From positions 1 to 64,000 of the forward strand of contig JAUHYP010000010.1 of the NCBI GenBank assembly GCA_030426265.1: 64,000 nucleotides of DNA, read 5' to 3'. The translations under genes were made by a program, and so were the position numbers. The DNA is from Gammaproteobacteria bacterium (GTDB lineage Bacteria > Pseudomonadota > Gammaproteobacteria > Xanthomonadales > SZUA-36). The notes beneath the pieces are model-generated. The model did no database searches. It was not told where the DNA came from and saw only the letters and a list, made by a program, of their open reading frames with translations. This document shows, piece after piece, positions 1 to 64,000 of this stretch (its first letter is position 1; the number at the start of each line of letters is the position of its first letter).

Positions 1-369
1 CATGTCGCTGATGGGTTTGCCCATGTCCAGGCTGTCGAGGATGGCCAGCTCCTCGCAGTGCGTCTCCACCAGTTCGGCGAATCGCTGCAGCACCTTCATG
101 CGCCTGCGTGGCTTCATGCGCGACCAGTTGCCCGAGCGGAAGGCTTTCAGCGCGGCCGCCACGGCCCGGTCCACGTCTTCGGCGGTGCCGGCCGCCACCT
201 GCGCCAGCACTTTGCCGGTGGCCGGGTTCACCGACTCGAAGTGCCCGCCCAGGGCGGGCTCCACCGATCGTCCGTCGATCAGGTGGCGGGTCTCGAGACG
301 GCCGCTCAGGCCGGCGGCGACGGCGTGCCAGTCGGCGCGGCTGTGGTTGTGGACCCGGTCCAGGCTCAT
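1..369 (-). CDS. Aldehyde dehydrogenase, N-terminal part (cut by window edge)
   Basis: Only the first 123 residues lie in the window; the gene continues beyond base 1. The visible protein has the usual opening of NAD(P)-dependent aldehyde dehydrogenases: an early HLIDG strand, the phrase ESVNPATGKVLAQVAAGTAEDVDRAV reduced to its core VNPATGKVL, and LDMGKPISD, which lies before the Rossmann core in this family. The catalytic Cys and Glu would be outside the window. The ATG overlaps the TGA of the upstream acyl-CoA synthetase (ATGA), so it is the last visible gene of the minus-strand operon. An aldehyde produced by the upstream oxidoreductases or aminotransferase is the expected substrate, but this is inference. 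Confidence 0.85.
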   Translation of the reverse strand, partial: MSLDRVHNHSRADWHAVAAGLSGRLETRHLIDGRSVEPALGGHFESVNPATGKVLAQVAAGTAEDVDRAVAAALKAFRSGNWSRMKPRRRMKVLQRFAELVETHCEELAILDSLDMGKPISDM

Positions 370-2474
370 GAAGCGATTCTCCTCTGTTGCACCGAGCATG
401 GCGCGGAAACCACCAGCGCGTCCACTAAAAGACAGCCGTCGGTGTGCACGATGACCGGGTTGAGGTCGATTTCCGACACATCCTCGCCCAGTCCCGCCAC
501 GATGTTCGAGAACCGGGCGGCGAGTTCCGCGTAGGCATCCAGGTCCGGCCTGGGCCGGCCCCGGGCGAGGTCCAGCAACGGGCGCTGGTGCAGTGTGTCG
601 ACCAGGCGGCGGGCCTCGGCGGCGTCGAAGGGCGGCAGGGCGCAGACGGTGTCGCCCAGGGCTTCGAGGGACACGCCGCCGAAGCCCAGCACCACCAGGG
701 GGCCGAACTGGTCGTCGCGCACCATGCCCAGCATCATCTCCACGCCGGCCGGCGCCATGGGGGCGACCAGCACGGCGGGGCCGAGCCGGTGCGACAGGTC
801 GCGCCAGGCGGCCGCGACGGCTTTCGGAGCGGCGAGTCCCAGGCGCACGCCGTCCCGGTCGGACTTGTGCGCCAGGCCGGGCGTGGCCGCTTTCAGGGCC
901 ACGGGGTAGCCCAGCGACTTCGCCGCTTCCAGGGCATCCACTTCGTTGTGGACCACGCGGCAGGGGTTGCCGGGCAGGCCCAGGCGAGCCAGCAGTTCCA
1001 GGGCTTCGGCCTCGTTGCCCGGGGGGCGTGTCGACAGCCGTCTCCGGGCTTCGGCCAGGGTGTCCGGGGGCAGGGGCGCCGCCCCGGCGCGCGGGCGCCG
1101 GCGCGCATTCCGCCAGGCCAGCACCGCGCGCGCGGCCGCCAGGAAGGGGCGCAGGCCGTCGATCACGGGAATGCCTTCCCGGGCGAGCGTGAGGGCCAGG
1201 GCATCAGCGCCGCTGCCCGGATGATTGCTCACCAGCGCGACGGGTTTGCCGTGGGCATTCCGGGCGCGGCGCAGCCAGTCGGCGTAGTCCGGGTAGATCG
1301 AGGAGCCGGCGCCGCGGGCCAGCACCAAGGCGCCCAGGGCGGCGTCCGGGTCGCCCAGCAGCAGGGACAGGCTGTCGTCCATGACGCGCAGACCCTCGTC
1401 GCCGCCCGTGCCCCAGGCGTCCAGGGGGTTCACGGCCGGCAGGCCGGGATCCAGGCGCTGTTCCAGGCCTTCGATGGTGTCCGGGGAAAGCGTCGCGAGC
1501 GGGACGCCGAGGTCATCGGCCAGGTCCACCAGCAACTGCCGCTCCCCGCCGGAATCATGCAGCGCGACCAGGCCGCCACCCGCAGGGTAAGGCGTGGGCT
1601 GGGCGAGGAGTTGCAGGGCCGCCACCAGTTCCTGGAGGTCAGCGACCCGCTGCACGCCGTAACGGTCGAACAGCGCGTTCCAGGCGGCATCCTCACCGGC
1701 CACCGCCCCCGAGTGTGACACGGCGAGGCGGGCGGCCAGGGCGGTTCGACCGACTTTCACCGCCACGACGGGCACGCCCATGCGCGCGGCCTTTTCCAGC
1801 GCCGCGATGAAGGCTGCCGGGTCGCGCGCCGTTTCCAGGAACAGGCCCACGGCGGCGGGCGCGTGTTCGTCCAGGGCGAAATCGAGATAGTCGGCGAGGC
1901 CGACCGTGAACTCGCTGCCGGTGGAGACGGCCAGGTTGAACGACAGGCGCTCTTCGCAATCGACCAGGCCGGACATGCCGGCGCCTGACTGGCTGAGCAG
2001 GGTGACGTTACCGTCGCGCGGATGATTCTCCCGGGTCTCGAAACCGCAGACCCAGACACCGTCGCGGGCGTTGTAGAAGCCCATGCCGTTCGGCCCGCAG
2101 ACCAGCAGGCCGGCCGCCCGCACCCGATCGCGGATGCGCTCGCCCAGCCCGGGGTCACCGGGTACGATCAGCTGGGTCATGATGGTCACGGCCCGGGCGC
2201 CATGGTCGATGGCGGCGTCCAGGGCTGATTCCAGCAGGGTATCGCGCAGGCAGAACACCACGTGCTCGGCCGTGCCGGGCAGGGCGTCCAGCCCGGGAAA
2301 GCAGGGCAGGCCGAGCACCGTGTCCCGTCCGGGGTTCACGGGCCAGAGCGGGCCTTCGAAACCCCCGGCCAGGAGGTTGTGAACGGCCTGGCGGCCCACC
2401 GACAGTTCGCGTTCGCTCGCGCCGACGACGGCGATCGAACGGGGGCGCAGCAGCGGGTCGAGGCGGTGGTGCAT
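366..2474 (-). CDS. NDP-forming acyl-CoA synthetase family protein, single chain
   Basis: A 702-residue protein with the architecture of acetate--CoA ligase (ADP-forming) and protein acetyltransferase relatives. It has an N-terminal CoA-binding Rossmann domain (SIAVVGAS near residue 13), then succinyl-CoA-ligase-like domains (GPNGMG near 128, LLSQSGAG near 160), and a C-terminal ATP-grasp domain from about residue 490 (GYPVALKAATPGLAHKSD). His254 in VSHSGAVAGED is placed like the phosphohistidine of the family. The family interconverts acyl-CoA, ADP/Pi and free acid, ATP. The gene starts 5 bp after the GcvT-like gene and overlaps the aldehyde dehydrogenase start by 4 bp, so all are co-transcribed. 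The acid substrate cannot be read from the sequence. Confidence 0.85.
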   Translation of the reverse strand: MHHRLDPLLRPRSIAVVGASERELSVGRQAVHNLLAGGFEGPLWPVNPGRDTVLGLPCFPGLDALPGTAEHVVFCLRDTLLESALDAAIDHGARAVTIMTQLIVPGDPGLGERIRDRVRAAGLLVCGPNGMGFYNARDGVWVCGFETRENHPRDGNVTLLSQSGAGMSGLVDCEERLSFNLAVSTGSEFTVGLADYLDFALDEHAPAAVGLFLETARDPAAFIAALEKAARMGVPVVAVKVGRTALAARLAVSHSGAVAGEDAAWNALFDRYGVQRVADLQELVAALQLLAQPTPYPAGGGLVALHDSGGERQLLVDLADDLGVPLATLSPDTIEGLEQRLDPGLPAVNPLDAWGTGGDEGLRVMDDSLSLLLGDPDAALGALVLARGAGSSIYPDYADWLRRARNAHGKPVALVSNHPGSGADALALTLAREGIPVIDGLRPFLAAARAVLAWRNARRRPRAGAAPLPPDTLAEARRRLSTRPPGNEAEALELLARLGLPGNPCRVVHNEVDALEAAKSLGYPVALKAATPGLAHKSDRDGVRLGLAAPKAVAAAWRDLSHRLGPAVLVAPMAPAGVEMMLGMVRDDQFGPLVVLGFGGVSLEALGDTVCALPPFDAAEARRLVDTLHQRPLLDLARGRPRPDLDAYAELAARFSNIVAGLGEDVSEIDLNPVIVHTDGCLLVDALVVSAPCSVQQRRIAS

Positions 2475-2479
2475 GACGT

Positions 2480-3685
2480 TCAGAAATCCGCCGGGGGCGT
2501 CTGCCGGCGGCGGGGGGGATCCCAGAACGGCCCTTCGACGACCACGGCCTGCGCCATCTTGCGGTGCCAGGCCAATTCGCGCTGGTAGTAGATCTCCACG
2601 CGCATCTTCTCCCCCGGTTTGCCGTGCGGCGCGCGCACCGTGGCCAGGGCCACGTTCTTCTTGGCCGACGGCGACCAGGTCGCGGACGTGACCCAGCCGA
2701 TCTTGCGCTGCCGCGTGTCGTAGACGTAGGCGTGCTCGGCCGGCTTGTTGTCCTCGATGTCCAGCCGGGCCAGGGCCCAGCGAGAACCCTTCCTGGATTC
2801 TTCCAGGAGCGCGCGGCGCCCGTTGAACAGCGGCTTCCTGAAGTCCACCAGCCAGCCCAGGCCCAGTTCGAAGGGCGAGCGGGTGTTGTGCTGGCGCACG
2901 GTCTGCAGGGCCGGGGCGAAGTCGCGTCCGGCCAGTATGAAGCCGGCCTCGATGCGCAGCGTTTCCAGCGCGAGCGAGCCCATGGGCCGGATGCCGTGCA
3001 GTTCCCCGGCCTCGAACAGACGGTCCCAGAGCGTGCCGGCGCGGTCGGGGTCGATCCAGAGCTCGTAGCCCAGGTCACCCGTGTACCCGGTGCGCGAGAT
3101 GGCCAGTTCCGTGCCGCCGAAATCCATGTGCGCCAGGCCGAAGGGCTTGAGGGCGTCCACCGCGGAACAGCCCATGCGCCGCAACACGGCCGCCGAGGTC
3201 GGGCCCTGCAGGGCCAGGGCGGCGATGTCGTGCGTGACCTCGCTGATCTCGACGTCGAAGCCGCGCGCATTGATCGACAGCCAGTCGATCTGGTGTTCCT
3301 GCGAACAGAGCCGGTACTCGCCCTCGCGCAGGTGGAAGATCGTGCCGTCGTCGATCACCCGCCCGGCGTCGTCGCACCAGGCGCTGTAGCCGACGCGCCC
3401 GGGGGCGAGCTTCGTGACGTCGCGGGTCACCAGCCGGTCCAGGAAGGGGAGGGCGTCCGGACCCGCGATGCGGTGCTTGACCATGGGCGTGAGGTCGAAC
3501 ACGCCGCAGGTATTGCGACCGGCGAAGTACTCGAGGGTCTCGCAGCCGTAGGCCGGCACCGACAGGTAGTCGTACCAGCGCGACCATTCCCGGTTCTCGT
3601 TCAGCGCCGCCTGGTGGGCGTGGAAGGGGCTGGGAAAGACCTTGTTCCGGTAGTGCTCGCGAGAGGAGATGTCGAAGGTTTTCAT
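2480..3685 (-). CDS. GcvT-like aminomethyltransferase / folate-dependent demethylase
   Basis: A 401-residue GcvT-fold protein. It matches glycine-cleavage T proteins and the folate-binding halves of dimethylglycine/sarcosine dehydrogenases in length and in motifs: TCGVFDLTPMVKHRI (about residues 60-75), a barrel segment around ALALQGPTSAAVLRRMG, and RTGYTGDLGYELW in the middle. Such proteins move a one-carbon unit from an N-methyl group to tetrahydrofolate. The ATG at 3685 is preceded by GGGAGG; upstream in-frame codons lie inside the preceding gene. It sits 4 bp after an FAD oxidoreductase and 5 bp before the acyl-CoA synthetase. With a Rieske oxygenase across the divergent promoter, it points to N-demethylation. 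The family is clear, the substrate is not. Confidence 0.85.
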   Translation of the reverse strand: MKTFDISSREHYRNKVFPSPFHAHQAALNENREWSRWYDYLSVPAYGCETLEYFAGRNTCGVFDLTPMVKHRIAGPDALPFLDRLVTRDVTKLAPGRVGYSAWCDDAGRVIDDGTIFHLREGEYRLCSQEHQIDWLSINARGFDVEISEVTHDIAALALQGPTSAAVLRRMGCSAVDALKPFGLAHMDFGGTELAISRTGYTGDLGYELWIDPDRAGTLWDRLFEAGELHGIRPMGSLALETLRIEAGFILAGRDFAPALQTVRQHNTRSPFELGLGWLVDFRKPLFNGRRALLEESRKGSRWALARLDIEDNKPAEHAYVYDTRQRKIGWVTSATWSPSAKKNVALATVRAPHGKPGEKMRVEIYYQRELAWHRKMAQAVVVEGPFWDPPRRRQTPPADF

Positions 3686-3689
3686 GGGC

Positions 3690-5252
3690 TCATTGCCTCC
3701 CGCGATCCGCCAGCACCGCGCGGGCGGCATTGCGGCCGGGCCGGCCCGACACGCCGCCGCCCGGGTGGCTGCCGGCGCCGCACAGGTAGAGGCCCGGCAC
3801 CGGGGTCGAATACCGGGCCGCCCCCGGTACGGGGCGGAGCATGAAAAAGCTGTCCAGCGCCAATTCCACGTGGTGCCAGTGGCCGCCACTCATGCCGAAC
3901 TCGTTCTCGAGATCCACGGGCGTCAGCAGTTCGTTGGCCAGGACCTGTTCCCGCAGGCCGGGCGCGCAGGCTTCCAGGCTGTCGAGGCAGCGTTCCGTGA
4001 AGCCCTGTTTCGCGGCCTCGGACCAGCCGCCCTTCAAGTCGTACGGCGCCCACTGGACGTTGGCCGAAAGCACGTGATGGCCCGGGGGCGCCAGGGTGTC
4101 GTCGAACACGCTGGGGACGGAAATCTCCATCACCGGCCGCTCGGAGTGTTCGCCGTACTTGGCGTGGTTGAAGGCATGTTCGACCGTCTCGGGATCCGGC
4201 GCGATCAGCAGGCGCTGGCCGCGTTGGTCCGCGTCCAGGCCGGTGAACCGGGGCGGTCCGTCCAGGGCCAGGTGCAGCTTGGCCACGCAGCCGCGTGTGC
4301 GCAGGTGATGGATGCGGTTCGCGAAACCGGCTTCGAGGTGCCGGGCGCCGAGCAGTCGCTCGAAGGTGGTCTTCGGGTCGGCATTGGAGACGATCACGTC
4401 GGCGTCCAGGGTTTCGCCGTCTTCCAGGGTCACGCCGCAAGCGCGATCGAAGTCCATGCGGATCGCCGCCACGCGGGTCTTCGTGCGGATGCGGGCGCCG
4501 GCGGCGCGGGCTGCGCCGTCCAGGGCGACGCTGACGGTCCCCATGCCGCCCGAGGGAAGCGCCCAGTCCCGGCCCTGGTTGCAGCGGTGCAGAGCGATGA
4601 ACACCGAGTTGTTGGAGCGTGGCCCGAGCATGGCGCCCAGGGTGCCGTCGATGGCCAGGGCGGCCTTGAGCAACGCGCTTTCGAAGCGCTCCTCCAGCAC
4701 GTCGAAAATGTTGATGCCGGCAATGCGCAGGAACTCGCGCATGTCCTCTGTGCCCAGGCGCCGGATGTCCAGGCCGAGGCGGCCCAGGGCGAGCAGGTCA
4801 CGCCAGTTCTGCGTGCCCAGGCGCGGGGGGCGCCGGTCCCCGATGCCGTCCAGGATCCGCGCGAAGCGGCTCATTTGCCGATGGTGCTTCGCCATGGACA
4901 CGCGGTCGGCGTCGAGGGCGCCCGGGCCGCCGAGCGCCCCATCGGCAATCGACAACCACTGTCCCCCGGGGTCCAGGGCGATGGTGTAGAGGTCCTCGGC
5001 GGCCATGCGCAGGCCGTAGCGTTCCAGGGCCAGGTCACGCCGCACGCCCTCGTCCAGGGCATGCAGGAGGTGGGCGCCCGCGGAGACGCGGTACCCGGGT
5101 GTGAACTCGCGCGTGACCGCCGCGCCGCCGACGCGGTCCGAGGCCTCCAGCACGGTCACGGACAGGCCGGCCTTCGCCAGGTAGGCGGCGCAGGCCAATC
5201 CGTTGTGGCCGGCGCCGATGACGATGGCGGAACGGGGCGCGTGCTCAGTCAT
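3690..5252 (-). CDS. FAD-dependent oxidoreductase, phytoene-dehydrogenase-like (copy 2)
   Basis: A 520-residue flavoprotein of the NAD(P)/FAD oxidoreductase (COG1233, carotenoid desaturase-like) group. The N-terminus carries the dinucleotide-binding fold VIGAGHNGLACAAYLAKAG (residues about 10-28), and the C-terminus the second FAD signature GLYLCGAGSHPGGGVSG, as is usual for this family. It is a diverged paralogue of the next gene upstream, whose end it overlaps by 8 bp. No carotenoid genes are nearby. In the context of GcvT, aminotransferase and Rieske genes it more probably dehydrogenates an amine, imine or ring intermediate than a carotenoid. That reassignment is inference. Confidence 0.85.
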   Translation of the reverse strand: MTEHAPRSAIVIGAGHNGLACAAYLAKAGLSVTVLEASDRVGGAAVTREFTPGYRVSAGAHLLHALDEGVRRDLALERYGLRMAAEDLYTIALDPGGQWLSIADGALGGPGALDADRVSMAKHHRQMSRFARILDGIGDRRPPRLGTQNWRDLLALGRLGLDIRRLGTEDMREFLRIAGINIFDVLEERFESALLKAALAIDGTLGAMLGPRSNNSVFIALHRCNQGRDWALPSGGMGTVSVALDGAARAAGARIRTKTRVAAIRMDFDRACGVTLEDGETLDADVIVSNADPKTTFERLLGARHLEAGFANRIHHLRTRGCVAKLHLALDGPPRFTGLDADQRGQRLLIAPDPETVEHAFNHAKYGEHSERPVMEISVPSVFDDTLAPPGHHVLSANVQWAPYDLKGGWSEAAKQGFTERCLDSLEACAPGLREQVLANELLTPVDLENEFGMSGGHWHHVELALDSFFMLRPVPGAARYSTPVPGLYLCGAGSHPGGGVSGRPGRNAARAVLADRGRQ

Positions 5253-6861
5253 CCCGCCAGCCCTCCGGCACCGTGTTGGGCTTCTTCAGGTGCATGAGGA
5301 TCTCGCGCGCCGCATTCGCGCCGGGCGCGGCCATGACCCCGCCGCCGGGGTGGTTGGATGAGCCGCACATCCACAGGCCTTTCACCGGCCCGCGGTACTG
5401 GGCGTAACCGGGGATGGGCCGGTTGAACAGCAACTGGTCCATGGTCAGCTCGCCCTGGAAGATGTTGCCCTCGGTCAGGCCCACCTCGGCTTCCAGTTCG
5501 CGTGGCGTGCGCACTTCCACGTGGGCGATCATCTTCTTGAAGCCCGGGGCATGCGCCTCGATGCGATCCAGCACGGTGTCGCGAAATCCGTCACGATCGG
5601 CATCGGTCCAGTCCTTGCCGCGCACCTTCGGCGGCACGTACTGAACGAACACCGACATGAAGTGCTTGCCCGGCGGGGCCATGGTGGGGTCGGTGAGGGT
5701 AGGAATCAGGAGGTCCACGTAGGGATCGCGCGACCAGGTGCCGTCCTTCCAGTCGTCGTAGGCGCGCTCCAGGCGCTCGATGGAGTCACTGATGTGCAGG
5801 TCGGCCCGCATCAGCTCCTGGTTGCCGCGCAGCGCGGTGAAGTCCGGCAGGCCCTCCAGGGCGATATTGAGCTTGCCGGAGGAGCCGCGGATCTTGAAGT
5901 TGCGGCATTTCTCCAGGAATTCCGGACGCAGGTCCTTCGGGTCCATGCATTCCAGGAAGGTGCGCGGCAGCGTCATGTTGGACACCACGATGCCGGCGCG
6001 GTGCTCGTCGCCGTTCTCCAGGGTCACGCCGGTCACGGCGCCGCCCCGCACCTCGATGCGCGCCACGCCGTTGCCGGCCAGGGTCTTGCCCCCATGGGCC
6101 TCGAAGCAGCGCTGCATGGCCGCGGTGATGGCGCCCATGCCGCCGCGGGCGAATCCCCAGGCGCCGGCGGTGCCGTCCACGTCTCCCATGGCGTGGTGCA
6201 GCAGCACGTAGGCCGTCCCCGGCGACATCACGCCCAGGGCCGAACCGATGATGCCGCTGCCGGCATAGGCGGCCTTGAGCAGGGGGCTTTCGAAATACTC
6301 GTCCAGCCAGTCCGCGATGCTCATGGTGTAGAAGCGGATGGTGTCGGCGATGGTGTCCTCGCCCAGGTCCCACAGCTTGCGGCCGATGTGCAGCAGTTCC
6401 AGCAGGTCGCGGGGCTTGAACGAGGCCGGGTCGGGCGCCGTGCGCAGCAGGAACTGCCGGATGAACCGGCACTGGCGCATGATGTCGCGCTCGTAGCGGT
6501 GCGCGGCGTCCGCGTCCCGTGGGCTGTGACGCATGATCTCGCGGCGGCTCGCGTCCTCGTCCGGGTAGCTCCCGAAGTAATCGCCGTTCTCCGCCAGGGT
6601 GACCGAGCCGCCGTAGGGGACCACCTGCAGGCCATACTTCGCCAGGTCCAGGGCGCGATGGATTTCGGGGCGCAGCAGGCTGCAGACGTAGGAGCAGTTG
6701 GAATAGATCCAGTCGCCGTGCAGATTGCGACTGACCGCGGCGCCGCCGATGTAGTCGTTTTTCTCGACCAGCAGCACGTCCAGCCCGGCCTTGGCCAGGA
6801 ACGCGGCGTTGGCGATGCCGTTGTGGCCGGCGCCGATGACAATGGCGTCGTGTCTTCTCAC
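5245..6861 (-). CDS. FAD-dependent oxidoreductase, phytoene-dehydrogenase-like (copy 1)
   Basis: A 538-residue flavoprotein with an N-terminal GxGxxG fold (IVIGAGHNGIANAAFLAKAG) followed by VEKNDYIGGAAVSRN, and a C-terminal LWMCGSSNHPGGGVMAAPG FAD motif. Same family and length class as the adjacent 520-residue protein; the two may act on successive intermediates or as a heteromer. It overlaps the aminotransferase stop by 4 bp (ATGA) and its own end overlaps the following gene by 8 bp, so translation is coupled. The reaction is unknown; oxidation of a C-C or C-N bond with FAD is what the family does. Confidence 0.85.
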   Translation of the reverse strand: MRRHDAIVIGAGHNGIANAAFLAKAGLDVLLVEKNDYIGGAAVSRNLHGDWIYSNCSYVCSLLRPEIHRALDLAKYGLQVVPYGGSVTLAENGDYFGSYPDEDASRREIMRHSPRDADAAHRYERDIMRQCRFIRQFLLRTAPDPASFKPRDLLELLHIGRKLWDLGEDTIADTIRFYTMSIADWLDEYFESPLLKAAYAGSGIIGSALGVMSPGTAYVLLHHAMGDVDGTAGAWGFARGGMGAITAAMQRCFEAHGGKTLAGNGVARIEVRGGAVTGVTLENGDEHRAGIVVSNMTLPRTFLECMDPKDLRPEFLEKCRNFKIRGSSGKLNIALEGLPDFTALRGNQELMRADLHISDSIERLERAYDDWKDGTWSRDPYVDLLIPTLTDPTMAPPGKHFMSVFVQYVPPKVRGKDWTDADRDGFRDTVLDRIEAHAPGFKKMIAHVEVRTPRELEAEVGLTEGNIFQGELTMDQLLFNRPIPGYAQYRGPVKGLWMCGSSNHPGGGVMAAPGANAAREILMHLKKPNTVPEGWRDD

Positions 6862-8192
6862 GCGACCCTTAATTTTTCGAGTGTGAGGTCCACGGCGGTC
6901 TCGAAGGCCTGCAGGGTGTGCGCCAGGCTGTCGTCCTTCGCGTGGGCCTCGCAGATGAACCAGGGCTCGCGCGAGTCCGGCTCGCAGAGCACGCCCAGTT
7001 CGTGCAGCTCCGGCGCCATGGTGTCATAGAACGTGTAGTCCGAGTCCAGCCAGTCGCGGTAATCGGCGGGCGGGGTGGGGTGAAAGAACAGCCCGCCCAT
7101 GGACGGGTGGCCCACGAAGCTGTGCGGGATGTCACGCGCGGCCAGGATGCCGCCGATGCCCGCCTGCAGCCGTGTGCCGTAATCGGCGATGGTCTCCAGG
7201 GCGTCGGTCTCGTCGAGGATTTCCAGGGTCTTTTCCGCCGCGGCCAGCGAGACGGAGTGGCAGGTGTACGTGCCGCCGTGCACCACGCCTTCGCCGACCT
7301 GGCGCATGATGTCCTCGCGTCCGGCCACCACCGAGATGGGATAGCCGTTGGCCACGGCCTTGGCGAAGGTGCAGAGGTCGGCCTTGAAGCCCATGAGTTC
7401 CTGCACGCCGCCGCGGGCCACGCGGAAGCCGGTCTTCACCTCGTCCACGATCATGATCACGTCGAATCGGTCGCAGAGTTCGCGCGCCGCCTGCACGTAT
7501 TCCCGGCTGGCGGTGATGGAGCAGCAGTTGCCCATCATGGGCTCGATCAGGAAAGCGCCGATGTCGGCGTGGTGCTTCTTCAGCAGGTCCTCGAGGTAGT
7601 TGGCGTCGTTCAAGGGTGTGAAGTGGGCCAGGCGCTTGAGGATCGCCGGGATGCCCTCGCTGTCGGCCTCCACCGGTGGCTCGCCCTGGGTCGGGTCCCA
7701 GTCTTCGATCTCGGCGTACCAGAGCACGGAATCGAAGATGCCGTGGTAGCCGCCCTCCACCACGATGTGGGCGTCCTTGCCGGTATAGGCCCGAGCCAGG
7801 CGCAGGGCCGCCATCACGGCCTCGGTGCCGGAGTTGGAGAAGCGCACCAGTTCGGCGGCAGGCACCATGCGGGAAATGCGGCGCGCCACCTCGTACTCGC
7901 GCTCGGTGGACAGGGCGAACACGCCCCCGACTTCCATGCCCTCACGCGCGGCGCCGTCGACGCGCGGGTCGGCGTAGCCCAGGATTCCGGGTCCGTAGCC
8001 CATGCGGTAGTCCACGTACTCGTTGCCGTCGATGTCGGTGATCCGTCCCCCCCGGCCCTCTTGCACGTACAGCGTCCGGTCCGCGCCCCAGTAGCGGAAG
8101 TTGGAGGACACGCCCAGGGGCAGCGCCGTGACGGCCTTGCGGAAATGGGCGTTCGAACGCGCCAGTGAGCGGCGCTGCAGGTGGGTGTTCAT
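6858..8192 (-). CDS. Class III PLP-dependent aminotransferase (glutamate-1-semialdehyde aminomutase-like)
   Basis: A 444-residue fold-type I aminotransferase of class III. Visible signatures are ELVRFSNSGTEAVMAALRLARAYTGK (phosphate-binding region), VIMIVDEVKTGFRVARGG with the Asp that contacts the PLP ring nitrogen, and LCTFAKAVANGYPISVVAG with the Schiff-base Lys. The fold resembles glutamate-1-semialdehyde 2,1-aminomutase, but no tetrapyrrole genes are present. The operon context instead suggests transamination of a catabolic intermediate such as a semialdehyde or amino acid. It is the first gene of the minus-strand operon and faces the divergent TetR gene across a 118-bp control region. 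Confidence 0.88.
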   Translation of the reverse strand: MNTHLQRRSLARSNAHFRKAVTALPLGVSSNFRYWGADRTLYVQEGRGGRITDIDGNEYVDYRMGYGPGILGYADPRVDGAAREGMEVGGVFALSTEREYEVARRISRMVPAAELVRFSNSGTEAVMAALRLARAYTGKDAHIVVEGGYHGIFDSVLWYAEIEDWDPTQGEPPVEADSEGIPAILKRLAHFTPLNDANYLEDLLKKHHADIGAFLIEPMMGNCCSITASREYVQAARELCDRFDVIMIVDEVKTGFRVARGGVQELMGFKADLCTFAKAVANGYPISVVAGREDIMRQVGEGVVHGGTYTCHSVSLAAAEKTLEILDETDALETIADYGTRLQAGIGGILAARDIPHSFVGHPSMGGLFFHPTPPADYRDWLDSDYTFYDTMAPELHELGVLCEPDSREPWFICEAHAKDDSLAHTLQAFETAVDLTLEKLRVA

Positions 8193-8266
8193 GGGGCGTC
8201 CCGGTCTCGGGCCTCCTGGTGCTAAAGTGGTGCTAGTTTCCCACAGGGCGCGCTATACTGTCTATC

Positions 8267-8288
8267 TGAATGAATGATTATTCATTCA
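8267..8288. promoter_or_regulatory. 22-bp palindrome, probable TetR-family operator
   Basis: Two 9-bp arms, TGAATGAAT and ATTCATTCA, are exact reverse complements around a 4-bp centre. The site lies in the divergent region between the aminotransferase operon and the TetR gene, 8 bp downstream of a TATACT hexamer (8254-8259) and 22 bp before the regulator's start. Length and symmetry are typical of TetR/BetI-type operators. Control of both operons is inferred from position. Confidence 0.65.
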
Positions 8289-8310
8289 CCAATCTTTCGA
8301 GCAGGAGCCG

Positions 8311-8967
8311 ATGAGCAAGCAGGTCGAACCCAAGCCCGCCCCGCGCACCGCCAGCCGCGAGGAACGCCGCACCCAGCTGATCGAGGCGACGATCCGTTCC
8401 ATCGCCAGCCACGGCCTGTCGGACACGACCATGGCCACGGTGGCGCGGGAGGCGGGCCTGAGCCAGGGCATCATCAATCTGCATTTCGACAGCAAGGAAA
8501 AGCTGCTGCTGGCGACCCTGGAGCGGGTGGTGGACGAATACCGGGCCTTGTGGGAATCGACCATGGCCGTGGCGCCGGACGAACCGGCGGCCCGGCTGGC
8601 GGCCCTGGCGCAGGTGGACTTCCACCCCTCGGTCTGCGAGCCCAACAAGCTCGCCGTGTGGTTCGCCTTCTGGAGCGAATCCAAGGCCCGCCCCACCTAC
8701 CGCAAGCTCTGCGCCGCGCGAGACCGCGGCTACGACCAGCAGATGCGGCGACTCGTGCACGAACTGGTGTCGACCGGGGGCTACACGGGCGTGAACCCCG
8801 ACCTCGCCGCCCGGGGACTGGCCGCACTGACCGAAGGCCTGTGGCTGGACATGCTGGTGAACCCGCGCACGGTCAGCCGGCGCGAGGCGCGCCGGGCCTC
8901 ACAGGCCTACCTGGCCCACCTGTTCCCGCGTCATTTCAGCATCGAGCAGGAGCGCCAGGCCTCATGA
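8311..8967 (+). CDS. TetR-family transcriptional regulator, BetI-like
   Basis: A 218-residue regulator with a helix-turn-helix at about residues 15-60 (RRTQLIEATIRSIASHGLSDTT, then VAREAGLSQGIINLHF here split at 20 residues). This is the arrangement of BetI, the choline/betaine repressor, including the BetI-like end segment around VWFAFWSESKARPTYRKL. The ATG is preceded by GCAGGAG with correct spacing. Its stop overlaps the acyl-CoA dehydrogenase start (ATGA). The palindrome immediately upstream is its likely operator, and a metabolite of the pathway is the likely inducer. Calling it betI itself would be too strong because no choline dehydrogenase is present. Confidence 0.85.
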   Translation: MSKQVEPKPAPRTASREERRTQLIEATIRSIASHGLSDTTMATVAREAGLSQGIINLHFDSKEKLLLATLERVVDEYRALWESTMAVAPDEPAARLAALAQVDFHPSVCEPNKLAVWFAFWSESKARPTYRKLCAARDRGYDQQMRRLVHELVSTGGYTGVNPDLAARGLAALTEGLWLDMLVNPRTVSRREARRASQAYLAHLFPRHFSIEQERQAS

Positions 8968-10130
8968 GAATTCCGCTGGACGACACCGCGCGCGAGTGGT
9001 CGGACACCGCCCGCCGCTTCGCGGAAGACGAGCTGATCCCCTTCGAGGTGGAGGCCGAGATGAACGGCGGCCGCCTGCCAGCGGACGTCGTCGCGCGTCA
9101 CGCCGAGCGGGCCCGGGCGCTGGGTCTCGCTGCCATGGACGTACCGGTGGCGCACGGCGGACTGGGACTGCGCCAGGTGGACCAGGTCGCCGCCTGGGAA
9201 CAGCTCGGGCGTGTGACCAATGCCCTGTGCTGGTGTTTTTCCGAGGCGCAGCGCTGGATGTTCGAGGCCTGCACGCCGGACCAGCTCGAAACCTGGGTGC
9301 TGCCGCTGGTGCGGGGCGAGCGCCGGGAATGCTACGCCATCACCGAGGAGACCTCCGGCTCGGACGTGTCGGTGGCGACCACCGCCCGGCGCGTGGACGG
9401 CGGCTATCGCCTGGACGGGGTGAAGTGGTACGTCACCAGTTTCAACCACGCCGATTTCCTGATCGTGCAGGCCAGGCTGACGGACGGCGCGCACGCCGGC
9501 GAGGACGTGCTGCTGTTCGTGGACGCCGCCAGCGAGGGCATCGAGGTGCTGCGCACGCCGCTGTTCAGCCACACTTTCGACCACCACCACCCGGAGCTGC
9601 GACTGTCCGGAGTGTTCGTCCCGGCCGGCAACCTGATCGGTGAAGAGGGCGGCGGCATGGCCTGGTCGCACGCGTGGTTCCGGCGCGAGCGCCTGATGAT
9701 CGCCGCCCGTTGCTGCGGCGCCATGGCCCGGCTGATCGCCGAGGCCACGGAATTCGCCCGGACACGCGAGGTGAGTGGCGAAACCCTGCTGGACAAGCAG
9801 ATGGTCCAGGCCATGCTGGCCGACAGCGTCACCGACCTGTGGGCGGCGCGGTTGATGGCCTTCGAGACGGCCGCGGCGCACGACCGCGGCGAGGACCTCA
9901 AGGCCCTGCACACGCGCTGCTCGGTGGCCAAGCTGTTCGCCTCGGAAGCCGCCGGCCGGGTGGCCGACCGGGCCCAGCAGATCTTCGGCGGGCGCGGCTA
10001 CCTCCGCGAGAACTGCGCCGAGCGCTTCAGCCGCGAACTGCGCGTGGACCGGATCTGGGAAGGCGCCAGCGAGGTGCAGCGCCTGATCATTGCCCGCCAG
10101 CTCGGCAAGCGCGGGCTGGACGAGATGTAG
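8964..10130 (+). CDS. Acyl-CoA dehydrogenase family protein
   Basis: A 388-residue FAD flavoprotein with the three-domain acyl-CoA dehydrogenase layout. Visible are the middle-domain segment CYAITEETSGSDVSVATTAR that ends the first half (here the core is EETSGSDVS), the C-terminal QIFGGRGYLRE, and DRIWEGASEVQR, where Glu of WEG aligns with the catalytic base of medium-chain enzymes. The true start is the ATG overlapping the TetR stop; the longer upstream open frame is antisense-like extension through the TetR gene. It lies 9 bp before the Rieske gene. Together with the acyl-CoA synthetase on the other strand it indicates a CoA-thioester stage in the pathway. Confidence 0.88.
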   Translation: MRIPLDDTAREWSDTARRFAEDELIPFEVEAEMNGGRLPADVVARHAERARALGLAAMDVPVAHGGLGLRQVDQVAAWEQLGRVTNALCWCFSEAQRWMFEACTPDQLETWVLPLVRGERRECYAITEETSGSDVSVATTARRVDGGYRLDGVKWYVTSFNHADFLIVQARLTDGAHAGEDVLLFVDAASEGIEVLRTPLFSHTFDHHHPELRLSGVFVPAGNLIGEEGGGMAWSHAWFRRERLMIAARCCGAMARLIAEATEFARTREVSGETLLDKQMVQAMLADSVTDLWAARLMAFETAAAHDRGEDLKALHTRCSVAKLFASEAAGRVADRAQQIFGGRGYLRENCAERFSRELRVDRIWEGASEVQRLIIARQLGKRGLDEM

Positions 10131-10139
10131 GATGCCGAC

Positions 10140-11345
10140 ATGAGCAGCGAAGCCGTGGACATCGGGCGCCTGGCCCGGGCCCAGCCGGAAATGCGGGCCC
10201 TGGACCGGGCCTTCTACCAGGACAGCGCCATCTACGAGCGCGAGCTGGAGCGCATCTTCATGCGCTGCTGGCTCTACGCCGGGCACATCAGCGAGATCCC
10301 CCGCGTGGGCGACTGGTTCCTCTACGAACTCGACCGGGAATCGGTGATCGTGATCCGTGCCGCGGAAGACCGGGTGAACGCCCTGGTCAACGTCTGCCGC
10401 CACCGCGGCTCGCGGGTCTGCGTGGAGCGGCGCGGCAGCGGGCGCCGCCTGGTCTGCCGCTATCACGGCTGGACCTACGACGAGAACGGCGCGCTGCGCG
10501 CGGCGGCGCACATGGGCGAAGACTTCGACGCCGGGGACCTGGCGCTCAAGTCCATCCGCTGCGAGCTGATCGCCGGGATGATCTTCCTGAACTTCGCCGG
10601 GGAACCGGCCTCCCTGGAAACGGCGCAGAAGGAACTGGGCGCCTGCCTGGCGCCCTACGACCTGGCCAACGCCCGCGTCGCCCACCGCCAGGACTACCCC
10701 ATGAACGCCAACTGGAAGCTGGCGGTCGAAAACTACTGCGAGTGCTATCACTGTGCGCCGGCGCATCCGGAATACTCCCGTGGCCATGCGCTCGCGCACC
10801 CGAAGGAGAAGAGTCCGGAGGCCTATGAGCGCGTCCACGAAAAGGCCGTGGCCTGCGGCCTCTCCCCGCGGCAACTCGACCGGAAATACCTCGATGCCCC
10901 GGCCTTCGGTGCCGGCTTCGGCTACTACCGCTACCCGATGATCCGCGGGCACCTCACCGGCAGCCGTGACGGGCAGCCGGTGGCGCCGCTGATGGGCGAG
11001 ATCAGTGACTATTTCGGCGGCTGCACCGACCTGGACATCGGGCCGGTGACCTTCGGCCTGGCCTACCCGGACTACGTGGTGCTCTACGCCTTCAAGCCCC
11101 TGGGCCGGGACCGTTCGAATTGCGACATCACCTGGCTGGTGCGCGGTGACGCCGAAGAGGGCAAGGACTACGACCTGCGTGAGCTGACCTGGCTGTGGGA
11201 CGTGACCACCGAGGCCGACAAGCGCATCATCGAGCACAACGCCCGCGGCGTGGCGTCACGCTTCTACGAGCCGGGCCCGCTCAGCCAGATGGAGTACTAC
11301 TCCGCGGCCTTCCTGCGCTGGTACCTCGAGGCGATGAAGGACTGA
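10140..11345 (+). CDS. Rieske oxygenase, alpha subunit (quaternary-ammonium type suspected)
   Basis: A 401-residue ring-hydroxylating oxygenase alpha subunit. The Rieske cluster ligands are Cys86-x-His88 and Cys106-x2-His109. The mononuclear iron site is in the segment ENYCECYHCAPAHPE, with His204 and His209. The residue that bridges the two metal centres is Glu201 where ring dioxygenases have Asp; from memory, Glu is also found in carnitine monooxygenase CntA, and choline and betaine enzymes (CMO, GbcA) are close in overall pattern. This favours oxidation of an N-methylated ammonium compound. No dedicated ferredoxin or reductase gene is visible here, so electrons must come from elsewhere. 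Confidence 0.85.
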   Translation: MSSEAVDIGRLARAQPEMRALDRAFYQDSAIYERELERIFMRCWLYAGHISEIPRVGDWFLYELDRESVIVIRAAEDRVNALVNVCRHRGSRVCVERRGSGRRLVCRYHGWTYDENGALRAAAHMGEDFDAGDLALKSIRCELIAGMIFLNFAGEPASLETAQKELGACLAPYDLANARVAHRQDYPMNANWKLAVENYCECYHCAPAHPEYSRGHALAHPKEKSPEAYERVHEKAVACGLSPRQLDRKYLDAPAFGAGFGYYRYPMIRGHLTGSRDGQPVAPLMGEISDYFGGCTDLDIGPVTFGLAYPDYVVLYAFKPLGRDRSNCDITWLVRGDAEEGKDYDLRELTWLWDVTTEADKRIIEHNARGVASRFYEPGPLSQMEYYSAAFLRWYLEAMKD

Positions 11346-11381
11346 ACGCATCACCGGGGTGGGCGCTGTTCCGTGATCGCC

Positions 11382-12356
11382 CTACTCAGGCTCCGGTTCA
11401 GACGTGCCGGCACTCAGAAAACCGTTCACGTCCAGCCAGTGGATGAATGCTTCGAACCAACGGTTGCTGGTGCGGTCCGGATTTCCGAGGCCAAAACCAT
11501 GGCCGCCGTTCTGATACAGGTGGAACTCGACCGGTCGGCCGGCCTCGAACCAGGATTCGATCACGCCAAACTGACCATTGAAGAGAAAATCATCGGAGGC
11601 GATGACGTTGAACATGGGTGGTGCATCGGTCGGCACTTCGACAGGGCCCATACCGCCATAGATGGGACCGATGAAAGCAAGGTCCATTGACTCGGAATGG
11701 AGCGTGGCGTGCATCGTCAGACCCGCACCAGCGGAAAAGCCGATCATGCCCAGCCGCTTCTTGTCGACGCCCCACTCCTCGGCGCGGTCGACGATCATCG
11801 CGTAGGCGGCCTCGGCGTCTTCCAGCTGCCTGGACAGGTCCCATCGTGGTCGCGGCGGCGGTGCTTCATCACCTTCGGTGTTGGTAGCGTCGGCTGCGGT
11901 GGAGAACAGCTGGTTCATCGAGTCCCTGAATCCATCGAGCGATTCCGGAGTTGGCTGGAGCCGGTACTTGAGAACGAAGGCGGCGATCCCGCGCTCCGCC
12001 AGGGCCTCCGCGACTTCCCAGCCCTCGTTGCCCAGCGACAGCCACCGGAATCCACCGCCCGGCGCCACGATGATGGCCGCGCCATTCGCGACACCCGGTT
12101 CAGGCAGGAAGGGCGTCAGTGTGGCCGTGGAAATGTTTCGCGCCATCGGGTCCCCCCATTGGCGAAACCAGGTTTCAGGCGCCGTCTGGCCCTCGACGCC
12201 GCCGGTGCCGAGCGGGATGGCATTGGGTTCGTCCGGGGTGTCGAGTGGATAGATCGTCCCGTCCTGTGCGACTGCGTTCAGCGATGCGGCCATACCGATC
12301 ATGAACACGCCGATGATGCGTACAGGGATGGAAAGTCCGGATTGCTTGCTGTTCAT
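11382..12356 (-). CDS. Secreted alpha/beta-hydrolase, acetyl-xylan-esterase-like
   Basis: A 324-residue protein with an N-terminal signal peptide (hydrophobic stretch IIGVFMIGMAASLNAVAQ). The mature part is an alpha/beta hydrolase: oxyanion segment APGGGFRWLS, nucleophile elbow GFSAG, acid ASDD, and C-terminal NGGHGFG for the catalytic His. This fits the dienelactone-hydrolase/BD-FAE group of carbohydrate esterases. GGAG lies 7 bases before the ATG. It is the last gene of the five-gene operon starting with the GPH transporter, only 4 bp after the CBM9-like gene, so removal of acetyl or feruloyl groups from oligosaccharides is a reasonable guess. Confidence 0.8.
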   Translation of the reverse strand: MNSKQSGLSIPVRIIGVFMIGMAASLNAVAQDGTIYPLDTPDEPNAIPLGTGGVEGQTAPETWFRQWGDPMARNISTATLTPFLPEPGVANGAAIIVAPGGGFRWLSLGNEGWEVAEALAERGIAAFVLKYRLQPTPESLDGFRDSMNQLFSTAADATNTEGDEAPPPRPRWDLSRQLEDAEAAYAMIVDRAEEWGVDKKRLGMIGFSAGAGLTMHATLHSESMDLAFIGPIYGGMGPVEVPTDAPPMFNVIASDDFLFNGQFGVIESWFEAGRPVEFHLYQNGGHGFGLGNPDRTSNRWFEAFIHWLDVNGFLSAGTSEPEPE

Positions 12357-12360
12357 TGGC

Positions 12361-13146
12361 TTACTCCACCAGGGTGATGCGAGCGAACACGCCCGCGTCG
12401 ATGTAGCCGCGGTTGCGGTCGCCCTCCACCGGTTCCACCACCACGTCGCCGTAGAAGTGCTCGCGGCCCGCCGGGCTGTCGGCGTCGCAATAAGCCAGCA
12501 TGAAGCCCATCACCTTGCCGGCTTCCAGGGTTCGCGGTGCGGCCTGTGGCCGATTCGGGTCGTCGTGGAAGTCGTCGCCGAAGACGGTGATCGCCACTTC
12601 CCAGACCACCGGGTACGGCGACGTTCCGGAGCGCTGCCAGCGCGACTCGACCATCTCCGGGTAGGTGCGCACGTATCGTTGCCCCAGGGCTTCGTCCTCG
12701 GCGCTGCGGTAGGGCCCGATGTCCGCGGACTGGTTGTCCAGCGAGATGTGCTGGGCAAAGGCGTTGTAGCTGGTCAGGTGGTCACCGCCGCTGGCATCCT
12801 CGTCCAGGAAGAATTCCAGGGCGTCGTCCTCCCAGTAACGCTCCAGCGGGTCGGGGTGGCCGTCCACCAGCACGTCGTCCGTGATCTCGGCCAGCAGGTA
12901 GAGCTTCTCGGGGGTCCACACCAGTTTGTAGCGGCCGGAAAAGTCCTCCGGCGTGGTCGCCACGCCCCACATGAGTTGGTCCATGGGGCGCCATTCCGCC
13001 CGGTCCCAGGCGGCGTCGTCGGCCACACCGTCGATCGCCGGTGCGGCGTCCACCCGGCCCACGTCCCATGCGTCCGCCAGGGCCGTCGCTGGGGCCGCTG
13101 CCGGCGCGAGCAGTCCGGCCAGCACCAGGGCGCGCCAGTGCCTCAT
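12361..13146 (-). CDS. Secreted CBM9-like carbohydrate-binding protein
   Basis: A 261-residue protein with a signal peptide (WRALVLAGLLAPAAAPATALA) and one family-9-like carbohydrate-binding/DOMON-type beta-sandwich. Typical elements are AAPAIDGVADDAAWDRAEW, KLVWTPEKLYLLAEITDD, YWEDDALEFFLDEDASGG and the final GYIDAGVFARITL. No catalytic domain is present. It overlaps the gluconokinase stop by 4 bp. As a periplasmic or outer-membrane sugar-binding protein it may deliver oligosaccharides or oxidised sugars; the ligand is unknown. In-frame sequence upstream of this ATG belongs to the kinase region and is not part of the protein. Confidence 0.8.
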   Translation of the reverse strand: MRHWRALVLAGLLAPAAAPATALADAWDVGRVDAAPAIDGVADDAAWDRAEWRPMDQLMWGVATTPEDFSGRYKLVWTPEKLYLLAEITDDVLVDGHPDPLERYWEDDALEFFLDEDASGGDHLTSYNAFAQHISLDNQSADIGPYRSAEDEALGQRYVRTYPEMVESRWQRSGTSPYPVVWEVAITVFGDDFHDDPNRPQAAPRTLEAGKVMGFMLAYCDADSPAGREHFYGDVVVEPVEGDRNRGYIDAGVFARITLVE

Positions 13147-13673
13147 GCGCCGATCCGCTCGGCCAGGAACTCGGCCAGTTGCACGAGGGCGTCGTCGCGA
13201 AGCGATTCCGGCGGCCGGCGCAGGTCCAGGTCGATCACGTCGGTCTCCCCGGTGGTGTCCTGCAGGGCCGCCAGCTGGCTGCGCAGCAGGCTGGGGGGCA
13301 TGAAGTGGCCGGGTCGGTGCGCGAGCCGCTGTTCGATCAGTTCCGCGGGGCCGGACAGGCGCAGGAAACGGGTGTCGAAGCCGCAGGCGCGCAACTGGTC
13401 GCGATGGGCGCGGCGCAGGCCGCTGTGCGCCAGCACGCAGGAGGCGCCGGTGCCCGCCAGCCATTCGAGTTCGCGGGTCACGGCGTCCATCCAGGGGGCG
13501 CGCATCTCGTCGGTCAGGGGCTGGCCGGCGGCCATCCACTGGCGGTTCTCGCGGCTGTGGAAGGTGTCGGCCTCGATGTATCGCCATTCCAGGATTTCGG
13601 CCAGTCCACGGGCCAGCGTGCTCTTGCCGGCGCCGGCCACGCCCATGCACACGATCATGCAGGGTGTGCTCAT
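13143..13673 (-). CDS. gntK: Gluconokinase
   Basis: A 176-residue P-loop kinase of the usual gluconokinase length. Walker A is GVAGAGKST (residues 11-19), followed by IEADTFHSRENRQWMAAGQPLTDEMR and later HFMPPSLLRSQLAALQ, all characteristic of GntK. It phosphorylates D-gluconate to 6-phosphogluconate in the cytoplasm for the Entner-Doudoroff or pentose phosphate route. It overlaps the GH94 stop by 4 bp (ATGA) and the CBM9 start by 4 bp. Directly following a GH94 enzyme with cellobionate-type residues, it most simply consumes the gluconate that enzyme releases. Confidence 0.92.
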   Translation of the reverse strand: MSTPCMIVCMGVAGAGKSTLARGLAEILEWRYIEADTFHSRENRQWMAAGQPLTDEMRAPWMDAVTRELEWLAGTGASCVLAHSGLRRAHRDQLRACGFDTRFLRLSGPAELIEQRLAHRPGHFMPPSLLRSQLAALQDTTGETDVIDLDLRRPPESLRDDALVQLAEFLAERIGA

Positions 13674-16075
13674 GGCCCGTTCGGCGTCGCGGGCAGCGTG
13701 ACCTCGAGCCGGTGCTCCGCGCCCGGCTGGATGTCGGTGATCAGGGGATGTTCCAGTGCCTGTCCGTTCAGGCTGAGCATGGTCGTACATGTTGTCTTTG
13801 TCCTCTTGTAATGCACGTCGAAGCGGGCGCCGCGAAACAGGCGCCGCACACGGGCGGTCTCCCAGTCGGCCGGCAGGGCGGGCCGTACCTCGAGACCCGC
13901 CGGACACCCCCGAAGCCCGAACAGGTCCTCGACCAGGATGCGGTAGAACCAGCTGGCCGTGCCCGTGTGGAACAGCTGGCTGGAGCGGCCGGCGGTGCGA
14001 GGATGCAGCCGGCCGGCGCCACGGTAATAGTTGGGAACGAACACGGGTAACTGGCCGCGGCGCACCAGGTCTTCCTCGCCGGGCCCCGGCAGCATGCGCC
14101 GCAGCTGTGTCCAGGCGCGCTCTCCCTCGCCGGCCCGGTACAGGGCGTGAACCAGGAAGGCGCAGGCGTGATTGTAAACCGAACCGTTCTCCGCGCAGCC
14201 CGGAAACTTCTGCGTGACCCGGCCGACATCCGGGACCAGGCCGGTGTAGGCGGGGCCCAGCATCTGCATGCCGTGGGGTGTGTCGAGGTGTTCGTCCAGG
14301 GCCTCCAGGATGCGCGTGCGCTGGTCCGCGTCCGCCACGCCCGAGAGCAGGGCCCAGCTCTGGGGATTGAGCCAGATGCGGCCTTCGGTCTCGCTGGCCA
14401 CGCCGAAGGCGCGCCCTTCGTCGGTGATGCCGCGGCAGAACCAGTCGCCGTCCCAGCAGTGTTCCTGGATGGCGGCGTGCATGGCGTCCGCGCCGGCCGC
14501 CAGTTCCGCGGCCACGGCCTCCTCGCCCTTGGTCGAGGCGATCCCGCACCAGATGCGCAGGGCGTGCACGGTGGCCAGCGACAACCAGGTGGAGACCCCG
14601 CGCCCCTTCGGGCCGGCCATGTTCAGGGGATCACACCAGTCGCCCTGGTTGATCAGGCTGAGTCCGCGCGGGTCGCGGTGCGCCAGCAGCCAGCGCATGG
14701 CCAGCGTGACACGCTCGAAGACCGTGCGTGGCCGGTCGTCGGCGCGCGAGCGGATCGGCTCGTCCAGGAAGGCCAGGTCGCCGGACTCGTCCAGGTAGGG
14801 CGCCAGGCACAGGGGCAGCCAGGCGCAGTGGTCCATGTGCGGGACCTCGTTGATGTACTTCAGCCGTGCACCCGGGTTGAGCAGGATGCCCTCGGGCATG
14901 CCGCCGTCCGGCCGTTGCTGACCGAGGGCGAAGGCCAGGGTCTCGCGGGCCCGGGCCGGCTCCAGGTAGACCATCCCCATGGCGTCCTGCAGGTAGTTGC
15001 GGGTCTGGGGGTCCGTGGTCAGCCGGTGCGTGTCGGCGTGGTAGAACACCTGGCGGTCCAGCCAGTGGTTGGCGAAGGCGTCGAAATCGGCATCCGGAGT
15101 CTCCTGTCGCAGGCAGCCGGCGCCGCCGGCCAGGTAGGCCTCGGTTTCCGTCCGCGCCCGCTCGAAGGCGCCATCCACCAGCCAGTGGCGGCGCAGCCGG
15201 TCGATGTCGGCGTCGTCATGGGCCGGGCCGAACAGGAAGCGCCAGCGCAGTTCCTCACCCGGCTCCAGGGTCACCCGGTATTGCAGCGCGGCCAGCGGGG
15301 TCTCGTAGATGGCCTCGCCGCCGGCCAGGGTCTCCGGCCCCAGGGCGCTGGGCGCGTGCCAGCCGCCTTCGCCTTCGAAGGCTTCCAGGGACGCTTCCCA
15401 GGCGTCCGGCGCCCGGTCAGGCGCGAGGAAGGTGAGGTCCTTGAGTTCCTTCACCCGCGCCCAGTCCTCCAGGCGCTGGTAGGGCGTGACGGAACGGGCC
15501 ACCAGGGCGCCGTTGGCCGGCTCCCAGGCCGCCGACTGGTTCATCCAGCTCATGTAGCCGATGCTGAAGCAGGGATAGACGGACAGCTGGCGGGGCATGT
15601 CCCCCGTGTTGCGCAGGCGCAGCGTCCACAGCTCGATCACTTCTTCCATCGGCAGGCGCAGGGTCAGCCGCGACTCGATGCCGTCCTGGCGGGCCCGCCA
15701 GCGCACCCGTCCCGGTTCGACCTCGAAGCGGAATTCCTCCAGGGGCCGGCGCAGGGGCTCGTGGGGCAGCGACCAGCATTCGCCGTCCTCGTTCCGGACG
15801 ATGACGTATCGGCCCGGGTGGTGCGCGTAGTGGGGCACCTCCGGCTGCAGGAAGATCTTCGCTTCGAGGAAGGGGGCGTGCGCGTAGGCGCTGGGCTCGG
15901 GCTGCAGGTGGCGCGCCAGCACGTAGCCGCGGCAGTTCACCTGCAGGACCATGCGCCGGTTCCACAGAAAGCCGCTGGCCCGCGGCAGCGCGGTCGGGCT
16001 GTGCAGCACCACTCGGGCGCCTTCCAGTTCGCGGCTGAGCAGTTCGCTGGCCATGGCGTCAGGAACCGGGGGCAT
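13670..16075 (-). CDS. GH94 glycoside phosphorylase, probable cellobionic acid phosphorylase
   Basis: An 801-residue inverting phosphorylase of family GH94, matching cellobiose and chitobiose phosphorylases over its full length: N-terminal beta-sandwich, then an (alpha/alpha)6 barrel with GDWCDPLN (general-acid region, Asp479/Asp482) and a C-terminal beta-sandwich. In the acceptor-site loop the sequence reads GRVTQKFPGCAENGS, with Arg619 and Lys623. From memory, an Arg and Lys four residues apart (Arg609/Lys613 in the Saccharophagus enzyme) bind the carboxylate of gluconate in cellobionic acid phosphorylase. Expected reaction: cellobionate + phosphate to glucose-1-phosphate + gluconate. The next gene is gluconokinase. 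The start at 16075 has GAGGAG upstream; Met8 is the alternative. Confidence 0.8.
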   Translation of the reverse strand: MPPVPDAMASELLSRELEGARVVLHSPTALPRASGFLWNRRMVLQVNCRGYVLARHLQPEPSAYAHAPFLEAKIFLQPEVPHYAHHPGRYVIVRNEDGECWSLPHEPLRRPLEEFRFEVEPGRVRWRARQDGIESRLTLRLPMEEVIELWTLRLRNTGDMPRQLSVYPCFSIGYMSWMNQSAAWEPANGALVARSVTPYQRLEDWARVKELKDLTFLAPDRAPDAWEASLEAFEGEGGWHAPSALGPETLAGGEAIYETPLAALQYRVTLEPGEELRWRFLFGPAHDDADIDRLRRHWLVDGAFERARTETEAYLAGGAGCLRQETPDADFDAFANHWLDRQVFYHADTHRLTTDPQTRNYLQDAMGMVYLEPARARETLAFALGQQRPDGGMPEGILLNPGARLKYINEVPHMDHCAWLPLCLAPYLDESGDLAFLDEPIRSRADDRPRTVFERVTLAMRWLLAHRDPRGLSLINQGDWCDPLNMAGPKGRGVSTWLSLATVHALRIWCGIASTKGEEAVAAELAAGADAMHAAIQEHCWDGDWFCRGITDEGRAFGVASETEGRIWLNPQSWALLSGVADADQRTRILEALDEHLDTPHGMQMLGPAYTGLVPDVGRVTQKFPGCAENGSVYNHACAFLVHALYRAGEGERAWTQLRRMLPGPGEEDLVRRGQLPVFVPNYYRGAGRLHPRTAGRSSQLFHTGTASWFYRILVEDLFGLRGCPAGLEVRPALPADWETARVRRLFRGARFDVHYKRTKTTCTTMLSLNGQALEHPLITDIQPGAEHRLEVTLPATPNGP

Positions 16076-17444
16076 GGCTGCGCTCCTCGAGTTCGTGCTG
16101 CAGGCGTTCGAGCTGCTCGCCGGTTAGGTCGTAGAAGGCGATCACACCCACCGCCAGCAGTGCGAAGGCTCCCGGCACGGCGGTCTGCAGCAGGGCGATG
16201 CCCTGCTGGGACGCGCCGGTCTGAGCCTGGTTGGCCACGTAGCCGATGGCCGCCAGCACCCAGAGCATACCGGCCGACCCCAGCGACCCGCCGAGCTTCT
16301 GCGCGAACGTGGCGGCGGAGAAGGTCATGGCCGTGGCGCGACGGCCGGTCTTCCACTCGTTGTAGTCCGCGGTGTCGGCGTACATCGACCAGGTCAGGGG
16401 CGATTTCGGCCCCAGGCAGAGGCTGATCAGGATGTTGAGGGTGAACATGGCCCAGATCATGTCGCGGGGCACGAAGTAGAAGATCACCGACAGCACGCCG
16501 ACCAGGCCCATGAGGATCATCAGCAGCCTGGCCTTGTCCACGTAGCGGGTCATGACCGGCGCCAGCACGGCCCCGGCCGCGTAGGCCAGCATCTGCCAGA
16601 GCAGGTAGTTCGGCAGCAGGTCCGGCCGCTCGACGTAGTAGTGGAAGTAGTAGTACGCCGATCCGCTGCGCATGGTGAAGGTCATCATGATGACCATCGC
16701 CAGGATGAACAGGATCACCCAGGGCCGGTTGCTCAGCAGGTCGCGCAGGTCTTCCAGGGGATGGGTCTTCTGCGCCGGTGGCGGCTGGATCCGTTCCTTC
16801 GTGGCGAGGAAGGTGATGGCGAAGATGGTCGCGGCCACCAGGCCGTACAGCACCATCGTCATCTGCCAGCCACGGATGTCGTCGCCGCCCCCGAACCAGG
16901 CCACCAGCGGCAGGGTGTACTTGTTCACCAGGGCGCCGCCGGTGAAGGCGAAGACGAAGCGGGCGCTGACCAGGGTGGTGCGCTCCTGCGTGTTCGCCGT
17001 CATCACGCCGGACAGGGCCGAGTAGGGCGTGTTCAGCACCGTGTACAGCAGCATCAGCATGGAATAGGTGGCGTAGGCCCAGATCAGCTTGCCGCCCTCG
17101 CCCAGGTCCGGGGTGGTGAAGGTCAGCACCCCGGCCCCCGCCATCGGCAGGCCGGCGTAGATCAGCCAAGGCCGGAACTTGCCGAAGCGTGTGCGCGTCC
17201 GGTCGGCGACGGCGCCCATCAGGGGGTCGGTGAAGGCGTCGATGATGCGCGTGACGAACATCATGGTGCCGGCCGCCGCCGCCGAGATGCCGAACACGTC
17301 GGTGTAGAAGGCCGCCAGGAAGGAGGCGATGGTCGTCCAGTAGAAATTGAAGCCGAGATCGCCCAGGCCGTAGCCCAGCTTCTCGCGCCAGCGCAAGCGG
17401 GTCAGCCGACTCGATGTCGCTTCAAGGTCCTGAATTTGAGCCAT
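16059..17444 (-). CDS. GPH-family sugar/cation symporter (MFS fold)
   Basis: A 461-residue inner-membrane transporter with about 12 hydrophobic segments. It opens with LRWREKLGYGLGDLGFNFYW and contains DAFTDPLMGAVADRTRTRFGKFRPW, the hallmark of glycoside-pentoside-hexuronide symporters. The start chosen here is the ATG at 17444; the longer open frame upstream runs into the divergent promoter region and lacks membrane character. First gene of the operon with GH94 and gluconokinase, whose start it overlaps by 17 bp, so the cargo is probably the disaccharide or aldobionate split by GH94. The opposite flank is the divergent GH3 gene. Confidence 0.88.
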   Translation of the reverse strand: MAQIQDLEATSSRLTRLRWREKLGYGLGDLGFNFYWTTIASFLAAFYTDVFGISAAAAGTMMFVTRIIDAFTDPLMGAVADRTRTRFGKFRPWLIYAGLPMAGAGVLTFTTPDLGEGGKLIWAYATYSMLMLLYTVLNTPYSALSGVMTANTQERTTLVSARFVFAFTGGALVNKYTLPLVAWFGGGDDIRGWQMTMVLYGLVAATIFAITFLATKERIQPPPAQKTHPLEDLRDLLSNRPWVILFILAMVIMMTFTMRSGSAYYYFHYYVERPDLLPNYLLWQMLAYAAGAVLAPVMTRYVDKARLLMILMGLVGVLSVIFYFVPRDMIWAMFTLNILISLCLGPKSPLTWSMYADTADYNEWKTGRRATAMTFSAATFAQKLGGSLGSAGMLWVLAAIGYVANQAQTGASQQGIALLQTAVPGAFALLAVGVIAFYDLTGEQLERLQHELEERSHAPGS

Positions 17445-17499
17445 TAAATTGCCCGGGATCTGTTCTGGTTCTGGTTTCTGGCCGGGAGCCGATCGGCCA

Positions 17500-17514
17500 T
17501 GACAGCGCTTGACA
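17500..17514. promoter_or_regulatory. TGACAGCGCT half-operator overlapping TTGACA
   Basis: The divergent region between the GPH transporter and the GH3 gene contains TGACAGCGCTTGACA. The first ten bases match the LacI-type site found at 35824, and the last six form a consensus -35 hexamer (17509-17514). No good -10 was found at the right distance, and the second operator half is not symmetric, so this is tentative. Confidence 0.35.
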
Positions 17515-17631
17515 TTTTGGGCTAGACTGCACCGGATTGCAAAACGAATCAAGCCTGCGCCCACCGCGGCCCCGCGGTGCACCGGCTCCGGCGCCGGGCG
17601 AACCACAACGACGAGCACGAGGAACCGACCC

Positions 17632-20127
17632 GTGAGAAAACGCCAATCCCCCCTTCTCGCCGGCGCCCTGCTGGCGGTCTTCGCCGGCGCGCCGGTGCTT
17701 GCCGACACGCCGCCGGGAACCATCACGCCGGCCAACTGGCCTGCCCAGGCGCCGGTGTTCGAGACCGATCCGGCCATCGAGGCGCGCATCGTGGAGATCC
17801 TGGGGCGGATGAGTCTCGAGGAGAAGGTCGGCCAGGTCATCCAGGCGGACATCGCCTCGGTCTCGCCGCGCGAGGTGCGTCAGTACCATCTCGGTTCCAT
17901 CCTCAACGGCGGCGGTTCCGCCCCCGGCGGTGACCTGCGCGCCCCGCCGGAGGACTGGCTGGCCCTGGCGGACGCCTTCTGGACCGCTTCCACGGACACC
18001 AGCGACGGCGGCGCGGGCATTCCCGCGCTGTGGGGCACGGACGCGGTGCACGGGCACAGCAACATCGTGGGCGCCACGATCTTTCCGCACAACATCGGCC
18101 TGGGCATGGCCAACGATCCGGACCTGATGTACGAGATCGGCCGGGTGACGGCCCTGGAAATGCTCTCCACCGGCATGGACTGGACCTTCGCGCCGACCGT
18201 GGCGGTGGTGCGCGATGACCGCTGGGGCCGCACCTACGAGGGCTATTCCGAGGACCCGGAGATCGTCGCCGCCTATGCCCCGCGCATCATCGAGGGCATC
18301 CAGGGGCGCGTGGGCACCGACGAGTTCCTGGCCACGGGCCGCATGCTGGCCACGGCCAAGCACTATGCGGGGGACGGCGGCACCGTGGGTGGCAAGGACC
18401 AGGGTGACACGCTGATCTCCGAGGCCGAATTCCGGGACATCCAGGCCGCGGCCTATCCGCCCGCCGTGGCCGCCGGCGTGCAGGCCGTGATGGCCTCCTT
18501 CAACAGCTTCCACGGCCGCAAGATGCATGGCCACAAGGAAATGCTTTCCGATGTCCTGCGCGGCCGCATGGGCTTCGACGGGCTGGTCGTCGGCGATTGG
18601 AACGGCCACGGCCAGATCGACGGCTGCACCAATACCGACTGCCCGGCCTCGCTGGCGTCGGGCCTGGACCTGTACATGGCGCCGGACAGCTGGAAGGGCC
18701 TGTACGACAACCTGCTGCGCCAGGCGCAGAACGGCGAAGTGAGCCTCGAGCGCCTCGACGAGGCGGTGGCGCGGGTGCTGCGGGTGAAGCTGCGGGCGGG
18801 CCTGTTCGAGGCCGGCCTGCCGTCGTCCCGGCCGCATGCCGGTGATTTCTCGCTGCTCGGCGCGCCGGACCACCGGGCGGTGGCGCGCGACGCGGTGCGC
18901 AAGTCACTGGTGCTGCTGAAGAACAACGGCGGCATCCTTCCACTGGCGCCTTACGCCCACCTGCTGATCGCCGGCGACGGCGCCGACGACATCGGCAAAC
19001 AGAGCGGCGGTTGGACGCTGAGCTGGCAGGGCACGGGCAACCTGAACGAACACTTTCCCAACGGCGCCTCCATCGCCGACGGCTTTCGTGAAGCCCTGGA
19101 GCCCAACGGCGGGCGCGTGACGGTGTCGGTGGACGGCAGCTTCACCGAGCGCCCCGACGCCGCCGTGGTGGTGTTCGGCGAGGACCCCTATGCCGAATTC
19201 CAGGGCGACCGGCAGAACGTGGACTATCCCGAGGACGACGGCCTCGCCCTGCTGCGCGGGTTTCGCCAGGCGGGCATCCCGACGGTGGCTGTGTTCATCA
19301 CCGGTCGTCCCCTGTGGGTGAACCCGGAACTGAATGCCGCGGACGCCTTCGTCGCGGCCTGGCTGCCGGGTTCTGAAGGCGGCGGCGTCGCCGACGTGCT
19401 GGTGGGCGACATGGAGGGCGCGCCGCGCCACGACTTCCAGGGCCGGCTCTCCTACAGCTGGCCGCGCGATCCGGGCCAGACGGCCGTGAACCGGGGCGAC
19501 GAGCCCTACGAGCCGCTGTTTCCCTATGGCTACGGCCTGGACTACAGCGAAACGGTGAAGCTGGGCCAGTTCGACGAGTCCGCGGCCGGGGCCGGCGGCG
19601 CCGCGGGGCCGGGGGAGTTCCTGGCCTTCGGCGACCCGGCCGGCACCTGGCGCCTGGCGCTGGTGGACACCGCCGGGCGCACCCGCATCAGCGATTCCCG
19701 GGGCCAGAGCCCGTCGGGCGCCGTGGCGGTCGCGCCCATGGACGTGGACGTCCAGGAGGACGCCATCGAGGTGGCGTGGACGGGCCAGGGCCGAGTCATG
19801 GTCGAGGGCGAGCCCGCGGATTTCCTGCGTGAGGCCAACGGCGACATGCTGCTCGAGCTCGAGTGGCGCGTGGTTGCGGCCGGCGACGGACTGCGCCTCG
19901 GCGTGGCCGGCGAGGGCGGTGAAGGCTGGATCGACGTGCCGTCGGGCACGGCCGCTGGAGACGATCTGGCCACCGGCACGCTCAAGCTCAGCTGTTTCGC
20001 GGAACGCGGCGCCGACCTGGCGAAGGTCATCGGTCCGCTGGTCATCGAAGGCGGCGCGGGAAGCCGGGTGGTGCTGCGCGGGGCGCGCATTGTCGCCAAT
20101 CCCGGCGACGGGGATTGCACGCCCTAG
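17632..20127 (+). CDS. GH3 beta-glucosidase, ExoP-like, exported
   Basis: An 831-residue GH3 enzyme with signal peptide (PLLAGALLAVFAGAPVLA). The N-terminal barrel has KHYAGDGGTVGGKDQGD with the substrate-binding Lys-His, and GLVVGDWNG with Asp322 as the likely nucleophile. Next comes the alpha/beta sandwich (KSLVLLKNNGGILPL). The C-terminal 180 residues resemble the extra domain of Pseudoalteromonas ExoP. It should release glucose from beta-1,3/1,4-gluco-oligosaccharides in the periplasm or at the surface. The GTG at 17632 is preceded by GAGGAA at 7 bases; the earlier ATG frame codes for unlike sequence before the signal peptide. Divergent from the GPH/GH94 operon. Confidence 0.88.
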   Translation: MRKRQSPLLAGALLAVFAGAPVLADTPPGTITPANWPAQAPVFETDPAIEARIVEILGRMSLEEKVGQVIQADIASVSPREVRQYHLGSILNGGGSAPGGDLRAPPEDWLALADAFWTASTDTSDGGAGIPALWGTDAVHGHSNIVGATIFPHNIGLGMANDPDLMYEIGRVTALEMLSTGMDWTFAPTVAVVRDDRWGRTYEGYSEDPEIVAAYAPRIIEGIQGRVGTDEFLATGRMLATAKHYAGDGGTVGGKDQGDTLISEAEFRDIQAAAYPPAVAAGVQAVMASFNSFHGRKMHGHKEMLSDVLRGRMGFDGLVVGDWNGHGQIDGCTNTDCPASLASGLDLYMAPDSWKGLYDNLLRQAQNGEVSLERLDEAVARVLRVKLRAGLFEAGLPSSRPHAGDFSLLGAPDHRAVARDAVRKSLVLLKNNGGILPLAPYAHLLIAGDGADDIGKQSGGWTLSWQGTGNLNEHFPNGASIADGFREALEPNGGRVTVSVDGSFTERPDAAVVVFGEDPYAEFQGDRQNVDYPEDDGLALLRGFRQAGIPTVAVFITGRPLWVNPELNAADAFVAAWLPGSEGGGVADVLVGDMEGAPRHDFQGRLSYSWPRDPGQTAVNRGDEPYEPLFPYGYGLDYSETVKLGQFDESAAGAGGAAGPGEFLAFGDPAGTWRLALVDTAGRTRISDSRGQSPSGAVAVAPMDVDVQEDAIEVAWTGQGRVMVEGEPADFLREANGDMLLELEWRVVAAGDGLRLGVAGEGGEGWIDVPSGTAAGDDLATGTLKLSCFAERGADLAKVIGPLVIEGGAGSRVVLRGARIVANPGDGDCTP

Positions 20128-20137
20128 GAGCGGGACC

Positions 20138-21154
20138 TCAGATCGCCGGCGCCGGTCCGGTGGATTCGCGCAGGACCGGCTGGGCCTTGATGACCCGTTC
20201 ATCCTCGCCCGGGTTGTCGTCGCGCAGGCGGCGGATCAGCAGTTGCGCCGCCAGGCGGGCCATCTGGCCGAGCGGCTGGCGGATGGTGGTCAGCGATGGC
20301 CAGACCTGGAGGGCCATGGGAATGTCGTCGAAGCCCACCACCGAGAGCTGACCGGGAACGGAAAAGCCGCGGCGGTGCGCCGCCCTCAGGACGCCTCCGG
20401 CCATGTGGTCATTGGCGCAGAAGATCGCCGTCGGGCGCTCCGGCAGCGACAGCAGTTCACCGCCGATGCGCTCCCCTGATTCGAAGGAATTGGCGCCTTG
20501 CGGGGCCCAGGCTTCGCGTTGGGGCAGGCCGGCCGCGGCCAGGGCGTCCAGGTAGCCGAGAAAGCGGTTGCCCATGGCCAGGTGGCCGGCGCTTCCGCGG
20601 ATGAACGCGATGCGGCGGTGGCCGAGGGACACCAGGTGCGCCGTCATGTCGCGGCAGGCTTCCCGGTCGTTGGTGCCCACGGCCCAGGGGTCGCTCTCCA
20701 GGGAGGCCCGCGCGATCACCACGTGCGGTGCTTTCAGGCGGTCGAGGAGGGCGATGATTTCCGGGCGGTCGGACACCGGCGGCGTCAGGATCAGGCCATC
20801 CACCTTCGGCTGCGTGATGAGTTGCGTGAGTTCCTCTTCCAGGTCGGTGCTGCCCGCGGTACACGGGTGGATCAGCAGGTCGAAATGCTCGGCATGGCAG
20901 GCCTCCAGCACGCCGTTCTGGATGCGGGTGATGTAGCTGGAACTGGCGTTGTAGACCAGGCCCAGCAGGAAGGTCCGGTTGCTGGCCAGGCGCCGCGCGG
21001 AGGTATTGGGTCGGTACTTCAGGCGCACCATGGCCTCTTCCACCCGTTCCCGGGTGGAGGGAAGCACCCTCGGTTCGCGGTTGAGCACCCGCGAAACGGT
21101 CTTGATCGACACGCCGGCGAGTTCGGCGACGTCGCTGATGGTGGCTCTTTTCAT
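20138..21154 (-). CDS. LacI-family transcriptional regulator (first copy)
   Basis: A 338-residue regulator with an N-terminal helix-turn-helix (ISDVAELAGVSIKTVSRVLN, residues about 5-24), hinge, and periplasmic-binding-protein-like effector domain (HLVSLGHRRIAFIRG, TAIFCANDHMAGGVL, GFDDIPMALQVWPSLTTIRQ). AAGGA sits 7 bases before the ATG; an in-frame upstream Met lacks a ribosome site. It converges on the GH3 gene (10-bp gap) and faces the Tat-exported dehydrogenase subunit across a region with a perfect 14-bp palindrome. Likely a repressor of sugar genes in this part of the window, with an oligosaccharide or derivative as inducer. Confidence 0.9.
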   Translation of the reverse strand: MKRATISDVAELAGVSIKTVSRVLNREPRVLPSTRERVEEAMVRLKYRPNTSARRLASNRTFLLGLVYNASSSYITRIQNGVLEACHAEHFDLLIHPCTAGSTDLEEELTQLITQPKVDGLILTPPVSDRPEIIALLDRLKAPHVVIARASLESDPWAVGTNDREACRDMTAHLVSLGHRRIAFIRGSAGHLAMGNRFLGYLDALAAAGLPQREAWAPQGANSFESGERIGGELLSLPERPTAIFCANDHMAGGVLRAAHRRGFSVPGQLSVVGFDDIPMALQVWPSLTTIRQPLGQMARLAAQLLIRRLRDDNPGEDERVIKAQPVLRESTGPAPAI

Positions 21155-21255
21155 GGTTCGTCCTTCACCCCGCTTGGACCGGAGGGACAATCACGCTACG
21201 GTGAGCGGGTGTGTGGCGACCGTTGGCCGTCGGTTGACGATTCTCCACCGGATGT

Positions 21256-21269
21256 GACAACGTTGTCAA
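21256..21269. promoter_or_regulatory. Perfect 14-bp palindrome, LacI-type operator
   Basis: TGACAACGTTGTCA is fully self-complementary with the central CG step usual in LacI/GalR operators. It lies 101 bp upstream of the LacI gene on the minus strand and 69 bp upstream of the gluconate-dehydrogenase-type small subunit on the plus strand. On the minus strand the adjoining bases make TTGACA, with GAGAAT 18 bases on, a possible promoter. Same outer TGACA/TGTCA arms as the site at 35846. Confidence 0.65.
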
Positions 21270-21338
21270 TCCAACGAAGAGCATACCGGGAGTGGCTCGC
21301 ACCCGGTGGACAGACCAAGAACAGGACATTCCAGCCCC

Positions 21339-21974
21339 ATGCAACGACGTTCCGGTACGCCTTTGCCCGGCGCCGATTCCGCGCTTCCCGACCCCAGACG
21401 CCGCCAGCTGCTGCAGGCCCTCGCGCTCGCGCTGGGCGCCCCGGCCGCAGCGCGGCTGACGGCCGGAAGCGCTTCCCTGGCCGCCGCCCTGTCGTGGGCG
21501 GACTCGCCCGCCGGTGCCGAAGCGCCCGCGGAGGTGTTCAGCGAGACGCAGCTGGAGATCTTGCGCGTGATCTGCGCTCACGTCATCCCGGCGACCGATA
21601 CCCCGGGTGCGGCCGAACTCGGGGTGCACCGCTTCGTCGATCACCAGCTGGCGCACGTCGAGGACGCCGAGGCCCGCGATCAGGCCTGTCACGTGCTGGA
21701 CGCCCTGGACGGGCAGGCCCGCGAGCGGCGCGACACCGGCTTTGCGCAACTCGCCTACGATGATCAGCGCGCCCTGCTGGAGGATCTGGAAGCCGAGCGC
21801 AATGGCTTCGGCCCCGGCGAGAAGTGGCCTTTCAAGAAGCTCAAGGACCTCGTGGTATTCGGTTACTGCACCACCGAGACGGGCGCCACGAAGCTGCTGG
21901 CCTTCGACCCGGTGCCCGGCGGGTTTCGCGGCTCCATTCCCCTCGAATCGGTCGGCAGGGCCTGGTTCTCGTGA
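21339..21974 (+). CDS. Gluconate 2-dehydrogenase-type subunit 3, Tat-exported
   Basis: A 211-residue protein of the gluconate 2-dehydrogenase subunit 3 family. A twin-arginine leader (DPRRRQLLQALALALGAPAAA) precedes the domain with IICAHVIPATDTPGA-like sequence (here VICAHVIPATDTPGA), VHRFVDHQLAH, and the late segment YCTTETGATKLLAFDPVPGGF. This subunit carries no cofactor; it accompanies a GMC-type flavoprotein through the Tat system. The stop overlaps a GTG of the following GMC gene. A GTG at 21306 would add 11 residues. Membrane cytochrome c, the third subunit of classical complexes, is absent nearby. Confidence 0.85.
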   Translation: MQRRSGTPLPGADSALPDPRRRQLLQALALALGAPAAARLTAGSASLAAALSWADSPAGAEAPAEVFSETQLEILRVICAHVIPATDTPGAAELGVHRFVDHQLAHVEDAEARDQACHVLDALDGQARERRDTGFAQLAYDDQRALLEDLEAERNGFGPGEKWPFKKLKDLVVFGYCTTETGATKLLAFDPVPGGFRGSIPLESVGRAWFS

Positions 21975-21982
21975 CGGCGGCG

Positions 21983-23716
21983 ATGGCAAAGGGCGAGCCG
22001 GTGATCGTCGACGAGACGCGCGAGGAGTTCGACGTGCTGGTGGTCGGTTCGGGCGTTTCCGGCGGCTGGGCGGCCAAGGAATTCTGCGAGAAGGGCTTCC
22101 GCACCCTGGTGATCGAGCGCGGCCGCCTGGTGCGCCACCGGCAGGATTATCCGATGGAAGGCGTGCCGCCCTGGAAACAGGAATTCGGCGGCAAGGTGCC
22201 CCTGGACGTGGCCGCCCGCGACCATGCCGTGCAGTCGCAGTGCTATGCCTTCCGCGCCTCCACCCGCGGCTATTTCGGCAACGACCGCGAGCTGCCCTAC
22301 GCCACCGCGGAGGGGACGACGTTCAGCTGGATCCGCGCCAACCAGCTGGGCGGCAAGTCCCTGCTGTGGGCGCGCCAGAGCTACCGGCTCAGCGACCACG
22401 ATTTCGAGGCCAACGCCCGGGACGGCGAGGGCATCGACTGGCCCATCCGCTATGCCGACCTGGCCCCCTGGTACGACCACGTGGAGCGATTCGCCGGCAT
22501 CAGCGGCTCGAGGGAAGGCCTGCCCCAGTTGCCCGATGGCGAATTCCAGCCGCCTTTCGAGATGAACCGGCCGGAACAGGCGGTCAAGCAGGCCGTCGAG
22601 TCGGCGTTCCCGGACCGCAAGGTCATCATCGGGCGCACCGCCAACCTGACGAAACCCACCGAGCTGCAGGTGCAGTTGGGCCGGGTCGTGTGCCAGGCGC
22701 GCAGCGAATGTGAAAACGGCTGTTCCTTCGGCGCCAATTTCTCCACCCAGAGCGCGACCCTGCCGGCCGCCGCCCGGACAGGGAACCTGCACATCGCGCC
22801 CAACAGCGTCGTGCACAGCCTGATCCACGACCCGGCGTCGAACCGCGTGCGCGGCGTGCGGGTGATCGACAACGAAACGCTGGCCACCCGGGAGTATTTC
22901 GGCCGGGTGGTGTTTCTCTGCGCCTCGACACTGGGTTCCACCCAGGTCCTGCTGAACTCGGCGTCGAAGCGCTTCCCCAACGGCCTGGGTAATGGTTCCG
23001 GCGTGCTGGGGCGCTACCTGATGGACCACAACTACAACAGCGTCAGCCGAGGCGACATCCCCGGGTTCGAGGACGAGTACTACAAGGGTCGCCGCCCGAC
23101 CGGTGTGTACGTTCCCAACTTCCAGTACGAGCCATCGCGTTACCGGGCCCACTACAAGCGGGGTTACGCGCTCGGCGGCAGCGCGCAGCGCGGCGGCTGG
23201 CAGTGGGGCGGCTACCGCGACGGTTTCGGTGCGGAATTCAAGGCGGGCCTGGGCCGGCCGGGGCCGTGGAACTGGGTGTTCTACGCCCAGGGCGAGATGC
23301 TGCCCAAACGCGAGAACCGGGTCGACCTGCACCCCACGCTCACCGACAAGTGGGGCATTCCGCAGCTGAACATCGACATCCGCTGGGGCGAGAACGAGCT
23401 GCTGATGATGGAGGACGCCGCGGAGGCCAGCGAGGCGATGATGCGGGCGGCCGGCATCGAGAACCTCCGCAGCGACGTGACGCAGAAGCCGCCGGGCCTG
23501 GCCATTCACGAGGTCGGCACGGCGCGCATGGGCCGCGACCCGAAGACCTCGGTGTTCAACGGCAACAACCAGGCCCACGAGGTGCCGAACCTGTTCTGCA
23601 CCGACGGTTCCGTATTCTGTTCCACGGCGACGCAGAACCCGTCGCTGACGTTCATGGCGCTCACGGCCCGGGCCGCGGATTTCGCCGCGCGGGAAATGGC
23701 CAACCGGCGCCTGTAG
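21983..23716 (+). CDS. GMC-family oxidoreductase, sugar/gluconate dehydrogenase large subunit
   Basis: A 577-residue flavoprotein of the GMC family, gluconate-2-dehydrogenase/sorbose dehydrogenase branch. FAD-binding fold is FDVLVVGSGVSGGWAAKEF near the N-terminus. The C-terminal half has LAIHEVGTARMGRDPKTSV, with the catalytic His segment, and the closing segment LFCTDGSVFCSTATQNPSLT. It oxidises a polyol, aldose or aldonate and passes electrons to a cytochrome or quinone. It has no own signal peptide and probably travels with the Tat-leader subunit just upstream. An in-frame GTG at 21971 overlaps that gene's stop and could also be the start. The substrate is unknown; oxidised cellulose products are suggested by the nearby GH94/gntK operon. 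Confidence 0.87.
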   Translation: MAKGEPVIVDETREEFDVLVVGSGVSGGWAAKEFCEKGFRTLVIERGRLVRHRQDYPMEGVPPWKQEFGGKVPLDVAARDHAVQSQCYAFRASTRGYFGNDRELPYATAEGTTFSWIRANQLGGKSLLWARQSYRLSDHDFEANARDGEGIDWPIRYADLAPWYDHVERFAGISGSREGLPQLPDGEFQPPFEMNRPEQAVKQAVESAFPDRKVIIGRTANLTKPTELQVQLGRVVCQARSECENGCSFGANFSTQSATLPAAARTGNLHIAPNSVVHSLIHDPASNRVRGVRVIDNETLATREYFGRVVFLCASTLGSTQVLLNSASKRFPNGLGNGSGVLGRYLMDHNYNSVSRGDIPGFEDEYYKGRRPTGVYVPNFQYEPSRYRAHYKRGYALGGSAQRGGWQWGGYRDGFGAEFKAGLGRPGPWNWVFYAQGEMLPKRENRVDLHPTLTDKWGIPQLNIDIRWGENELLMMEDAAEASEAMMRAAGIENLRSDVTQKPPGLAIHEVGTARMGRDPKTSVFNGNNQAHEVPNLFCTDGSVFCSTATQNPSLTFMALTARAADFAAREMANRRL

Positions 23717-23752
23717 GGTAATTCGACGAATGACGAAACAAGGAGAAGTGGC

Positions 23753-24925
23753 ATGACGCAACGCGTGCGCATGGGCATGGTGGGCGGCGGGCCGGGGGCC
23801 TTCATCGGCGAGGTCCACCGCACGGCGGCGGCCATCACCGGCGACATCGACCTGGTGGCCGGCGCCTTCAGCCGAAATGCCGAGGCCTCCCGTGATTTCG
23901 GCGCCACCCTGGGCCTGTCACCGGACCGGTCCTACGGCAGTTACGCGGAGCTGTTCGAAGGCGAGGCACGCCTGCCGGAAGACGAGCGCATGCAGTGCGT
24001 GTCCATCGTCACGCCCAACGACTCCCATGCCGACATCAGCTGCGCCGCCCTGGAAGCGGGCTTTCACGTGATGTGCGACAAGCCCGCCGCCGGTGTGCTG
24101 GAAGACGCGTTGCGCATGGAGCGTGCGGTCGAAGCCAGCGGCCTGCTGTTCGGACTGACGCACACCTACACGGGCTACCCGCTGGTGATCGAGGCGCGCG
24201 AGCGCATCGCGGCCGGCGAGCTGGGGGAAATTCGCCGCGTGGCCGTCAGTTACCTGCAGGACTGGCTGTCCCGCGAGGAGGACACCCACAGCAGCAAGCA
24301 GGCGTCCTGGCGCAACGACCCGAAACGCTCGGGCGAGTCCGGGGCCTTCGCCGACATCGGCACGCACGCATTCAACCTGGTGGAGTTCATGACGGGGCGC
24401 AAGGTCGCGCGCATCGCGGCCCAGCTGCGCTCGGTGATTCCCGGGCGGGCCATCGACGACGACGGCGGCGCGCTGTTCGAGCTGGACAACGGCGCGGCGG
24501 GGCAGATCTCCGCCAGCCAGGTCTGCACCGGCGCGATCAATGCCCTGCGCATCGAGATCTACGGCAGCGAGGCCAGCCTGCACTGGTTCCAGGAAGAGCC
24601 CAATCGCCTTTCGCTGAAGAAACGGGGGGAGCCGGAGCGGGTGTTGCGCCCGGGCGCGGGCGTTCCCTACCTGTCTCCGCCCGCGCTGGCGGTCTGCCGG
24701 ACGCCGGGCGGTCACCCGGAGGGCTACATCGAGGCCTTCGCCAACCTGTACGCGGCCTTCGCGGCGGACGTTCGCACCTACCCTCAGGCAGCCGCGCAGC
24801 CGCGCGGTTACGCCACCATCGGCGACGGGGTCGACGCGCTGCGCTTTATCCGCGCGGCGCGTTTGAGCAGCGAGGCGGACTCGGCCTGGACCGCCCTCGC
24901 CGGGATCGAGAACGTTTCGCCCTAG
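23753..24925 (+). CDS. Gfo/Idh/MocA-family oxidoreductase
   Basis: A 390-residue NAD(P)-dependent sugar oxidoreductase. The Rossmann fold opens with RMGMVGGGPGAFIG, the dinucleotide domain continues to VSIVTPNDSHADI and HVMCDKPAAG, where Lys of DKP is the family's conserved catalytic/cofactor residue. The second domain has GAFADIGTHAFNLVEFMTG with the active-site Asp/His. AAGGAG lies ahead of the ATG. It follows the GMC gene by 36 bp and converges with the epimerase (12-bp gap). Such enzymes oxidise or epimerise inositols, keto-sugars or sugar acids; which one cannot be decided. Confidence 0.85.
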   Translation: MTQRVRMGMVGGGPGAFIGEVHRTAAAITGDIDLVAGAFSRNAEASRDFGATLGLSPDRSYGSYAELFEGEARLPEDERMQCVSIVTPNDSHADISCAALEAGFHVMCDKPAAGVLEDALRMERAVEASGLLFGLTHTYTGYPLVIEARERIAAGELGEIRRVAVSYLQDWLSREEDTHSSKQASWRNDPKRSGESGAFADIGTHAFNLVEFMTGRKVARIAAQLRSVIPGRAIDDDGGALFELDNGAAGQISASQVCTGAINALRIEIYGSEASLHWFQEEPNRLSLKKRGEPERVLRPGAGVPYLSPPALAVCRTPGGHPEGYIEAFANLYAAFAADVRTYPQAAAQPRGYATIGDGVDALRFIRAARLSSEADSAWTALAGIENVSP

Positions 24926-24937
24926 GGCGTGTCCGCC

Positions 24938-25819
24938 TTATCCCAGGGCGCGGTCGAGATTCAGGCGGCCGATCGCGGCGGTCCGGAAGGGCCGGGCCGG
25001 GTTGTCGTGTTCGACGAAGGGATGGCGGATGTGCTCCGCTTCGGGACTGGCGAGCAGCCCTGCGAAATCGATCACGCCGGTGCCCACGTCCACCATCTCA
25101 CCTTCGGCGCTCATGTCCTTGATGTGGGCCATGGTGAAGCGTTCCGGCGCCCAGGACAGCACCTCGGTGATGTCGAAGCCGGCCTGCCGGGCCCAGAAGA
25201 AATCGAGTTCGAAATCCACCAGGGCGGGGTCGGTCTCCTCCAGCAGGAGGCGCAGGGGCAGGACGCCGTCGACGGTTTCGAACTCGAAGCCGTGGTTGTG
25301 GTAGCCGGTCTTCAGGCCGGCGGCACGGGCCAGTTCACCGGCGCGGTTCAGGACGTCGGCCCAGCCGCGGTACTGGTCCGCGGTGCGGCGGTCGTCCTCA
25401 CCCAGCCAGGGCATGACCAGGTACTCGTGGCCCAGGACGGCCGCCTGTTCGACCAGCGATTCCGGATTGTCCCGCAGCTCGTGCGGGCCCACGTGGGCGG
25501 CGGGCGCGGCGAGGCCGAGCTCGTCCAGCCAGGCACGCAGTTGTGCCGGCGCCACGCCCTGGTAGCCGGCGAATTCCACGGCCTTGAAACCCATGGCGGC
25601 CAGGGCCGTGAGCGTCGCCAGCGGGTCCTCGGCCATCGATTCGCGCACGGTGTAGAGCTGGATGCCCGCCACCCGTTTGGGTGCGGCAGCCTGGAGGGTG
25701 CGCCCCAGGGGTGCGGTGGCCACGGTGGCGACAGCGCCCATCACGGCGGTCGCGGCGGTGGCGGTGAACAGGCCGCGGCGGGTCATGCCGTGGCGCGAAG
25801 GGTTGTCGGTCGGTTTCAA
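24938..25819 (-). CDS. Sugar phosphate isomerase/epimerase family protein with Tat leader
   Basis: A 293-residue xylose-isomerase-like TIM barrel. Metal- and substrate-site segments are KAVEFAGYQG, AHVGPHELRD, YHNHGFEFE, FELDFFWARQAG and MAHIKDM, as in keto-sugar 3-dehydratases and inosose isomerases. A twin-arginine leader is present (MTRRGLFTATAATAVMGAV). The start is probably TTG at 25819, because AAGGAG stands 8 bases ahead of it; the ATG eleven codons later also keeps the leader. Often paired with Gfo/Idh/MocA enzymes, as here (convergent neighbour), in turnover of 3-keto-glycosides. Function in detail unassigned. Confidence 0.8.
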   Translation of the reverse strand: MKPTDNPSRHGMTRRGLFTATAATAVMGAVATVATAPLGRTLQAAAPKRVAGIQLYTVRESMAEDPLATLTALAAMGFKAVEFAGYQGVAPAQLRAWLDELGLAAPAAHVGPHELRDNPESLVEQAAVLGHEYLVMPWLGEDDRRTADQYRGWADVLNRAGELARAAGLKTGYHNHGFEFETVDGVLPLRLLLEETDPALVDFELDFFWARQAGFDITEVLSWAPERFTMAHIKDMSAEGEMVDVGTGVIDFAGLLASPEAEHIRHPFVEHDNPARPFRTAAIGRLNLDRALG

Positions 25820-25871
25820 GCCGGGTTCTCCTTGTGAGCGCGGCGACATCATAACAACGGGAGAAGCACGC

Positions 25872-27854
25872 ATGAGCATGAACCGTGAAAACAGAAGGGC
25901 CGTGATCGTTCGAGGGCTGGTTGCCCTGGCGAGTTTCGTGGCCTGCGCCCATGCCATGGGCCAGGACCTGGAGGATTCGCCGCTGGCTCTGGGCGCCGGC
26001 CTGGGCGAGCACATGGTGGTCCAGCGCGATGCACCGGTGAGCCTGCGGGGCACGGCGGTTCCCGGCGAGACACTCGAGGTCCGCCTCGGTGACGTGGCGG
26101 CGGAGGCCACCACGGACGACGCCGGTCGCTGGGCTGTCGAGCTGCCACCCTTTCCCGCCGGTGGTCCCCATGTGCTCGAGGTTCGCGGGGAAGAAGGGCG
26201 CAGCCTGGAAGCCGGCGACGTCCTGGTGGGCGACGTCTTTCTCTGCAGCGGGCAGTCCAACATGGCCTGGCCGGTCTCCGCCAGCAGCGGGGCGCCCTGG
26301 GGTCCGATGGGGCCGGATGCCGGAATTCGCCTGCTCCACGTGAACCGCGCCGCCGCACCGACACCACAGGAGGTTTTCGAGGGAGAGGTTGCCTGGCAGG
26401 TGGCCTCGGCGGAATCCGTGCAGCCCTTCTCCGGCGTGTGCTGGCATTTCGCGCAGGCACTCCGCGAAACCCGACCGGACGTGCCGCTCGGCCTCGTGCA
26501 TTCGTCCTGGGGCGGTTCGCGCATCGAGCCGTGGATTCCCGCCGGGGGACTGGCCGACCTTCCCGCCTACGAGCCGCGGCTCGCCCTGCTGTCGCGCTAT
26601 GCCGCCGATCCGCAACGCGCGCTGGCCGAACACGGCGCCGACTGGGAGGCCTGGTGGCAGGAGCGCAACGAGGACACGCCCTGGAACGAGGCGGGCACCG
26701 ACGCCGAGGGCTGGACGCCGGCGCCATCCCAGCTCGGCAATTGGCAGACCTGGAGCGAGGAGTGGTCGCGATTCACCGGCATGGTCTGGTACCACTCCCG
26801 ATTCGAGCTCGACGATGACCAGGCGGGACAGGACGCCACCCTGGTGCTCGGTCCCGTCGACGAGGTGGACTCGACCTGGATCAACGGACGCTTCATCGCC
26901 AGCCGTTTCGGCTGGGGCGATGTGCGCCGCCATGCCGTGCCCGCCGCGGCCCTGGCGCCCGGCGAGAACACGCTGGTGGTCAACGTCTACAACAGCTGGG
27001 GCGCCGGAGGTCTGACCGGCCCTGCGGAGGAGATTCGGCTGGAACTCGCCAACGGCGATTCGGTCCCGGTGTCCGCCGCCTGGCGCATGCGCGCCGTGGC
27101 GCCCGATCACCCGGCTCCGAATCAGCCGCCCTGGGAGTCGATCGGCGGCCTGACAGGCCTGCACAACGCGATGGTCGCCCCGCTGGGCCCGCGGGCCCTG
27201 GCGGGTGCGTTGTGGTACCAGGGTGAGTCGAACACCGGCGAAGGCCGGAGATACGCGCCCCTGTTGTCCCGGCTGACCGCCGCCTGGCGGCGCCAGTTCG
27301 GCGCTGAATTGCCGGTGCTGGTGATCCAGCTCCCGGGATTCGGACAACCCCAGGTCGCGCCCGTGGACTCCGGATGGGCGCAGCTGCGGGACGGGCAGCG
27401 CCAGGTCGCCGCCCGTGAAGCGCACACGGCCCTGGTCGTGACCCTGGACCTGGGCGACAACATCGACCTGCACCCGCCCCACAAGGCGGAAGTGGGACGG
27501 CGCGCGGCGAACGTGTGGCAGTCGCTGCACGGCGAGGCGCAAGGCGTGGTGGATGGCATCACGCCGGTCGACGCCCGGGCCGAAGACGGCTCGGTGGTGG
27601 TGCGTTTCGCCCCGGGGCAGGGCCCCTTCACGCCGCTGGGCGGGGCGATGGCGCACGGTTTCGAACTGTGCGCTGCGGACGGCGCCGATTGTCGTTTCGT
27701 CCCCGGAACCGTCGACGGTGACGCCGTGGTGCTCGCTGCCGGCGACGGTCCCGCTGGACGCGTGCGCCATTGCTGGGCGGACGCGCCGTCCTGCAACCTC
27801 GTGGGGATGGGAAACCTGCCGGTCAGCAGCTTCGAACTGCCGGTCAGCCCCTGA
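25872..27854 (+). CDS. CE20-like sialate O-acetylesterase-family esterase, exported
   Basis: A 660-residue SGNH hydrolase with signal peptide ending near MGQD. Block I is LCSGQSNMAW with nucleophile Ser129; block III is LWYQGESNTGE; the Asp/His pair sits in DLGDNIDLHPPHK. Between the halves lies a jelly-roll insert (about residues 305-375, FELDDDQAGQDATLVLGPVD and NTLVVNVYNSWG), the arrangement known for Xanthomonas xyloglucan/xylan acetylesterase CE20. GGGAGAAG precedes the ATG. The final 11 bp overlap the end of the convergent halogenase gene. It probably removes acetyl groups from hemicellulose side chains so that the local glycosidases can act. No sialic-acid genes are nearby. Confidence 0.82.
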   Translation: MSMNRENRRAVIVRGLVALASFVACAHAMGQDLEDSPLALGAGLGEHMVVQRDAPVSLRGTAVPGETLEVRLGDVAAEATTDDAGRWAVELPPFPAGGPHVLEVRGEEGRSLEAGDVLVGDVFLCSGQSNMAWPVSASSGAPWGPMGPDAGIRLLHVNRAAAPTPQEVFEGEVAWQVASAESVQPFSGVCWHFAQALRETRPDVPLGLVHSSWGGSRIEPWIPAGGLADLPAYEPRLALLSRYAADPQRALAEHGADWEAWWQERNEDTPWNEAGTDAEGWTPAPSQLGNWQTWSEEWSRFTGMVWYHSRFELDDDQAGQDATLVLGPVDEVDSTWINGRFIASRFGWGDVRRHAVPAAALAPGENTLVVNVYNSWGAGGLTGPAEEIRLELANGDSVPVSAAWRMRAVAPDHPAPNQPPWESIGGLTGLHNAMVAPLGPRALAGALWYQGESNTGEGRRYAPLLSRLTAAWRRQFGAELPVLVIQLPGFGQPQVAPVDSGWAQLRDGQRQVAAREAHTALVVTLDLGDNIDLHPPHKAEVGRRAANVWQSLHGEAQGVVDGITPVDARAEDGSVVVRFAPGQGPFTPLGGAMAHGFELCAADGADCRFVPGTVDGDAVVLAAGDGPAGRVRHCWADAPSCNLVGMGNLPVSSFELPVSP

Positions 27855-29370
27855 AGGCTTCCGGCGGCGCCGCCGGGCAACGGTCCCGGAGGGTGTCCGC
27901 GTGCGCGGGCAGCCGCGCCGCGGTCTCGGCAATGCGGGTGCGCATGCGTTCCAGGACATCCGCCAGCTGGGCGTCGGTCATGGACCGGGTGATCTCGTCC
28001 GCGCGCCGCGGCGTGATGCCCTGGCCCAGCATGACCGCCACCCAGCTGGTGACCGAGAACAGGTCGTCGTCGTAGCGGAAACAGGCGCCGCCGCTTTCGA
28101 ACAGCGCCAGCTTGCGGGCCAGGCCCTCCGGCGCTTCCAGTGAGCGGCAATGCCGCCAGAAATCCGTGTCGTCGCGCTCCGTGGCGCGGTAGTGCAGCAC
28201 CAGGAAATCCCGCACCTGCTCGTAGCCATCGGCCATGAGCCGGTTGTACTCGGCGATTTCCGCCGGCGGGAAGTCGCGGTCCGGGAACAGCGCCAGCAGC
28301 TTGGCGATCCCCGTCTGCACGAGATGGATGGCGGTGGATTCCAGCGGCTCCAGGAAGCCGGCCGCCAGGCCCAGGGCCACGCAATTCCTTTCCCAGGCGC
28401 GCGCCCGGCGGCCGCTGGTGAAGGACAATTGGCGCGGGTCGCCCAGGGCGTCATCGCCCAGGCTGTCCATCAGTTGCGCGGCGGCCTTGTCGTCATCCAG
28501 AAAGGCGCTGGCGTAGACCCGGCCGTTGCCGGTGCGGTGTTGCAGCGGGATGCGCCACTGCCATCCGGCCCCGTGGGCGGTGGCGCGGGTGAAGGGCGGC
28601 AGGGGGTCCAGGCGCTTCGAGGCCGCGGTCACGGCCCGGTCGCAGGGCAGCCAGTGGCTCCAGTCCTCGAAGGGTACCCCCAGGGCGTCCCCCAGCAGCA
28701 GCGAGCGGAAACCGCTGCAGTCGATGAACAGGTCCCCCTCGATGGCCGCACCCGAGGCCAGTTCCACGGCCTCGATCAGGCCGGTCTCACCGTGCAGGCG
28801 CACCGTGCGCACCGTTCCCTCGGTGCGTCGCACGCCGAGCTGCTCGGCGTAACGGCGCAGGTAGGCGGCCACCAGGGTGGCGTCGAAATGGTAGGCCCAG
28901 GCCCAGTGTTCGGCGGGAAATCCCGCGTCGCGCAGGGGGCCGAAGCGGGCCTGTCGCGCGGCCACGGTGGTCAGGGACCACTCATCGATGGACGCCATTC
29001 CCGGCTGACCGAGTGCCTGTCGCAACCAGAACTGGTGAAAGGGCACGCCCTCGATGTCAGCGCCGAAGGCGCCGAAGGGGTGCATGTAGCGGTGGCCCCG
29101 GCGGGTCCAGTCCACGAACTCGATGCCGATCTTGTAGCTGCCGTTGGTCCTGGCCAGGAAGTCGTGCTCTGGGATGCGCAGCATGTCGAGGAAGCTGCGG
29201 ATCGGGGGGATGGTGGCCTCGCCCACACCCACCGTGCCGATGGCCTCGGATTCGACCAGTTCGATCTGCGTGTGGCCGTTGTCCAGGAATCGGGCCAGCG
29301 CCGCGGCCGCCATCCAGCCGGCGGTCCCGCCGCCGACGATGACGACGCGGCCGATGCGCCGGTCGCTCAC
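27844..29370 (-). CDS. Flavin-dependent tryptophan-halogenase family protein (fourth in operon)
   Basis: A 508-residue PrnA-type halogenase homologue. FAD-binding motif VIVGGGTAGWMAAAAL, VGVGEATIP, the Lys80 of NGSYKIGIEF (equivalent to PrnA Lys79, which handles hypohalous acid) and the W-x-W-x-I-P signature in GWQWRIPLQHR are all intact. It therefore looks catalytically competent, given reduced flavin, chloride or bromide. The native substrate of polysaccharide-locus halogenases is not established. It follows the GH9 gene with an ATGA overlap and is the last gene of the minus-strand operon. No flavin reductase is nearby. Confidence 0.85.
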   Translation of the reverse strand: MSDRRIGRVVIVGGGTAGWMAAAALARFLDNGHTQIELVESEAIGTVGVGEATIPPIRSFLDMLRIPEHDFLARTNGSYKIGIEFVDWTRRGHRYMHPFGAFGADIEGVPFHQFWLRQALGQPGMASIDEWSLTTVAARQARFGPLRDAGFPAEHWAWAYHFDATLVAAYLRRYAEQLGVRRTEGTVRTVRLHGETGLIEAVELASGAAIEGDLFIDCSGFRSLLLGDALGVPFEDWSHWLPCDRAVTAASKRLDPLPPFTRATAHGAGWQWRIPLQHRTGNGRVYASAFLDDDKAAAQLMDSLGDDALGDPRQLSFTSGRRARAWERNCVALGLAAGFLEPLESTAIHLVQTGIAKLLALFPDRDFPPAEIAEYNRLMADGYEQVRDFLVLHYRATERDDTDFWRHCRSLEAPEGLARKLALFESGGACFRYDDDLFSVTSWVAVMLGQGITPRRADEITRSMTDAQLADVLERMRTRIAETAARLPAHADTLRDRCPAAPPEAFRG

Positions 29371-31211
29371 GGCGCCGCCGTCTCCGCCAGCCAGGCCGCC
29401 ACCCAGACCAGGGGCGCGTTCCAGTTGATGGCCACCTCGTTGAGGGCGTAGGACTCGGCATCATCCGCCCAGCACTTCAACGGCGCGCACTGTCCGCGCA
29501 GCTTCTGCGCCACCGGGTCGGCCATGGCGGTGTTGTTGGGCCCGCCGGACAGGGCGCCGGGGTAGGGCGGCGGGTGGCCCTGGTCGTAGGACGGCGCCCA
29601 GAAACGGTGATGCGGGTGTTCCATGGGCCGCTCGCCGTGGCCGGCGATGAAGGAGCGGTCCAGGGGATTGCGCCCGAGCAGGTAGTCCATGACGTCGATC
29701 ACGGTGTCACGGTAGCCGGCGTCCCCGGTGAAGTCGTGGGCCAGGGCCAGCAGCAGGCCGCGATTGAGCAGGTCGCTGTTGGAGCCCCAGGGCCAGCGGT
29801 CCGAACTGCGCGGAATGTGGTAGCCGGTGACCGCCGCCTCGGCGGCGTAGCGGTCCGCGGCCGCCACCAGCATCGCGCGCACGTGGCGGTGTTCGTCCTT
29901 CGGCAGGACGTCCTCCTGCAGCGCCAGGCTCACCAGGCCGAGCGCCGCCGTTCGCGGCCAGGCCGGTTGTTCCATCACGGGTGCGGTGAAGGCCGGGTGT
30001 TCGCGCACGGCGGCTGCGAAGGCATCCTCGCCGGTGGTGGCCAGCAGTTCGGCCGCCGCCCAGAAGAACTCGTCCGAGACGTCGCCGTCGCCGTACATTC
30101 CGCTGCCGCTGAAGCCGGCCACGAAGTACACCTCCGGATTGCGCTGCGCCGCGGCCCAGGCGCGCCGCGCCGCCACCAGGCAGCGCTCGCTGAAGGCCGG
30201 GTCGAGGTCGCGCCAGAGCCGGGCGCCCTGGGCCGCGACGGCCGCTAGGTTGAGCGTCGCCGCCGTGCTCACGGGATAGAGCACCCGTGGCTGCGTGTCC
30301 TCGTGCGGCGCGGTGGGCATCGGCGTCCATTCCTCATCGGCCATCTTGTGGTGGGCCATGCCGGAGGCGTCGATGTCCGTGAACACGAGACCGGGCCCGC
30401 CGCGTTTCACGCCCACGGGCAGCCTGGACGCGGCGCCTTCCGGCGCCTGCATGCGCAACAGGAACTCGAGTTCGAAACGGGCTTCGTCCAGCAGGTCGTT
30501 CACCCCGTTGCCGGCCTCGGGGATGCGTGCGGCGCCGTCCGGGAAGGTGGGTGAGCGGCCGGGAGCGGCCTGGCGTTCCACGAGGTTCTGCAGGGTCCAG
30601 GTGGCGATGCCCCCGTTGACCACGTACTTGCCGTGGTCGCCGGCGTCGTACCAGCCCCCGGTCACGTCCAGTTCGTACTCGCAGCCGGGCCAGTCGTTGC
30701 CGGCCGGGTCCTTGCCCGTGCGGCAGGTGACCACTTCATCGACGTGGGCGGCGGGCCGCGCCCAGGCGTCGCCGCCCGCGTGCAGGGCCTCGATCGGGAC
30801 CCCGGCGCGGTTGTGATAGAAGTAGGCCAGGGCGTCGCGGGCCAGCGCCGGCCAGGGGTTCGGGGCGATGTCGAAGGCATGGCTGTCGCCGCAGGCGCCG
30901 CGCAGCCGGTAGCCCACGCCGGGCGTCGCCAGGGCGGTGAATTCGAGCCGGTGCACGGTCTCGCCGGCCAGGGCGTCGGGGCCGAAGGGCTCGGTGGCTC
31001 CGCTGAAGACGACCGCTCCCTGCGCATCGAGGACCTGGAACGGTGTCGCTTCGCTGGCTTCCAGGGGCATGACGGCGCGCTTCACGGCGCCGGTTTCGAA
31101 GGCGACCTGGTTCAGGCGTACGGGTGCGCCGTCCACCGCGCAGCCGGCGGGACCCTGGGCGCCCGCCTGCGGCGCCCCGGCGAGCAGTGTGAGAACGATG
31201 AGCGCCCTCAT
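29367..31211 (-). CDS. GH9 family glucanase/exo-glucosidase, exported
   Basis: A 614-residue GH9 enzyme with signal peptide (LIVLTLLAGAPQAGAQG). An N-terminal Ig-like module (VRLNQVAFETGAVKRAV...) is followed by the (alpha/alpha)6 barrel: DVTGGWYDAGDHGKYVVNGG carries the catalytic Asp pair, and the C-terminus has the His/Arg region around HPHHRFWAPS and the acid Glu in ESYALNEVAINWNAPL. Substrate would be cellulose, beta-glucan or xyloglucan fragments. The ATG at 31211 overlaps the stop of the upstream halogenase (ATGA); a TTG three codons earlier is less likely. A hydrolase between halogenase genes, all translationally coupled, is striking. Confidence 0.87.
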   Translation of the reverse strand: MRALIVLTLLAGAPQAGAQGPAGCAVDGAPVRLNQVAFETGAVKRAVMPLEASEATPFQVLDAQGAVVFSGATEPFGPDALAGETVHRLEFTALATPGVGYRLRGACGDSHAFDIAPNPWPALARDALAYFYHNRAGVPIEALHAGGDAWARPAAHVDEVVTCRTGKDPAGNDWPGCEYELDVTGGWYDAGDHGKYVVNGGIATWTLQNLVERQAAPGRSPTFPDGAARIPEAGNGVNDLLDEARFELEFLLRMQAPEGAASRLPVGVKRGGPGLVFTDIDASGMAHHKMADEEWTPMPTAPHEDTQPRVLYPVSTAATLNLAAVAAQGARLWRDLDPAFSERCLVAARRAWAAAQRNPEVYFVAGFSGSGMYGDGDVSDEFFWAAAELLATTGEDAFAAAVREHPAFTAPVMEQPAWPRTAALGLVSLALQEDVLPKDEHRHVRAMLVAAADRYAAEAAVTGYHIPRSSDRWPWGSNSDLLNRGLLLALAHDFTGDAGYRDTVIDVMDYLLGRNPLDRSFIAGHGERPMEHPHHRFWAPSYDQGHPPPYPGALSGGPNNTAMADPVAQKLRGQCAPLKCWADDAESYALNEVAINWNAPLVWVAAWLAETAAP

Positions 31212-32707
31212 GCCGCGCAATGCTCCTGGATGAACTGGCGGTGGTCCGGCATGTAATTCGCCGACGCGTGCACCGTGTCGCGGATCTGGCGCAAGCGTTC
31301 ACGGGTTTCCTCCAGGCTGATCATCTCCGCGACCGGGTCGTAGCTGCGTGGACTGCCGCACTGACCGGTCAGCACGGCGAACCAGCTGGTGTCGTTGAAC
31401 AACTCATCGGCCTCGCGAAAGCAGCGGCCGGTGTTGGCATAGACGGCCAGCTTCTCCTTCAGCCGCTCCGGCACGTCCATGGTGCGGCAGTAGTCCCAGA
31501 ACGGCGTGTCGTCCCGCTCGGTGGCGTGGTAGTGAAGGATGAGGAAATCCCGGATCCATTCGGTTTCCTGGAGCATCACGCGGTTGTAACGGTCGCGGTC
31601 CACCCCGGCGAAGGTGCGGTCCGGAAAGTTGGCCAGCAGCCGCGAGATGCCGTTCTGGATCATCCAGATGCTGGTGGACTCCAAGGGCTCCATGAAGCCC
31701 GAGGACAGGCCGATGGCCACCACGTTCTTCTCCCAGTACTTCGTCCGGTGGCCGGTGGTGAAGCGCACCTGCCGGGGCTCGGCCAGGGGCTCGCCGTCGA
31801 GGTTGTCCAGCAGCGTGGCGGTGGCCTCGTCATCGCTGATGTAGTCGCTGCAGTACACGTAGCCGTTGCCGATGCGATGCTGCAGGGGAATGCGCCATTG
31901 CCAGCCGGCGGCGTGGGCGGTGGAACGCGTGTAGGGCGTCCAGGCGTCCACGCTGGCGCAGGGCGCCACCATGGCCCGGTTGCAGGGCAACCAGCGCGAC
32001 CAGTCCACGAAGTCCACGCCCAGGGTTTCGGCGATGAGCAGACCGCGGAAGCCCGAGCAGTCGATGAACAGGTCCCCCTCGATCCGGGCGCCATCCTCCA
32101 GTTCCACCGACTCGACGAAGCCGGATTCGCCGTCCTGGTGCACCTGGACGATGCGCCCTTCGTGGCGCCGCACACCGTGTCCCTCGGCCAGGTCCCGCAG
32201 GTAGAGCGCGTACAGGCCGGCGTCGAAGTGGAAGGCGTAGGCGATCTCCGACAGGGGCGAGTTACCCGCGTCGATGGCGCGCATGAACTTGTTGGACTTC
32301 GCCGCCGTGGCGTTCAGGGAGTAGTCATCCAGGCTGTCGACCTCGCCGAGCTGCTTCAGGCGCTGCCAGTAGGCGTGGAAGCTCAGGCCGTTCATGTTGC
32401 GGCCGTAGCTGCCGAAAGGGTGCATGTAGCGGTGGCCCATCCGGCCCCAGTTCACGAACTCGATGCCGAGCTTGAAGCTGCCCTTGGTGCGGCGGACGAA
32501 CTCGTCCTCGTCGATCTTCAGCATGCGGTTGAAGGTGGCGAGTTGCGGGATGGTCGCCTCGCCTACGCCCACGGTGCCGATGGCGTCGGATTCGACCAGG
32601 GTGATGTCCGCATAGTCGCGTCCGAGCACCTTGCCCAGGGCGGCTGCGGTCATCCAGCCGGCGGTGCCGCCGCCGACGATGACGATGCGCTTGATTCGGG
32701 TTTCCAT
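31208..32707 (-). CDS. Flavin-dependent tryptophan-halogenase family protein (third in operon)
   Basis: A 499-residue halogenase homologue. It has GGGTAGWMTAAAL for FAD, VGVGEATIPQL, Lys79 in TKGSFKLGIEF at exactly the PrnA position, and GWQWRIPLQHR containing W-x-W-x-I-P. The C-terminal half includes GLSSGFMEPLESTSIWMIQ, shared with all functional family members. It starts 7 bp after the degenerate family member and overlaps the GH9 start. Expected activity is flavin-dependent chlorination or bromination of an aromatic (indole-like or phenolic) compound; substrate unknown. Confidence 0.85.
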   Translation of the reverse strand: METRIKRIVIVGGGTAGWMTAAALGKVLGRDYADITLVESDAIGTVGVGEATIPQLATFNRMLKIDEDEFVRRTKGSFKLGIEFVNWGRMGHRYMHPFGSYGRNMNGLSFHAYWQRLKQLGEVDSLDDYSLNATAAKSNKFMRAIDAGNSPLSEIAYAFHFDAGLYALYLRDLAEGHGVRRHEGRIVQVHQDGESGFVESVELEDGARIEGDLFIDCSGFRGLLIAETLGVDFVDWSRWLPCNRAMVAPCASVDAWTPYTRSTAHAAGWQWRIPLQHRIGNGYVYCSDYISDDEATATLLDNLDGEPLAEPRQVRFTTGHRTKYWEKNVVAIGLSSGFMEPLESTSIWMIQNGISRLLANFPDRTFAGVDRDRYNRVMLQETEWIRDFLILHYHATERDDTPFWDYCRTMDVPERLKEKLAVYANTGRCFREADELFNDTSWFAVLTGQCGSPRSYDPVAEMISLEETRERLRQIRDTVHASANYMPDHRQFIQEHCAA

Positions 32708-32714
32708 GTGCCTT

Positions 32715-34295
32715 CTATTTCCTCGCAGTGCGGTCTTCGCCGCGTCCCGGGGGCGCCAGGGACACGGATTCGATGGTGGATTCCAGTTGGCCCTTGGCCA
32801 CCCGCAGGCTGAGCAGCGTGTCCTCGTGCGAGGGCATGGTGCGCAGGGCGCCCAGCATGAAGGTGCGCACCTTCTCGGCATGGCCGGCCAGGGTGTCCAG
32901 GTCCAGTCCGGCCACCAGGGGACCGGCATGGCGCGGCACCAGGCCGTGTTCGTCGAACAGGTTCAGCCAGGCGTCGGCCTCCAGTGGTTCCTCGTCCTCC
33001 AGGGGCACGATGCCGCGGGCTTCGAACACCTCGCGGCGGTGCGCCAGGCCGGGCGTGACGGCGCCCTGTCGCGCGGCATCCCAGAAGGGTTCGCCCTGCC
33101 GGGCGTTGAGCCGGTAATGGGCCAGCACGAAGTCGCGGGCGTGGTCCTGCTCCTCGGCGGCACGGCGATTGAACTCCGTGCGCACGGCCTCACTGCCGCC
33201 CTCGCCGGGCATCAGCTCCAGCAGCCGTTGCAGGGCGGTGCGTGCGAAGTGGAAGGCGCCCGGACCCAGCGGTTCCAGTTGCATGGCCGCCTCGCCGAGG
33301 GCGACGCAGTTCGCGACCCAGGGCTCGACGGCGCGACCGGGGCGGAAGGGTTCGATGGTCAGGCCTTCGAGGCGCTCGGCGCCGGCCGCGTCGCGGACCT
33401 TTAGGTGCACTGATTCGTCGTCGATCTCCGAGGCGTCGAACCAGGCCGACAGCGCGGTGCTGCCGTGGAGGGGCAGGTGCTCGATCACTCCCTGGGCCAT
33501 GGTTTCGAGGTGCCGGTAGGGCGGGGGCGTACCCACGGTGCGGACCCGGGCCTGCAGGCGCCGGTCGCAGGGCAGCAGGCCGGACCAGTCGTCCCGGCGA
33601 TTGGCCTGAAGGCGCGATGCGAGGCGGGCCGCCGGTCCGCTGGCGTCCAGCCACAGTCCCGCTTCCAGCCGGCGGTCCCCGTCCAGGCGCAGGGCCGTCA
33701 CCGCCCCATCGGGCGCCCACTCGATGTCCCGGATCGTGCCCTGTTCCTCCACCACGCCGGCCGCCAGGGCCGACTCACGCAACAGCTTCGCCAGGCCGTG
33801 GGCGTCCGCGTGCAGACCGTGACGGCAGGTGGACAGCACGCTGCCGGGAGCGCGGTCCGGGACCTGGAAGCGGTTCGTCTGCGCGGCAAGGGCCGCCAGC
33901 GAGAAATTGGACAGGCGCATCGGAACGCCGGCGGCGCGCAGTTTCAGCGCGATGGGGTAGAAGGGCACCGGCCCGATGGGGGCGCCGAAGCCGCTGAAGG
34001 GGTTGAACCAGGTCTGCTCCGGGCCCGTCCAGCCCGTCAGGGCGGCGCCGAAAGAGAAGGCGCCCGCGGCCCGGTTGACCAGCGTGGCGTCGTCCAGGCG
34101 CAATGCGTTATGCCAGTCCGTCACCGAGGGATGGAGCGCCACGGCGGGCGAGGAAACAGGGGCATCGGGATCCGTCAGCACCGTCACGGGGCGGCGCGCC
34201 ACGGGCACGGTCCGCGCCATGGCCAGGGCGGCCAGCCAGGCTTCGGGCCCCTCCCCGAGGATGGCGATGGTGAAAGCCTCGACGGGCGCGTTCAT
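32715..34295 (-). CDS. Degenerate tryptophan-halogenase paralogue, probable pseudoenzyme
   Basis: A 526-residue intact frame that aligns by overall layout with its three neighbours (for example LWLDASGPAARLASRLQ, LLPCDRRLQARV, CVALGEAAMQLEPLG, FVLAHYRLNARQGEPFWD). The signatures are eroded. The FAD motif is LGEGPEAWLAA instead of GGGTAGWMAA, the segment with the catalytic Lys reads GAFSFG with Ser81 in its place, and W-x-W-x-I-P has become V-x-E-x-L-P (QGVIEHLPLHGS). There are no stops or frameshifts and ATGA overlap with the upstream gene is kept, so it is maintained as a protein. A structural or regulatory partner of the active halogenases is possible. Confidence 0.75.
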   Translation of the reverse strand: MNAPVEAFTIAILGEGPEAWLAALAMARTVPVARRPVTVLTDPDAPVSSPAVALHPSVTDWHNALRLDDATLVNRAAGAFSFGAALTGWTGPEQTWFNPFSGFGAPIGPVPFYPIALKLRAAGVPMRLSNFSLAALAAQTNRFQVPDRAPGSVLSTCRHGLHADAHGLAKLLRESALAAGVVEEQGTIRDIEWAPDGAVTALRLDGDRRLEAGLWLDASGPAARLASRLQANRRDDWSGLLPCDRRLQARVRTVGTPPPYRHLETMAQGVIEHLPLHGSTALSAWFDASEIDDESVHLKVRDAAGAERLEGLTIEPFRPGRAVEPWVANCVALGEAAMQLEPLGPGAFHFARTALQRLLELMPGEGGSEAVRTEFNRRAAEEQDHARDFVLAHYRLNARQGEPFWDAARQGAVTPGLAHRREVFEARGIVPLEDEEPLEADAWLNLFDEHGLVPRHAGPLVAGLDLDTLAGHAEKVRTFMLGALRTMPSHEDTLLSLRVAKGQLESTIESVSLAPPGRGEDRTARK

Positions 34296-35794
34296 GCCGC
34301 CGCGCCCCGGGGACGCGCCAGCAGGCCGTCGAGGTACTCGGCATGGGGCGGCATGGCCTCCACGGCCTCGCCGATGCCCTGGTCCAGCCGTTCCAGGTGT
34401 GTTTTCAGCCGCTCCGCGTCCAGGCCCACGGCCGCGGGGTCCGGTGCGGCCGGCGTCACCCGCTGGCCGAAATAGACCGCGTACCAGCTGGCGTCCAGGA
34501 ACATGCCATGGCGATAGGGTGTCACCACGCCCCGTTCGCGGAACAGGGCCATGCGCGCACGCAGGCTGTCGGGGATGTCGAGGTGCTTCATGTGGCGCCA
34601 GAACGCCGTGTCTTCCCGCTCGGTGGCATGGTAGTGCAGCACCAGGAAATCGCGGATGCGTTCGTACTCCAGGTCCATGATGCGGTTGAATTCCGCGGCG
34701 CAGACCGGGTCGAAGTCCGGATCCGGAAAGTGCTCCACCAGGTAGCCGATGGCGAGCTGGATGAGGTGGATGCTGGTCGACTCGAGCGGCTCCAGGAAGC
34801 CCGAGGCCAGGCCGATGGCGACCACGTTGCGGTGCCACTGGCGCCGGCGCTTGCCGGTCACGAAGCGAAGCTGGCGTGGCGCGTCCGAAGGGGGGTGTTC
34901 CATCTGCGCCAGCAGGGCGTCCTGCGCCGCATCGTCGTCGATGAAGTCGCTGGCGTAGACGTGGCCGTTGCCCACCCGGTGCTGCAGGGGAATGCGCCAG
35001 GCCCATCCGGCCTCGAGGGCCGTGGCCCGGGTGTAGGGCGGCGGCGGGCCGTCGGCGGGGCAGGGCGCCGCCCAGGCGCGGTCGCAGGGCAGCCAGTGCT
35101 GCCAGTTCTCGTAGCCCGTCTCCAGCGCCTGCTCGATCAGCAGGCCGCGAAAGCCCGAGCAGTCGATGAACAGGTCGGCCTCCAGCCGGCGGCCGTCCTC
35201 CAGCGTCACGGCGGTGACAAATCCGCTTTCGCCGTCCAGTTCGGTGTCCGTGATGCGGCCCTCGACACGGCGCACCCCGCGGCGCTCGGCATGCGCGCGG
35301 AGAAAGGCGGCGTAACGCAGCGCGTCGAACTGGTAGGCATAGGAGTAGGTGGAGCCGATGGCTTCCGGATCCGGGTCGGGCGGGCGGAAGCGGTCGGCCG
35401 CCGCCGCCCGCACCGGCAGGGAGTAGCGGGGCAGGTCGCCGGCCAGGCCCAGGCGGCGGGCCTGCAGCCAGGCCTGGTGAAACGGTACGCCGTCCAGGGG
35501 CTCGCCGTAGGCCCCGAAGGGATGCAGGTAGGCGTCGCCCTTGCGCGCCCAGTCGCGGAACTCGATGCCCAGCTTGAAGGTGGCGCCGGTGCGCGCGATG
35601 AAGTCCGCCTCATCGAAGCCGAGCCGCTGGTTGAAGAAGCGGATGTGCGGCACCGTGGCCTCGCCCACGCCGACGGTTCCGATCTGTTCGGATTCCACCA
35701 GGGTGATGTCGATGGTGCGTGGCGGGAGCAGGCGGGACAGCGCCGCGGCGCTCATCCATCCGGCGGTGCCGCCGCCGACAATCAGGACGTTCAT
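34292..35794 (-). CDS. Flavin-dependent tryptophan-halogenase family protein (first in operon)
   Basis: A 500-residue halogenase homologue with intact motifs: G7-x-G-x2-G12 for FAD, VGVGEATVPHI, Lys74 in TGATFKLGIEF, and W264-A-W266-R-I268-P269. It is the promoter-proximal gene of the operon halogenase / degenerate halogenase / halogenase / GH9 / halogenase. AGAGAGG stands before the ATG at 35794; an in-frame Met 19 codons upstream lies within the operator region and was not chosen. It diverges from the TonB receptor across a region with three operator-like palindromes. Confidence 0.87.
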   Translation of the reverse strand: MNVLIVGGGTAGWMSAAALSRLLPPRTIDITLVESEQIGTVGVGEATVPHIRFFNQRLGFDEADFIARTGATFKLGIEFRDWARKGDAYLHPFGAYGEPLDGVPFHQAWLQARRLGLAGDLPRYSLPVRAAAADRFRPPDPDPEAIGSTYSYAYQFDALRYAAFLRAHAERRGVRRVEGRITDTELDGESGFVTAVTLEDGRRLEADLFIDCSGFRGLLIEQALETGYENWQHWLPCDRAWAAPCPADGPPPPYTRATALEAGWAWRIPLQHRVGNGHVYASDFIDDDAAQDALLAQMEHPPSDAPRQLRFVTGKRRRQWHRNVVAIGLASGFLEPLESTSIHLIQLAIGYLVEHFPDPDFDPVCAAEFNRIMDLEYERIRDFLVLHYHATEREDTAFWRHMKHLDIPDSLRARMALFRERGVVTPYRHGMFLDASWYAVYFGQRVTPAAPDPAAVGLDAERLKTHLERLDQGIGEAVEAMPPHAEYLDGLLARPRGAAA

Positions 35795-35823
35795 GCGAGC
35801 CTCTCTTGTTTTGGTCGTCCCCA

Positions 35824-35837
35824 TGACAGCGCTGTGT
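35824..35837. promoter_or_regulatory. LacI-type operator-like site O1
   Basis: TGACAGCGCTGTGT contains the perfect 10-bp palindrome ACAGCGCTGT. Its centre is 22 bp, about two helical turns, from the next site. Located in the divergent region of the halogenase operon and TonB receptor. Confidence 0.5.
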
Positions 35838-35844
35838 CCATTTC

Positions 35845-35873
35845 TTGACATCGCTGTCAGGCGTGCATTATAA
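35845..35873 (+). promoter_or_regulatory. Sigma70-type promoter of the TonB receptor gene
   Basis: TTGACA (35845-35850), a 17-bp spacer and TTATAA (35868-35873) form a near-consensus promoter reading toward the receptor, giving a leader of about 170 bases. The reverse strand of 35867-35872 reads TATAAT, so the same A+T-rich box could serve the halogenase operon. Confidence 0.6.
35846..35859. promoter_or_regulatory. LacI-type operator-like site O2 over the -35 box
   Basis: TGACATCGCTGTCA has perfect outer arms TGACA/TGTCA. It covers the -35 hexamer of the receptor promoter, so bound repressor would block polymerase. It differs from the palindrome at 21256 only in the centre. Confidence 0.6.
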
Positions 35874-35880
35874 CGACAGA

Positions 35881-35894
35881 TGTTAGCGCTAACC
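35881..35894. promoter_or_regulatory. LacI-type operator-like site O3, perfect 12-bp core
   Basis: TGTTAGCGCTAACC includes the perfect palindrome GTTAGCGCTAAC (35882-35893). It sits at the expected start point of the receptor transcript and over the -35 region of a possible minus-strand promoter. Its arms differ from O1 and O2, so a second LacI protein may bind here. Confidence 0.55.
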
Positions 35895-36048
35895 GGAGCG
35901 CTGGCAAAACGGCTCGGACCAGACCCGGAAAGGGCGGTCGAAAAGAATGTGGGGCACGGCTCTGTCGGCTTCGTCGTTCATCGAACCCCGAAAATAACAA
36001 GATGTGCGAGCCGAAAACCACCCCAATAAAACGCACAGGGTACGCTCA

Positions 36049-39000
36049 ATGTCACACGCTCAGGCTCTCGATCGATTCAAGCGCAACAAGGTCAGCTCCG
36101 CCATCGCGGCCGGCCTTTCCCTCGTCGTTCTCGGCGCATTGCCCTTCGACAAGTACGCCCACGCCCAGGACAGCACCTCGGTGGCGGACGACGACGAAGA
36201 TGATGAAGCAGACGCCCTCCTCGAGGAGGTGATCGTCACCGGCTTCAAGAGTTCACTGCAGTCCTCCCAGGACATCAAGCAGATGTCCAACGTGGTGGTC
36301 GACTCCATCACGGCCGAGGACATCGGCGCACTGCCCGACCAGTCGGTCACCGAGGCCCTGCAGCGCGTCCCGGGCGTGGCGATCAACCGCTTCGCCGCCG
36401 GCCGCGACCCCGACCACTTCTCGGTGGAAGGCGCCGGTGTGGTGGTGCGCGGACTGACCTACGTCCGCTCGGAAATCAACGGGCGCGACTCGTTCACGGC
36501 CAACAACGGTCGCGGCCTGAGCTTCGCGGACGTGTCCGCCGAACTGCTCGGCGGCGTGGACGTGTTCAAGAGCCTCTCGGCGGACAAGATCGAGGGGGGT
36601 ATCGCGGGCACGGTGAACCTGCGCACCCGCAAACCCTTCGACCAGGATGACAACTACTACGGTTTCTCGGCCGAAGCGCAGTACAGCGACTTCATCGAGG
36701 AAATCTCGCCTTCCGTCTCCGGTCTCGCCAGCTGGCGCTGGGACACAGGCGCCGGCGAGTTCGGTCTCCTCGTCAGCGGCGTGTATGCCCAGACGCAGTC
36801 ACGCGCGGATCGCTTCCAGGTGTCGAATTTCGCGGAACGCACGCTGTACTCCAACGGCGACGTGATTCCGTCGGAAGGCGCCACGCCGGTGCAGGAAGTC
36901 CTCTTCCCCCGCGGCGCGGTCATGGGCACCCAGGAGTTCGACCGCGAGCGCTACGGCTTCTCCGCGGCGCTGCAGTGGCGCAGCGAGGATGAATCGCTCG
37001 AGGCCACGGCCGAATTCCTGCGTTCCGACTCGCGCGAAACCTGGACGGAACGCGCCATGGAAATCGCCACCGACGTGGTCACCGACCAGGGCGACGCCCG
37101 AGCGGTGCCCGGCACCATGTTCGGGTTCACGGATTCGGGCGTGTTCGACAGCGGCTACATCACCGGCCCGACCGGCTGGCGCGACGACCAGTGGAGCGGT
37201 GACCCGCGCACCCCGACTTTCGGCCTGCAGAGCAACAACATCCAGCGGCAGGTCGATCAGCAGTTCGTGACCGACGACGCCAGCATCAACCTCAAGTGGT
37301 ACGTCACCGACGACTGGGCGCTGAATTTCGACTATCAACACGTGGATTCCAAGGTGGACAACCTGGACGCCGGCATCTGGGGGTCGAGCTACCAGGACCT
37401 GTACATGGACCTGAACGGCAACGACCTGCCCTTCGTTCAGTTCGTGCCCATCCAGCCCTGTACCGGTCCGACCAGCAACGAGTGCCCGACCTACTGGACC
37501 CAGCCGGATGCGAGCTTCATCGATCCGCGCAATACCTTCTACCGCGCCGCCATGGACCACATCGAGGAAAGTGAAGGCACCTCCGACGCGTTCCGAATCG
37601 ATGCCTCCAAGACCTTCTCGGACAGCGACTGGGTGGAAAGCATCCAGTTCGGCGTGCGCTACGCCGACCGCGACCAGACGGCGCGCTTCTCGACCTACAA
37701 CTGGGGCGTGCTCAGCGAGATCTGGGGTTCCGGCGGACCAGTGTGGTTCGACGAGGATGTCGTCAACCAGGGCGCTGGCGTCCAGCCCTTCTATTTCGAC
37801 AACTTCTTCGACGGCCGGGTCGCCAACCCACTGGGTGGTGACGGGCGGCTGTTCTACGCGGGCGACATCACCGGCGATTACGAGGCTTATTACAACTACG
37901 CCCTGGCCGTTGCCAACACCTGGCGCCCGGACAACCCGGACAACTGGATGCCGCTGCACATGCGACCGGACGTCGTCGCGGGCACACCATTCCTGGTGGG
38001 TGAGATCAACCCGGTCCAGGAACAGAACCAGGCGGTCTATTTCACACTCAATTTCGACCATGAACTGGACAACGGCTGGAACCTGGGCGGCAACATCGGC
38101 GTGCGGTACACCGACACGAATCGCGAGGCCCAGGGCTACCAGCAGTTCCCGAACACCGGCTTCCAGACCGAGGAGGAATGTACGGCCCCGCTGGATCCAG
38201 GCCAGACCCGGACGGAGTTCTGCCAGCTGACGATGGAAGAGCGCCAGTCCGCGAGGAACTTCGCCAACGGCGCGACCACGCCGGTGACGTCCGACCTCGA
38301 CTACGACTACTGGCTCCCGTCCGTCAACGTACTGCTGCGCACCAGCGACGAATTGCAGTTCCGCGCCTCCTACTTCAAGGGCGTGGCGCCGCCGGACTTC
38401 GGCCTGACGCGTCTGTACGAGAACGTCACCCTGGACACCGCGGACCAGAGCATCATCGAGAACGGCGGGGTGATCGGGCGCTTCAGCGCGGGCAACCCCT
38501 ACCTGCTGCCGGTGGAGTCGAACAACTTCGACCTGACCGCCGAGTGGTACTTCGCCGACGTGGGCCAGTTGACCTTCGCGCTGTTCTACAAGGAGCTGGA
38601 CAACATCCGCACCAACAGCGTCGAGCGCATGGCCTACACCAACAACGGCGAGACCTTCGAGGCCATCGTGACCACGGCCGTGAACTCGCCCGATACTGGC
38701 AAGATCAAGGGTTTCGAAATCGCCTACCAGCAGACCTACGATTTCTTCGATGGCTGGCTGAGTGGTTTCGGCATCCAGGCCAACTACACCTACGTCGATT
38801 CCAGCAACGTACCGCAGAGCACGCTGTCGGAGACCGACCCGGACGTGGCGGCCGGCAACCAGTCGACGGTGGACATCAGCCGACTGCCGCTGGAGGGCCT
38901 GTCGAAGCACACCTTCAACATCACGCCCTTCTACGAGTACGGCGACTGGTCCGCGCGACTGGCCTATTCCTGGCGTGACGAGTTCCTGCTCACCATCCGA

Positions 39001-39228
39001 GACGTGATCGTGCCGTTCCAGCCGATCTACAACGAGGCCACGGGCCAGCTGGACGGGTCGGTGTTCTACTCGATCAACGACAACTTCCGCATCGGTGTGC
39101 AGGCGGTGAACCTGACCGGGGAGGTCATCAGGACCTCGGCGGTGGTCAACGACGACCTCTTGCAGGCACCGCGCAGCTGGTACGTGAACGACCGGCGCTA
39201 CAGCCTGATCCTCAGGGGCACCTTCTGA
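36049..39228 (+). CDS. TonB-dependent receptor, Xanthomonas/Caulobacter type
   Basis: A 1059-residue outer-membrane receptor. It has a signal peptide (about 43 residues, IAAGLSLVVLGALPFDKYAHA), an acidic linker DDDEDDEADALLEEV, and the TonB-box/plug beginning EEVIVTGF, then ITAEDIGALPDQSVTEALQRVPGVAI split here for brevity, VVRGLTYVRSEINGRD and IEGGIAGTVNLRTRKPFD. The beta-barrel ends with aromatic RYSLILRGTF. This subtype imports oligosaccharides in Xanthomonas and Caulobacter. The ATG at 36049 was preferred to a GTG at 36004 that lacks a ribosome site. Flanking halogenases, LacI and glycosidases suggest uptake of hemicellulose oligosaccharides, possibly with aromatic decoration. A strong hairpin follows. 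Confidence 0.92.
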   Translation: MSHAQALDRFKRNKVSSAIAAGLSLVVLGALPFDKYAHAQDSTSVADDDEDDEADALLEEVIVTGFKSSLQSSQDIKQMSNVVVDSITAEDIGALPDQSVTEALQRVPGVAINRFAAGRDPDHFSVEGAGVVVRGLTYVRSEINGRDSFTANNGRGLSFADVSAELLGGVDVFKSLSADKIEGGIAGTVNLRTRKPFDQDDNYYGFSAEAQYSDFIEEISPSVSGLASWRWDTGAGEFGLLVSGVYAQTQSRADRFQVSNFAERTLYSNGDVIPSEGATPVQEVLFPRGAVMGTQEFDRERYGFSAALQWRSEDESLEATAEFLRSDSRETWTERAMEIATDVVTDQGDARAVPGTMFGFTDSGVFDSGYITGPTGWRDDQWSGDPRTPTFGLQSNNIQRQVDQQFVTDDASINLKWYVTDDWALNFDYQHVDSKVDNLDAGIWGSSYQDLYMDLNGNDLPFVQFVPIQPCTGPTSNECPTYWTQPDASFIDPRNTFYRAAMDHIEESEGTSDAFRIDASKTFSDSDWVESIQFGVRYADRDQTARFSTYNWGVLSEIWGSGGPVWFDEDVVNQGAGVQPFYFDNFFDGRVANPLGGDGRLFYAGDITGDYEAYYNYALAVANTWRPDNPDNWMPLHMRPDVVAGTPFLVGEINPVQEQNQAVYFTLNFDHELDNGWNLGGNIGVRYTDTNREAQGYQQFPNTGFQTEEECTAPLDPGQTRTEFCQLTMEERQSARNFANGATTPVTSDLDYDYWLPSVNVLLRTSDELQFRASYFKGVAPPDFGLTRLYENVTLDTADQSIIENGGVIGRFSAGNPYLLPVESNNFDLTAEWYFADVGQLTFALFYKELDNIRTNSVERMAYTNNGETFEAIVTTAVNSPDTGKIKGFEIAYQQTYDFFDGWLSGFGIQANYTYVDSSNVPQSTLSETDPDVAAGNQSTVDISRLPLEGLSKHTFNITPFYEYGDWSARLAYSWRDEFLLTIRDVIVPFQPIYNEATGQLDGSVFYSINDNFRIGVQAVNLTGEVIRTSAVVNDDLLQAPRSWYVNDRRYSLILRGTF

Positions 39229-39264
39229 GCTGAGGCGGCGCTTCGCGCACCACCCGTGACAAGG

Positions 39265-39288
39265 CAACGCCGGAGCGATCCGGCGTTG
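39265..39288 (+). terminator. Hairpin after TonB receptor
   Basis: A perfect 10-bp stem (CAACGCCGGA / TCCGGCGTTG) with a GCGA tetraloop starts 37 bp after the receptor stop. There is no clean T tract, only TCGTCTCC, so it may terminate weakly or protect the mRNA end. Confidence 0.6.
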
Positions 39289-39345
39289 TCGTCTCCGGGC
39301 TCCGGGAAGGGTCCGCGGGGGGTGTCTTGCCCGGAAACCAATGAA

Positions 39346-40404
39346 TTGAGTACTGAACGCAAAGCGCCGGCCCGCAGGCAGCACGAACGCGTCACCGCCA
39401 GCGACGTGGCGCGCCGCGCCGGTGTCTCGCCCATGACGGTCTCGCGCGTGGTCAACGGCAGCCTGGGGGTGCGCGAAACCACCCGCAAGTCGGTGCTGGC
39501 CGCCATCGAGGACCTGGGCTACTCACCCAACAAGGCGGCCCGAAGCCTGGCCAGCGCCAACCAGTCGCGCATCGGGCTGGTCTACACCAACCCCTCCAGC
39601 GGCTACCTCAGCGCCATGCTGCTGGGCGTGCTGGAGGAGGCCCGCCAGAGCGATACCCAGGTGGTGGTCGTGGAGGCCGACTCCGCGCCCGACGCCCGCA
39701 GCGTGGTGGAAGAACTGATCCAGAACGGCATCGACGGCATCATGCTGACCCCGCCGCTGGCGGACAACGCGATCCTGCTCGGCCTGCTGGCGCGCAAGGG
39801 CATCGAGGCGGTGACCCTGGGCACCGAGCACCCGGAATTCGGTATCTCCTCGGTGCGCATCGACGACCGCGCGGCGGCCGCGGCCATGACCCGTCACATC
39901 ATCTCCCTGGGCCACACGCGCATCGCGCACATCATCGGCAGCGAGGAACACCTGTCCAGCGGCCAGCGCCTGGACGGCTTCCGGGAGGCCATGGCCGAAG
40001 CCGGCCTGCCCATCGACGAGGAGCTGATCGCCCAGGGAGCGTATTCCTACCGCTCCGGCATGGAGGCGGCCGAGCGCCTGCTGTCCCTGCCCAAGCCCCC
40101 TACGGCCATTTTCGCCGCCAACGACGACATGGCGGCCGCCACCGTGGCCACCGCCCTTCGACACCAGGTGGAAGTGCCCGGCCAGTTGACCGTCTGCGGC
40201 TTCGACGACACCCTGCTGGCCACCGCCGTCTACCCGGAACTCACCACCATCCGCCAGCCCATCACCGACATGTCGCACGCGGCCATCGACCTGCTGCAGC
40301 GCAATATCCGCCGGCGCCTGGGCGGTGCGGACGCGTCCGGCCAGGGCATCCTGCAGGAGTTCCACCTGGTCCAGCGCCAGAGCGATGCGCCGCCATCCGG
40401 CTGA
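39346..40404 (+). CDS. LacI-family transcriptional regulator (second copy)
   Basis: About 352 residues. N-terminal helix-turn-helix VTASDVARRAGVSPMTVSRV, then NGSLGVRETTRKSVLAAIED, and an effector-binding domain with HIISLGHTRIAHIIG, AIFAANDDMAAATVA and GFDDTLLATAVYPELTTIRQ. The recognition helix SPMTVSRV differs from SIKTVSRV of the copy at 20138, so the two may read different operators. Start is uncertain: TTG 39346 and GTG 39322 (after a G-rich stretch) are both possible; the more distant GTG would include the hairpin. The GH67 gene starts 4 bp after its stop. A likely repressor of the divergent promoter at 35.8 kb. Confidence 0.85.
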   Translation: MSTERKAPARRQHERVTASDVARRAGVSPMTVSRVVNGSLGVRETTRKSVLAAIEDLGYSPNKAARSLASANQSRIGLVYTNPSSGYLSAMLLGVLEEARQSDTQVVVVEADSAPDARSVVEELIQNGIDGIMLTPPLADNAILLGLLARKGIEAVTLGTEHPEFGISSVRIDDRAAAAAMTRHIISLGHTRIAHIIGSEEHLSSGQRLDGFREAMAEAGLPIDEELIAQGAYSYRSGMEAAERLLSLPKPPTAIFAANDDMAAATVATALRHQVEVPGQLTVCGFDDTLLATAVYPELTTIRQPITDMSHAAIDLLQRNIRRRLGGADASGQGILQEFHLVQRQSDAPPSG

Positions 40405-40408
40405 TCAC

Positions 40409-42565
40409 ATGACCAGGCCCGGTCGTGTCCTGGGCGTGGTCTGCGCCGTGCTGTTCGCGGCTGCGACTTTCGCAATGCCCGTACGCGGAGAGGACGGCTA
40501 TCAGCTGTGGCTGCGCCATGCGCCCTTAAGCGAGGCGGCCACGCGGCCGGCGGTGACCGGGGTGTTCTTCCCGGGCGGCGAGACGCCCCTGGGCAATTCC
40601 GCTGCCGGGGAGCTGCGTCGCGGCCTGGGCGGGCTGCTCGCCACGCCCGTGCCGTTGCTCGAAGGCGTGGAAGCCGGCGCCGTGGTGCTGGCGACGCCGG
40701 AGACCTGGCCCGCACTGGCGGACCTCGACCTGCCACTGGCCGGACTGGGTGAGGAAGGGTACCTCCTGCGCCGGATGGTCCATGACGGCGCCCCGGTCAC
40801 CCTGATCGCCGCCAACACGCAGCGCGGCCTGCTCTACGGCGGCTTCGCCCTGCTGCGCCACCTGGGCGGCAACGGCGCCCTGGAGGGGCTGGACGTTGCC
40901 TCCGCCCCCGCCATCGACTGGCGGGTGCTCAATCACTGGGACAACCTGGACGGACACGTGGAGCGCGGTTACGCGGGGCGCTCCATCTGGGACTGGTGGC
41001 GCCTGCCCGGCCAGACCGAGCAGCGTTATGTGGACTACGCCCGCGCCAATGCCTCCCTCGGCATCAACGGCACGGTGCTCAACAACGTCAACGCCAGCGC
41101 GCTGGTGCTGACGGAGCGCTACCTCGAAAAGGTCGCCGCCATCGCCGACGTGCTGCGGCCCTGGGGCATTCGCGTGTTCCTCTCCGCCCGCTTCTCCGCC
41201 CCACGCGACATCGGCGGCCTGGACACGGCCGACCCGCTGGACCCGGCGGTCCGGGCCTGGTGGAAAGCAAAAGCCGACGAGATTTACCGGCACGTCCCTG
41301 ATTTCGGCGGCTTCCTGGTCAAGGCCAACTCCGAGGGCCAGCCAGGTCCGCAGAACTACGGCCGCACCCACGCCGACGGCGCCAACCTGCTGGCCGAGGC
41401 CCTGGCGCCCCATGGCGGCGTGGTCTTCTGGCGCGCCTTCGTCTATTCGGACACCGATCCGGAAGACCGGGTGAAACAGGCGTACAGCGAGTTCCAGCCG
41501 CTGGACGGCGACTTCGCCGACAACGTGCTGGTCCAGGTCAAGAACGGGCCGCTGGATTTCCAGCCCCGCGAACCCTTCCACCCCCTGTTCGGCGCCATGC
41601 CGGAAACGCCGCTGGCCATGGAGTTCCAGGTCACCCAGGAGTACCTGGGCTTCTCCACCCACCTGGTCTACCTGGGCACCCTATGGGAGGAGGTGCTCGA
41701 CGCCGATACCTTCGCCGCGGGACCGGGCACCACGGTGGCGCGGGTGATCGACGGGCGCGCCCAGGGCCACGCGCTGACCGGCATCGCCGGGGTGAGCAAC
41801 ATCGGTTCGGACCGCGACTGGACCGGCCACCCCTTCGCCCAGGCCAACTGGTACGCCTTCGGCCGCCTCGCCTGGGACCCGGAGCTGGGCGCCCGTGCGA
41901 TTGCCGAGGAGTGGCTGGCGCAGACCTTTTCCCGCGACGCGGAATTCATCGCGGCCGCCGCCGACCTGATGATGGGCTCGCGCGAGGCCGCCGTGAACTA
42001 CATGACCCCGCTGGGCCTCACCCACATCATGGGCACCGGCCATCACTACGGCCCGGCGCCCTGGGTCGACGAACTGGGCCGTCCGGAGTGGAACCCCACC
42101 TACTACCATCGCGCCGACGACTCGGCGATCGGCTTCGACCGGACGGCGTCCGGCAGCAATGCCGTGGCCCAGTACGCGCCGCCACTGGCGGAGCGCTACG
42201 GGTCCCTCGCGACCACGCCGGAGGAGTACCTGCTCTGGTTCCACCGCCTTTCCTGGGACCAGCCGGTGGGCGACGCGACCCTCTGGGAGGCGCTGGTGGC
42301 GCGTTATGACCTCGGTGTCACCCAGGTTCGCCGCATGCAGGCCGAGTGGGCTAAGCTTGGCACTTACGTGGACGAGGAGCGGCACGCCCGCGTCGCGCGC
42401 TTCCTGGAGATTCAAGGGCAGGAAGCGCAGTGGTGGCGCGATGCCTGCCTGGCTTATTTCAGCGAGGTCTCGGGACGGCCGATGCCGGAGGGAACGGCGC
42501 CGCCACCGCACTCGCTGGAGCACTACCGCTCGCTGAAATTCCCCTTCGCGCCCGGCGACGGCTGA
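40409..42565 (+). CDS. GH67 alpha-glucuronidase, exported
   Basis: A 718-residue GH67 enzyme with signal peptide (VLGVVCAVLFAAATFAMPVRG). The family core is plain: WRVLNHWDNLDGHVERGYAGRS (pieces at residues about 170-190), FGGFLVKANSEGQPGPQNYGR with the acid Glu region, VVFWRAFVYS with the base region, and WYAFGRLAWDPELGA. It removes (4-O-methyl-)glucuronic acid from the non-reducing end of xylo-oligosaccharides. It starts 4 bp after the LacI stop, probably the same transcript, and is followed by the SSS symporter. This enzyme is the best evidence that glucuronoxylan is the target polymer. Confidence 0.93.
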   Translation: MTRPGRVLGVVCAVLFAAATFAMPVRGEDGYQLWLRHAPLSEAATRPAVTGVFFPGGETPLGNSAAGELRRGLGGLLATPVPLLEGVEAGAVVLATPETWPALADLDLPLAGLGEEGYLLRRMVHDGAPVTLIAANTQRGLLYGGFALLRHLGGNGALEGLDVASAPAIDWRVLNHWDNLDGHVERGYAGRSIWDWWRLPGQTEQRYVDYARANASLGINGTVLNNVNASALVLTERYLEKVAAIADVLRPWGIRVFLSARFSAPRDIGGLDTADPLDPAVRAWWKAKADEIYRHVPDFGGFLVKANSEGQPGPQNYGRTHADGANLLAEALAPHGGVVFWRAFVYSDTDPEDRVKQAYSEFQPLDGDFADNVLVQVKNGPLDFQPREPFHPLFGAMPETPLAMEFQVTQEYLGFSTHLVYLGTLWEEVLDADTFAAGPGTTVARVIDGRAQGHALTGIAGVSNIGSDRDWTGHPFAQANWYAFGRLAWDPELGARAIAEEWLAQTFSRDAEFIAAAADLMMGSREAAVNYMTPLGLTHIMGTGHHYGPAPWVDELGRPEWNPTYYHRADDSAIGFDRTASGSNAVAQYAPPLAERYGSLATTPEEYLLWFHRLSWDQPVGDATLWEALVARYDLGVTQVRRMQAEWAKLGTYVDEERHARVARFLEIQGQEAQWWRDACLAYFSEVSGRPMPEGTAPPPHSLEHYRSLKFPFAPGDG

Positions 42566-42616
42566 CGGCGCGATGGACAACAACATGTATAAGGACACAA
42601 CGGAGAACTCGAGACC

Positions 42617-44284
42617 ATGACCTCTTTGACCACCTTCGACTGGTTTGTCGTCGCCGGCTATTTCCTGCTGCTGCTGGGCGTCGCCCTGGCGGTGGTGCGC
42701 AAGCAGACGGATACGACCCAGTACTTCCTGGCCGGGCGCAACGTGGGCTTCTTCGCCATCGGCGCCTCGATCTTCGCGTCCAACATCGGCTCGGAACACA
42801 TCGTGGGCCTGGCGGGGCAGGGCGCCTCGACCGGCCTGGCCATGGCCCACTACGAATTGCACGCCTGGGTGGTCGTGTTGCTGGCCTGGGTCTTCGTGCC
42901 TTTCTATTACAACGCCGGTGTCTTCACCATGCCGGAGTTCCTGGAAAAGCGCTTCGGCCCGCGCCCGCGCTGGATCCTGTCGCTGGTGTCCCTGGCCGCC
43001 TACGTGCTGACGAAGGTGTCGGTGACGGTCTACGCCGGCGCCGTGGTGTTCTCAACGCTGTTGCCGGACACCTTCGGCAGCCCCGAGAATGCCTTCTGGG
43101 TGGGCGCGATCGCCACGGTGATCCTGACCGGCCTGTACACCATCGCCGGCGGCCTGCGCGTGGTGCTGTACACCGACACGGTGCAGGCCTTCATCCTGCT
43201 GATCGGTTCCGTGGCCATCACCTACATCGGCCTGGACCTGCTGGGCGGCTGGGGTGAGCTGCAGACCTTCGCCGCCACTTCGGTCGCGGACTACGCGCTG
43301 TGGCGGCCGCTGTCCGATCCGGACTTTCCCTGGCTGGGCATCATGATCGCCTCGCCCATCGTGGGCATCTGGTACTGGTGTACCGACCAGTACATCGTCC
43401 AGCGCACCCTGGCGGCCAAGGACCTGCGCACCGCCCGCCGCGGCGCGCTGTTCGGCGCCTTCCTGAAGGTCTGGCCCGTGCTCTTCTTCCTGGTGCCCGG
43501 CCTGATCGGCGCAGCCCTCCACTCCAAGGGCCTGCTGGCCATTCCCACGGATTCCGGCGGCGGCCTGGTCGGTGACCAGGTGTTCCCCACCATGGTGGCG
43601 ACGCTGCTGCCCGAAGGCCTGCGCGGCCTGGTGGTGGCCGGACTGATGGCGGCGCTGATGAGCTCGCTGTCGTCCCTGTTCAATTCCACCGCCACGCTGT
43701 TCACGGTGGACGTGTACGAGAAGATCCGCCCGAACGCCCCGGAGAAGCACTACGTCAACGTGGGCCGCGTCGCGACCTTCGTGGTCGTGCTGCTGGGCCT
43801 GGCCTGGATCCCGGTCATGCCCATGATTTCCAAGGGCGGCCTGTACCAGTACCTGCAGAGCGTGCAGGGCTACCTCGCCCCGCCGATCACGGCGGTGTTC
43901 CTGCTGGGCGTGTTCAACGACCGCATCAACAACCGCGGCGCGGTCTGGGGCCTGAGCCTCGGCTTCATCCTGGGCATGACCAAGCTGTTGATCCAGGCCT
44001 TCTTCGGTGAAGGCAAGATCGAGAATCCGGCCTTCCTCGCGGCCATCGGCGACTTCAACTTCCTGTACTACTCCGGGGTGCTGTTCCTGGTCTGCGTGGT
44101 CACGATCATCGTGGCGTCGCGCACGGCGCCGGCGCAGCCCAGGGAATCCATCGCCGGCCTGACCTACTCGTCCATCGACCGCGCCGCCGTGCGCGCCAGC
44201 TGGACACGGGGCGACGTGGCGCTGACGGCCGTCGTGCTCGGCCTGGTCGCCGCGCTGTACCTCTACTTCAGCTTCTGGATCTGA
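42617..44284 (+). CDS. Sodium:solute symporter (SSS family), SglT-like
   Basis: A 555-residue inner-membrane protein with about 14 hydrophobic segments. It begins FDWFVVAGYFLLLLGVALAVV and contains the sodium/sugar signature region FLAGRNVGFFAIGASIFASNIGSEH and, later, GLMAALMSSLSSLFNSTATLF with the conserved Ser pair of the sodium site. Members carry glucose, galactose, xylose or sugar acids. GGAG precedes the ATG. Between GH67 and the HAD gene, it probably imports a released pentose or uronic acid. The exact cargo is open. Confidence 0.9.
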   Translation: MTSLTTFDWFVVAGYFLLLLGVALAVVRKQTDTTQYFLAGRNVGFFAIGASIFASNIGSEHIVGLAGQGASTGLAMAHYELHAWVVVLLAWVFVPFYYNAGVFTMPEFLEKRFGPRPRWILSLVSLAAYVLTKVSVTVYAGAVVFSTLLPDTFGSPENAFWVGAIATVILTGLYTIAGGLRVVLYTDTVQAFILLIGSVAITYIGLDLLGGWGELQTFAATSVADYALWRPLSDPDFPWLGIMIASPIVGIWYWCTDQYIVQRTLAAKDLRTARRGALFGAFLKVWPVLFFLVPGLIGAALHSKGLLAIPTDSGGGLVGDQVFPTMVATLLPEGLRGLVVAGLMAALMSSLSSLFNSTATLFTVDVYEKIRPNAPEKHYVNVGRVATFVVVLLGLAWIPVMPMISKGGLYQYLQSVQGYLAPPITAVFLLGVFNDRINNRGAVWGLSLGFILGMTKLLIQAFFGEGKIENPAFLAAIGDFNFLYYSGVLFLVCVVTIIVASRTAPAQPRESIAGLTYSSIDRAAVRASWTRGDVALTAVVLGLVAALYLYFSFWI

Positions 44285-44296
44285 CGGGGGCCGGCC

Positions 44297-44953
44297 ATGG
44301 AGGGCATCGGCGCGCTGTTTGACTGGGACGGGGTGGTCATCGACTCCTCGGACCAGCACGAGCGCAGCTGGGAGCGGCTGGCCGAGGAAGAGGGCCGGCC
44401 GCTGCCCGCCGACCATTTCAAGCGCGGCTTCGGCATGAAGAACGAGAAGATCATCCCGGGCATCCTCGGCTGGACCGACGATGCCGGGGAGGTCCGCCGG
44501 ATGTCGCTGCGCAAGGAAGCCCTCTACCGGGACATCATCCGCGAGGAGGGCATCACCCCGCTGCCGGGCGTGGCCGAACTGCTGGCGCTGCTGGCGGACG
44601 AGGGCGTGCCCTGCGCCGTGGCCTCCTCCACCCACCGCGAGAACATCGAGACCATCTTCGACGCCATCGGCCTGCGCCACCGCTTCCAGGCCGTGGTCAC
44701 CGCCGAGGACGTATCGCACGGCAAGCCGGACCCGGAGGTCTTCGTCGAGAGCGCGCGCCGCATCGGGCGGCCCCCGGAGCGCTGCGTGGTGTTCGAGGAC
44801 GCCCACGTGGGCATCGAGGCGGGCCTGGCGGCCGGGGCCCGCGTGGTCGCAGTGGCCACGACCCATCCGGCCGACTCCCTGGGCCGTGCGCATGTGACCG
44901 TCGAGCGGCTCACCGGCGTGGACCGGAACCTGTTGGCCAGCCTGTTCGCCTGA
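44297..44953 (+). CDS. HAD-superfamily hydrolase, beta-phosphoglucomutase-like
   Basis: A 218-residue HAD protein with cap type C1. Motif I is DWDGVVIDS (nucleophile Asp9 region), motif II ASSTHR, motif III Lys of HGKPDPEVF, motif IV VFEDAHVGIEAG. Both beta-phosphoglucomutases and sugar-phosphate phosphatases look like this. The gene starts 12 bp after the symporter. It might recycle dead-end sugar phosphates or convert a beta-glycosyl phosphate; there is no partner phosphorylase for beta-glucose-1-phosphate in the window. Confidence 0.82.
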   Translation: MEGIGALFDWDGVVIDSSDQHERSWERLAEEEGRPLPADHFKRGFGMKNEKIIPGILGWTDDAGEVRRMSLRKEALYRDIIREEGITPLPGVAELLALLADEGVPCAVASSTHRENIETIFDAIGLRHRFQAVVTAEDVSHGKPDPEVFVESARRIGRPPERCVVFEDAHVGIEAGLAAGARVVAVATTHPADSLGRAHVTVERLTGVDRNLLASLFA

Positions 44954-45028
44954 AGCCAATTCCCTGTAGCATAGATGGCCCGATTCACGGGCGTCTCGGC
45001 ACGGCTCGCCGAGAACTCAGGGCCATTC

Positions 45029-46636
45029 ATGAATCCATCGAATACGAACAACGACGCCGCATTGATTGCCGAGGGCAGGGCGGCCCTCGGCTGCGAATTG
45101 GGTTCCACCCGCATCAAGGCCACCCTGGTCGGTCCCGACGGCCGGCCCCTGGGTTCCGGCGCGTTCGGCTGGGAGAACCGGCTGGAGGCGGGCATCTGGA
45201 CCTATCCCATGGACGCGGTCCTGGAAGGGCTGGAAGCGAGCTTCGCGGCCCTCAGGCAGGACGTGGCCGAGACCCATGGCGTCACCCTGGAGCGCCTGGG
45301 CGCCGCCGGCTTCAGCGCCATGATGCACGGCTACATCGCCACCGACGCGCGGGGTGAACTGCTGGTGCCGTTCCGCACCTGGCGCAACAACATCACCGGC
45401 CACGCCGCCGCCGCGCTCACCGAGACCCTGGACTGGCCGATCCCCCAGCGCTGGAGCATCGCGCATCTGTACCACGCCATCTGTGAGAGCGAAGCGCACG
45501 TGGGCGACATCGCGCACCTCACCACCCTGGCCGGCTGGGTGCACTGGAAGCTCACGGGCGAATGGGCGCTGGGCATCGGTGACGCTTCCGGCATGTTCCC
45601 GGTGGATCCCGCCACGGGCACCTGGGATGCGGAATCCCTGTCCCGATTCGACGCCCTGGTCGCGGACCGGGGCTACGCCTGGACCCTGGCGGACATTCTT
45701 CCCCGGGTGGTCCCGGCCGGTGAAGCGGCGGGCGCCCTGACGGCGGAAGGCGCGAAGCTGCTGGATGCCGGCGGCACGCTGCAGGCCGGCGCGCCCGTCT
45801 GCCCGCCCGAGGGCGACGCGGGCACGGGCATGGTGGTGACCAACGCCGTCCGGCCGCGGACCGGAAACGTGTCCGCCGGCACCTCGGTGTTCGCCATGCT
45901 GGTGCTGGAAGAGCGCCTGTCGGCCGTGCACCCGGAAATCGACCTGGTGCTCACGCCCGACGGCCACCTCGTGGGCATGGCCCACGCCAACAACTGCACC
46001 TCGGATTTCAACGCCTGGGCGGCGCTGATTGCCGAGGCGGCGCAGTTGATGGGCGCCGAGGCGGACGACGAGACGCTCTATGGCCGGCTGATGACCCTGG
46101 CCCTGGAAGGCGATGCCGACGCCGGCGGCCTGGTCAGCATCGGCTATGTGTCCGGGGAACACATGACGGGCTTCAGCGAAGGGCGGCCCCTGTTCCTGCG
46201 CAAGCCCGACAGCCGCTTCACGCTGGCCAACTTCGCCCGCGCCCACCTGTTCTCCGCCCTGTGCGCCCTGCGGGCGGGACTGGACGTTCTGGTGGACAAG
46301 GAAGGCGTACAGGTGGAGGAACTGCGCGGTCACGGCGGCTTCTTCAAGACGCCCGAGGCCGGCCAGCGCTTCATGGCGGCCGCCACCGGCACGCCGGTGA
46401 GCGTTCCGGAGACCGCGGGCGAGGGCGGCGCCTGGGGCATGGCCCTGCTGGCTGCCTTCACCTTGCGCGAAGACCGTGACCAGGGCCTGGCGGATTTTCT
46501 CGACAGCGTGATCGGCGGCAGCATCAGTGCGCCCCTGTCCCCGGACCCGGCCGACGTGGCGGGTTTCAATGCCTACTACAAGCGTTTCACGGCCGCCCTG
46601 CCCGTCGAACGGGCCGCCGTGGAACGCCTGGACTGA
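45029..46636 (+). CDS. FGGY carbohydrate kinase, probable L-ribulokinase
   Basis: A 535-residue FGGY kinase. The ATPase fold shows GCELGSTRIKATLVG at the N-terminus, FSAMMHGYI, and NVSAGTSVFAMLVLEE; the C-terminal lobe has LRGHGGFFKTPEAGQRFMAAATGTPV. It is followed directly by araD and araA, so the missing step of L-arabinose catabolism, ribulose to ribulose-5-phosphate, is its natural role, although the sequence is not classical AraB. The ATG at 45029 has AGGG upstream; an earlier ATG at 44975 lies in the 75-bp leader. That leader has a 7-bp stem hairpin (arms at 44994-45000 and 45008-45014), a possible control element. Confidence 0.85.
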   Translation: MNPSNTNNDAALIAEGRAALGCELGSTRIKATLVGPDGRPLGSGAFGWENRLEAGIWTYPMDAVLEGLEASFAALRQDVAETHGVTLERLGAAGFSAMMHGYIATDARGELLVPFRTWRNNITGHAAAALTETLDWPIPQRWSIAHLYHAICESEAHVGDIAHLTTLAGWVHWKLTGEWALGIGDASGMFPVDPATGTWDAESLSRFDALVADRGYAWTLADILPRVVPAGEAAGALTAEGAKLLDAGGTLQAGAPVCPPEGDAGTGMVVTNAVRPRTGNVSAGTSVFAMLVLEERLSAVHPEIDLVLTPDGHLVGMAHANNCTSDFNAWAALIAEAAQLMGAEADDETLYGRLMTLALEGDADAGGLVSIGYVSGEHMTGFSEGRPLFLRKPDSRFTLANFARAHLFSALCALRAGLDVLVDKEGVQVEELRGHGGFFKTPEAGQRFMAAATGTPVSVPETAGEGGAWGMALLAAFTLREDRDQGLADFLDSVIGGSISAPLSPDPADVAGFNAYYKRFTAALPVERAAVERLD

Positions 46637-46647
46637 AGGTCGATCCC

Positions 46648-47346
46648 ATGAGTTATACCGAACTGAAGCGCGCGGCCTTCGAGGCCAACATGGAACTGAA
46701 CGAACGCGGCCTGGTGCTCTACACCTGGGGCAACGTGTCCCAGTTCGATCGTGATGCCGGCGTGCTCGCGATCAAGCCCAGCGGCGTGCCGTACGAGCGC
46801 CTCACCGCCGACGACCTGGTGGTGGTGGACCTGGACAACCAGGTGGTCGAGGGGCGGTTGAAGCCCTCCTCGGACACGCGCACCCACACGCACCTGTACC
46901 GGCACTGGCCGGAGATCGGCGGGGTGACGCACACGCATTCCACCTACGCCACGGCGTGGGCCCAGGCGCAGCGGGAGATTCCCTGCTACGGCACCACGCA
47001 TGCCGATTACGCCTATGGCGCCATCCCCTGCACCGCGTTGATGCGCGACGAGCAGATCGATCGCGACTACGAGGAAGAGACGGGGGTGCAGATCACCGAG
47101 GCCTTTGTGGGGCGCAACCCAAAGGAGACCCCGATGGCGCTGGTCGCCGGCCACGCCCCCTTCGCCTGGGGCAAGGACGCGGCGGAGTCGGTCTATCACG
47201 CCGTGGTGCTCGAGGAGATCGCGCGCATGGCCTGGCTGACCCTGTCCATCGAACCGGGACGGGGGCCTTTGAAGCAGGCCATCGTGGACAAACATTACCT
47301 GCGCAAGCACGGCAAGGGCGCTTATTACGGACAGGATGAGGGTTGA
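46648..47346 (+). CDS. araD: L-ribulose-5-phosphate 4-epimerase
   Basis: A 232-residue class II aldolase-fold enzyme of standard AraD length. It contains LYTWGNVSQFDR, AIKPSGVPYERL, PSSDTRTHTHLYRHWPEIGG, THTHSTYATAWAQA (zinc His pair) and CYGTTHADYAYGAIPCT. Reaction: L-ribulose-5-phosphate to D-xylulose-5-phosphate, feeding the pentose phosphate pathway. It lies 11 bp after the FGGY kinase and 3 bp before araA. Confidence 0.95.
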   Translation: MSYTELKRAAFEANMELNERGLVLYTWGNVSQFDRDAGVLAIKPSGVPYERLTADDLVVVDLDNQVVEGRLKPSSDTRTHTHLYRHWPEIGGVTHTHSTYATAWAQAQREIPCYGTTHADYAYGAIPCTALMRDEQIDRDYEEETGVQITEAFVGRNPKETPMALVAGHAPFAWGKDAAESVYHAVVLEEIARMAWLTLSIEPGRGPLKQAIVDKHYLRKHGKGAYYGQDEG

Positions 47347-47349
47347 TCG

Positions 47350-48855
47350 ATGAAAGTGTACGGAAACAAGACGTTGTGGCTGGTCACCGGCTCGCAGACC
47401 CTCTACGGCCCCGAAGTGCTGGCCCAGGTGGAGCGCAACAGCCGCGAGATCGCGGCGGGCCTGGACGCCTCCGCCCAGTTGTCGGCGAAGGTCGTGTTCA
47501 AGGACGTGGTGAAGTCCCCCGAGGAGATCCTGAAGGTCTGCCTGGAGGCCAACAACGATCCGGACTGCGCGGGACTGGTGCTGTGGATGCACACCTTTTC
47601 TCCCGCCAAGATGTGGATCGCGGGCCTGGCGGCCCTGCGCAAGCCCTGGCTGCACCTGCACACCCAGTTCAGCGCCGAGCTGCCCTGGGACACGATCGAC
47701 ATGAACTACATGAACCTGAACCAGAGCGCGCACGGCGACCGCGAGTTCGGCCACGTGCCCACGCGCATGGGCAAGGAACGCAAGGTCGTGGTCGGGCACT
47801 GGAAGGCCGAGCGGGTGCAGCGGCAGATCGACGACTGGGCCCGCGCCGCCATGGGCTGGAACGAGGCGCAGACCCTGAGCGTGGCGCGCTTCGGCGACAA
47901 CATGCGCCAGGTGGCGGTCACCGAGGGTGACAAGGTCTCCGCCCAGATGCAGTTCGGCTACAACGTCCAGGCCTATGGCCTCGGCGACCTGGCCGAAGCC
48001 TGCGACGCGGTGAGCGACGCGGACATCGATGCGCGCGTGGAGGCCTACCACGAGGAGTACACCGTGGACGGCGCCCTGATGAAGGATGACCACACCCGCG
48101 AGTGCATCCGCAACGAGGCCCGCCTGGAAATCGGCATGGAGCGTTTTCTCGGGGAGAAAGGCTGCATGGCCTTCACCAACAACTTCGAGAACCTGACCGG
48201 CCTGACCGGCCTGCCGGGCCTGGCCACCCAGCGCCTGATGAGCCGGGGCTGGGGCTATGGTGGCGAGGGCGACTGGAAAACGGCCGCCATGACGCGCATC
48301 GCCAAGGTCATGGCCGAAGGCCGCGAGCAGGGCACCTCCTTCATGGAGGACTACACCTACCATTTCGGCGCACGCGACCAGGTGCTGGGCTCGCACATGC
48401 TGGAAATCTGCCCCAGCATCGCGGCGCAGAAGCCGACCCTGGAGGTGCACCTGCACACCATCGGCATCCGCAAGGACATCGCCCGGCTGAGATTCAATGG
48501 CACGCCCGGTCCGTCGATGATGATCACGGTGATCGACCTGGGCCACCGCTACCGCATGCTGGTCAACGAGCTGGACACGGTCGAGCCGCCCCGGGACCTG
48601 CCGAAGCTTCCCACCGCCCGCGCCCTGTGGGAGCCACGGCCGGACCTGGAAGTTTCCGCGACCTGTTGGATTCACGCCGGCGGCGGCCACCACAGCGTCT
48701 ACACCCAGGCGCTGTCCCTGGACGCCGTGCGCGACTACGCCGACCTGGTGGACGTGGAACTGGCGGTGATCGGCGCGGACACCACCGTGCCGGCCTTCCG
48801 CGACCAGCTGCGCCACGGCGCCGCGTACTGGAGCCTGCGCAAGGGCGTGCTGTGA
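47350..48855 (+). CDS. araA: L-arabinose isomerase
   Basis: A 501-residue isomerase, full length. Typical segments: [16 protein letters not shown] at the N-terminus, [50 protein letters not shown] with metal-site residues, and [17 protein letters not shown] near the C-terminus. Converts L-arabinose to L-ribulose with Mn2+. Starts 3 bp after araD, and the GH43 arabinanase starts 4 bp after its stop, linking intake and release of arabinose in one transcript. Confidence 0.97.
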
Positions 48856-48859
48856 CGGC

Positions 48860-50452
48860 GTGATCACGGCGCGGCTGTTCATCCTCGCCTGCCTGGGCGT
48901 CGCGGGAAGCGCCGCGGCCCAGGCGTTGCACGACCGCCTGTCTACGGAAGACACCGATCGGGCCGTTTCGGCCTTGTCCCTGCCTGCTGGATTGCCGCAA
49001 CGCAGCCATCCGCCGCCGACGGGTGGCCTCCACACACCCGCCTTCAGCGAAGTCTCGGTGCACGATCCTTCCGTCATCCGGGTCGACGGCGAAACCTGGG
49101 TGTTCGGTTCGCACCTGGCGGCGGCGCGCAGCCGCGACCTGGCGCAATGGACGCTGTACGCCGACGGCGTGAACCCGGCCAATCCCCTGTTCGACAACGT
49201 CGTCGAGGAACTGCGCGAGACCTTCGACTGGTCCGAGTCCGTCGGGCTCTGGGCCAACGAGGTGCACCGCCTGCCGGACGGGCGCTTCGCCATGTACTAC
49301 AACCTCAGCCGCCTGGACTCACCACGCGCTTCCCTGGGACTGGCCTTCTCCGACGCCGTCGGCGGAGAGTACGAGGACGACGGCATCCTGCTGCAGTCGG
49401 GCATGTGGGGCCTGCCCAGCGAGGACGGGCGGATCTACGACGCCACCATCCATCCCAACACCGTGGACCCGGACCTGTTCGTCGACACCGACGGCATCCT
49501 GTGGATGGTCTACGGCTCGTACTCCGGCGGCATCTTCCTGCTGGAAATGGACCCGGTCACCGGACACCCGTTGCCGGACCAGGGCTACGGCCTGCACCTG
49601 ATGGGCGGCAACCACAGCCGTATCGAGGGCGCCCACATCCTGCACAGCCGCAAGTCGGGCTGGTACTACCTCTTCGTTTCCTTCGGCGGGCTGGACGCCA
49701 GCGGTGGCTACAACGTTCGCGTCGCGCGCTCGCGCGACCCGCGGGGGCCCTACCGCGACGGGTTGGGCAAGGACATGCGCGAGGTGAAGTCCAACCCCAA
49801 CCTGCCCCTGTTCGACGACGCCAGCATCGCCCCGCACGCGATGAAACTCATGGGATCGCACCGGTTCATGAACGGGGAGGGCGGCTTCGGACATGGCTAC
49901 CAGTCCCCGGGCCACAGCACGGCCTTCTGTGACGACCTCTCGGCGCGCTGCCATCTCATTTTCCACACCCGGTTCCCGGGCCGCGGCGAGTTCCACGAGG
50001 TGCGCGTCCACGAACTGTTCTTCAATGCCGACGAATGGCCGGTCATCGCCCCGCACCGGTATGCGCCCGAGTTGGGCAATACCGCCGGCCCGCCGGGAGA
50101 TTCGCGGCTCACGAGCACCGGGTCCTCCCGGGTGAAGCGCGCCCCGGATCGTTTCGGCGCCCTGGCCGGTGACTGGCAGGTCATCGACCATGGCAAGGAC
50201 ATCAGCGCCGCCGTCAAGACCGGCCGTGAACTGGTGCTGCACGCGGACGGGCGGGTCAGCGGCGCCTTCACCGGCAGCTGGCTGCACTGGGGTGGACGCG
50301 AGATCACCCTGGAGCTCGACGGCGCCGGCACCTTCCAGGGCGTGCTGTCGCGCGGCTGGGACGTGACAGCGCAGCGCTGGAGCCTGTATTTTTCCGCCCT
50401 GTCGCAGGAAGGCGTGGCGCTGTGGGGTGCGAAGTTCGACACGCTTCCCTGA
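48860..50452 (+). CDS. GH43 family arabinanase/arabinofuranosidase, exported
   Basis: A 530-residue protein with signal peptide (LFILACLGVAGSAAAQA). The five-bladed beta-propeller of GH43 is recognised by HDPSVIRVDG (general base Asp), NTVDPDLFVDTDGILWMVYGSYSGG (pKa-modulating Asp) and HSRIEGAHILHSR (acid Glu). A C-terminal beta-sandwich module of about 110 residues follows (LAGDWQVIDHGKD...). This layout is that of endo-1,5-alpha-L-arabinanases. Start is GTG 4 bp after araA. It should cut arabinan or arabino-oligosaccharides outside the cytoplasm. Confidence 0.87.
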   Translation: MITARLFILACLGVAGSAAAQALHDRLSTEDTDRAVSALSLPAGLPQRSHPPPTGGLHTPAFSEVSVHDPSVIRVDGETWVFGSHLAAARSRDLAQWTLYADGVNPANPLFDNVVEELRETFDWSESVGLWANEVHRLPDGRFAMYYNLSRLDSPRASLGLAFSDAVGGEYEDDGILLQSGMWGLPSEDGRIYDATIHPNTVDPDLFVDTDGILWMVYGSYSGGIFLLEMDPVTGHPLPDQGYGLHLMGGNHSRIEGAHILHSRKSGWYYLFVSFGGLDASGGYNVRVARSRDPRGPYRDGLGKDMREVKSNPNLPLFDDASIAPHAMKLMGSHRFMNGEGGFGHGYQSPGHSTAFCDDLSARCHLIFHTRFPGRGEFHEVRVHELFFNADEWPVIAPHRYAPELGNTAGPPGDSRLTSTGSSRVKRAPDRFGALAGDWQVIDHGKDISAAVKTGRELVLHADGRVSGAFTGSWLHWGGREITLELDGAGTFQGVLSRGWDVTAQRWSLYFSALSQEGVALWGAKFDTLP

Positions 50453-50508
50453 CGGGGAGTCAACACCAGGCGAGCGGATGCCCGCCGGCCGAAGGAGCCA
50501 TAACGACA

Positions 50509-51882
50509 ATGCAGACCCAGAAGCTCACGGTGCTCGAGAAGATCGGTTTCGGCGCCGGCGACATGGCGGTGAACGTGGTGATCTCCTCCATGTTCCTCAT
50601 CGTCGCCTTTTTCTACACCGACATCTTCGGCCTGGAACCGGCCCACATGGGCATCCTGTTCCTCGCCACGCGGCTGATCGACGCGATCACCGACCCGTTG
50701 ATGGGCATGCTGACCGACCGCTGGAAATCGGAGCGCTTCGGGCGCTTCCGGCCCTATTTCCTCTACCTGTCCGTGCCCTTCGGCCTGTCCGTGTTCCTGA
50801 TGTTCACGACCCCGGACTGGGACTACGGCGCCAAGCTGGTGTGGGCCTACGCCACCTACATCCTGGTCACGATCATGTTCACCTCGGTGACCATTCCCTA
50901 CATCTCGCTGATCGGCGTGCTGACGGCGGACCCGCAGGAACGCCTCTCGGCCAACGGCTACCGGCTGTTCTTCGCCAAGATCGCGGCCTTCCTGGTCACC
51001 AGCATCGTGCCCGTGCTGGCGGTGGCCTGGGGTGGCGACGACCTGGCGCGGGGTTACCAGCTGGCCATGGGCCTGATGGCGGGCCTGGGCACGCTGATGT
51101 TCCTGTTCTGCTTCGCCACCACCACCGAACGGGTCGAGCACGAAGTGGAGAAAAAGCCCTTCGGTGAACAGGTCCGTCTGCTGCTGAAGAACGACCAGTG
51201 GCTGATCCTGTGCGGGGTGTGCTTCACCGGCACGCTGGGCTATGTCATCCGCGCCTCGGTGGCGGCCTACTACGCCAAGTACTACCTGGGCGGGGACGAG
51301 AAGGTGATCTCGGCCTTCCTGACCACCGGCGTGGTGGCGGCCATTCTCGCCATGGTGGCCTCGACCTGGATCACCAAGAAGTGGTGCAAGGTGCAGCTGT
51401 TCCGCTGGTCGCAGCTGGCGGTGGGGCTGATCAGCGTGGTGCTGTACTTCGCCGTCGCACCGGGTGACTTCGCCCTGGCCTTCGTGCTGTATTTCCTGCT
51501 GTCCTTCGTGGTGGACCTGCACGCGCCGGTGTTCTGGTCGGCCATCGCCGAGGCCGTGGACTACGGCCAGGCCAAGAACGGCAAGCGGGTGTCCGGCCTG
51601 GCCTTTGGGGGCATTTCCTTCTTCCAGAAGGCCGGCATGGGCGTGGCCGGATTCGTGGTGGGCATGCTGCTGACGGGCTTCGGCTACGAGGCCAACGTCG
51701 CACAGACGCCGCAGGCCCTGGCCGGCATCGCCCTGATGCTGTCCATCATTCCCGGCGTGTTCCACGTGATCATGGGGCTGCTGATGTTCCGCTACCGGAT
51801 CACGGACACCTACTACAACGAGATGAAGGCGAAGGGCCTGATCCAGGACGAAGGGCCGGAATACGTCACGGAGGCATCATGA
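50509..51882 (+). CDS. GPH-family sugar/cation symporter (second copy)
   Basis: A 457-residue inner-membrane transporter with about 12 hydrophobic spans. It opens with LEKIGFGAGDMAVNVV and has DAITDPLMGMLTDRWKSERFGRFRPY (GPH hallmark; key part DPLMGMLTDR). GAAGGAG precedes the ATG. Between two GH43 genes and overlapping the second (ATGA), it most likely imports arabinose or arabino-oligosaccharides. The second GH43 has no signal peptide, so import of short oligomers followed by cytoplasmic cleavage is plausible. Confidence 0.88.
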   Translation: MQTQKLTVLEKIGFGAGDMAVNVVISSMFLIVAFFYTDIFGLEPAHMGILFLATRLIDAITDPLMGMLTDRWKSERFGRFRPYFLYLSVPFGLSVFLMFTTPDWDYGAKLVWAYATYILVTIMFTSVTIPYISLIGVLTADPQERLSANGYRLFFAKIAAFLVTSIVPVLAVAWGGDDLARGYQLAMGLMAGLGTLMFLFCFATTTERVEHEVEKKPFGEQVRLLLKNDQWLILCGVCFTGTLGYVIRASVAAYYAKYYLGGDEKVISAFLTTGVVAAILAMVASTWITKKWCKVQLFRWSQLAVGLISVVLYFAVAPGDFALAFVLYFLLSFVVDLHAPVFWSAIAEAVDYGQAKNGKRVSGLAFGGISFFQKAGMGVAGFVVGMLLTGFGYEANVAQTPQALAGIALMLSIIPGVFHVIMGLLMFRYRITDTYYNEMKAKGLIQDEGPEYVTEAS

Positions 51883-52826
51883 AAGTGCTCGAACCCCTGA
51901 TCCCGCAGCGCGCGGACCCCTTCATCCACAGACATTCGGATGGCTGGTACTACTTCACCGCCTCCGTGCCGGCCTACGACGGTATCGAGCTGCGCCGCTC
52001 GCGCACCATCGCCGGGCTGGCGGATGCGCAGACGAAGATGGTCTGGCGCAAGCCGGACACGGGGCCGTACAGCGATCTCGTCTGGGCCCCGGAAATCCAC
52101 TTCAACCAGGGCGCCTGGTACGTGTACTTCGCCGCCGCGCCGTCGCGCGAGATCAAGGACGAGCTGTTCCAGCACCGCATGTACGCCATCTCGACGCCGG
52201 CGGAGAATCCATTGGAGGGAGACTGGACCTTTGAAGGGCAGATCGAGACCGGCATGGATACTTTCTGCCTGGACGCCACCACCTTCACCCACCGGGGTGT
52301 GCTCTATTACCTGTGGGCGCAGAAGGAGAACGGCATTCGCGGCAACTCCAACCTGTACATCGCCCCGATGAAGAACCCGGTGACCCTGGCGGGGCCGCCG
52401 GTGCGCCTGTCCATCCCCGAATTCGACTGGGAGATCCAGGGTTTCTGGGTGAACGAGGGCCCGGCCATCGTCAAGCACGGCGGGCGCATCTTCATGACCT
52501 ATTCGGCTTCGGCCACCGACGAGCGTTACGCCATGGGCCTGCTCTGGGCGGATGAGGAGGCCGACCTGCTGGACCCGTCCAGTTGGACCAAGTCGAAGGA
52601 CCCCGTGCTGACCAGCAGCCCGGACAACGCCATCTACGGCCCGGGCCACAACAGCTTCACGAAATCCGAGGACGGCGCCACGGACCTGCTGGTCTACCAC
52701 GCCCGGACCTACACGGAGATCGAGGGCGACCCGCTGTGGAACCCCGACCGCCACACCTTCGTCAAGCCGTTGCGCTGGAACGCGGCCGGCATGCCCGTCT
52801 TCGGCGACGCGGCCTTCGCGGACTGA
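51879..52826 (+). CDS. GH43 family glycosidase, cytoplasmic
   Basis: A 315-residue single-domain GH43 protein without a signal peptide. Residue pattern RADPFIHRHSDGWYYFTASV (base Asp), DTFCLDATTFTHRGVLYYLWAQ (middle Asp) and VNEGPAIVKHGGRIFMTYS (acid Glu) fits exo-acting alpha-L-arabinofuranosidases of the group that includes exo-1,5-alpha-arabinanases. Start overlaps the GPH stop by 4 bp. It probably finishes imported arabino-oligosaccharides to L-arabinose for araA. Confidence 0.85.
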   Translation: MKVLEPLIPQRADPFIHRHSDGWYYFTASVPAYDGIELRRSRTIAGLADAQTKMVWRKPDTGPYSDLVWAPEIHFNQGAWYVYFAAAPSREIKDELFQHRMYAISTPAENPLEGDWTFEGQIETGMDTFCLDATTFTHRGVLYYLWAQKENGIRGNSNLYIAPMKNPVTLAGPPVRLSIPEFDWEIQGFWVNEGPAIVKHGGRIFMTYSASATDERYAMGLLWADEEADLLDPSSWTKSKDPVLTSSPDNAIYGPGHNSFTKSEDGATDLLVYHARTYTEIEGDPLWNPDRHTFVKPLRWNAAGMPVFGDAAFAD

Positions 52827-52835
52827 CGGGCCGGC

Positions 52836-55283
52836 ATGACGTTTCCGCGGAAACGGAGAGTTGGGGTCAGGAGAGTTGGGGTCAGAGTAAAGGGACAGAG
52901 TAAATCCCGACGGATCTCGCGACTGCGAGGCATGGTGCTGGGTTTACTCTGTCCCTTTACTCTGACCCCGTCACTCGTCCTGGCCCAGGTCGACTACTTT
53001 CCCCTGGACCAGATCCGCCTGCTGGACGGGCCGTTCAAGGACGCCCAGGACCGCAACGTCGACTACCTGCTCGCCCTGGATCCCGACCGCCTGCTCGCGC
53101 CCTACCTGCGCGAAGCGGGCCTGGAACCGAAGTCGACCACCTACGGCAACTGGGAGGGGTCGGGGCTGGACGGGCACATCGGGGGGCATTACCTGAGCGC
53201 CCTGTCCCTGGCCGTGGCGGCCACCGGCCGTGAAGACCTGCGCGAGCGGCTGGAATACATGCTCTTCGAGCTCAAACGCGCACAGGACGCCCACGGCGAT
53301 GGCTACCTCGGTGGCGTGCCGGAGAGCGACCGCCTCTGGGGCGAGATCCGCCGCGGTGAGATCGAGGCCGACCTGTTCAGCCTGAACGGCGGCTGGGTGC
53401 CCTGGTACAACCTGCACAAGCCCTTCGCCGGGCTGCGCGATGCCTATCGCTTCACCGGCTCCGAACTCGCCCGGGAGATGCTCATCGCCTGGGCCGACTG
53501 GGCCGACGGCCTGGTCGCGGGGCTCAGCGACGAACAGCTCCAGGCCATGCTGCGCGCCGAGCACGGCGGCATGAACGAGGTCTTCGCCGACGTCTATGCG
53601 ATCACCGGCGAGGAGCGCTACCTGGACCTGGCGAAGCGATTCTCGCACCGCGCCATCCTCGATCCGCTGCTCGCCGACGAGGACCGCCTCACCGGCCTGC
53701 ACGCCAACACGCAGATTCCCAAGGTGATCGGCTACGAGCGCGTGGCGGCGGTGTCGGGTGACGCCGACTGGCACGAGGCCGCCGCCTTCTTCTGGGACAC
53801 GGTGGTCAATGGCCGCAGCGTGGCCATCGGCGGCAACAGCGTGCGCGAGCACTTCCACCCGCGCGACGATTTCGGGCCCATGGTGAGCGACGTCGAGGGC
53901 CCGGAGACCTGCAACACCTACAACATGCTGCGCCTGACCCGGCAGCTGCACGCCGCCGAACCGGCGCCGCAGTACGTGGACTACTACGAGCGCGCTCTGT
54001 GGAACCACATCCTGGGCTCGCAGGATCCGGAAACCGGCGGCCTGGTGTATTTCACGCCCATGCGCCCGGCGCACTACCGGATGTACTCGCAGCCCGAGCA
54101 GGCCATGTGGTGCTGCGTGGGCTCTGGAATCGAGAACCACGTGAAGTACGGCGAATTCATCTACGCCTTCGAGGGCGACACGCTGCAGGTGAACCTGTTC
54201 GTCGCTTCCCGCCTGGAATGGCCCGAGCAGGGCACGGTGCTGCGGCAGGTGACGGAGTTTCCCGACGAATCGACCACGCGCCTGGTGTTCGACAGCGACA
54301 GCGACATCACCCTGGCCCTGCGCTACCCGGCCTGGGCGGCGGGCGATGCCGAAGTTCACGTCAACGGGGCGCGGGTCGACGTTTCCGCGTCGCCCGGCGA
54401 CACCATCACGCTGGCGCGCGACTGGAAGGCCGGGGACGTGGTGCGGCTGGACCTGCCCATGGAGGCCCGCCTGGAAGGCCTGCCCGACGGTTCGGACTAC
54501 AGCGCCGTGCTCTACGGGCCCATCGTGCTGTCAGCGCCGGTGGACCCCTTCGAGGACGAAGTGCTGTCCTTCCTGGCCGACGACAGCCGCATGGGCCACA
54601 TCGCGGCCGGCCAGCAGTGCCCGTTGGAACAAGTCCCCATGCTGGTGACCGGCGCAGAGGGCCTGCCGGCGGCGCTGGAGCGCGTCCCCGGAACGGAACT
54701 GCGCTTTCGCGCCCCGGGCGCCATCCAGCCCGAGCGCTATGCCGGCCTGGAACTGATCCCCTTCTTCCGCGTCCACCGCACGCGCTACATGGTCTACTGG
54801 CCCTCCGGAACCCCGGCGCAGCTGCTCGACCTGCAGCGCGAGCAGGCCGACGCCGAAGCCGCCCGCCTGGCCCTGGCGGCCCTCACCATCGACAGCGTGA
54901 ACCCCGGTGAGCAGCAGCCGGAAGCCGAGCACGAGCTGGAAGGCGAGGGCATGGACACCGGGGTCAACTTCAACCGCCACTGGCGGCACGCGACGGAATG
55001 GTTCGGCTACCGCTTGTCCGATCCGGACGGCGAGGCGCGGGTGCTGCGAATCACCTACTGGGGCGCCGATGCGGGACGGACGTTCTCAATCCTGCTGAAC
55101 GGCGTGATCCTGGCCGAAGTAACGCTCACGGGTGAGCACGGCGCGGTGTTCCATGACGTGGACTACCCGATACCGGAGGCGCTCCGGACAGGCGCCGACG
55201 GGTCCTACGAACTCCGCTTCGAAGCTGCCGAAAGTTCCATCGCCGGTGGGATCTACGGGGTTCGGCTGTTGCGGCAGAATTGA
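52836..55283 (+). CDS. GH127 beta-L-arabinofuranosidase (DUF1680), leader derived from a repeat
   Basis: An 815-residue GH127 protein if the ATG at 52836 is used. The catalytic set of Bifidobacterium HypBA1 is present: GPETCNTYNM with Glu357 and Cys359, and MWCCVGSGIENH with Cys426/Cys427 (nucleophile plus zinc ligand). An (alpha/alpha)6 barrel and C-terminal beta-sandwiches follow. The enzyme frees beta-L-arabinofuranose. The first 33 residues are very basic and encoded by tandem and inverted repeat sequence; an ATG at 52932 would give MVLGLLCPFTLTPSLVLAQ, a neat signal peptide whose core lies in the right repeat arm. Which start is used is uncertain. Confidence 0.87.
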   Translation: MTFPRKRRVGVRRVGVRVKGQSKSRRISRLRGMVLGLLCPFTLTPSLVLAQVDYFPLDQIRLLDGPFKDAQDRNVDYLLALDPDRLLAPYLREAGLEPKSTTYGNWEGSGLDGHIGGHYLSALSLAVAATGREDLRERLEYMLFELKRAQDAHGDGYLGGVPESDRLWGEIRRGEIEADLFSLNGGWVPWYNLHKPFAGLRDAYRFTGSELAREMLIAWADWADGLVAGLSDEQLQAMLRAEHGGMNEVFADVYAITGEERYLDLAKRFSHRAILDPLLADEDRLTGLHANTQIPKVIGYERVAAVSGDADWHEAAAFFWDTVVNGRSVAIGGNSVREHFHPRDDFGPMVSDVEGPETCNTYNMLRLTRQLHAAEPAPQYVDYYERALWNHILGSQDPETGGLVYFTPMRPAHYRMYSQPEQAMWCCVGSGIENHVKYGEFIYAFEGDTLQVNLFVASRLEWPEQGTVLRQVTEFPDESTTRLVFDSDSDITLALRYPAWAAGDAEVHVNGARVDVSASPGDTITLARDWKAGDVVRLDLPMEARLEGLPDGSDYSAVLYGPIVLSAPVDPFEDEVLSFLADDSRMGHIAAGQQCPLEQVPMLVTGAEGLPAALERVPGTELRFRAPGAIQPERYAGLELIPFFRVHRTRYMVYWPSGTPAQLLDLQREQADAEAARLALAALTIDSVNPGEQQPEAEHELEGEGMDTGVNFNRHWRHATEWFGYRLSDPDGEARVLRITYWGADAGRTFSILLNGVILAEVTLTGEHGAVFHDVDYPIPEALRTGADGSYELRFEAAESSIAGGIYGVRLLRQN
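52856..52885 (+). repeat. Tandem 15-bp repeat, two exact copies
   Basis: GAGAGTTGGGGTCAG occurs twice head to tail (52856-52870 and 52871-52885). The second copy runs into the left arm of the 27-bp inverted repeat. It encodes the RVGVRRVGVR stretch of the long GH127 start. Confidence 0.85.
52878..52969. repeat. REP-like element: perfect 27-bp inverted repeat around a small hairpin
   Basis: The arms are 52878-52904 and 52943-52969, exact reverse complements beginning GGGGTCAGAGTAAAG. The 38-bp centre contains a further hairpin, CTCGC-GACT-GCGAG. GGGGTCAGAGTAAA-type palindromes are, to my recollection, dispersed repeats in several gammaproteobacteria and are associated with REP-type tyrosine transposases. 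No transposase is present here. It lies inside the 5' end of the GH127 gene. Confidence 0.8.
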
Positions 55284-55293
55284 CGCGCCAATA

Positions 55294-55310
55294 ACCCAAT
55301 CAAATTGGGT
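55294..55310 (+). terminator. Short hairpin after the arabinose operon
   Basis: ACCCAAT and ATTGGGT pair around a CAA loop, 10 bp after the GH127 stop. The stem is A+T-rich and no T run follows, so it is a weak terminator candidate at the boundary between the sugar locus and the defence island. Confidence 0.4.
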
Positions 55311-55327
55311 GAATTGTTCGAGGTCGC

Positions 55328-55366
55328 GTTTTGAGAATTCAGATTCTCAGGTTTTGAGAATTCAGA
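55328..55366 (+). repeat. Direct repeat GTTTTGAGAATTCAGA, two copies
   Basis: The 16-mer is at 55328-55343 and 55351-55366. The first copy also forms a hairpin, GAGAAT-TCAG-ATTCTC (55333-55348). It lies at the junction where GC content falls; it could be a remnant of an insertion or an attachment region, but no partner copy was identified elsewhere in the window. Confidence 0.6.
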
Positions 55367-55428
55367 GGTTTACAGTTCAGTTGGCGAAATGACCAAGTTG
55401 TTTGGTCGTGCTTCTGGAGCAATGCCTC

Positions 55429-55647
55429 ATGCACAGATTTGTCTTGAATTCGAATGCGCAGTCCAATGGCGATCATGAGGTGCACAACACATCGACCGGG
55501 TGCTCTCACATGCCGTCACCTGGCAACCAAATAGATCTCGGTATTCACTTCGCTTGCCAAAGCGCGGTCGCAGCCGCCCGGCAGCAGTGGCCCAACCATC
55601 GGATCAATGGCTGTTACTACTGCGCGAACGCCTGTCACACGCGTTAG
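55429..55647 (+). CDS. Small Cys/His-rich protein, probable zinc ribbon
   Basis: A 72-residue frame with GGAG nine bases before its ATG. Its second half holds an ordered set of possible metal ligands: Cys25-x-His27, His40, Cys43, then Cys62-x2-Cys65-x3-Cys69-His70 in GCYYCANACHTR at the very C-terminus. The pattern CSHMP...DLG.H..C..A...A...P...GCYYC...CHT looks familiar from small uncharacterised bacterial proteins, which is why I keep it, but I cannot name the family. It precedes the UDG-like gene by 62 bp. Confidence 0.5.
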   Translation: MHRFVLNSNAQSNGDHEVHNTSTGCSHMPSPGNQIDLGIHFACQSAVAAARQQWPNHRINGCYYCANACHTR

Positions 55648-55659
55648 TAACACAATGGA

Positions 55660-55685
55660 TTGACACTCTTCGATCACTGATCGAA
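55660..55685 (+). promoter_or_regulatory. TTGACA box with 17-bp perfect palindrome downstream
   Basis: TTGACA (55660-55665) is followed after 3 bp by TTCGATCA-C-TGATCGAA (55669-55685), fully symmetric around one base. This would place an operator between -35 and -10 of a promoter for the UDG-like gene at 55710. No convincing -10 hexamer was found. Confidence 0.45.
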
Positions 55686-55709
55686 ATTGGCCAAGGGGAC
55701 ACAGACGAA

Positions 55710-56474
55710 ATGGTAACTTTCAAGGACTTTGAGGGGTTCATTCGCAACACACAATTTTCCGGCATCCAAGCGAATCTACCCCCGGAGCTCCTCGTGGAAC
55801 AGCAAGGGGAGCTTTCGGTGTACTACGCGCCATTCGACTACATCAACCGCGAAGCCAGATTGGTCATTTGCGGAATCACCCCAGGTCTCCAGCAGGCGAA
55901 CCTGGCGCTGGCAGAGGCACACCGTCAACTGGTCAAGGGCGCTTCCTCCGAAGATGCAAGAAAAGCCGCGAAGAACACCGCCAGTTTTGGCGGTCCCATG
56001 CGCGCCAACCTCATTCGGTTACTTGACGGTATTGGACTTCCAAAGAAGTTGGGTATTGACCGCGCGGAAGACTTTTTTGGTTCGGCGGCACATCGTGTTC
56101 ACTACACCTCTGCCCTGAGGTATCCGGTCTTCAAGTCAGGAATGAACTACAGCGGGACACCCTCGATGGTCAGAACCCCGTTACTTCGAAAACAACTGGA
56201 GACCTATCTGGCGGAAGAAGCAGCCGAGTTGAGACAAGCCATTTTCGTTCCTCTCGGCCCGAAAGTGGAAGAGGCGCTCTCGCTGTTTGTCGAGACGGGT
56301 GTTCTGGGCGAATCCCAGGTTTTGAATGGGTTGCCACATCCCTCAGGTGCCAATGCTGAGCGAATCGCATTTTTCCTGGGTCAGAAAGCGGAATCGGCGC
56401 TTTCGAGCAAAACGAATCCGCAGGCGATCAGGACGAACAGGGAAATGCTGCTCCGAAAGGTCGCTATGTTGTAG
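55710..56474 (+). CDS. Uracil-DNA-glycosylase-superfamily-like protein
   Basis: A 254-residue protein. It shows the two spaced landmarks of the UDG fold: a GxxPG-type loop, GITPG at residues 55-59 (VICGITPGLQQANLALAEA), and a late HPS loop, LPHPSGAN at 208-215, preceded by IFVPLGPKVEEAL, which resembles the LGxxA strand-helix of the superfamily. That suggests a DNA glycosylase or a catalytically altered relative; substrate unknown. Start uncertain, since the frame is open further upstream but without ATG support. Its position at the edge of a type I restriction island and its lower GC suggest transfer and a defence role. Confidence 0.55.
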   Translation: MVTFKDFEGFIRNTQFSGIQANLPPELLVEQQGELSVYYAPFDYINREARLVICGITPGLQQANLALAEAHRQLVKGASSEDARKAAKNTASFGGPMRANLIRLLDGIGLPKKLGIDRAEDFFGSAAHRVHYTSALRYPVFKSGMNYSGTPSMVRTPLLRKQLETYLAEEAAELRQAIFVPLGPKVEEALSLFVETGVLGESQVLNGLPHPSGANAERIAFFLGQKAESALSSKTNPQAIRTNREMLLRKVAML

Positions 56475-56916
56475 TTTTCTTGGATTGGCGGGGCAATTGG
56501 TTGTCACTTGACAACCGATTGCTTCTGAAGCGATCTGCTCACCCTTGCGACGTGGGTTGAGCAGAGATGTGAAATGTCCCAGCTCGACTTCACCCTCAAG
56601 AGGGGAAGCCCTCACTTTGGCACCTGTGCGACGTGCGGGCTGGTACGAGCGCAATGACCACAGAACGGTCATTCAGCAGCTGTTGGAGCTTTCCAGGATC
56701 AGAATGCAGATCAACCTGTATCGTTCATGTGTGAAGGTCGCTGATCTCACAGGGGGTTCATTCAGCTTGGAGGCCAATGATTCGGATAGGGCGCTCAAGC
56801 CAACGCTCGACCTGCTGAGTAAAAAGGGAAATCGCCGCGTCTTCAGTTCTTGAACGGTTAAGATGGGTCGGTAGAAATCTCGTGTTTGAACGAGATCATC
56901 CCGGGCGGTGCTGACC
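56475..56916. other. 442-bp stretch without a recognised gene
   Basis: Apart from the hairpin at 56494-56521 I see no convincing gene. A plus-strand frame of 102 residues (56545-56853) and a minus-strand frame of 129 residues (56673-57062) exist, but neither shows a ribosome site or a recognisable domain, and the second overlaps hsdM. It may hold the hsdM promoter and remnants of an earlier gene. Confidence 0.5.
56494..56521. terminator. Long hairpin downstream of the UDG-like gene
   Basis: Arms of 13 bases, 56494-56506 and 56509-56521, pair with a single mismatch around CT; the inner GGTTGTCA / TGACAACC is perfect. It begins 20 bp after the stop codon. No T run follows. It may be a terminator, or an operator, since the core has TGTCA/TGACA arms. 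Confidence 0.45.
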
Positions 56917-58485
56917 ATGGCCAAGAAGCCACTTTCCAAACTCCAGAAGTCCTTCGAACAAACCCTCTGGGACACCGCCGACAAACTCCGCGGCTCCGTC
57001 GAGTCTTCCGAATACAAGCACGTCGTCCTCAGCCTGATCTTCCTCAAGTTCGTCAGCGACAAGTTCGAAGCCCAGCGTCAGAAGCTCAGGGAACAGGGCA
57101 GGGATGCCTACCTCGATATCGTCGAGTTCTACACCAAGGACAACGTCTTCTACCTGCCAGAGGAGTCCCGCTGGTCCACCATCCAACAACAAGCCAAGCA
57201 AGATGACATCGCGCTGCGTATTGACACTGCGTTGCACACGGTGGAGAAGACCAACAAGTCGCTGCGCGGCGCGTTGCCGGACAACTACTTCTCAAGACTC
57301 GGCCTGGACACCGCGAAGCTGGCTTCCCTGATCGACTCGATCAGCGACATCGACACCATCGCGGACGACGAAGAGGACGTGGTGGGCCGGGTGTACGAGT
57401 ACTTCCTGGGCAAGTTCGCGGCCACCGAGGGAAAGGGCGGCGGCGAGTTCTATACACCCAAGTGCGTGGTCAACCTGATCGCCGACATGATCGAGCCGTA
57501 CCGGGGCAAGATCTACGACCCCTGCTGTGGCTCGGGCGGAATGTTCGTGCAGTCGGCGAAGTTCGTCGAGAGTCACGAGGGCAACCGCAAGGACATCTCT
57601 ATCTACGGCCAGGAACTGACCGCCACCACTTACAAGCTGGCGAAGATGAATCTGGCCATCCGCGGCATCGCCGGCAACCTGGGCGAGGTCCCCGCTGACA
57701 CTTTCTTCAAGGACCAGCACCCGGACCTGAAGGCCGACTTCATCATGGCCAATCCGCCCTTCAATCTGAAGCAGTGGCGCGCCGACGACGAACTCACCGA
57801 CGACCCGCGCTGGGCCGGCTATGACACCCCGCCCACCGGCAACGCCAACTACGCTTGGATCCTGCACATGGTCAGCAAGCTCTCGGCCAATGGCGTGGCC
57901 GGCTTCGTGCTCGCCAATGGCTCCATGAGCACCAACACCAAGGGCGAAGGCGAAATCCGCCGAAAACTCATCGAAAACGACCTGGTCGACTGCATGATCG
58001 CCCTGCCGGGCCAGCTGTTCTACACAACGCAGATCCCTGTCTGCCTGTGGTTCCTGACCAGAAACAAGAAAGCTCAAGCCGTCCCCGAACACCCAGAAAG
58101 CAACCACCGCGACCGCCAGGGTGAAACCCTGTTCATCGACGCCCGCAACATGGGCAGCATGATCGATCGCACCCACAAGGAACTCACCCCCGACGACATC
58201 GTCGAAATCGCCCGCACCTACCACGCCTGGCGCGGCGAAGCCAAAGACGGCGCCTACGAAGACCAGCCCGGCTTCTGCAAAGCCACTACGCTGGAGGACA
58301 TCAAGGCGAATGATTTTGTGCTGACGCCGGGTCGGTATGTGGGCGCGGCGGAGCTTGAGGATGATGGGGTGCCGTTTGAGGAGAAGATGGCCGAACTGAC
58401 AGAAACGCTTTATCGGCAGATGGGCCAATCCGATAAACTGGATTGGATGATAAAGGAGAATCTGTCGGGTATTGGTTATGGTTAA
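56917..58485 (+). CDS. hsdM: Type I restriction-modification system, methyltransferase subunit HsdM
   Basis: A 522-residue adenine-N6 methyltransferase subunit. An N-terminal helical HsdM_N domain (ETLWDTADKLRG-like, here QTLWDTADKLRGSVESSEYK) precedes the catalytic domain: AdoMet motif I Asp201-PCCGSGG, GQELTATTYKLAKMNLAIRG, and motif IV Asn279-Pro-Pro-Phe282. It methylates the target site together with HsdS and forms the restriction complex with HsdR. The ATG at 56917 was chosen over a GTG three codons earlier. Its TAA overlaps the first codons of hsdS. Confidence 0.95.
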   Translation: MAKKPLSKLQKSFEQTLWDTADKLRGSVESSEYKHVVLSLIFLKFVSDKFEAQRQKLREQGRDAYLDIVEFYTKDNVFYLPEESRWSTIQQQAKQDDIALRIDTALHTVEKTNKSLRGALPDNYFSRLGLDTAKLASLIDSISDIDTIADDEEDVVGRVYEYFLGKFAATEGKGGGEFYTPKCVVNLIADMIEPYRGKIYDPCCGSGGMFVQSAKFVESHEGNRKDISIYGQELTATTYKLAKMNLAIRGIAGNLGEVPADTFFKDQHPDLKADFIMANPPFNLKQWRADDELTDDPRWAGYDTPPTGNANYAWILHMVSKLSANGVAGFVLANGSMSTNTKGEGEIRRKLIENDLVDCMIALPGQLFYTTQIPVCLWFLTRNKKAQAVPEHPESNHRDRQGETLFIDARNMGSMIDRTHKELTPDDIVEIARTYHAWRGEAKDGAYEDQPGFCKATTLEDIKANDFVLTPGRYVGAAELEDDGVPFEEKMAELTETLYRQMGQSDKLDWMIKENLSGIGYG

Positions 58486-59875
58486 TGAATGGCGACAACT
58501 TCCACTGGAAGACTGCATGGAAGCGATCATTGACTACCGCGGAAAAACACCAAAGAAGACAGATTCAGGCATTCCGCTGATAACAGCGAAAATAATTAAG
58601 AATGGCTCTATACAAGCAACAACCGAATTCATAGCAGAAAAGCACTACGACTCCTGGATGCGGAGGGGACTTCCCGCAAAGGGCGACGTCGTGATGACTA
58701 CTGAGGCTCCTCTTGGTGAGGTCGCCCAGCTTGATGGCCGAAAGGTCGCGCTCGCACAAAGAGTAATTACGCTTCGTGGCAAATCTGAGCTGTTGGACAA
58801 CACATTCCTTAAGTACCTTTTAATCTCGGAACAAGTTCAACATCAATTGGATGGTCGCGCCACGGGAACAACCGTCAAGGGCATCAAGCAATCAGAACTT
58901 CGAAAAATAATGCTAGGGCTCCCTCCGCTTGAAGAACAAAAAGCCATCGCCCGCATCCTCGGCACGCTCGACGACAAAATCGAACTCAACCGCCAGATGA
59001 ACGCCACGCTGGAGGCGATGGCGCAGGCGCTGTTCAAGAGCTGGTTTGTGGATTTCGACCCGGCCATTGACAACGCCTTGGCCGCCGGCAACCTCATCCC
59101 CGAACCCCTGCAAGCGCGCGCTGATGTCCGCGAAGCCCTCGGCGACCAACGCAAGACTTTGCCCGAAGCGATCCAGAACCAGTTTCCAGACCGCTTCGTG
59201 TTCAACGACGAGTTGGGGTGGGTGCCGGAGGGGTGGGAGGTAGGCACTATCGGAAGTGTTTGCTCGCCTACAATCGGAGGACTTTGGGGTGACGACCATC
59301 AAGTTGCTGGAAGTGTTCCTGCGATATGCCTTCGTGGCGTCGATATGGGGACGCTTAGAGAGTTTGGGACGGCCTCTGACGCACCAATACGTTTTGTAAA
59401 GCCAAGCGCACTTAGTAAACGTCTTTTCACTGAGTCTGACTTACTGATCGCCGGCTCTGGCGCGGGACCGTGTGGGCGCCCACTCTGGTGTTCTTCTGAA
59501 ATGTCAGGCCAATTTGCGATTGCCACCATTTACTCGAATTTCGTTAAGCGAGTAACCGCAACCAGTCCCACGGTTGCAATTTATCTAGATAGATTGCTGT
59601 TCAGTAAGTACATCGATGGCAGTATTCAGGATTTCATAACTGGGACCTCTGTCCCAAATTTGGATTTGCATGGTTTGCTTTCTGGGTGCAGGGTGGTTTT
59701 TCCAGATCAAAGAGCTCTTTTTCTCTTCGAATCACTTCAGCGCGCAAATTTCAAAAAGCTTTATTCTCAAGAATCAGCTGTACTTGTGGCCATAAGAGAC
59801 ACCCTCCTCCCCAAACTCCTATCGGGCGAACTCCGCGTCCCGGACGCCGAGCGCCTGACCGCTCGGGTGACGTGA
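58478..59875 (+). CDS. hsdS: Type I restriction-modification system, specificity subunit HsdS
   Basis: A 465-residue subunit with two target-recognition domains, about residues 1-130 and 255-400, each followed by a conserved helical spacer (PLEEQKAIARILGTLDDKIELNRQMN near 150, and AVLVAIRDTLLPKLLSGELRV at the end). The two recognition domains are encoded by A+T-richer DNA (roughly 58500-58900 and 59240-59790) while the spacer is GC-rich, the usual mark of domain exchange. Each domain reads one half of a bipartite site. The ATG lies 7 bp before the hsdM stop ends. Confidence 0.93.
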   Translation: MVNEWRQLPLEDCMEAIIDYRGKTPKKTDSGIPLITAKIIKNGSIQATTEFIAEKHYDSWMRRGLPAKGDVVMTTEAPLGEVAQLDGRKVALAQRVITLRGKSELLDNTFLKYLLISEQVQHQLDGRATGTTVKGIKQSELRKIMLGLPPLEEQKAIARILGTLDDKIELNRQMNATLEAMAQALFKSWFVDFDPAIDNALAAGNLIPEPLQARADVREALGDQRKTLPEAIQNQFPDRFVFNDELGWVPEGWEVGTIGSVCSPTIGGLWGDDHQVAGSVPAICLRGVDMGTLREFGTASDAPIRFVKPSALSKRLFTESDLLIAGSGAGPCGRPLWCSSEMSGQFAIATIYSNFVKRVTATSPTVAIYLDRLLFSKYIDGSIQDFITGTSVPNLDLHGLLSGCRVVFPDQRALFLFESLQRANFKKLYSQESAVLVAIRDTLLPKLLSGELRVPDAERLTARVT

Positions 59876-59957
59876 TCCCGCTGCAAGTCGCCATTTAGCT
59901 AATACCCAGTTCGCTCCTCTTCCCATCTCTCCAAGTGTGAATCTTTATTTGGGTGTA

Positions 59958-59978
59958 AATATCACAAAATGTGATATT
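59958..59978. promoter_or_regulatory. 21-bp perfect palindrome just before the winged-helix gene
   Basis: Arms AATATCACA and TGTGATATT are exact reverse complements separated by AAA. The site ends 8 bp before the ATG at 59987. A weak promoter overlaps it: TTGGGT (59949-59954), 17 bp, TGATAT (59972-59977). There is no ribosome-binding sequence, so the transcript may be leaderless and the site an autoregulatory operator. Confidence 0.65.
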
Positions 59979-59986
59979 ATCTCCCC

Positions 59987-60793
59987 ATGCTTGAATATCT
60001 GGTCACTTCAAAAACAAGGCGCGACCTTCTTCGCTTGCTCTGGAGCCAGGGACGGGAAGGGACGGCGGCGGCGCTTGCCGAACAGGCGGGCGTTGCCTTT
60101 GCGGGCGCGTACAAGGAGCTTCACGCCATGGAGGCGGCAGGATTGGCGCAGGCAGAATGGAGAGACGGGCGGAAGGTATTCCGGTCAGTGAAGGATCATC
60201 CGGAGCGGACGTTTCTGCAGAAACTTTTCGGTGGTGAACAGGCAATGAGTGAGAAGTCACAAACCAGCGATTCAGCCGATGTGTCGGATCTCAAGGGCGA
60301 GTTGGCTGGCCTGGGGTTGCCGGTGAATGCGGCGAAGTCATCCCCGAGCGATGACCGCCCGCTCGAACCGCTGCTGGCTTCGGCGTGCACCCTGGCGCAT
60401 CGGGACGCATCGGTCGCGCGTTCCCTGCCCGTGCTGCTGGCCAGGTACAGGGATGAATTGGACATGCGTGAGCTGGAGCACGCGTGCAGGAGCGTCGGGC
60501 AGAAACACACCATGGGCTTTTTCCTGGAACTGACGGCCCAGCTGTCCGGTGACAGGGCGCTTTCCAATGCGGCAACCCACTTTCGCGACAAGCGCAGGAA
60601 GAAGGAACGGCAGTTCTTCGACAACGCTTCGGCATTCTCCCGGAGAGTGGCTGAGAGTCGGTCGCCCGCGCTTGCGAAAAAGTGGAAGTTGCTCATGAAC
60701 CTGAGCCACGAATCATTTGCGAGCACGTTCGAGAAGTTCCGGGATGATTCGCTACACGTCCACAGAGATCTTCGAGTTTCTCCGGGCGATTGA
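59987..60793 (+). CDS. Winged-helix transcriptional regulator within the restriction locus
   Basis: A 268-residue protein. Residues 1-75 form a winged helix of ArsR/MarR type (MLEYLVTSKTRRDLLRLLWS, then GVAFAGAYKELHAMEAAGLA, then the wing AEWRDGRKVFRSV). Residues 110-260 are mostly helical and highly charged, without a recognised family (for example LARYRDELDMRELEHACRSV and HFRDKRRKKERQFFDN). It starts directly after a 21-bp palindrome and lies between hsdS and the AbiEi-Fic gene. It could repress itself and time expression of fic and hsdR. The C-terminal part may sense something or bind the neighbouring protein. Confidence 0.7.
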   Translation: MLEYLVTSKTRRDLLRLLWSQGREGTAAALAEQAGVAFAGAYKELHAMEAAGLAQAEWRDGRKVFRSVKDHPERTFLQKLFGGEQAMSEKSQTSDSADVSDLKGELAGLGLPVNAAKSSPSDDRPLEPLLASACTLAHRDASVARSLPVLLARYRDELDMRELEHACRSVGQKHTMGFFLELTAQLSGDRALSNAATHFRDKRRKKERQFFDNASAFSRRVAESRSPALAKKWKLLMNLSHESFASTFEKFRDDSLHVHRDLRVSPGD

Positions 60794-60817
60794 TAACAAC
60801 ATGCCCCAACATAATTC

Positions 60818-60907
60818 CCTATATTTGACACAACACAAAAACCTATACATTACACATCATAATAACCTATAATCGGCACATCACCAAAACCTATAAAGCG
60901 CACAAGG
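60818..60907 (+). promoter_or_regulatory. Four iterons at exact 24-bp spacing before the AbiEi-Fic gene
   Basis: CCTATA begins at 60818, 60842, 60866 and 60890. Copies share a CACA about 11 bases later, and copies 1-3 end in an A-rich stretch; the last three are preceded by AA. The third copy gives a perfect TATAAT (60868-60873) that could be the -10 box, and TTGACA occurs in the first copy (60825-60830). The array fills the space between the regulator and the fused gene. Probably an array of operator sites. Confidence 0.7.
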
Positions 60908-60908
60908 C

Positions 60909-62459
60909 ATGGCAGCACCTTCGGAAAAGCTGGCGGACTCGCTGGAGGCCCTCAAGGCGCTCCAGGATGCCGGTGTGGTCGCCGTTCGCTCTGCCGATCT
61001 GAGCCGCACCCACCGTGAACGTCTGCTGAGGGCAGGGTTCCTCGACGAAGTCATCAAGGGGTGGTACGTCCCGGCGCGGCAAGACCAGGGCGCCGGTGAG
61101 AGCACTGCCTGGTATGCCTCGTTCTGGGATTTCTGCGCGGCTTATCTGGATTACCGGTTCGGTGATCAGTGGTGCCTGGCGCCCGAGCACTCGCTGGCCC
61201 TGCACGTCGGTAACCGGACCGTACCGCAGCAACTCATCGTTCATGCACCGAAAGGTGGGAACAAGCCGACGAATCTGCCGCACAACACTTCGCTGTTCGA
61301 TGCACGCTACCCGTTGCCGGACAAACCACACACCGTGGTGAAGGATGGACTGCGCCTGTTTTCCCTCCCTGCGGCACTGGTCGCCTGCGGCGCTGGCTAC
61401 TTCGAGAAACGACCAACGGATGCGCGAGCGGCGCTTGCCATGATCCGTGACGAGTCCGATGTGCTGGCCGTTTTGCTGGACGGCGGACAGAGCACGGTAG
61501 CGGGCCGTCTGGCGGGTGCGTTCCGGAATATCGGGCGCGAGCGCATGGCAGATGGAATCATCAAGACCATGAAACGCGCGGGCTACGATGTTCGCGAGAA
61601 TGACCCGTTCGCGCAGGACACCACGCTGGAACTGCCATTGCGTGAGCCCTCGCCCTATGTGAGTCGCATGCGAATCATGTGGAGCGCCATGCGGCAACCG
61701 ATCATTGATGCATTCCCGGTGGCGCCTGGTCTGCCGGTCGATTCGAATCACTACCTGCAGCGGGTCGAGGAAGTCTATGTCACTGACGCCTATCACTCAC
61801 TGTCGATCGAAGGTTATCGAGTCAGTGCCCGCTTGATCGAGCAGGTGCGTTCCGGCGATTGGTGGCCTGACGCGAGTGAGCAGGACCGAGAACAGGCGAA
61901 TGCCCTGGCCGCGAAAGGCTACTACGATGCGTTCCAGCAGGTGAAAAAGGGGGTCGGACGGGTCCTCGAAGGCAGTCCCCCCGGTACGGTTGCAGACGAC
62001 CAACTGGCCGATTGGTATCGCGCCCTGTGGGGAGCGAGTGTCGAAGCCGGCATCATTTCGGCAGTGGATCTCGCCGGTTACCGGAATGGGCCGGTTTACA
62101 TTCGCCATTCGATGCACACGCCGCCGCCACACGAGGCTGTGCGTGACTTGATGCCGCTGCTGTTCGACTTGTTGGGTGGGGAGGAGCACTCGGCCGTTCG
62201 TGTGGTCCTGGGGCATTTCATGTTCGTGTACATCCACCCGTATTTCGATGGCAATGGCCGGATCGGCCGCTTCCTGATGAACCTGATGCTTGCCGGTGGC
62301 GGTTACCCGTGGACGGTCATTCCCGTGGAACGCCGCGACGACTACATGGCCGCACTTGAAGCAGCCAGCGTGGAAGGAGATATTGGCCCCTTCACAACCT
62401 TCCTGGGCGAGTTGGTGGCGGACAATATGGCCGGCAAACCGGGACCACCCACGCGGTGA
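60909..62459 (+). CDS. AbiEi-type antitoxin domain fused to Fic domain (AMPylase-like)
   Basis: A 516-residue two-part protein. Residues 1-60 resemble the winged-helix N-terminus of AbiEi antitoxins (LKALQDAGVVAVRSADLSRT, then LLRAGFLDEVIKGWYVPA), followed by an AbiEi-like middle to about 230. From about 285 a Fic domain begins. The inhibitory motif S297-x3-E301-G302 stands before the fold (class II arrangement), and the active loop is His443-PYFDGNGRIGR with all catalytic residues. Fic enzymes transfer AMP to a target protein; the Glu holds it inactive. The four 24-bp iterons upstream are a likely autoregulatory site. Its stop overlaps the hsdR GTG start (GTGA). Confidence 0.85.
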   Translation: MAAPSEKLADSLEALKALQDAGVVAVRSADLSRTHRERLLRAGFLDEVIKGWYVPARQDQGAGESTAWYASFWDFCAAYLDYRFGDQWCLAPEHSLALHVGNRTVPQQLIVHAPKGGNKPTNLPHNTSLFDARYPLPDKPHTVVKDGLRLFSLPAALVACGAGYFEKRPTDARAALAMIRDESDVLAVLLDGGQSTVAGRLAGAFRNIGRERMADGIIKTMKRAGYDVRENDPFAQDTTLELPLREPSPYVSRMRIMWSAMRQPIIDAFPVAPGLPVDSNHYLQRVEEVYVTDAYHSLSIEGYRVSARLIEQVRSGDWWPDASEQDREQANALAAKGYYDAFQQVKKGVGRVLEGSPPGTVADDQLADWYRALWGASVEAGIISAVDLAGYRNGPVYIRHSMHTPPPHEAVRDLMPLLFDLLGGEEHSAVRVVLGHFMFVYIHPYFDGNGRIGRFLMNLMLAGGGYPWTVIPVERRDDYMAALEAASVEGDIGPFTTFLGELVADNMAGKPGPPTR

Positions 62460-64000
62460 AGTTCACCGAGGACAAGCTCGAACAGGCCATCATCACCCTG
62501 CTGGCCGAGCAGGGCTTTCCCTACCACCGCGGCGACACGCTCGAGCGCAAGCCCACTGACGTCCTGCTTCGCGACGACCTGCGTACCTTTCTTGCGAAGC
62601 ACTACGCGGCTGACCAACTGACCGAAGGCGAGATCGAGTCCATCGTGCGCACGCTGGAGGGCCATTCCGCCGCTGACCTGTACGAATCCAACAAGGCGAT
62701 CCAGAAGCTGGTGGCGGATGGGTTTGTTCTGAAGCGCGAGGACCGCAGCAGGAAGGACCTCTACATCCAATTGATCGACTACAGCGGCCTGCCGCTGCAG
62801 CGCCTCCCGGCTGACGGCGAGGTCGGGGTCGTGGATGGCCGTGGTGAGGTTGCGGATGGCCAGGAGGCCTATACCAACAATCAGTACCGGCTGGTCAACC
62901 AGTTGGAGATCGAGGGTAGCGAGAAGCGAATCCCCGACGCCATTCTCTACATCAACGGTCTGCCGCTGGTGGTGTTCGAGTTCAAGTCGGCCATCCGCGA
63001 GGACGCGACACTGCACGACGCCTTTGTGCAGCTGACCACGCGCTACGCACGCGGTATCCCCGAACTGATGAAGTACAACGCGCTGTGCGTGATTTCCGAC
63101 GGCGTGAATTCCAAGGTGGGCTCGCAGTTCGCGGCCTACGAGTTCTTTTACGCCTGGCGCAAGGTGACGGGCCTGGAGGAGGTCGGCCAGGACGGCATCA
63201 ACTCGTTGCACACCCTGGTGCAGGGACTGTTCGACCCGGTGCGGCTGCGCCAGGTGATCCGGCATTTCGTGTTCTTCCCCGACAAGTCGCACCGCGAGGA
63301 GAAGATCGTCTGCCGCTACCCGCAGTTCTACGCGGCCACCAAGCTGTACCAGCACATCCTGGAACACCGAAAGCCGCATGGTGATGGCAAGGGCGGCACC
63401 TATTTCGGCGCCACCGGCTGCGGCAAGAGCTACACCATGCTGTTCCTCACCCGGCTCTTGATGAAAGGCCTCGACTTCGCCAGCCCGACCATTGTTCTGA
63501 TCACCGACCGTACGGACCTGGACGACCAACTCTCGAAGCAGTTCACCAACGCCAAGGGCTACATCGGCGATCAGAATGTCATCAGCGTGGAGAGCCGTGC
63601 AGAGCTTCGCGAACGGCTGGCCGGGCGCGCCAGTGGGGGCGTGTTCCTGACCACCATCCACAAGTTCACCGAGGATACGCGGCTGCTCACAGAGCGCGAC
63701 AACGTGATCTGCATTTCCGACGAGGCGCACCGCAGCCAGGTGAACCTGGACCAGAAAGTCCGCGTGACCGAGGACGGCGTGCGCCGCAGCTATGGGTTTG
63801 CCAAGTACCTGCACGACTCGCTGCCCAATGCCACCTTCGTTGGCTTCACCGGCACGCCCATCGACGCCACCCTGGACGTCTTCGGCGAGGTGGTGGATAG
63901 CTACACCATGACCGAGTCGGTCAAGGACGAGATCACCGTGCGCATCGTCTACGAGGGTCGCGCGGCGCGGGTGGTGCTGGACAACGCCAAGCTGGGCGAG
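62456..64000 (+). CDS. hsdR: Type I restriction-modification system, endonuclease subunit HsdR (3' end missing)
   Basis: The first 515 residues are in the window and remain open at base 64000. The nuclease domain shows Asp161 ... Glu175-Phe-Lys177 (VVFEFKSA), the PD-ExK pattern. The motor domain follows with Walker A GATGCGKSYT (318-327, Lys324) and DEAH box 422-425 (ICISDEAHRSQ). HsdR cleaves unmodified DNA at a distance after ATP-driven translocation. The start is GTG at 62456, overlapping the fic stop; no other start gives the conserved FTEDKLEQAIITLLAEQG opening. The nuclease motif is intact, so the system is probably active. Confidence 0.95.
   Translation, partial: MKFTEDKLEQAIITLLAEQGFPYHRGDTLERKPTDVLLRDDLRTFLAKHYAADQLTEGEIESIVRTLEGHSAADLYESNKAIQKLVADGFVLKREDRSRKDLYIQLIDYSGLPLQRLPADGEVGVVDGRGEVADGQEAYTNNQYRLVNQLEIEGSEKRIPDAILYINGLPLVVFEFKSAIREDATLHDAFVQLTTRYARGIPELMKYNALCVISDGVNSKVGSQFAAYEFFYAWRKVTGLEEVGQDGINSLHTLVQGLFDPVRLRQVIRHFVFFPDKSHREEKIVCRYPQFYAATKLYQHILEHRKPHGDGKGGTYFGATGCGKSYTMLFLTRLLMKGLDFASPTIVLITDRTDLDDQLSKQFTNAKGYIGDQNVISVESRAELRERLAGRASGGVFLTTIHKFTEDTRLLTERDNVICISDEAHRSQVNLDQKVRVTEDGVRRSYGFAKYLHDSLPNATFVGFTGTPIDATLDVFGEVVDSYTMTESVKDEITVRIVYEGRAARVVLDNAKLGE

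Follow-up and report, generated by a model that had tools for sequence, protein, structure and literature searches.

A halogenase operon with a putative conserved pseudo-halogenase beside a TonB-dependent receptor in a gammaproteobacterial sugar locus

What do four halogenase-family genes do inside a sugar-utilization locus, facing a TonB-dependent receptor? The question is raised by a 64,000-nucleotide stretch of contig JAUHYP010000010.1 from a gammaproteobacterium of the SZUA-36 lineage, referred to here as the window. An earlier note on this DNA called the natural substrate of such enzymes unsettled, and the parts of the literature available agree, giving the native substrate of BrvH- and Xanthomonas-type halogenases as unknown (PMC7336383) and implying the same for BrvH itself (PMC5945002). 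Our analysis suggests that the operon encodes an enzyme of several parts, and that what it acts on in nature goes with the receptor and not with one plant sugar. More specifically, we give an even chance to a halogenase system under LacI control that has several subunits, one of them non-catalytic, and an aromatic substrate tied to the receptor clade.

The tight operon of four halogenase-family genes and a GH9 glucanase, opposite the receptor, was recovered with the ORFs, strands and outer coordinates first claimed for it, as follows:

34292–35794, minus strand: Hal1, intact BrvH-like flavin-dependent halogenase by prediction, operon position 1 (PF04820, 640 bits; position-1 clade of the halogenase tree)
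32715–34295, minus strand: Hal2, putative pseudo-halogenase, operon position 2 (PF04820, 278 bits)
31208–32707, minus strand: Hal3, predicted intact halogenase (PF04820, 641 bits; motifs kept; tree)
29367–31211, minus strand: GH9 glucanase with a CelD_N domain (PF00759, 301 bits; PF02927, 61 bits)
27844–29370, minus strand: Hal4, predicted intact halogenase (PF04820, 609 bits; motifs kept; tree)
36049–39228, plus strand: TonB-dependent receptor, TonB-Xanth-Caul type (TIGR01782, 720 bits; trees; start region)

The order Hal1, Hal2, Hal3, GH9, Hal4 lies inside a xylan, arabinan and cello-oligosaccharide locus, and the genes are joined, as had been described, by 4-bp overlaps or tiny gaps: three overlaps (Hal1/Hal2 at 34292–34295, Hal3/GH9 as ATGA at 31208–31211, and GH9/Hal4 as GTGA at 29367–29370) and one gap of 7 bp between Hal2 and Hal3. 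Overlaps of 4 bp are common in bacterial operons, and the one between the first and second halogenase genes is present in 34 of 48 clusters with at least two halogenases among the matches listed. The likely start of Hal1 is the ATG at 35794, a start codon conserved in the second species of the genus (G002), while the longest ORF, which extends to 35851, is disfavored because it runs into a promoter-like element. For the receptor, the longest ORF begins at 36004, and the ATG at 36049 is conserved in G002.

Three of the four halogenase-family proteins, Hal1, Hal3 and Hal4, had been credited with an intact FAD motif, catalytic lysine and W-x-W-x-I-P, and they do carry GxGxxG, the catalytic lysine and glutamate, and W-x-W-x-I-P, with PF04820 scores of 609–641 bits against a Pfam cut-off of 21; in Hal2 these motifs are lost. 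In the motif alignment, Hal1 retains K93, E357, GxGxxG and WxWxIP. The roles of the catalytic lysine and glutamate and of W-x-W-x-I-P are known from PrnA and RebH. The three nearest sequence matches of Hal1 score 517, 462 and 461 bits, the second being BrvH, and in the halogenase tree all 40 position-1 genes fall within one clade of 47 rows (support of 93). Hal3 clusters with genes from the fourth and, in some cases, the third position of related operons, and Hal4 mostly with third-position genes. Judged by sequence, Hal1, Hal3 and Hal4 are flavin-dependent halogenases of the BrvH/Xcc clade, for which halogenating activity is predicted.

The earlier note saw no flavin reductase in the window, and PF01613, the usual family of the partner reductase, has no match among the 43 window ORFs scanned. 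PF01613 also has no match in the whole genome (97.7% complete), against a match in 13 of 14 control genomes, and was not found in five genus relatives. The genome does encode FMN_red and FAD_binding_6 proteins that could serve, and the missing PF01613 is therefore compatible with halogenase activity. The intact enzymes would halogenate an electron-rich aromatic group, using reduced FAD from a general reductase.

A closer look at Hal2 shows a serine at K93, a glycine at E357, and V-E-P at the W-W-P positions of WxWxIP. Lacking the Lys/Glu pair and WxWxIP of a catalytic halogenase, Hal2 is, on these residues, a pseudo-enzyme. Its predicted structure covers the whole halogenase fold (pLDDT of 91.2) with BrvH (PDB 6frl) as the top Foldseek match (TM of 0.90/0.96), and its G002 orthologue is 56% identical. 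Among the matches listed, a degenerate second gene is present in 32 of 35 operons with at least three halogenases, from alpha- and gammaproteobacteria, arranged as AdAA in 17 and AdA in 15 (A, intact; d, degenerate second gene); 33 of the 35 clusters came from a search seeded with intact enzymes only. The loss is partial in some of these listed second genes, with the lysine retained in 5/32 and the glutamate in 5/32, while 4/32 are unalignable at one or both residues and 5/32 match the halogenase profile weakly (48–102 bits).

We compared the residues of 40 position-2 proteins with those of 92 active proteins, excluding gapped cells, such that each column holds 24–40 position-2 letters. Scaffold residues are retained at position 2 (W339 100%, N342 97%, W418 94%, W456 95%), whereas residues of the active site that are 100% conserved in the active proteins are lost (K93 13%, E357 14%, W285 13%, and V62, L348 and F352 0%). 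The pattern describes a putative pseudo-halogenase family that has kept the scaffold and lost the FAD strap, the Lys/Glu pair, and nearby active-site residues. Position-2 dN/dS is 0.19–0.41 in 10 of 11 pairs and saturated in the remaining one, the pairs having members in common and two of them a dS of about 2; as read from these ratios, the family evolves under purifying selection. Position 2 is basal in the halogenase tree, a placement that may be long-branch attraction according to the warning of the tree tool.

Hal2 could also be a decaying duplicate without function, given that dN at its position is 1.5 to 5.4 times the position-1 dN in the same pairs and that the catalytic residues have been lost by differing routes. 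Standing against decay are the recurrence of a degenerate gene at the same position across classes (the 32 of 35 listed operons), dN/dS values well below 1 in all but the saturated pair, the conserved scaffold, and a shortened form that is itself conserved in three genomes of Erythrobacter type and in one Sphingorhabdus. Because of the dN/dS values and the constant operon position, we regard mere decay as very improbable. In the multi-subunit reading that we prefer, Hal1 and Hal2, translated from overlapping frames, would form a mixed cytoplasmic complex, with Hal2 as a non-catalytic subunit in a docking, lid or allosteric role.

A lack of linkage in related genomes had been named beforehand as one half of what would refute the earlier reading, and the halogenase-receptor linkage is found far above chance. 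Of 44 halogenase loci from 31 genomes among the matches listed, 27 have a TIGR01782 receptor no more than 6 kb away, against about 1 expected, an expectation that is somewhat low because several genomes had only 21 receptor candidates scored; the other 17 of 44 have no TIGR01782 receptor nearby. The input comprised 64 PF04820 places of at least 194 bits, with weaker rows excluded, and 92 receptor places among the matches listed (88 over the cut-off and 4 under), with other weak or second fragments excluded; one of the four is a contig-cut receptor of this genome that adjoins a halogenase (G000:C62). A wider locus set, the best 80 of at least 592 stretches matching an alignment of the intact enzymes, is not a random sample. 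Its flanks reach at most 10 kb and frequently end with the contig, its genes are manual ORF picks, and its neighbors were labeled by matches of at least 50 bits to single reference proteins. Among the matches listed there, a receptor is present within 2 kb in 34 of 35 clusters with at least three halogenases, and 29 of 93 halogenase clusters lack a nearby receptor of the kind looked for, at least 16 of these being flanked by more than 5 kb on both sides. Single or paired clusters linked to a receptor number 30, of which at least one (L179) rests on a weak receptor match of 38 bits and 29 remain at 100 bits or above.

Mantel tests over 28 loci show that receptor, position-1 and position-2 distances correlate (r of 0.81, 0.80 and 0.86; 0 of 2000 permutations each). 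Judged by these distances, the receptor, the first halogenase and the pseudo-halogenase travel together, and the order intact, pseudo, intact, with or without a further intact gene, recurs beside one TonB receptor clade across alpha- and gammaproteobacteria. The gene order of halogenases, GH9 and receptor, put forward as a check, is the same in G002. The earlier statement that halogenases beside TonB receptors are known from Xanthomonas and Caulobacter relatives is borne out by genomes but not in print: our literature search found no description of adjoining genes, and PMC11337851, in the portion available, has both words in unrelated passages.

The receptor is over the curated TIGR01782 cut-off (720 vs. 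310 bits) along its full length (positions 1–868 of 868) and has the Pfam plug and barrel. All 33 receptors of multi-halogenase operons that are long enough to place fall in one clade (support of 98), in a tree where one row labeled single duplicates the G002 receptor. Another receptor tree counts as unlinked a receptor of this genome (G000:C43) whose 4.2-kb contig ends soon past it. Such a partner could itself be the target. It has to be weighed whether the receptor, or another outer-membrane or periplasmic protein, is the substrate, with the flavin enzymes and Cupin_8 (JmjC-type) proteins modifying its aromatic side chains before export. Xylan, starch and SapC-type loci all share a TonB receptor as partner, and Cupin_8 is the commonest other neighbor family (18 of 37 DNA pieces among the matches listed, these being the 35 operons and two G002 pieces). 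JmjC-type hydroxylases often have proteins as their targets, and the related QhpG and LodB modify protein residues, although a QhpG- or LodB-type identity was not found for the halogenases here, which score far under the NCBIfam cut-offs (QhpG 20–39 bits vs. 240; LodB 24 bits vs. 400, Hal4 only).

The receptors themselves also argue against a protein substrate. Within the window's clade, 33 halogenase-linked receptors were compared with 11 relatives that have no halogenase next to them. None of the Trp, Tyr or His columns tells the two groups apart (the largest differences being W392 and Y988, 0.91 vs. 0.64), and one Phe column, F598, does so (0.94 vs. 0.27). The Trp content of linked receptors is higher across three clades (1.74–2.10 vs. 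1.59%) and lower within the window's clade (1.65 vs. 1.97%), and with directions that differ it gives no clear sign. Additionally, 151 genomes of the order hold 13 close receptors, counting the one in the window, and 9 of these have no halogenase within 1.5 kb; the receptor can therefore do without one there. We consider a protein substrate of this kind rather unlikely. A hetero-oligomer in which an obligatory pseudo-halogenase docks a large substrate, and in which the whole set is a sugar-induced protein-modification system of the outer membrane that halogenates or hydroxylates aromatic residues of a receptor-associated protein, strikes us as distinctly improbable. The substrate we propose would be common to the receptor clade and not to one polysaccharide.

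The sugar genes around the operon in the window are these:

40325–42565, plus strand: GH67 alpha-glucuronidase (Pfam)
42617–55283, plus strand: pentose/arabinan block of SSF symporter, HAD, FGGY kinase, class II aldolase, AraA, GH43, MFS, GH43 and GH127
13670–27854, no strand given: cello-oligosaccharide side of GH94, MFS, GH3, LacI, GMC oxidoreductase, GFO/IDH/MocA, xylose-isomerase-like TIM barrel and SASA esterase

The order of the cello-oligosaccharide side is conserved in G002 except for the GMC gene, which is located on the other side there, and the genes of a CUT or polysaccharide utilization locus, namely receptor, regulator, glycoside hydrolases and transporter, stand together. The halogenases could act on ferulate-, lignin- or phenol-type groups entering with plant cell-wall oligosaccharides. 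The window locus is plainly one for using plant hemicellulose, and GH9, GH10, GH67 or SASA genes are near 12 of 33 multi-halogenase operons among the matches listed. Another halogenase of the genome (contig C49) is near a peroxidase and a glucuronoyl esterase, and locus L130 has a glucuronoyl-esterase-like gene. An alpha/beta hydrolase just below the BD-FAE cut-off (11382–12356; 26.7 vs. 26.8 bits) and a Rieske ring-hydroxylase (10140–11345) are also in the window, but 15–18 kb from the operon.

The GH9 gene, taken by the earlier note as the pointer to a ferulate- or lignin-like aromatic, is where that reading gives way, while its halogenase-receptor linkage stands. In this genus GH9 separates the third halogenase gene from the fourth; it is near 8 of 33 related multi-halogenase operons among the matches listed, and is not the common factor of halogenase-receptor loci. 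Of the 30 single or paired clusters with a linked receptor among the matches listed, 13 have starch-type GH13 genes nearby (9 of 25 loci), and other related loci have a citrate-type transporter, amidohydrolase, AcrB and Cupin_8, or SapC and Cupin_8. By eye, GH9 has an apparent signal peptide from the ATG at 31211 and the halogenases begin directly with the FAD fold; the proteins would therefore work in different compartments. We hold a plant-aromatic substrate to be decidedly unlikely. In the preferred reading, an aromatic that is part of a peptide or protein or is bound to the envelope has a slight edge over a free plant phenol, and GH9, GH67, GH43, GH127 and GH3 would perform ordinary xylan, arabinan and glucan breakdown in parallel.

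Neighbor clustering of ORFs of at least 70 amino acids did not reveal a recurrent small-peptide gene or novel partner, and was led by Cupin_8, LacI, GH10, GH3 and GH9. A 201-residue neighbor family without a Pfam match is present in five loci. The halogenases might also make a small halogenated indole or phenol, released during feeding against competitors or as a signal. Several paralogues could yield several products, an AcrB-type pump is present in two loci, and, in the parts of the two papers available, BrvH and three relatives from Xanthomonas accept indole compounds for halogenation but not free tryptophan (PMC7336383; PMC5945002). However, no biosynthetic-cluster family is among the labeled neighbor families found in at least 5 of 37 pieces, and the available text on BrvH reports low indole turnover and doubts that indole is natural (PMC5945002). 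A released product of this kind is, in our view, unlikely.

Regulation of the preferred system may lie in the gap between Hal1 and the receptor, and in the gene beyond the receptor:

35845–35874, plus strand: promoter-like TTGACA-18-TATAAC toward the receptor (by eye; conserved in G002)
35881–35894, no strand given: palindrome TGTTAGCGCTAACC resembling a LacI-type operator, in the gap between the divergent genes for Hal1 and the receptor (same sequence in G002)
39256–40404, plus strand: LacI-family regulator (Pfam)

The promoter scan accepts only T as the last base of the second hexamer, its sixth, and the promoter-like element is therefore absent from its list. The palindrome, the sole window match at up to two mismatches (0.01 expected), presumably resembles the Caulobacter XylR operator. 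Among the matches listed, 6 of 32 multi-halogenase loci and 3 of 30 single ones have a similar core no more than 300 nt from the receptor start, where 0.009 would be expected per region, and the core was not found there in 26 of the 32. A LacI-type repressor on the palindrome in this 0.25-kb divergent gap may silence receptor and halogenases until the cognate oligosaccharide enters.

According to the available text, BrvH was assayed alone and its turnover was low (PMC5945002). A conserved non-catalytic partner offers a testable reason for this, and if the partner is required, some “sluggish” halogenases may have been studied as incomplete complexes. The receptor link also indicates where to seek the substrate.

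Among known systems, the tryptophan halogenases PrnA, RebH and PyrH share the fold and the catalytic Lys/Glu of Hal1, Hal3 and Hal4, but Hal1 matches them at only ∼268–304 bits, well below its three nearest matches. Their genes stand in natural-product clusters that include a flavin reductase. In CUT loci, a TonB receptor and sugar-utilization genes are combined in one locus, as here, and the window likewise has a regulator and transporters; the text on CUT loci never uses the word halogenase (PMC1790865). Xcc4156 from Xanthomonas campestris (PDB 6y1w) belongs to the same halogenase clade as Hal1 (461 bits), and its paper, in the part available, mentions neither TonB, a receptor nor a pseudo-halogenase (PMC7336383). 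BrvH from Brevundimonas BAL3 (PDB 6frl) is like Hal1 (462 bits), shares the motifs of Hal1, Hal3 and Hal4, is 49–53% identical to its nearest enzymes in the collected loci, and is the best fold match even for Hal2. While the available text of the BrvH paper lacks the word TonB and mentions no inactive partner, it does record that a second halogenase gene adjoins brvH too (PMC5945002).

The centre of the window is a single divergent unit, in which a five-gene run on the minus strand is set against a plus-strand side with a TonB-dependent receptor, a LacI regulator and GH67. The receptor matches the TonB-Xanth-Caul family (TIGR01782) with 720 bits, against a cut-off of 310. The run, joined by three 4-bp overlaps and one 7-bp gap, and one gene of the flank are as follows:

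34292-35794, minus strand: Hal1, intact halogenase, operon gene 1
32715-34295, minus strand: Hal2, pseudo-halogenase, operon gene 2
31208-32707, minus strand: Hal3, intact halogenase, operon gene 3
29367-31211, minus strand: GH9 glucanase, operon gene 4
27844-29370, minus strand: Hal4, intact halogenase, operon gene 5
24938-26524, minus strand: xylose-isomerase-like TIM barrel gene (PF01261), between GFO and SASA esterase

One flank carries GH94, GH3, MFS, a second LacI, GMC and GFO oxidoreductases and a SASA esterase, and the other SSF, a kinase, an aldolase, AraA, two GH43 and GH127; the locus serves utilisation of plant hemicellulose and cello-oligosaccharides. The match to PF01261 starts roughly 305 aa into its ORF, and this is the gene between GFO and SASA; the plus-strand ORF 24929-25837 was rejected. 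Separately, 56908-62459 holds HsdM and HsdS (type I restriction), then an ORF whose helix-turn-helix match falls just below cut-off, and a gene for a Fic-domain protein. Third-position GC, where measured, is 0.70-0.82, and the region is perhaps a mobile island.

The roles of the catalytic lysine, the catalytic glutamate and the W-x-W-x-I-P motif are known from work on PrnA and RebH. Hal1, Hal3 and Hal4 match Trp_halogenase (PF04820) with 609-641 bits and retain all three along with GxGxxG, which bears out the earlier note's claim of three halogenases with FAD motif, lysine and W-x-W-x-I-P. The closest solved relatives of Hal1 are 9luq (a Pseudoalteromonas enzyme), BrvH and Xcc4156. In the tree, Hal3 falls among fourth-position genes and some from the third position, Hal4 mostly among third-position ones, so the gene order in the window, with GH9 between the two, differs from that of other operons.

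That halogenases adjoin TonB receptors elsewhere, as had been claimed, holds well. The window's genome and 30 relatives gave 64 strong PF04820 matches in 44 loci, 27 of which have a TIGR01782 receptor within 6 kb (1.1 expected from the density of receptors listed). Scanning named genomes with an alignment built from intact enzymes gave 93 halogenase clusters in the best 80 loci of at least 592 matching stretches; among these best-matching loci a receptor lies within 1 kb of 53 clusters, and within 5 kb of 64, or 66 if receptor matches below 100 bits are counted. Among the 27 clusters lacking any receptor match within that distance, at least 16 are flanked by more than 5 kb of DNA on each side, so the link is strong, not universal.

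Apart from two separate rows, the linked receptors of the relatives belong to three main clades: the window's clade, one with DUF6445, SapC and Cupin_8, and one that has GH13 or pullulanase genes. Beside the second clade (L054:7552-14712, L067, L070, L078 and others) lies a module of receptor, DUF6445, a second halogenase type, SapC, Cupin_8 and a BrvH-like halogenase, with parts missing or unlabelled in some loci and two families without known function. Other arrangements were also seen. At L058:7858-14009 a halogenase directly follows a receptor of other architecture (CarboxypepD_reg and OMP_b-brl_4) and precedes a putative glucoamylase. Elsewhere in the window's genome (L051:1-9859), a halogenase has a Cupin_8 gene on one side and a peroxidase with a glucuronoyl esterase on the other, and a receptor lies 5 kb off. 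At L049:7140-12290 and L147:2256-13016, a halogenase and a degenerate halogenase have a prolyl-oligopeptidase-type S9 peptidase nearby, and no match to a receptor was found within 8 kb.

The proposed conservation of halogenase, GH9 and receptor holds only in part. A second species of the genus has the order GH94-MFS-GH3-LacI-GFO-SASA, Hal4, GH9, Hal3, Hal2, Hal1, receptor, LacI, GH67, SSF, with identity to the window of 56% for Hal2 and 89% for the receptor, but in the named genomes GH9 lies near just 8 of 33 operons with three or more halogenases (multi-halogenase operons). In L200 it comes immediately after the halogenases, and in L154 and L168 directly after a Cupin_8 gene behind them. GH9 is a local guest. 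GH13 or pullulanase genes lie near none of the 33, but receptor-linked clusters of one or two halogenases have them nearby in 13 of 30 cases (9 of 25 loci). The L200 operon and receptor cluster tightly with Sphingomonas; the record is titled Arthrobacter sp. TPD3018, an actinomycete, and that title is probably wrong. Near 5 of 37 multi-halogenase pieces lies a member of a family of roughly 200 aa that has no match in Pfam (L122:19001-19606).

What recurs is the pseudo-halogenase at position 2. Hal2 scores 278 bits, with lysine changed to serine, glutamate to glycine and W-x-W-x-I-P lost. Writing A for a halogenase with the lysine, the glutamate and both tryptophans, and d for one that has lost at least one of them, the 35 clusters with at least three halogenases read AdAA (17), AdA (15), AAdAA (1), AAd (1) and AAAAA (1); the window and the second species show this same pattern, the latter split over two pieces and outside the 35. 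Carriers include, by record title, Sphingomonas, Caulobacter, Asticcacaulis, Maricaulis, Oceanicaulis, Erythrobacter, Parvularcula, Aliiglaciecola, Cellvibrio and Steroidobacteraceae. Among 32 degenerate second genes, 18 have lost both lysine and glutamate, five keep the lysine, five keep the glutamate and four could not be aligned at one site or at both. Profile matches are weak (48-102 bits) for five of the 32. A form shortened to about 344-368 aa is retained in genomes of Erythrobacter and Sphingorhabdus type; those scanned match the family profile in parts only:

L124:10317-11351, shortened pseudo-halogenase
L132:11524-12570, shortened pseudo-halogenase
L149:9274-10311, shortened pseudo-halogenase
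L144:11225-12331, shortened pseudo-halogenase

Across 40 position-2 proteins, W339, N342, W418, W456 and other scaffold residues are retained, while most of 57-65, K93, W285, 294-296, L348, G351, F352 and 357-359 are altered, residues that 92 active neighbours retain at 95-100%. The structure model of Hal2 (pLDDT 91.2) has BrvH as top match (TM 0.90/0.96). At position 2, dN/dS is 0.19-0.41 in 10 of 11 pairs, which share members, the remaining pair being saturated and two further pairs having dS near 2; the identical 11 pairs give 0.04-0.30 at position 1. These ratios indicate that the pseudo-halogenase is under purifying selection, weaker than on its position-1 neighbour.

Distances of receptors, first halogenases and pseudo-halogenases correlate (r 0.80-0.86, 28 loci, 0 of 2000 permutations as high), and the three appear to form one travelling unit. 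All 33 multi-halogenase receptors long enough to place fall in one clade of 42 rows, the rest being seven rows labelled single (one duplicate) and two unlinked; in a neighbouring clade of nine rows none has an adjacent halogenase. Among 13 close receptors, the window's included, from 151 genomes of the order, a halogenase lies within 1.5 kb in four and not in nine. In the gap between Hal1 and the receptor, TTGACA-18-TATAAC, found by eye, is directed at the receptor, and 6 bp downstream lies the palindrome TGTTAGCGCTAACC; both are kept in the second species. The palindrome resembles the LacI-type XylR operator of Caulobacter. We infer that receptor and halogenases may be under shared control. 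Similar cores close to the start of the receptor were seen in 6 of 32 multi-halogenase and 3 of 30 single loci (0.009 expected per region), so the site is absent from most loci.

To look for traces of receptor modification in the sequence, linked receptors were compared with unlinked ones. Within the window's clade (33 linked, 11 unlinked) the two groups are not told apart by any Trp, Tyr or His column, but they are by one phenylalanine (F598, 0.94 vs 0.27, numbered on the longest ORF of the window's receptor) and by several non-aromatic columns. The comparison across clades likewise gave no Trp, Tyr or His column that is near-universal in linked yet rare in unlinked receptors. Cysteines at 726 and 740, in the same numbering, occur in 0.82 and 0.79 of linked and 0.18 and 0.18 of unlinked receptors of the window's clade. 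A PF01613 flavin reductase is present in 13 of 14 control genomes but was not found in any of six genomes of the genus, the window's and five relatives, although each of the six has 1-10 PF04820 matches. The simplest reading to account for the full range of loci is that the substrate would be tied to the receptor system and handled by a mixed complex, with the pseudo-halogenase as a putative non-catalytic subunit.

Tested on free indole, BrvH showed low activity, and the natural substrates of this enzyme and of three from Xanthomonas are described as unknown (PMC5945002; PMC7336383). A pseudo-halogenase fixed at operon position 2 was not found in a literature search whose coverage excluded most subscription journals; halogenases of the BrvH/Xcc clade and CUT loci are already known.
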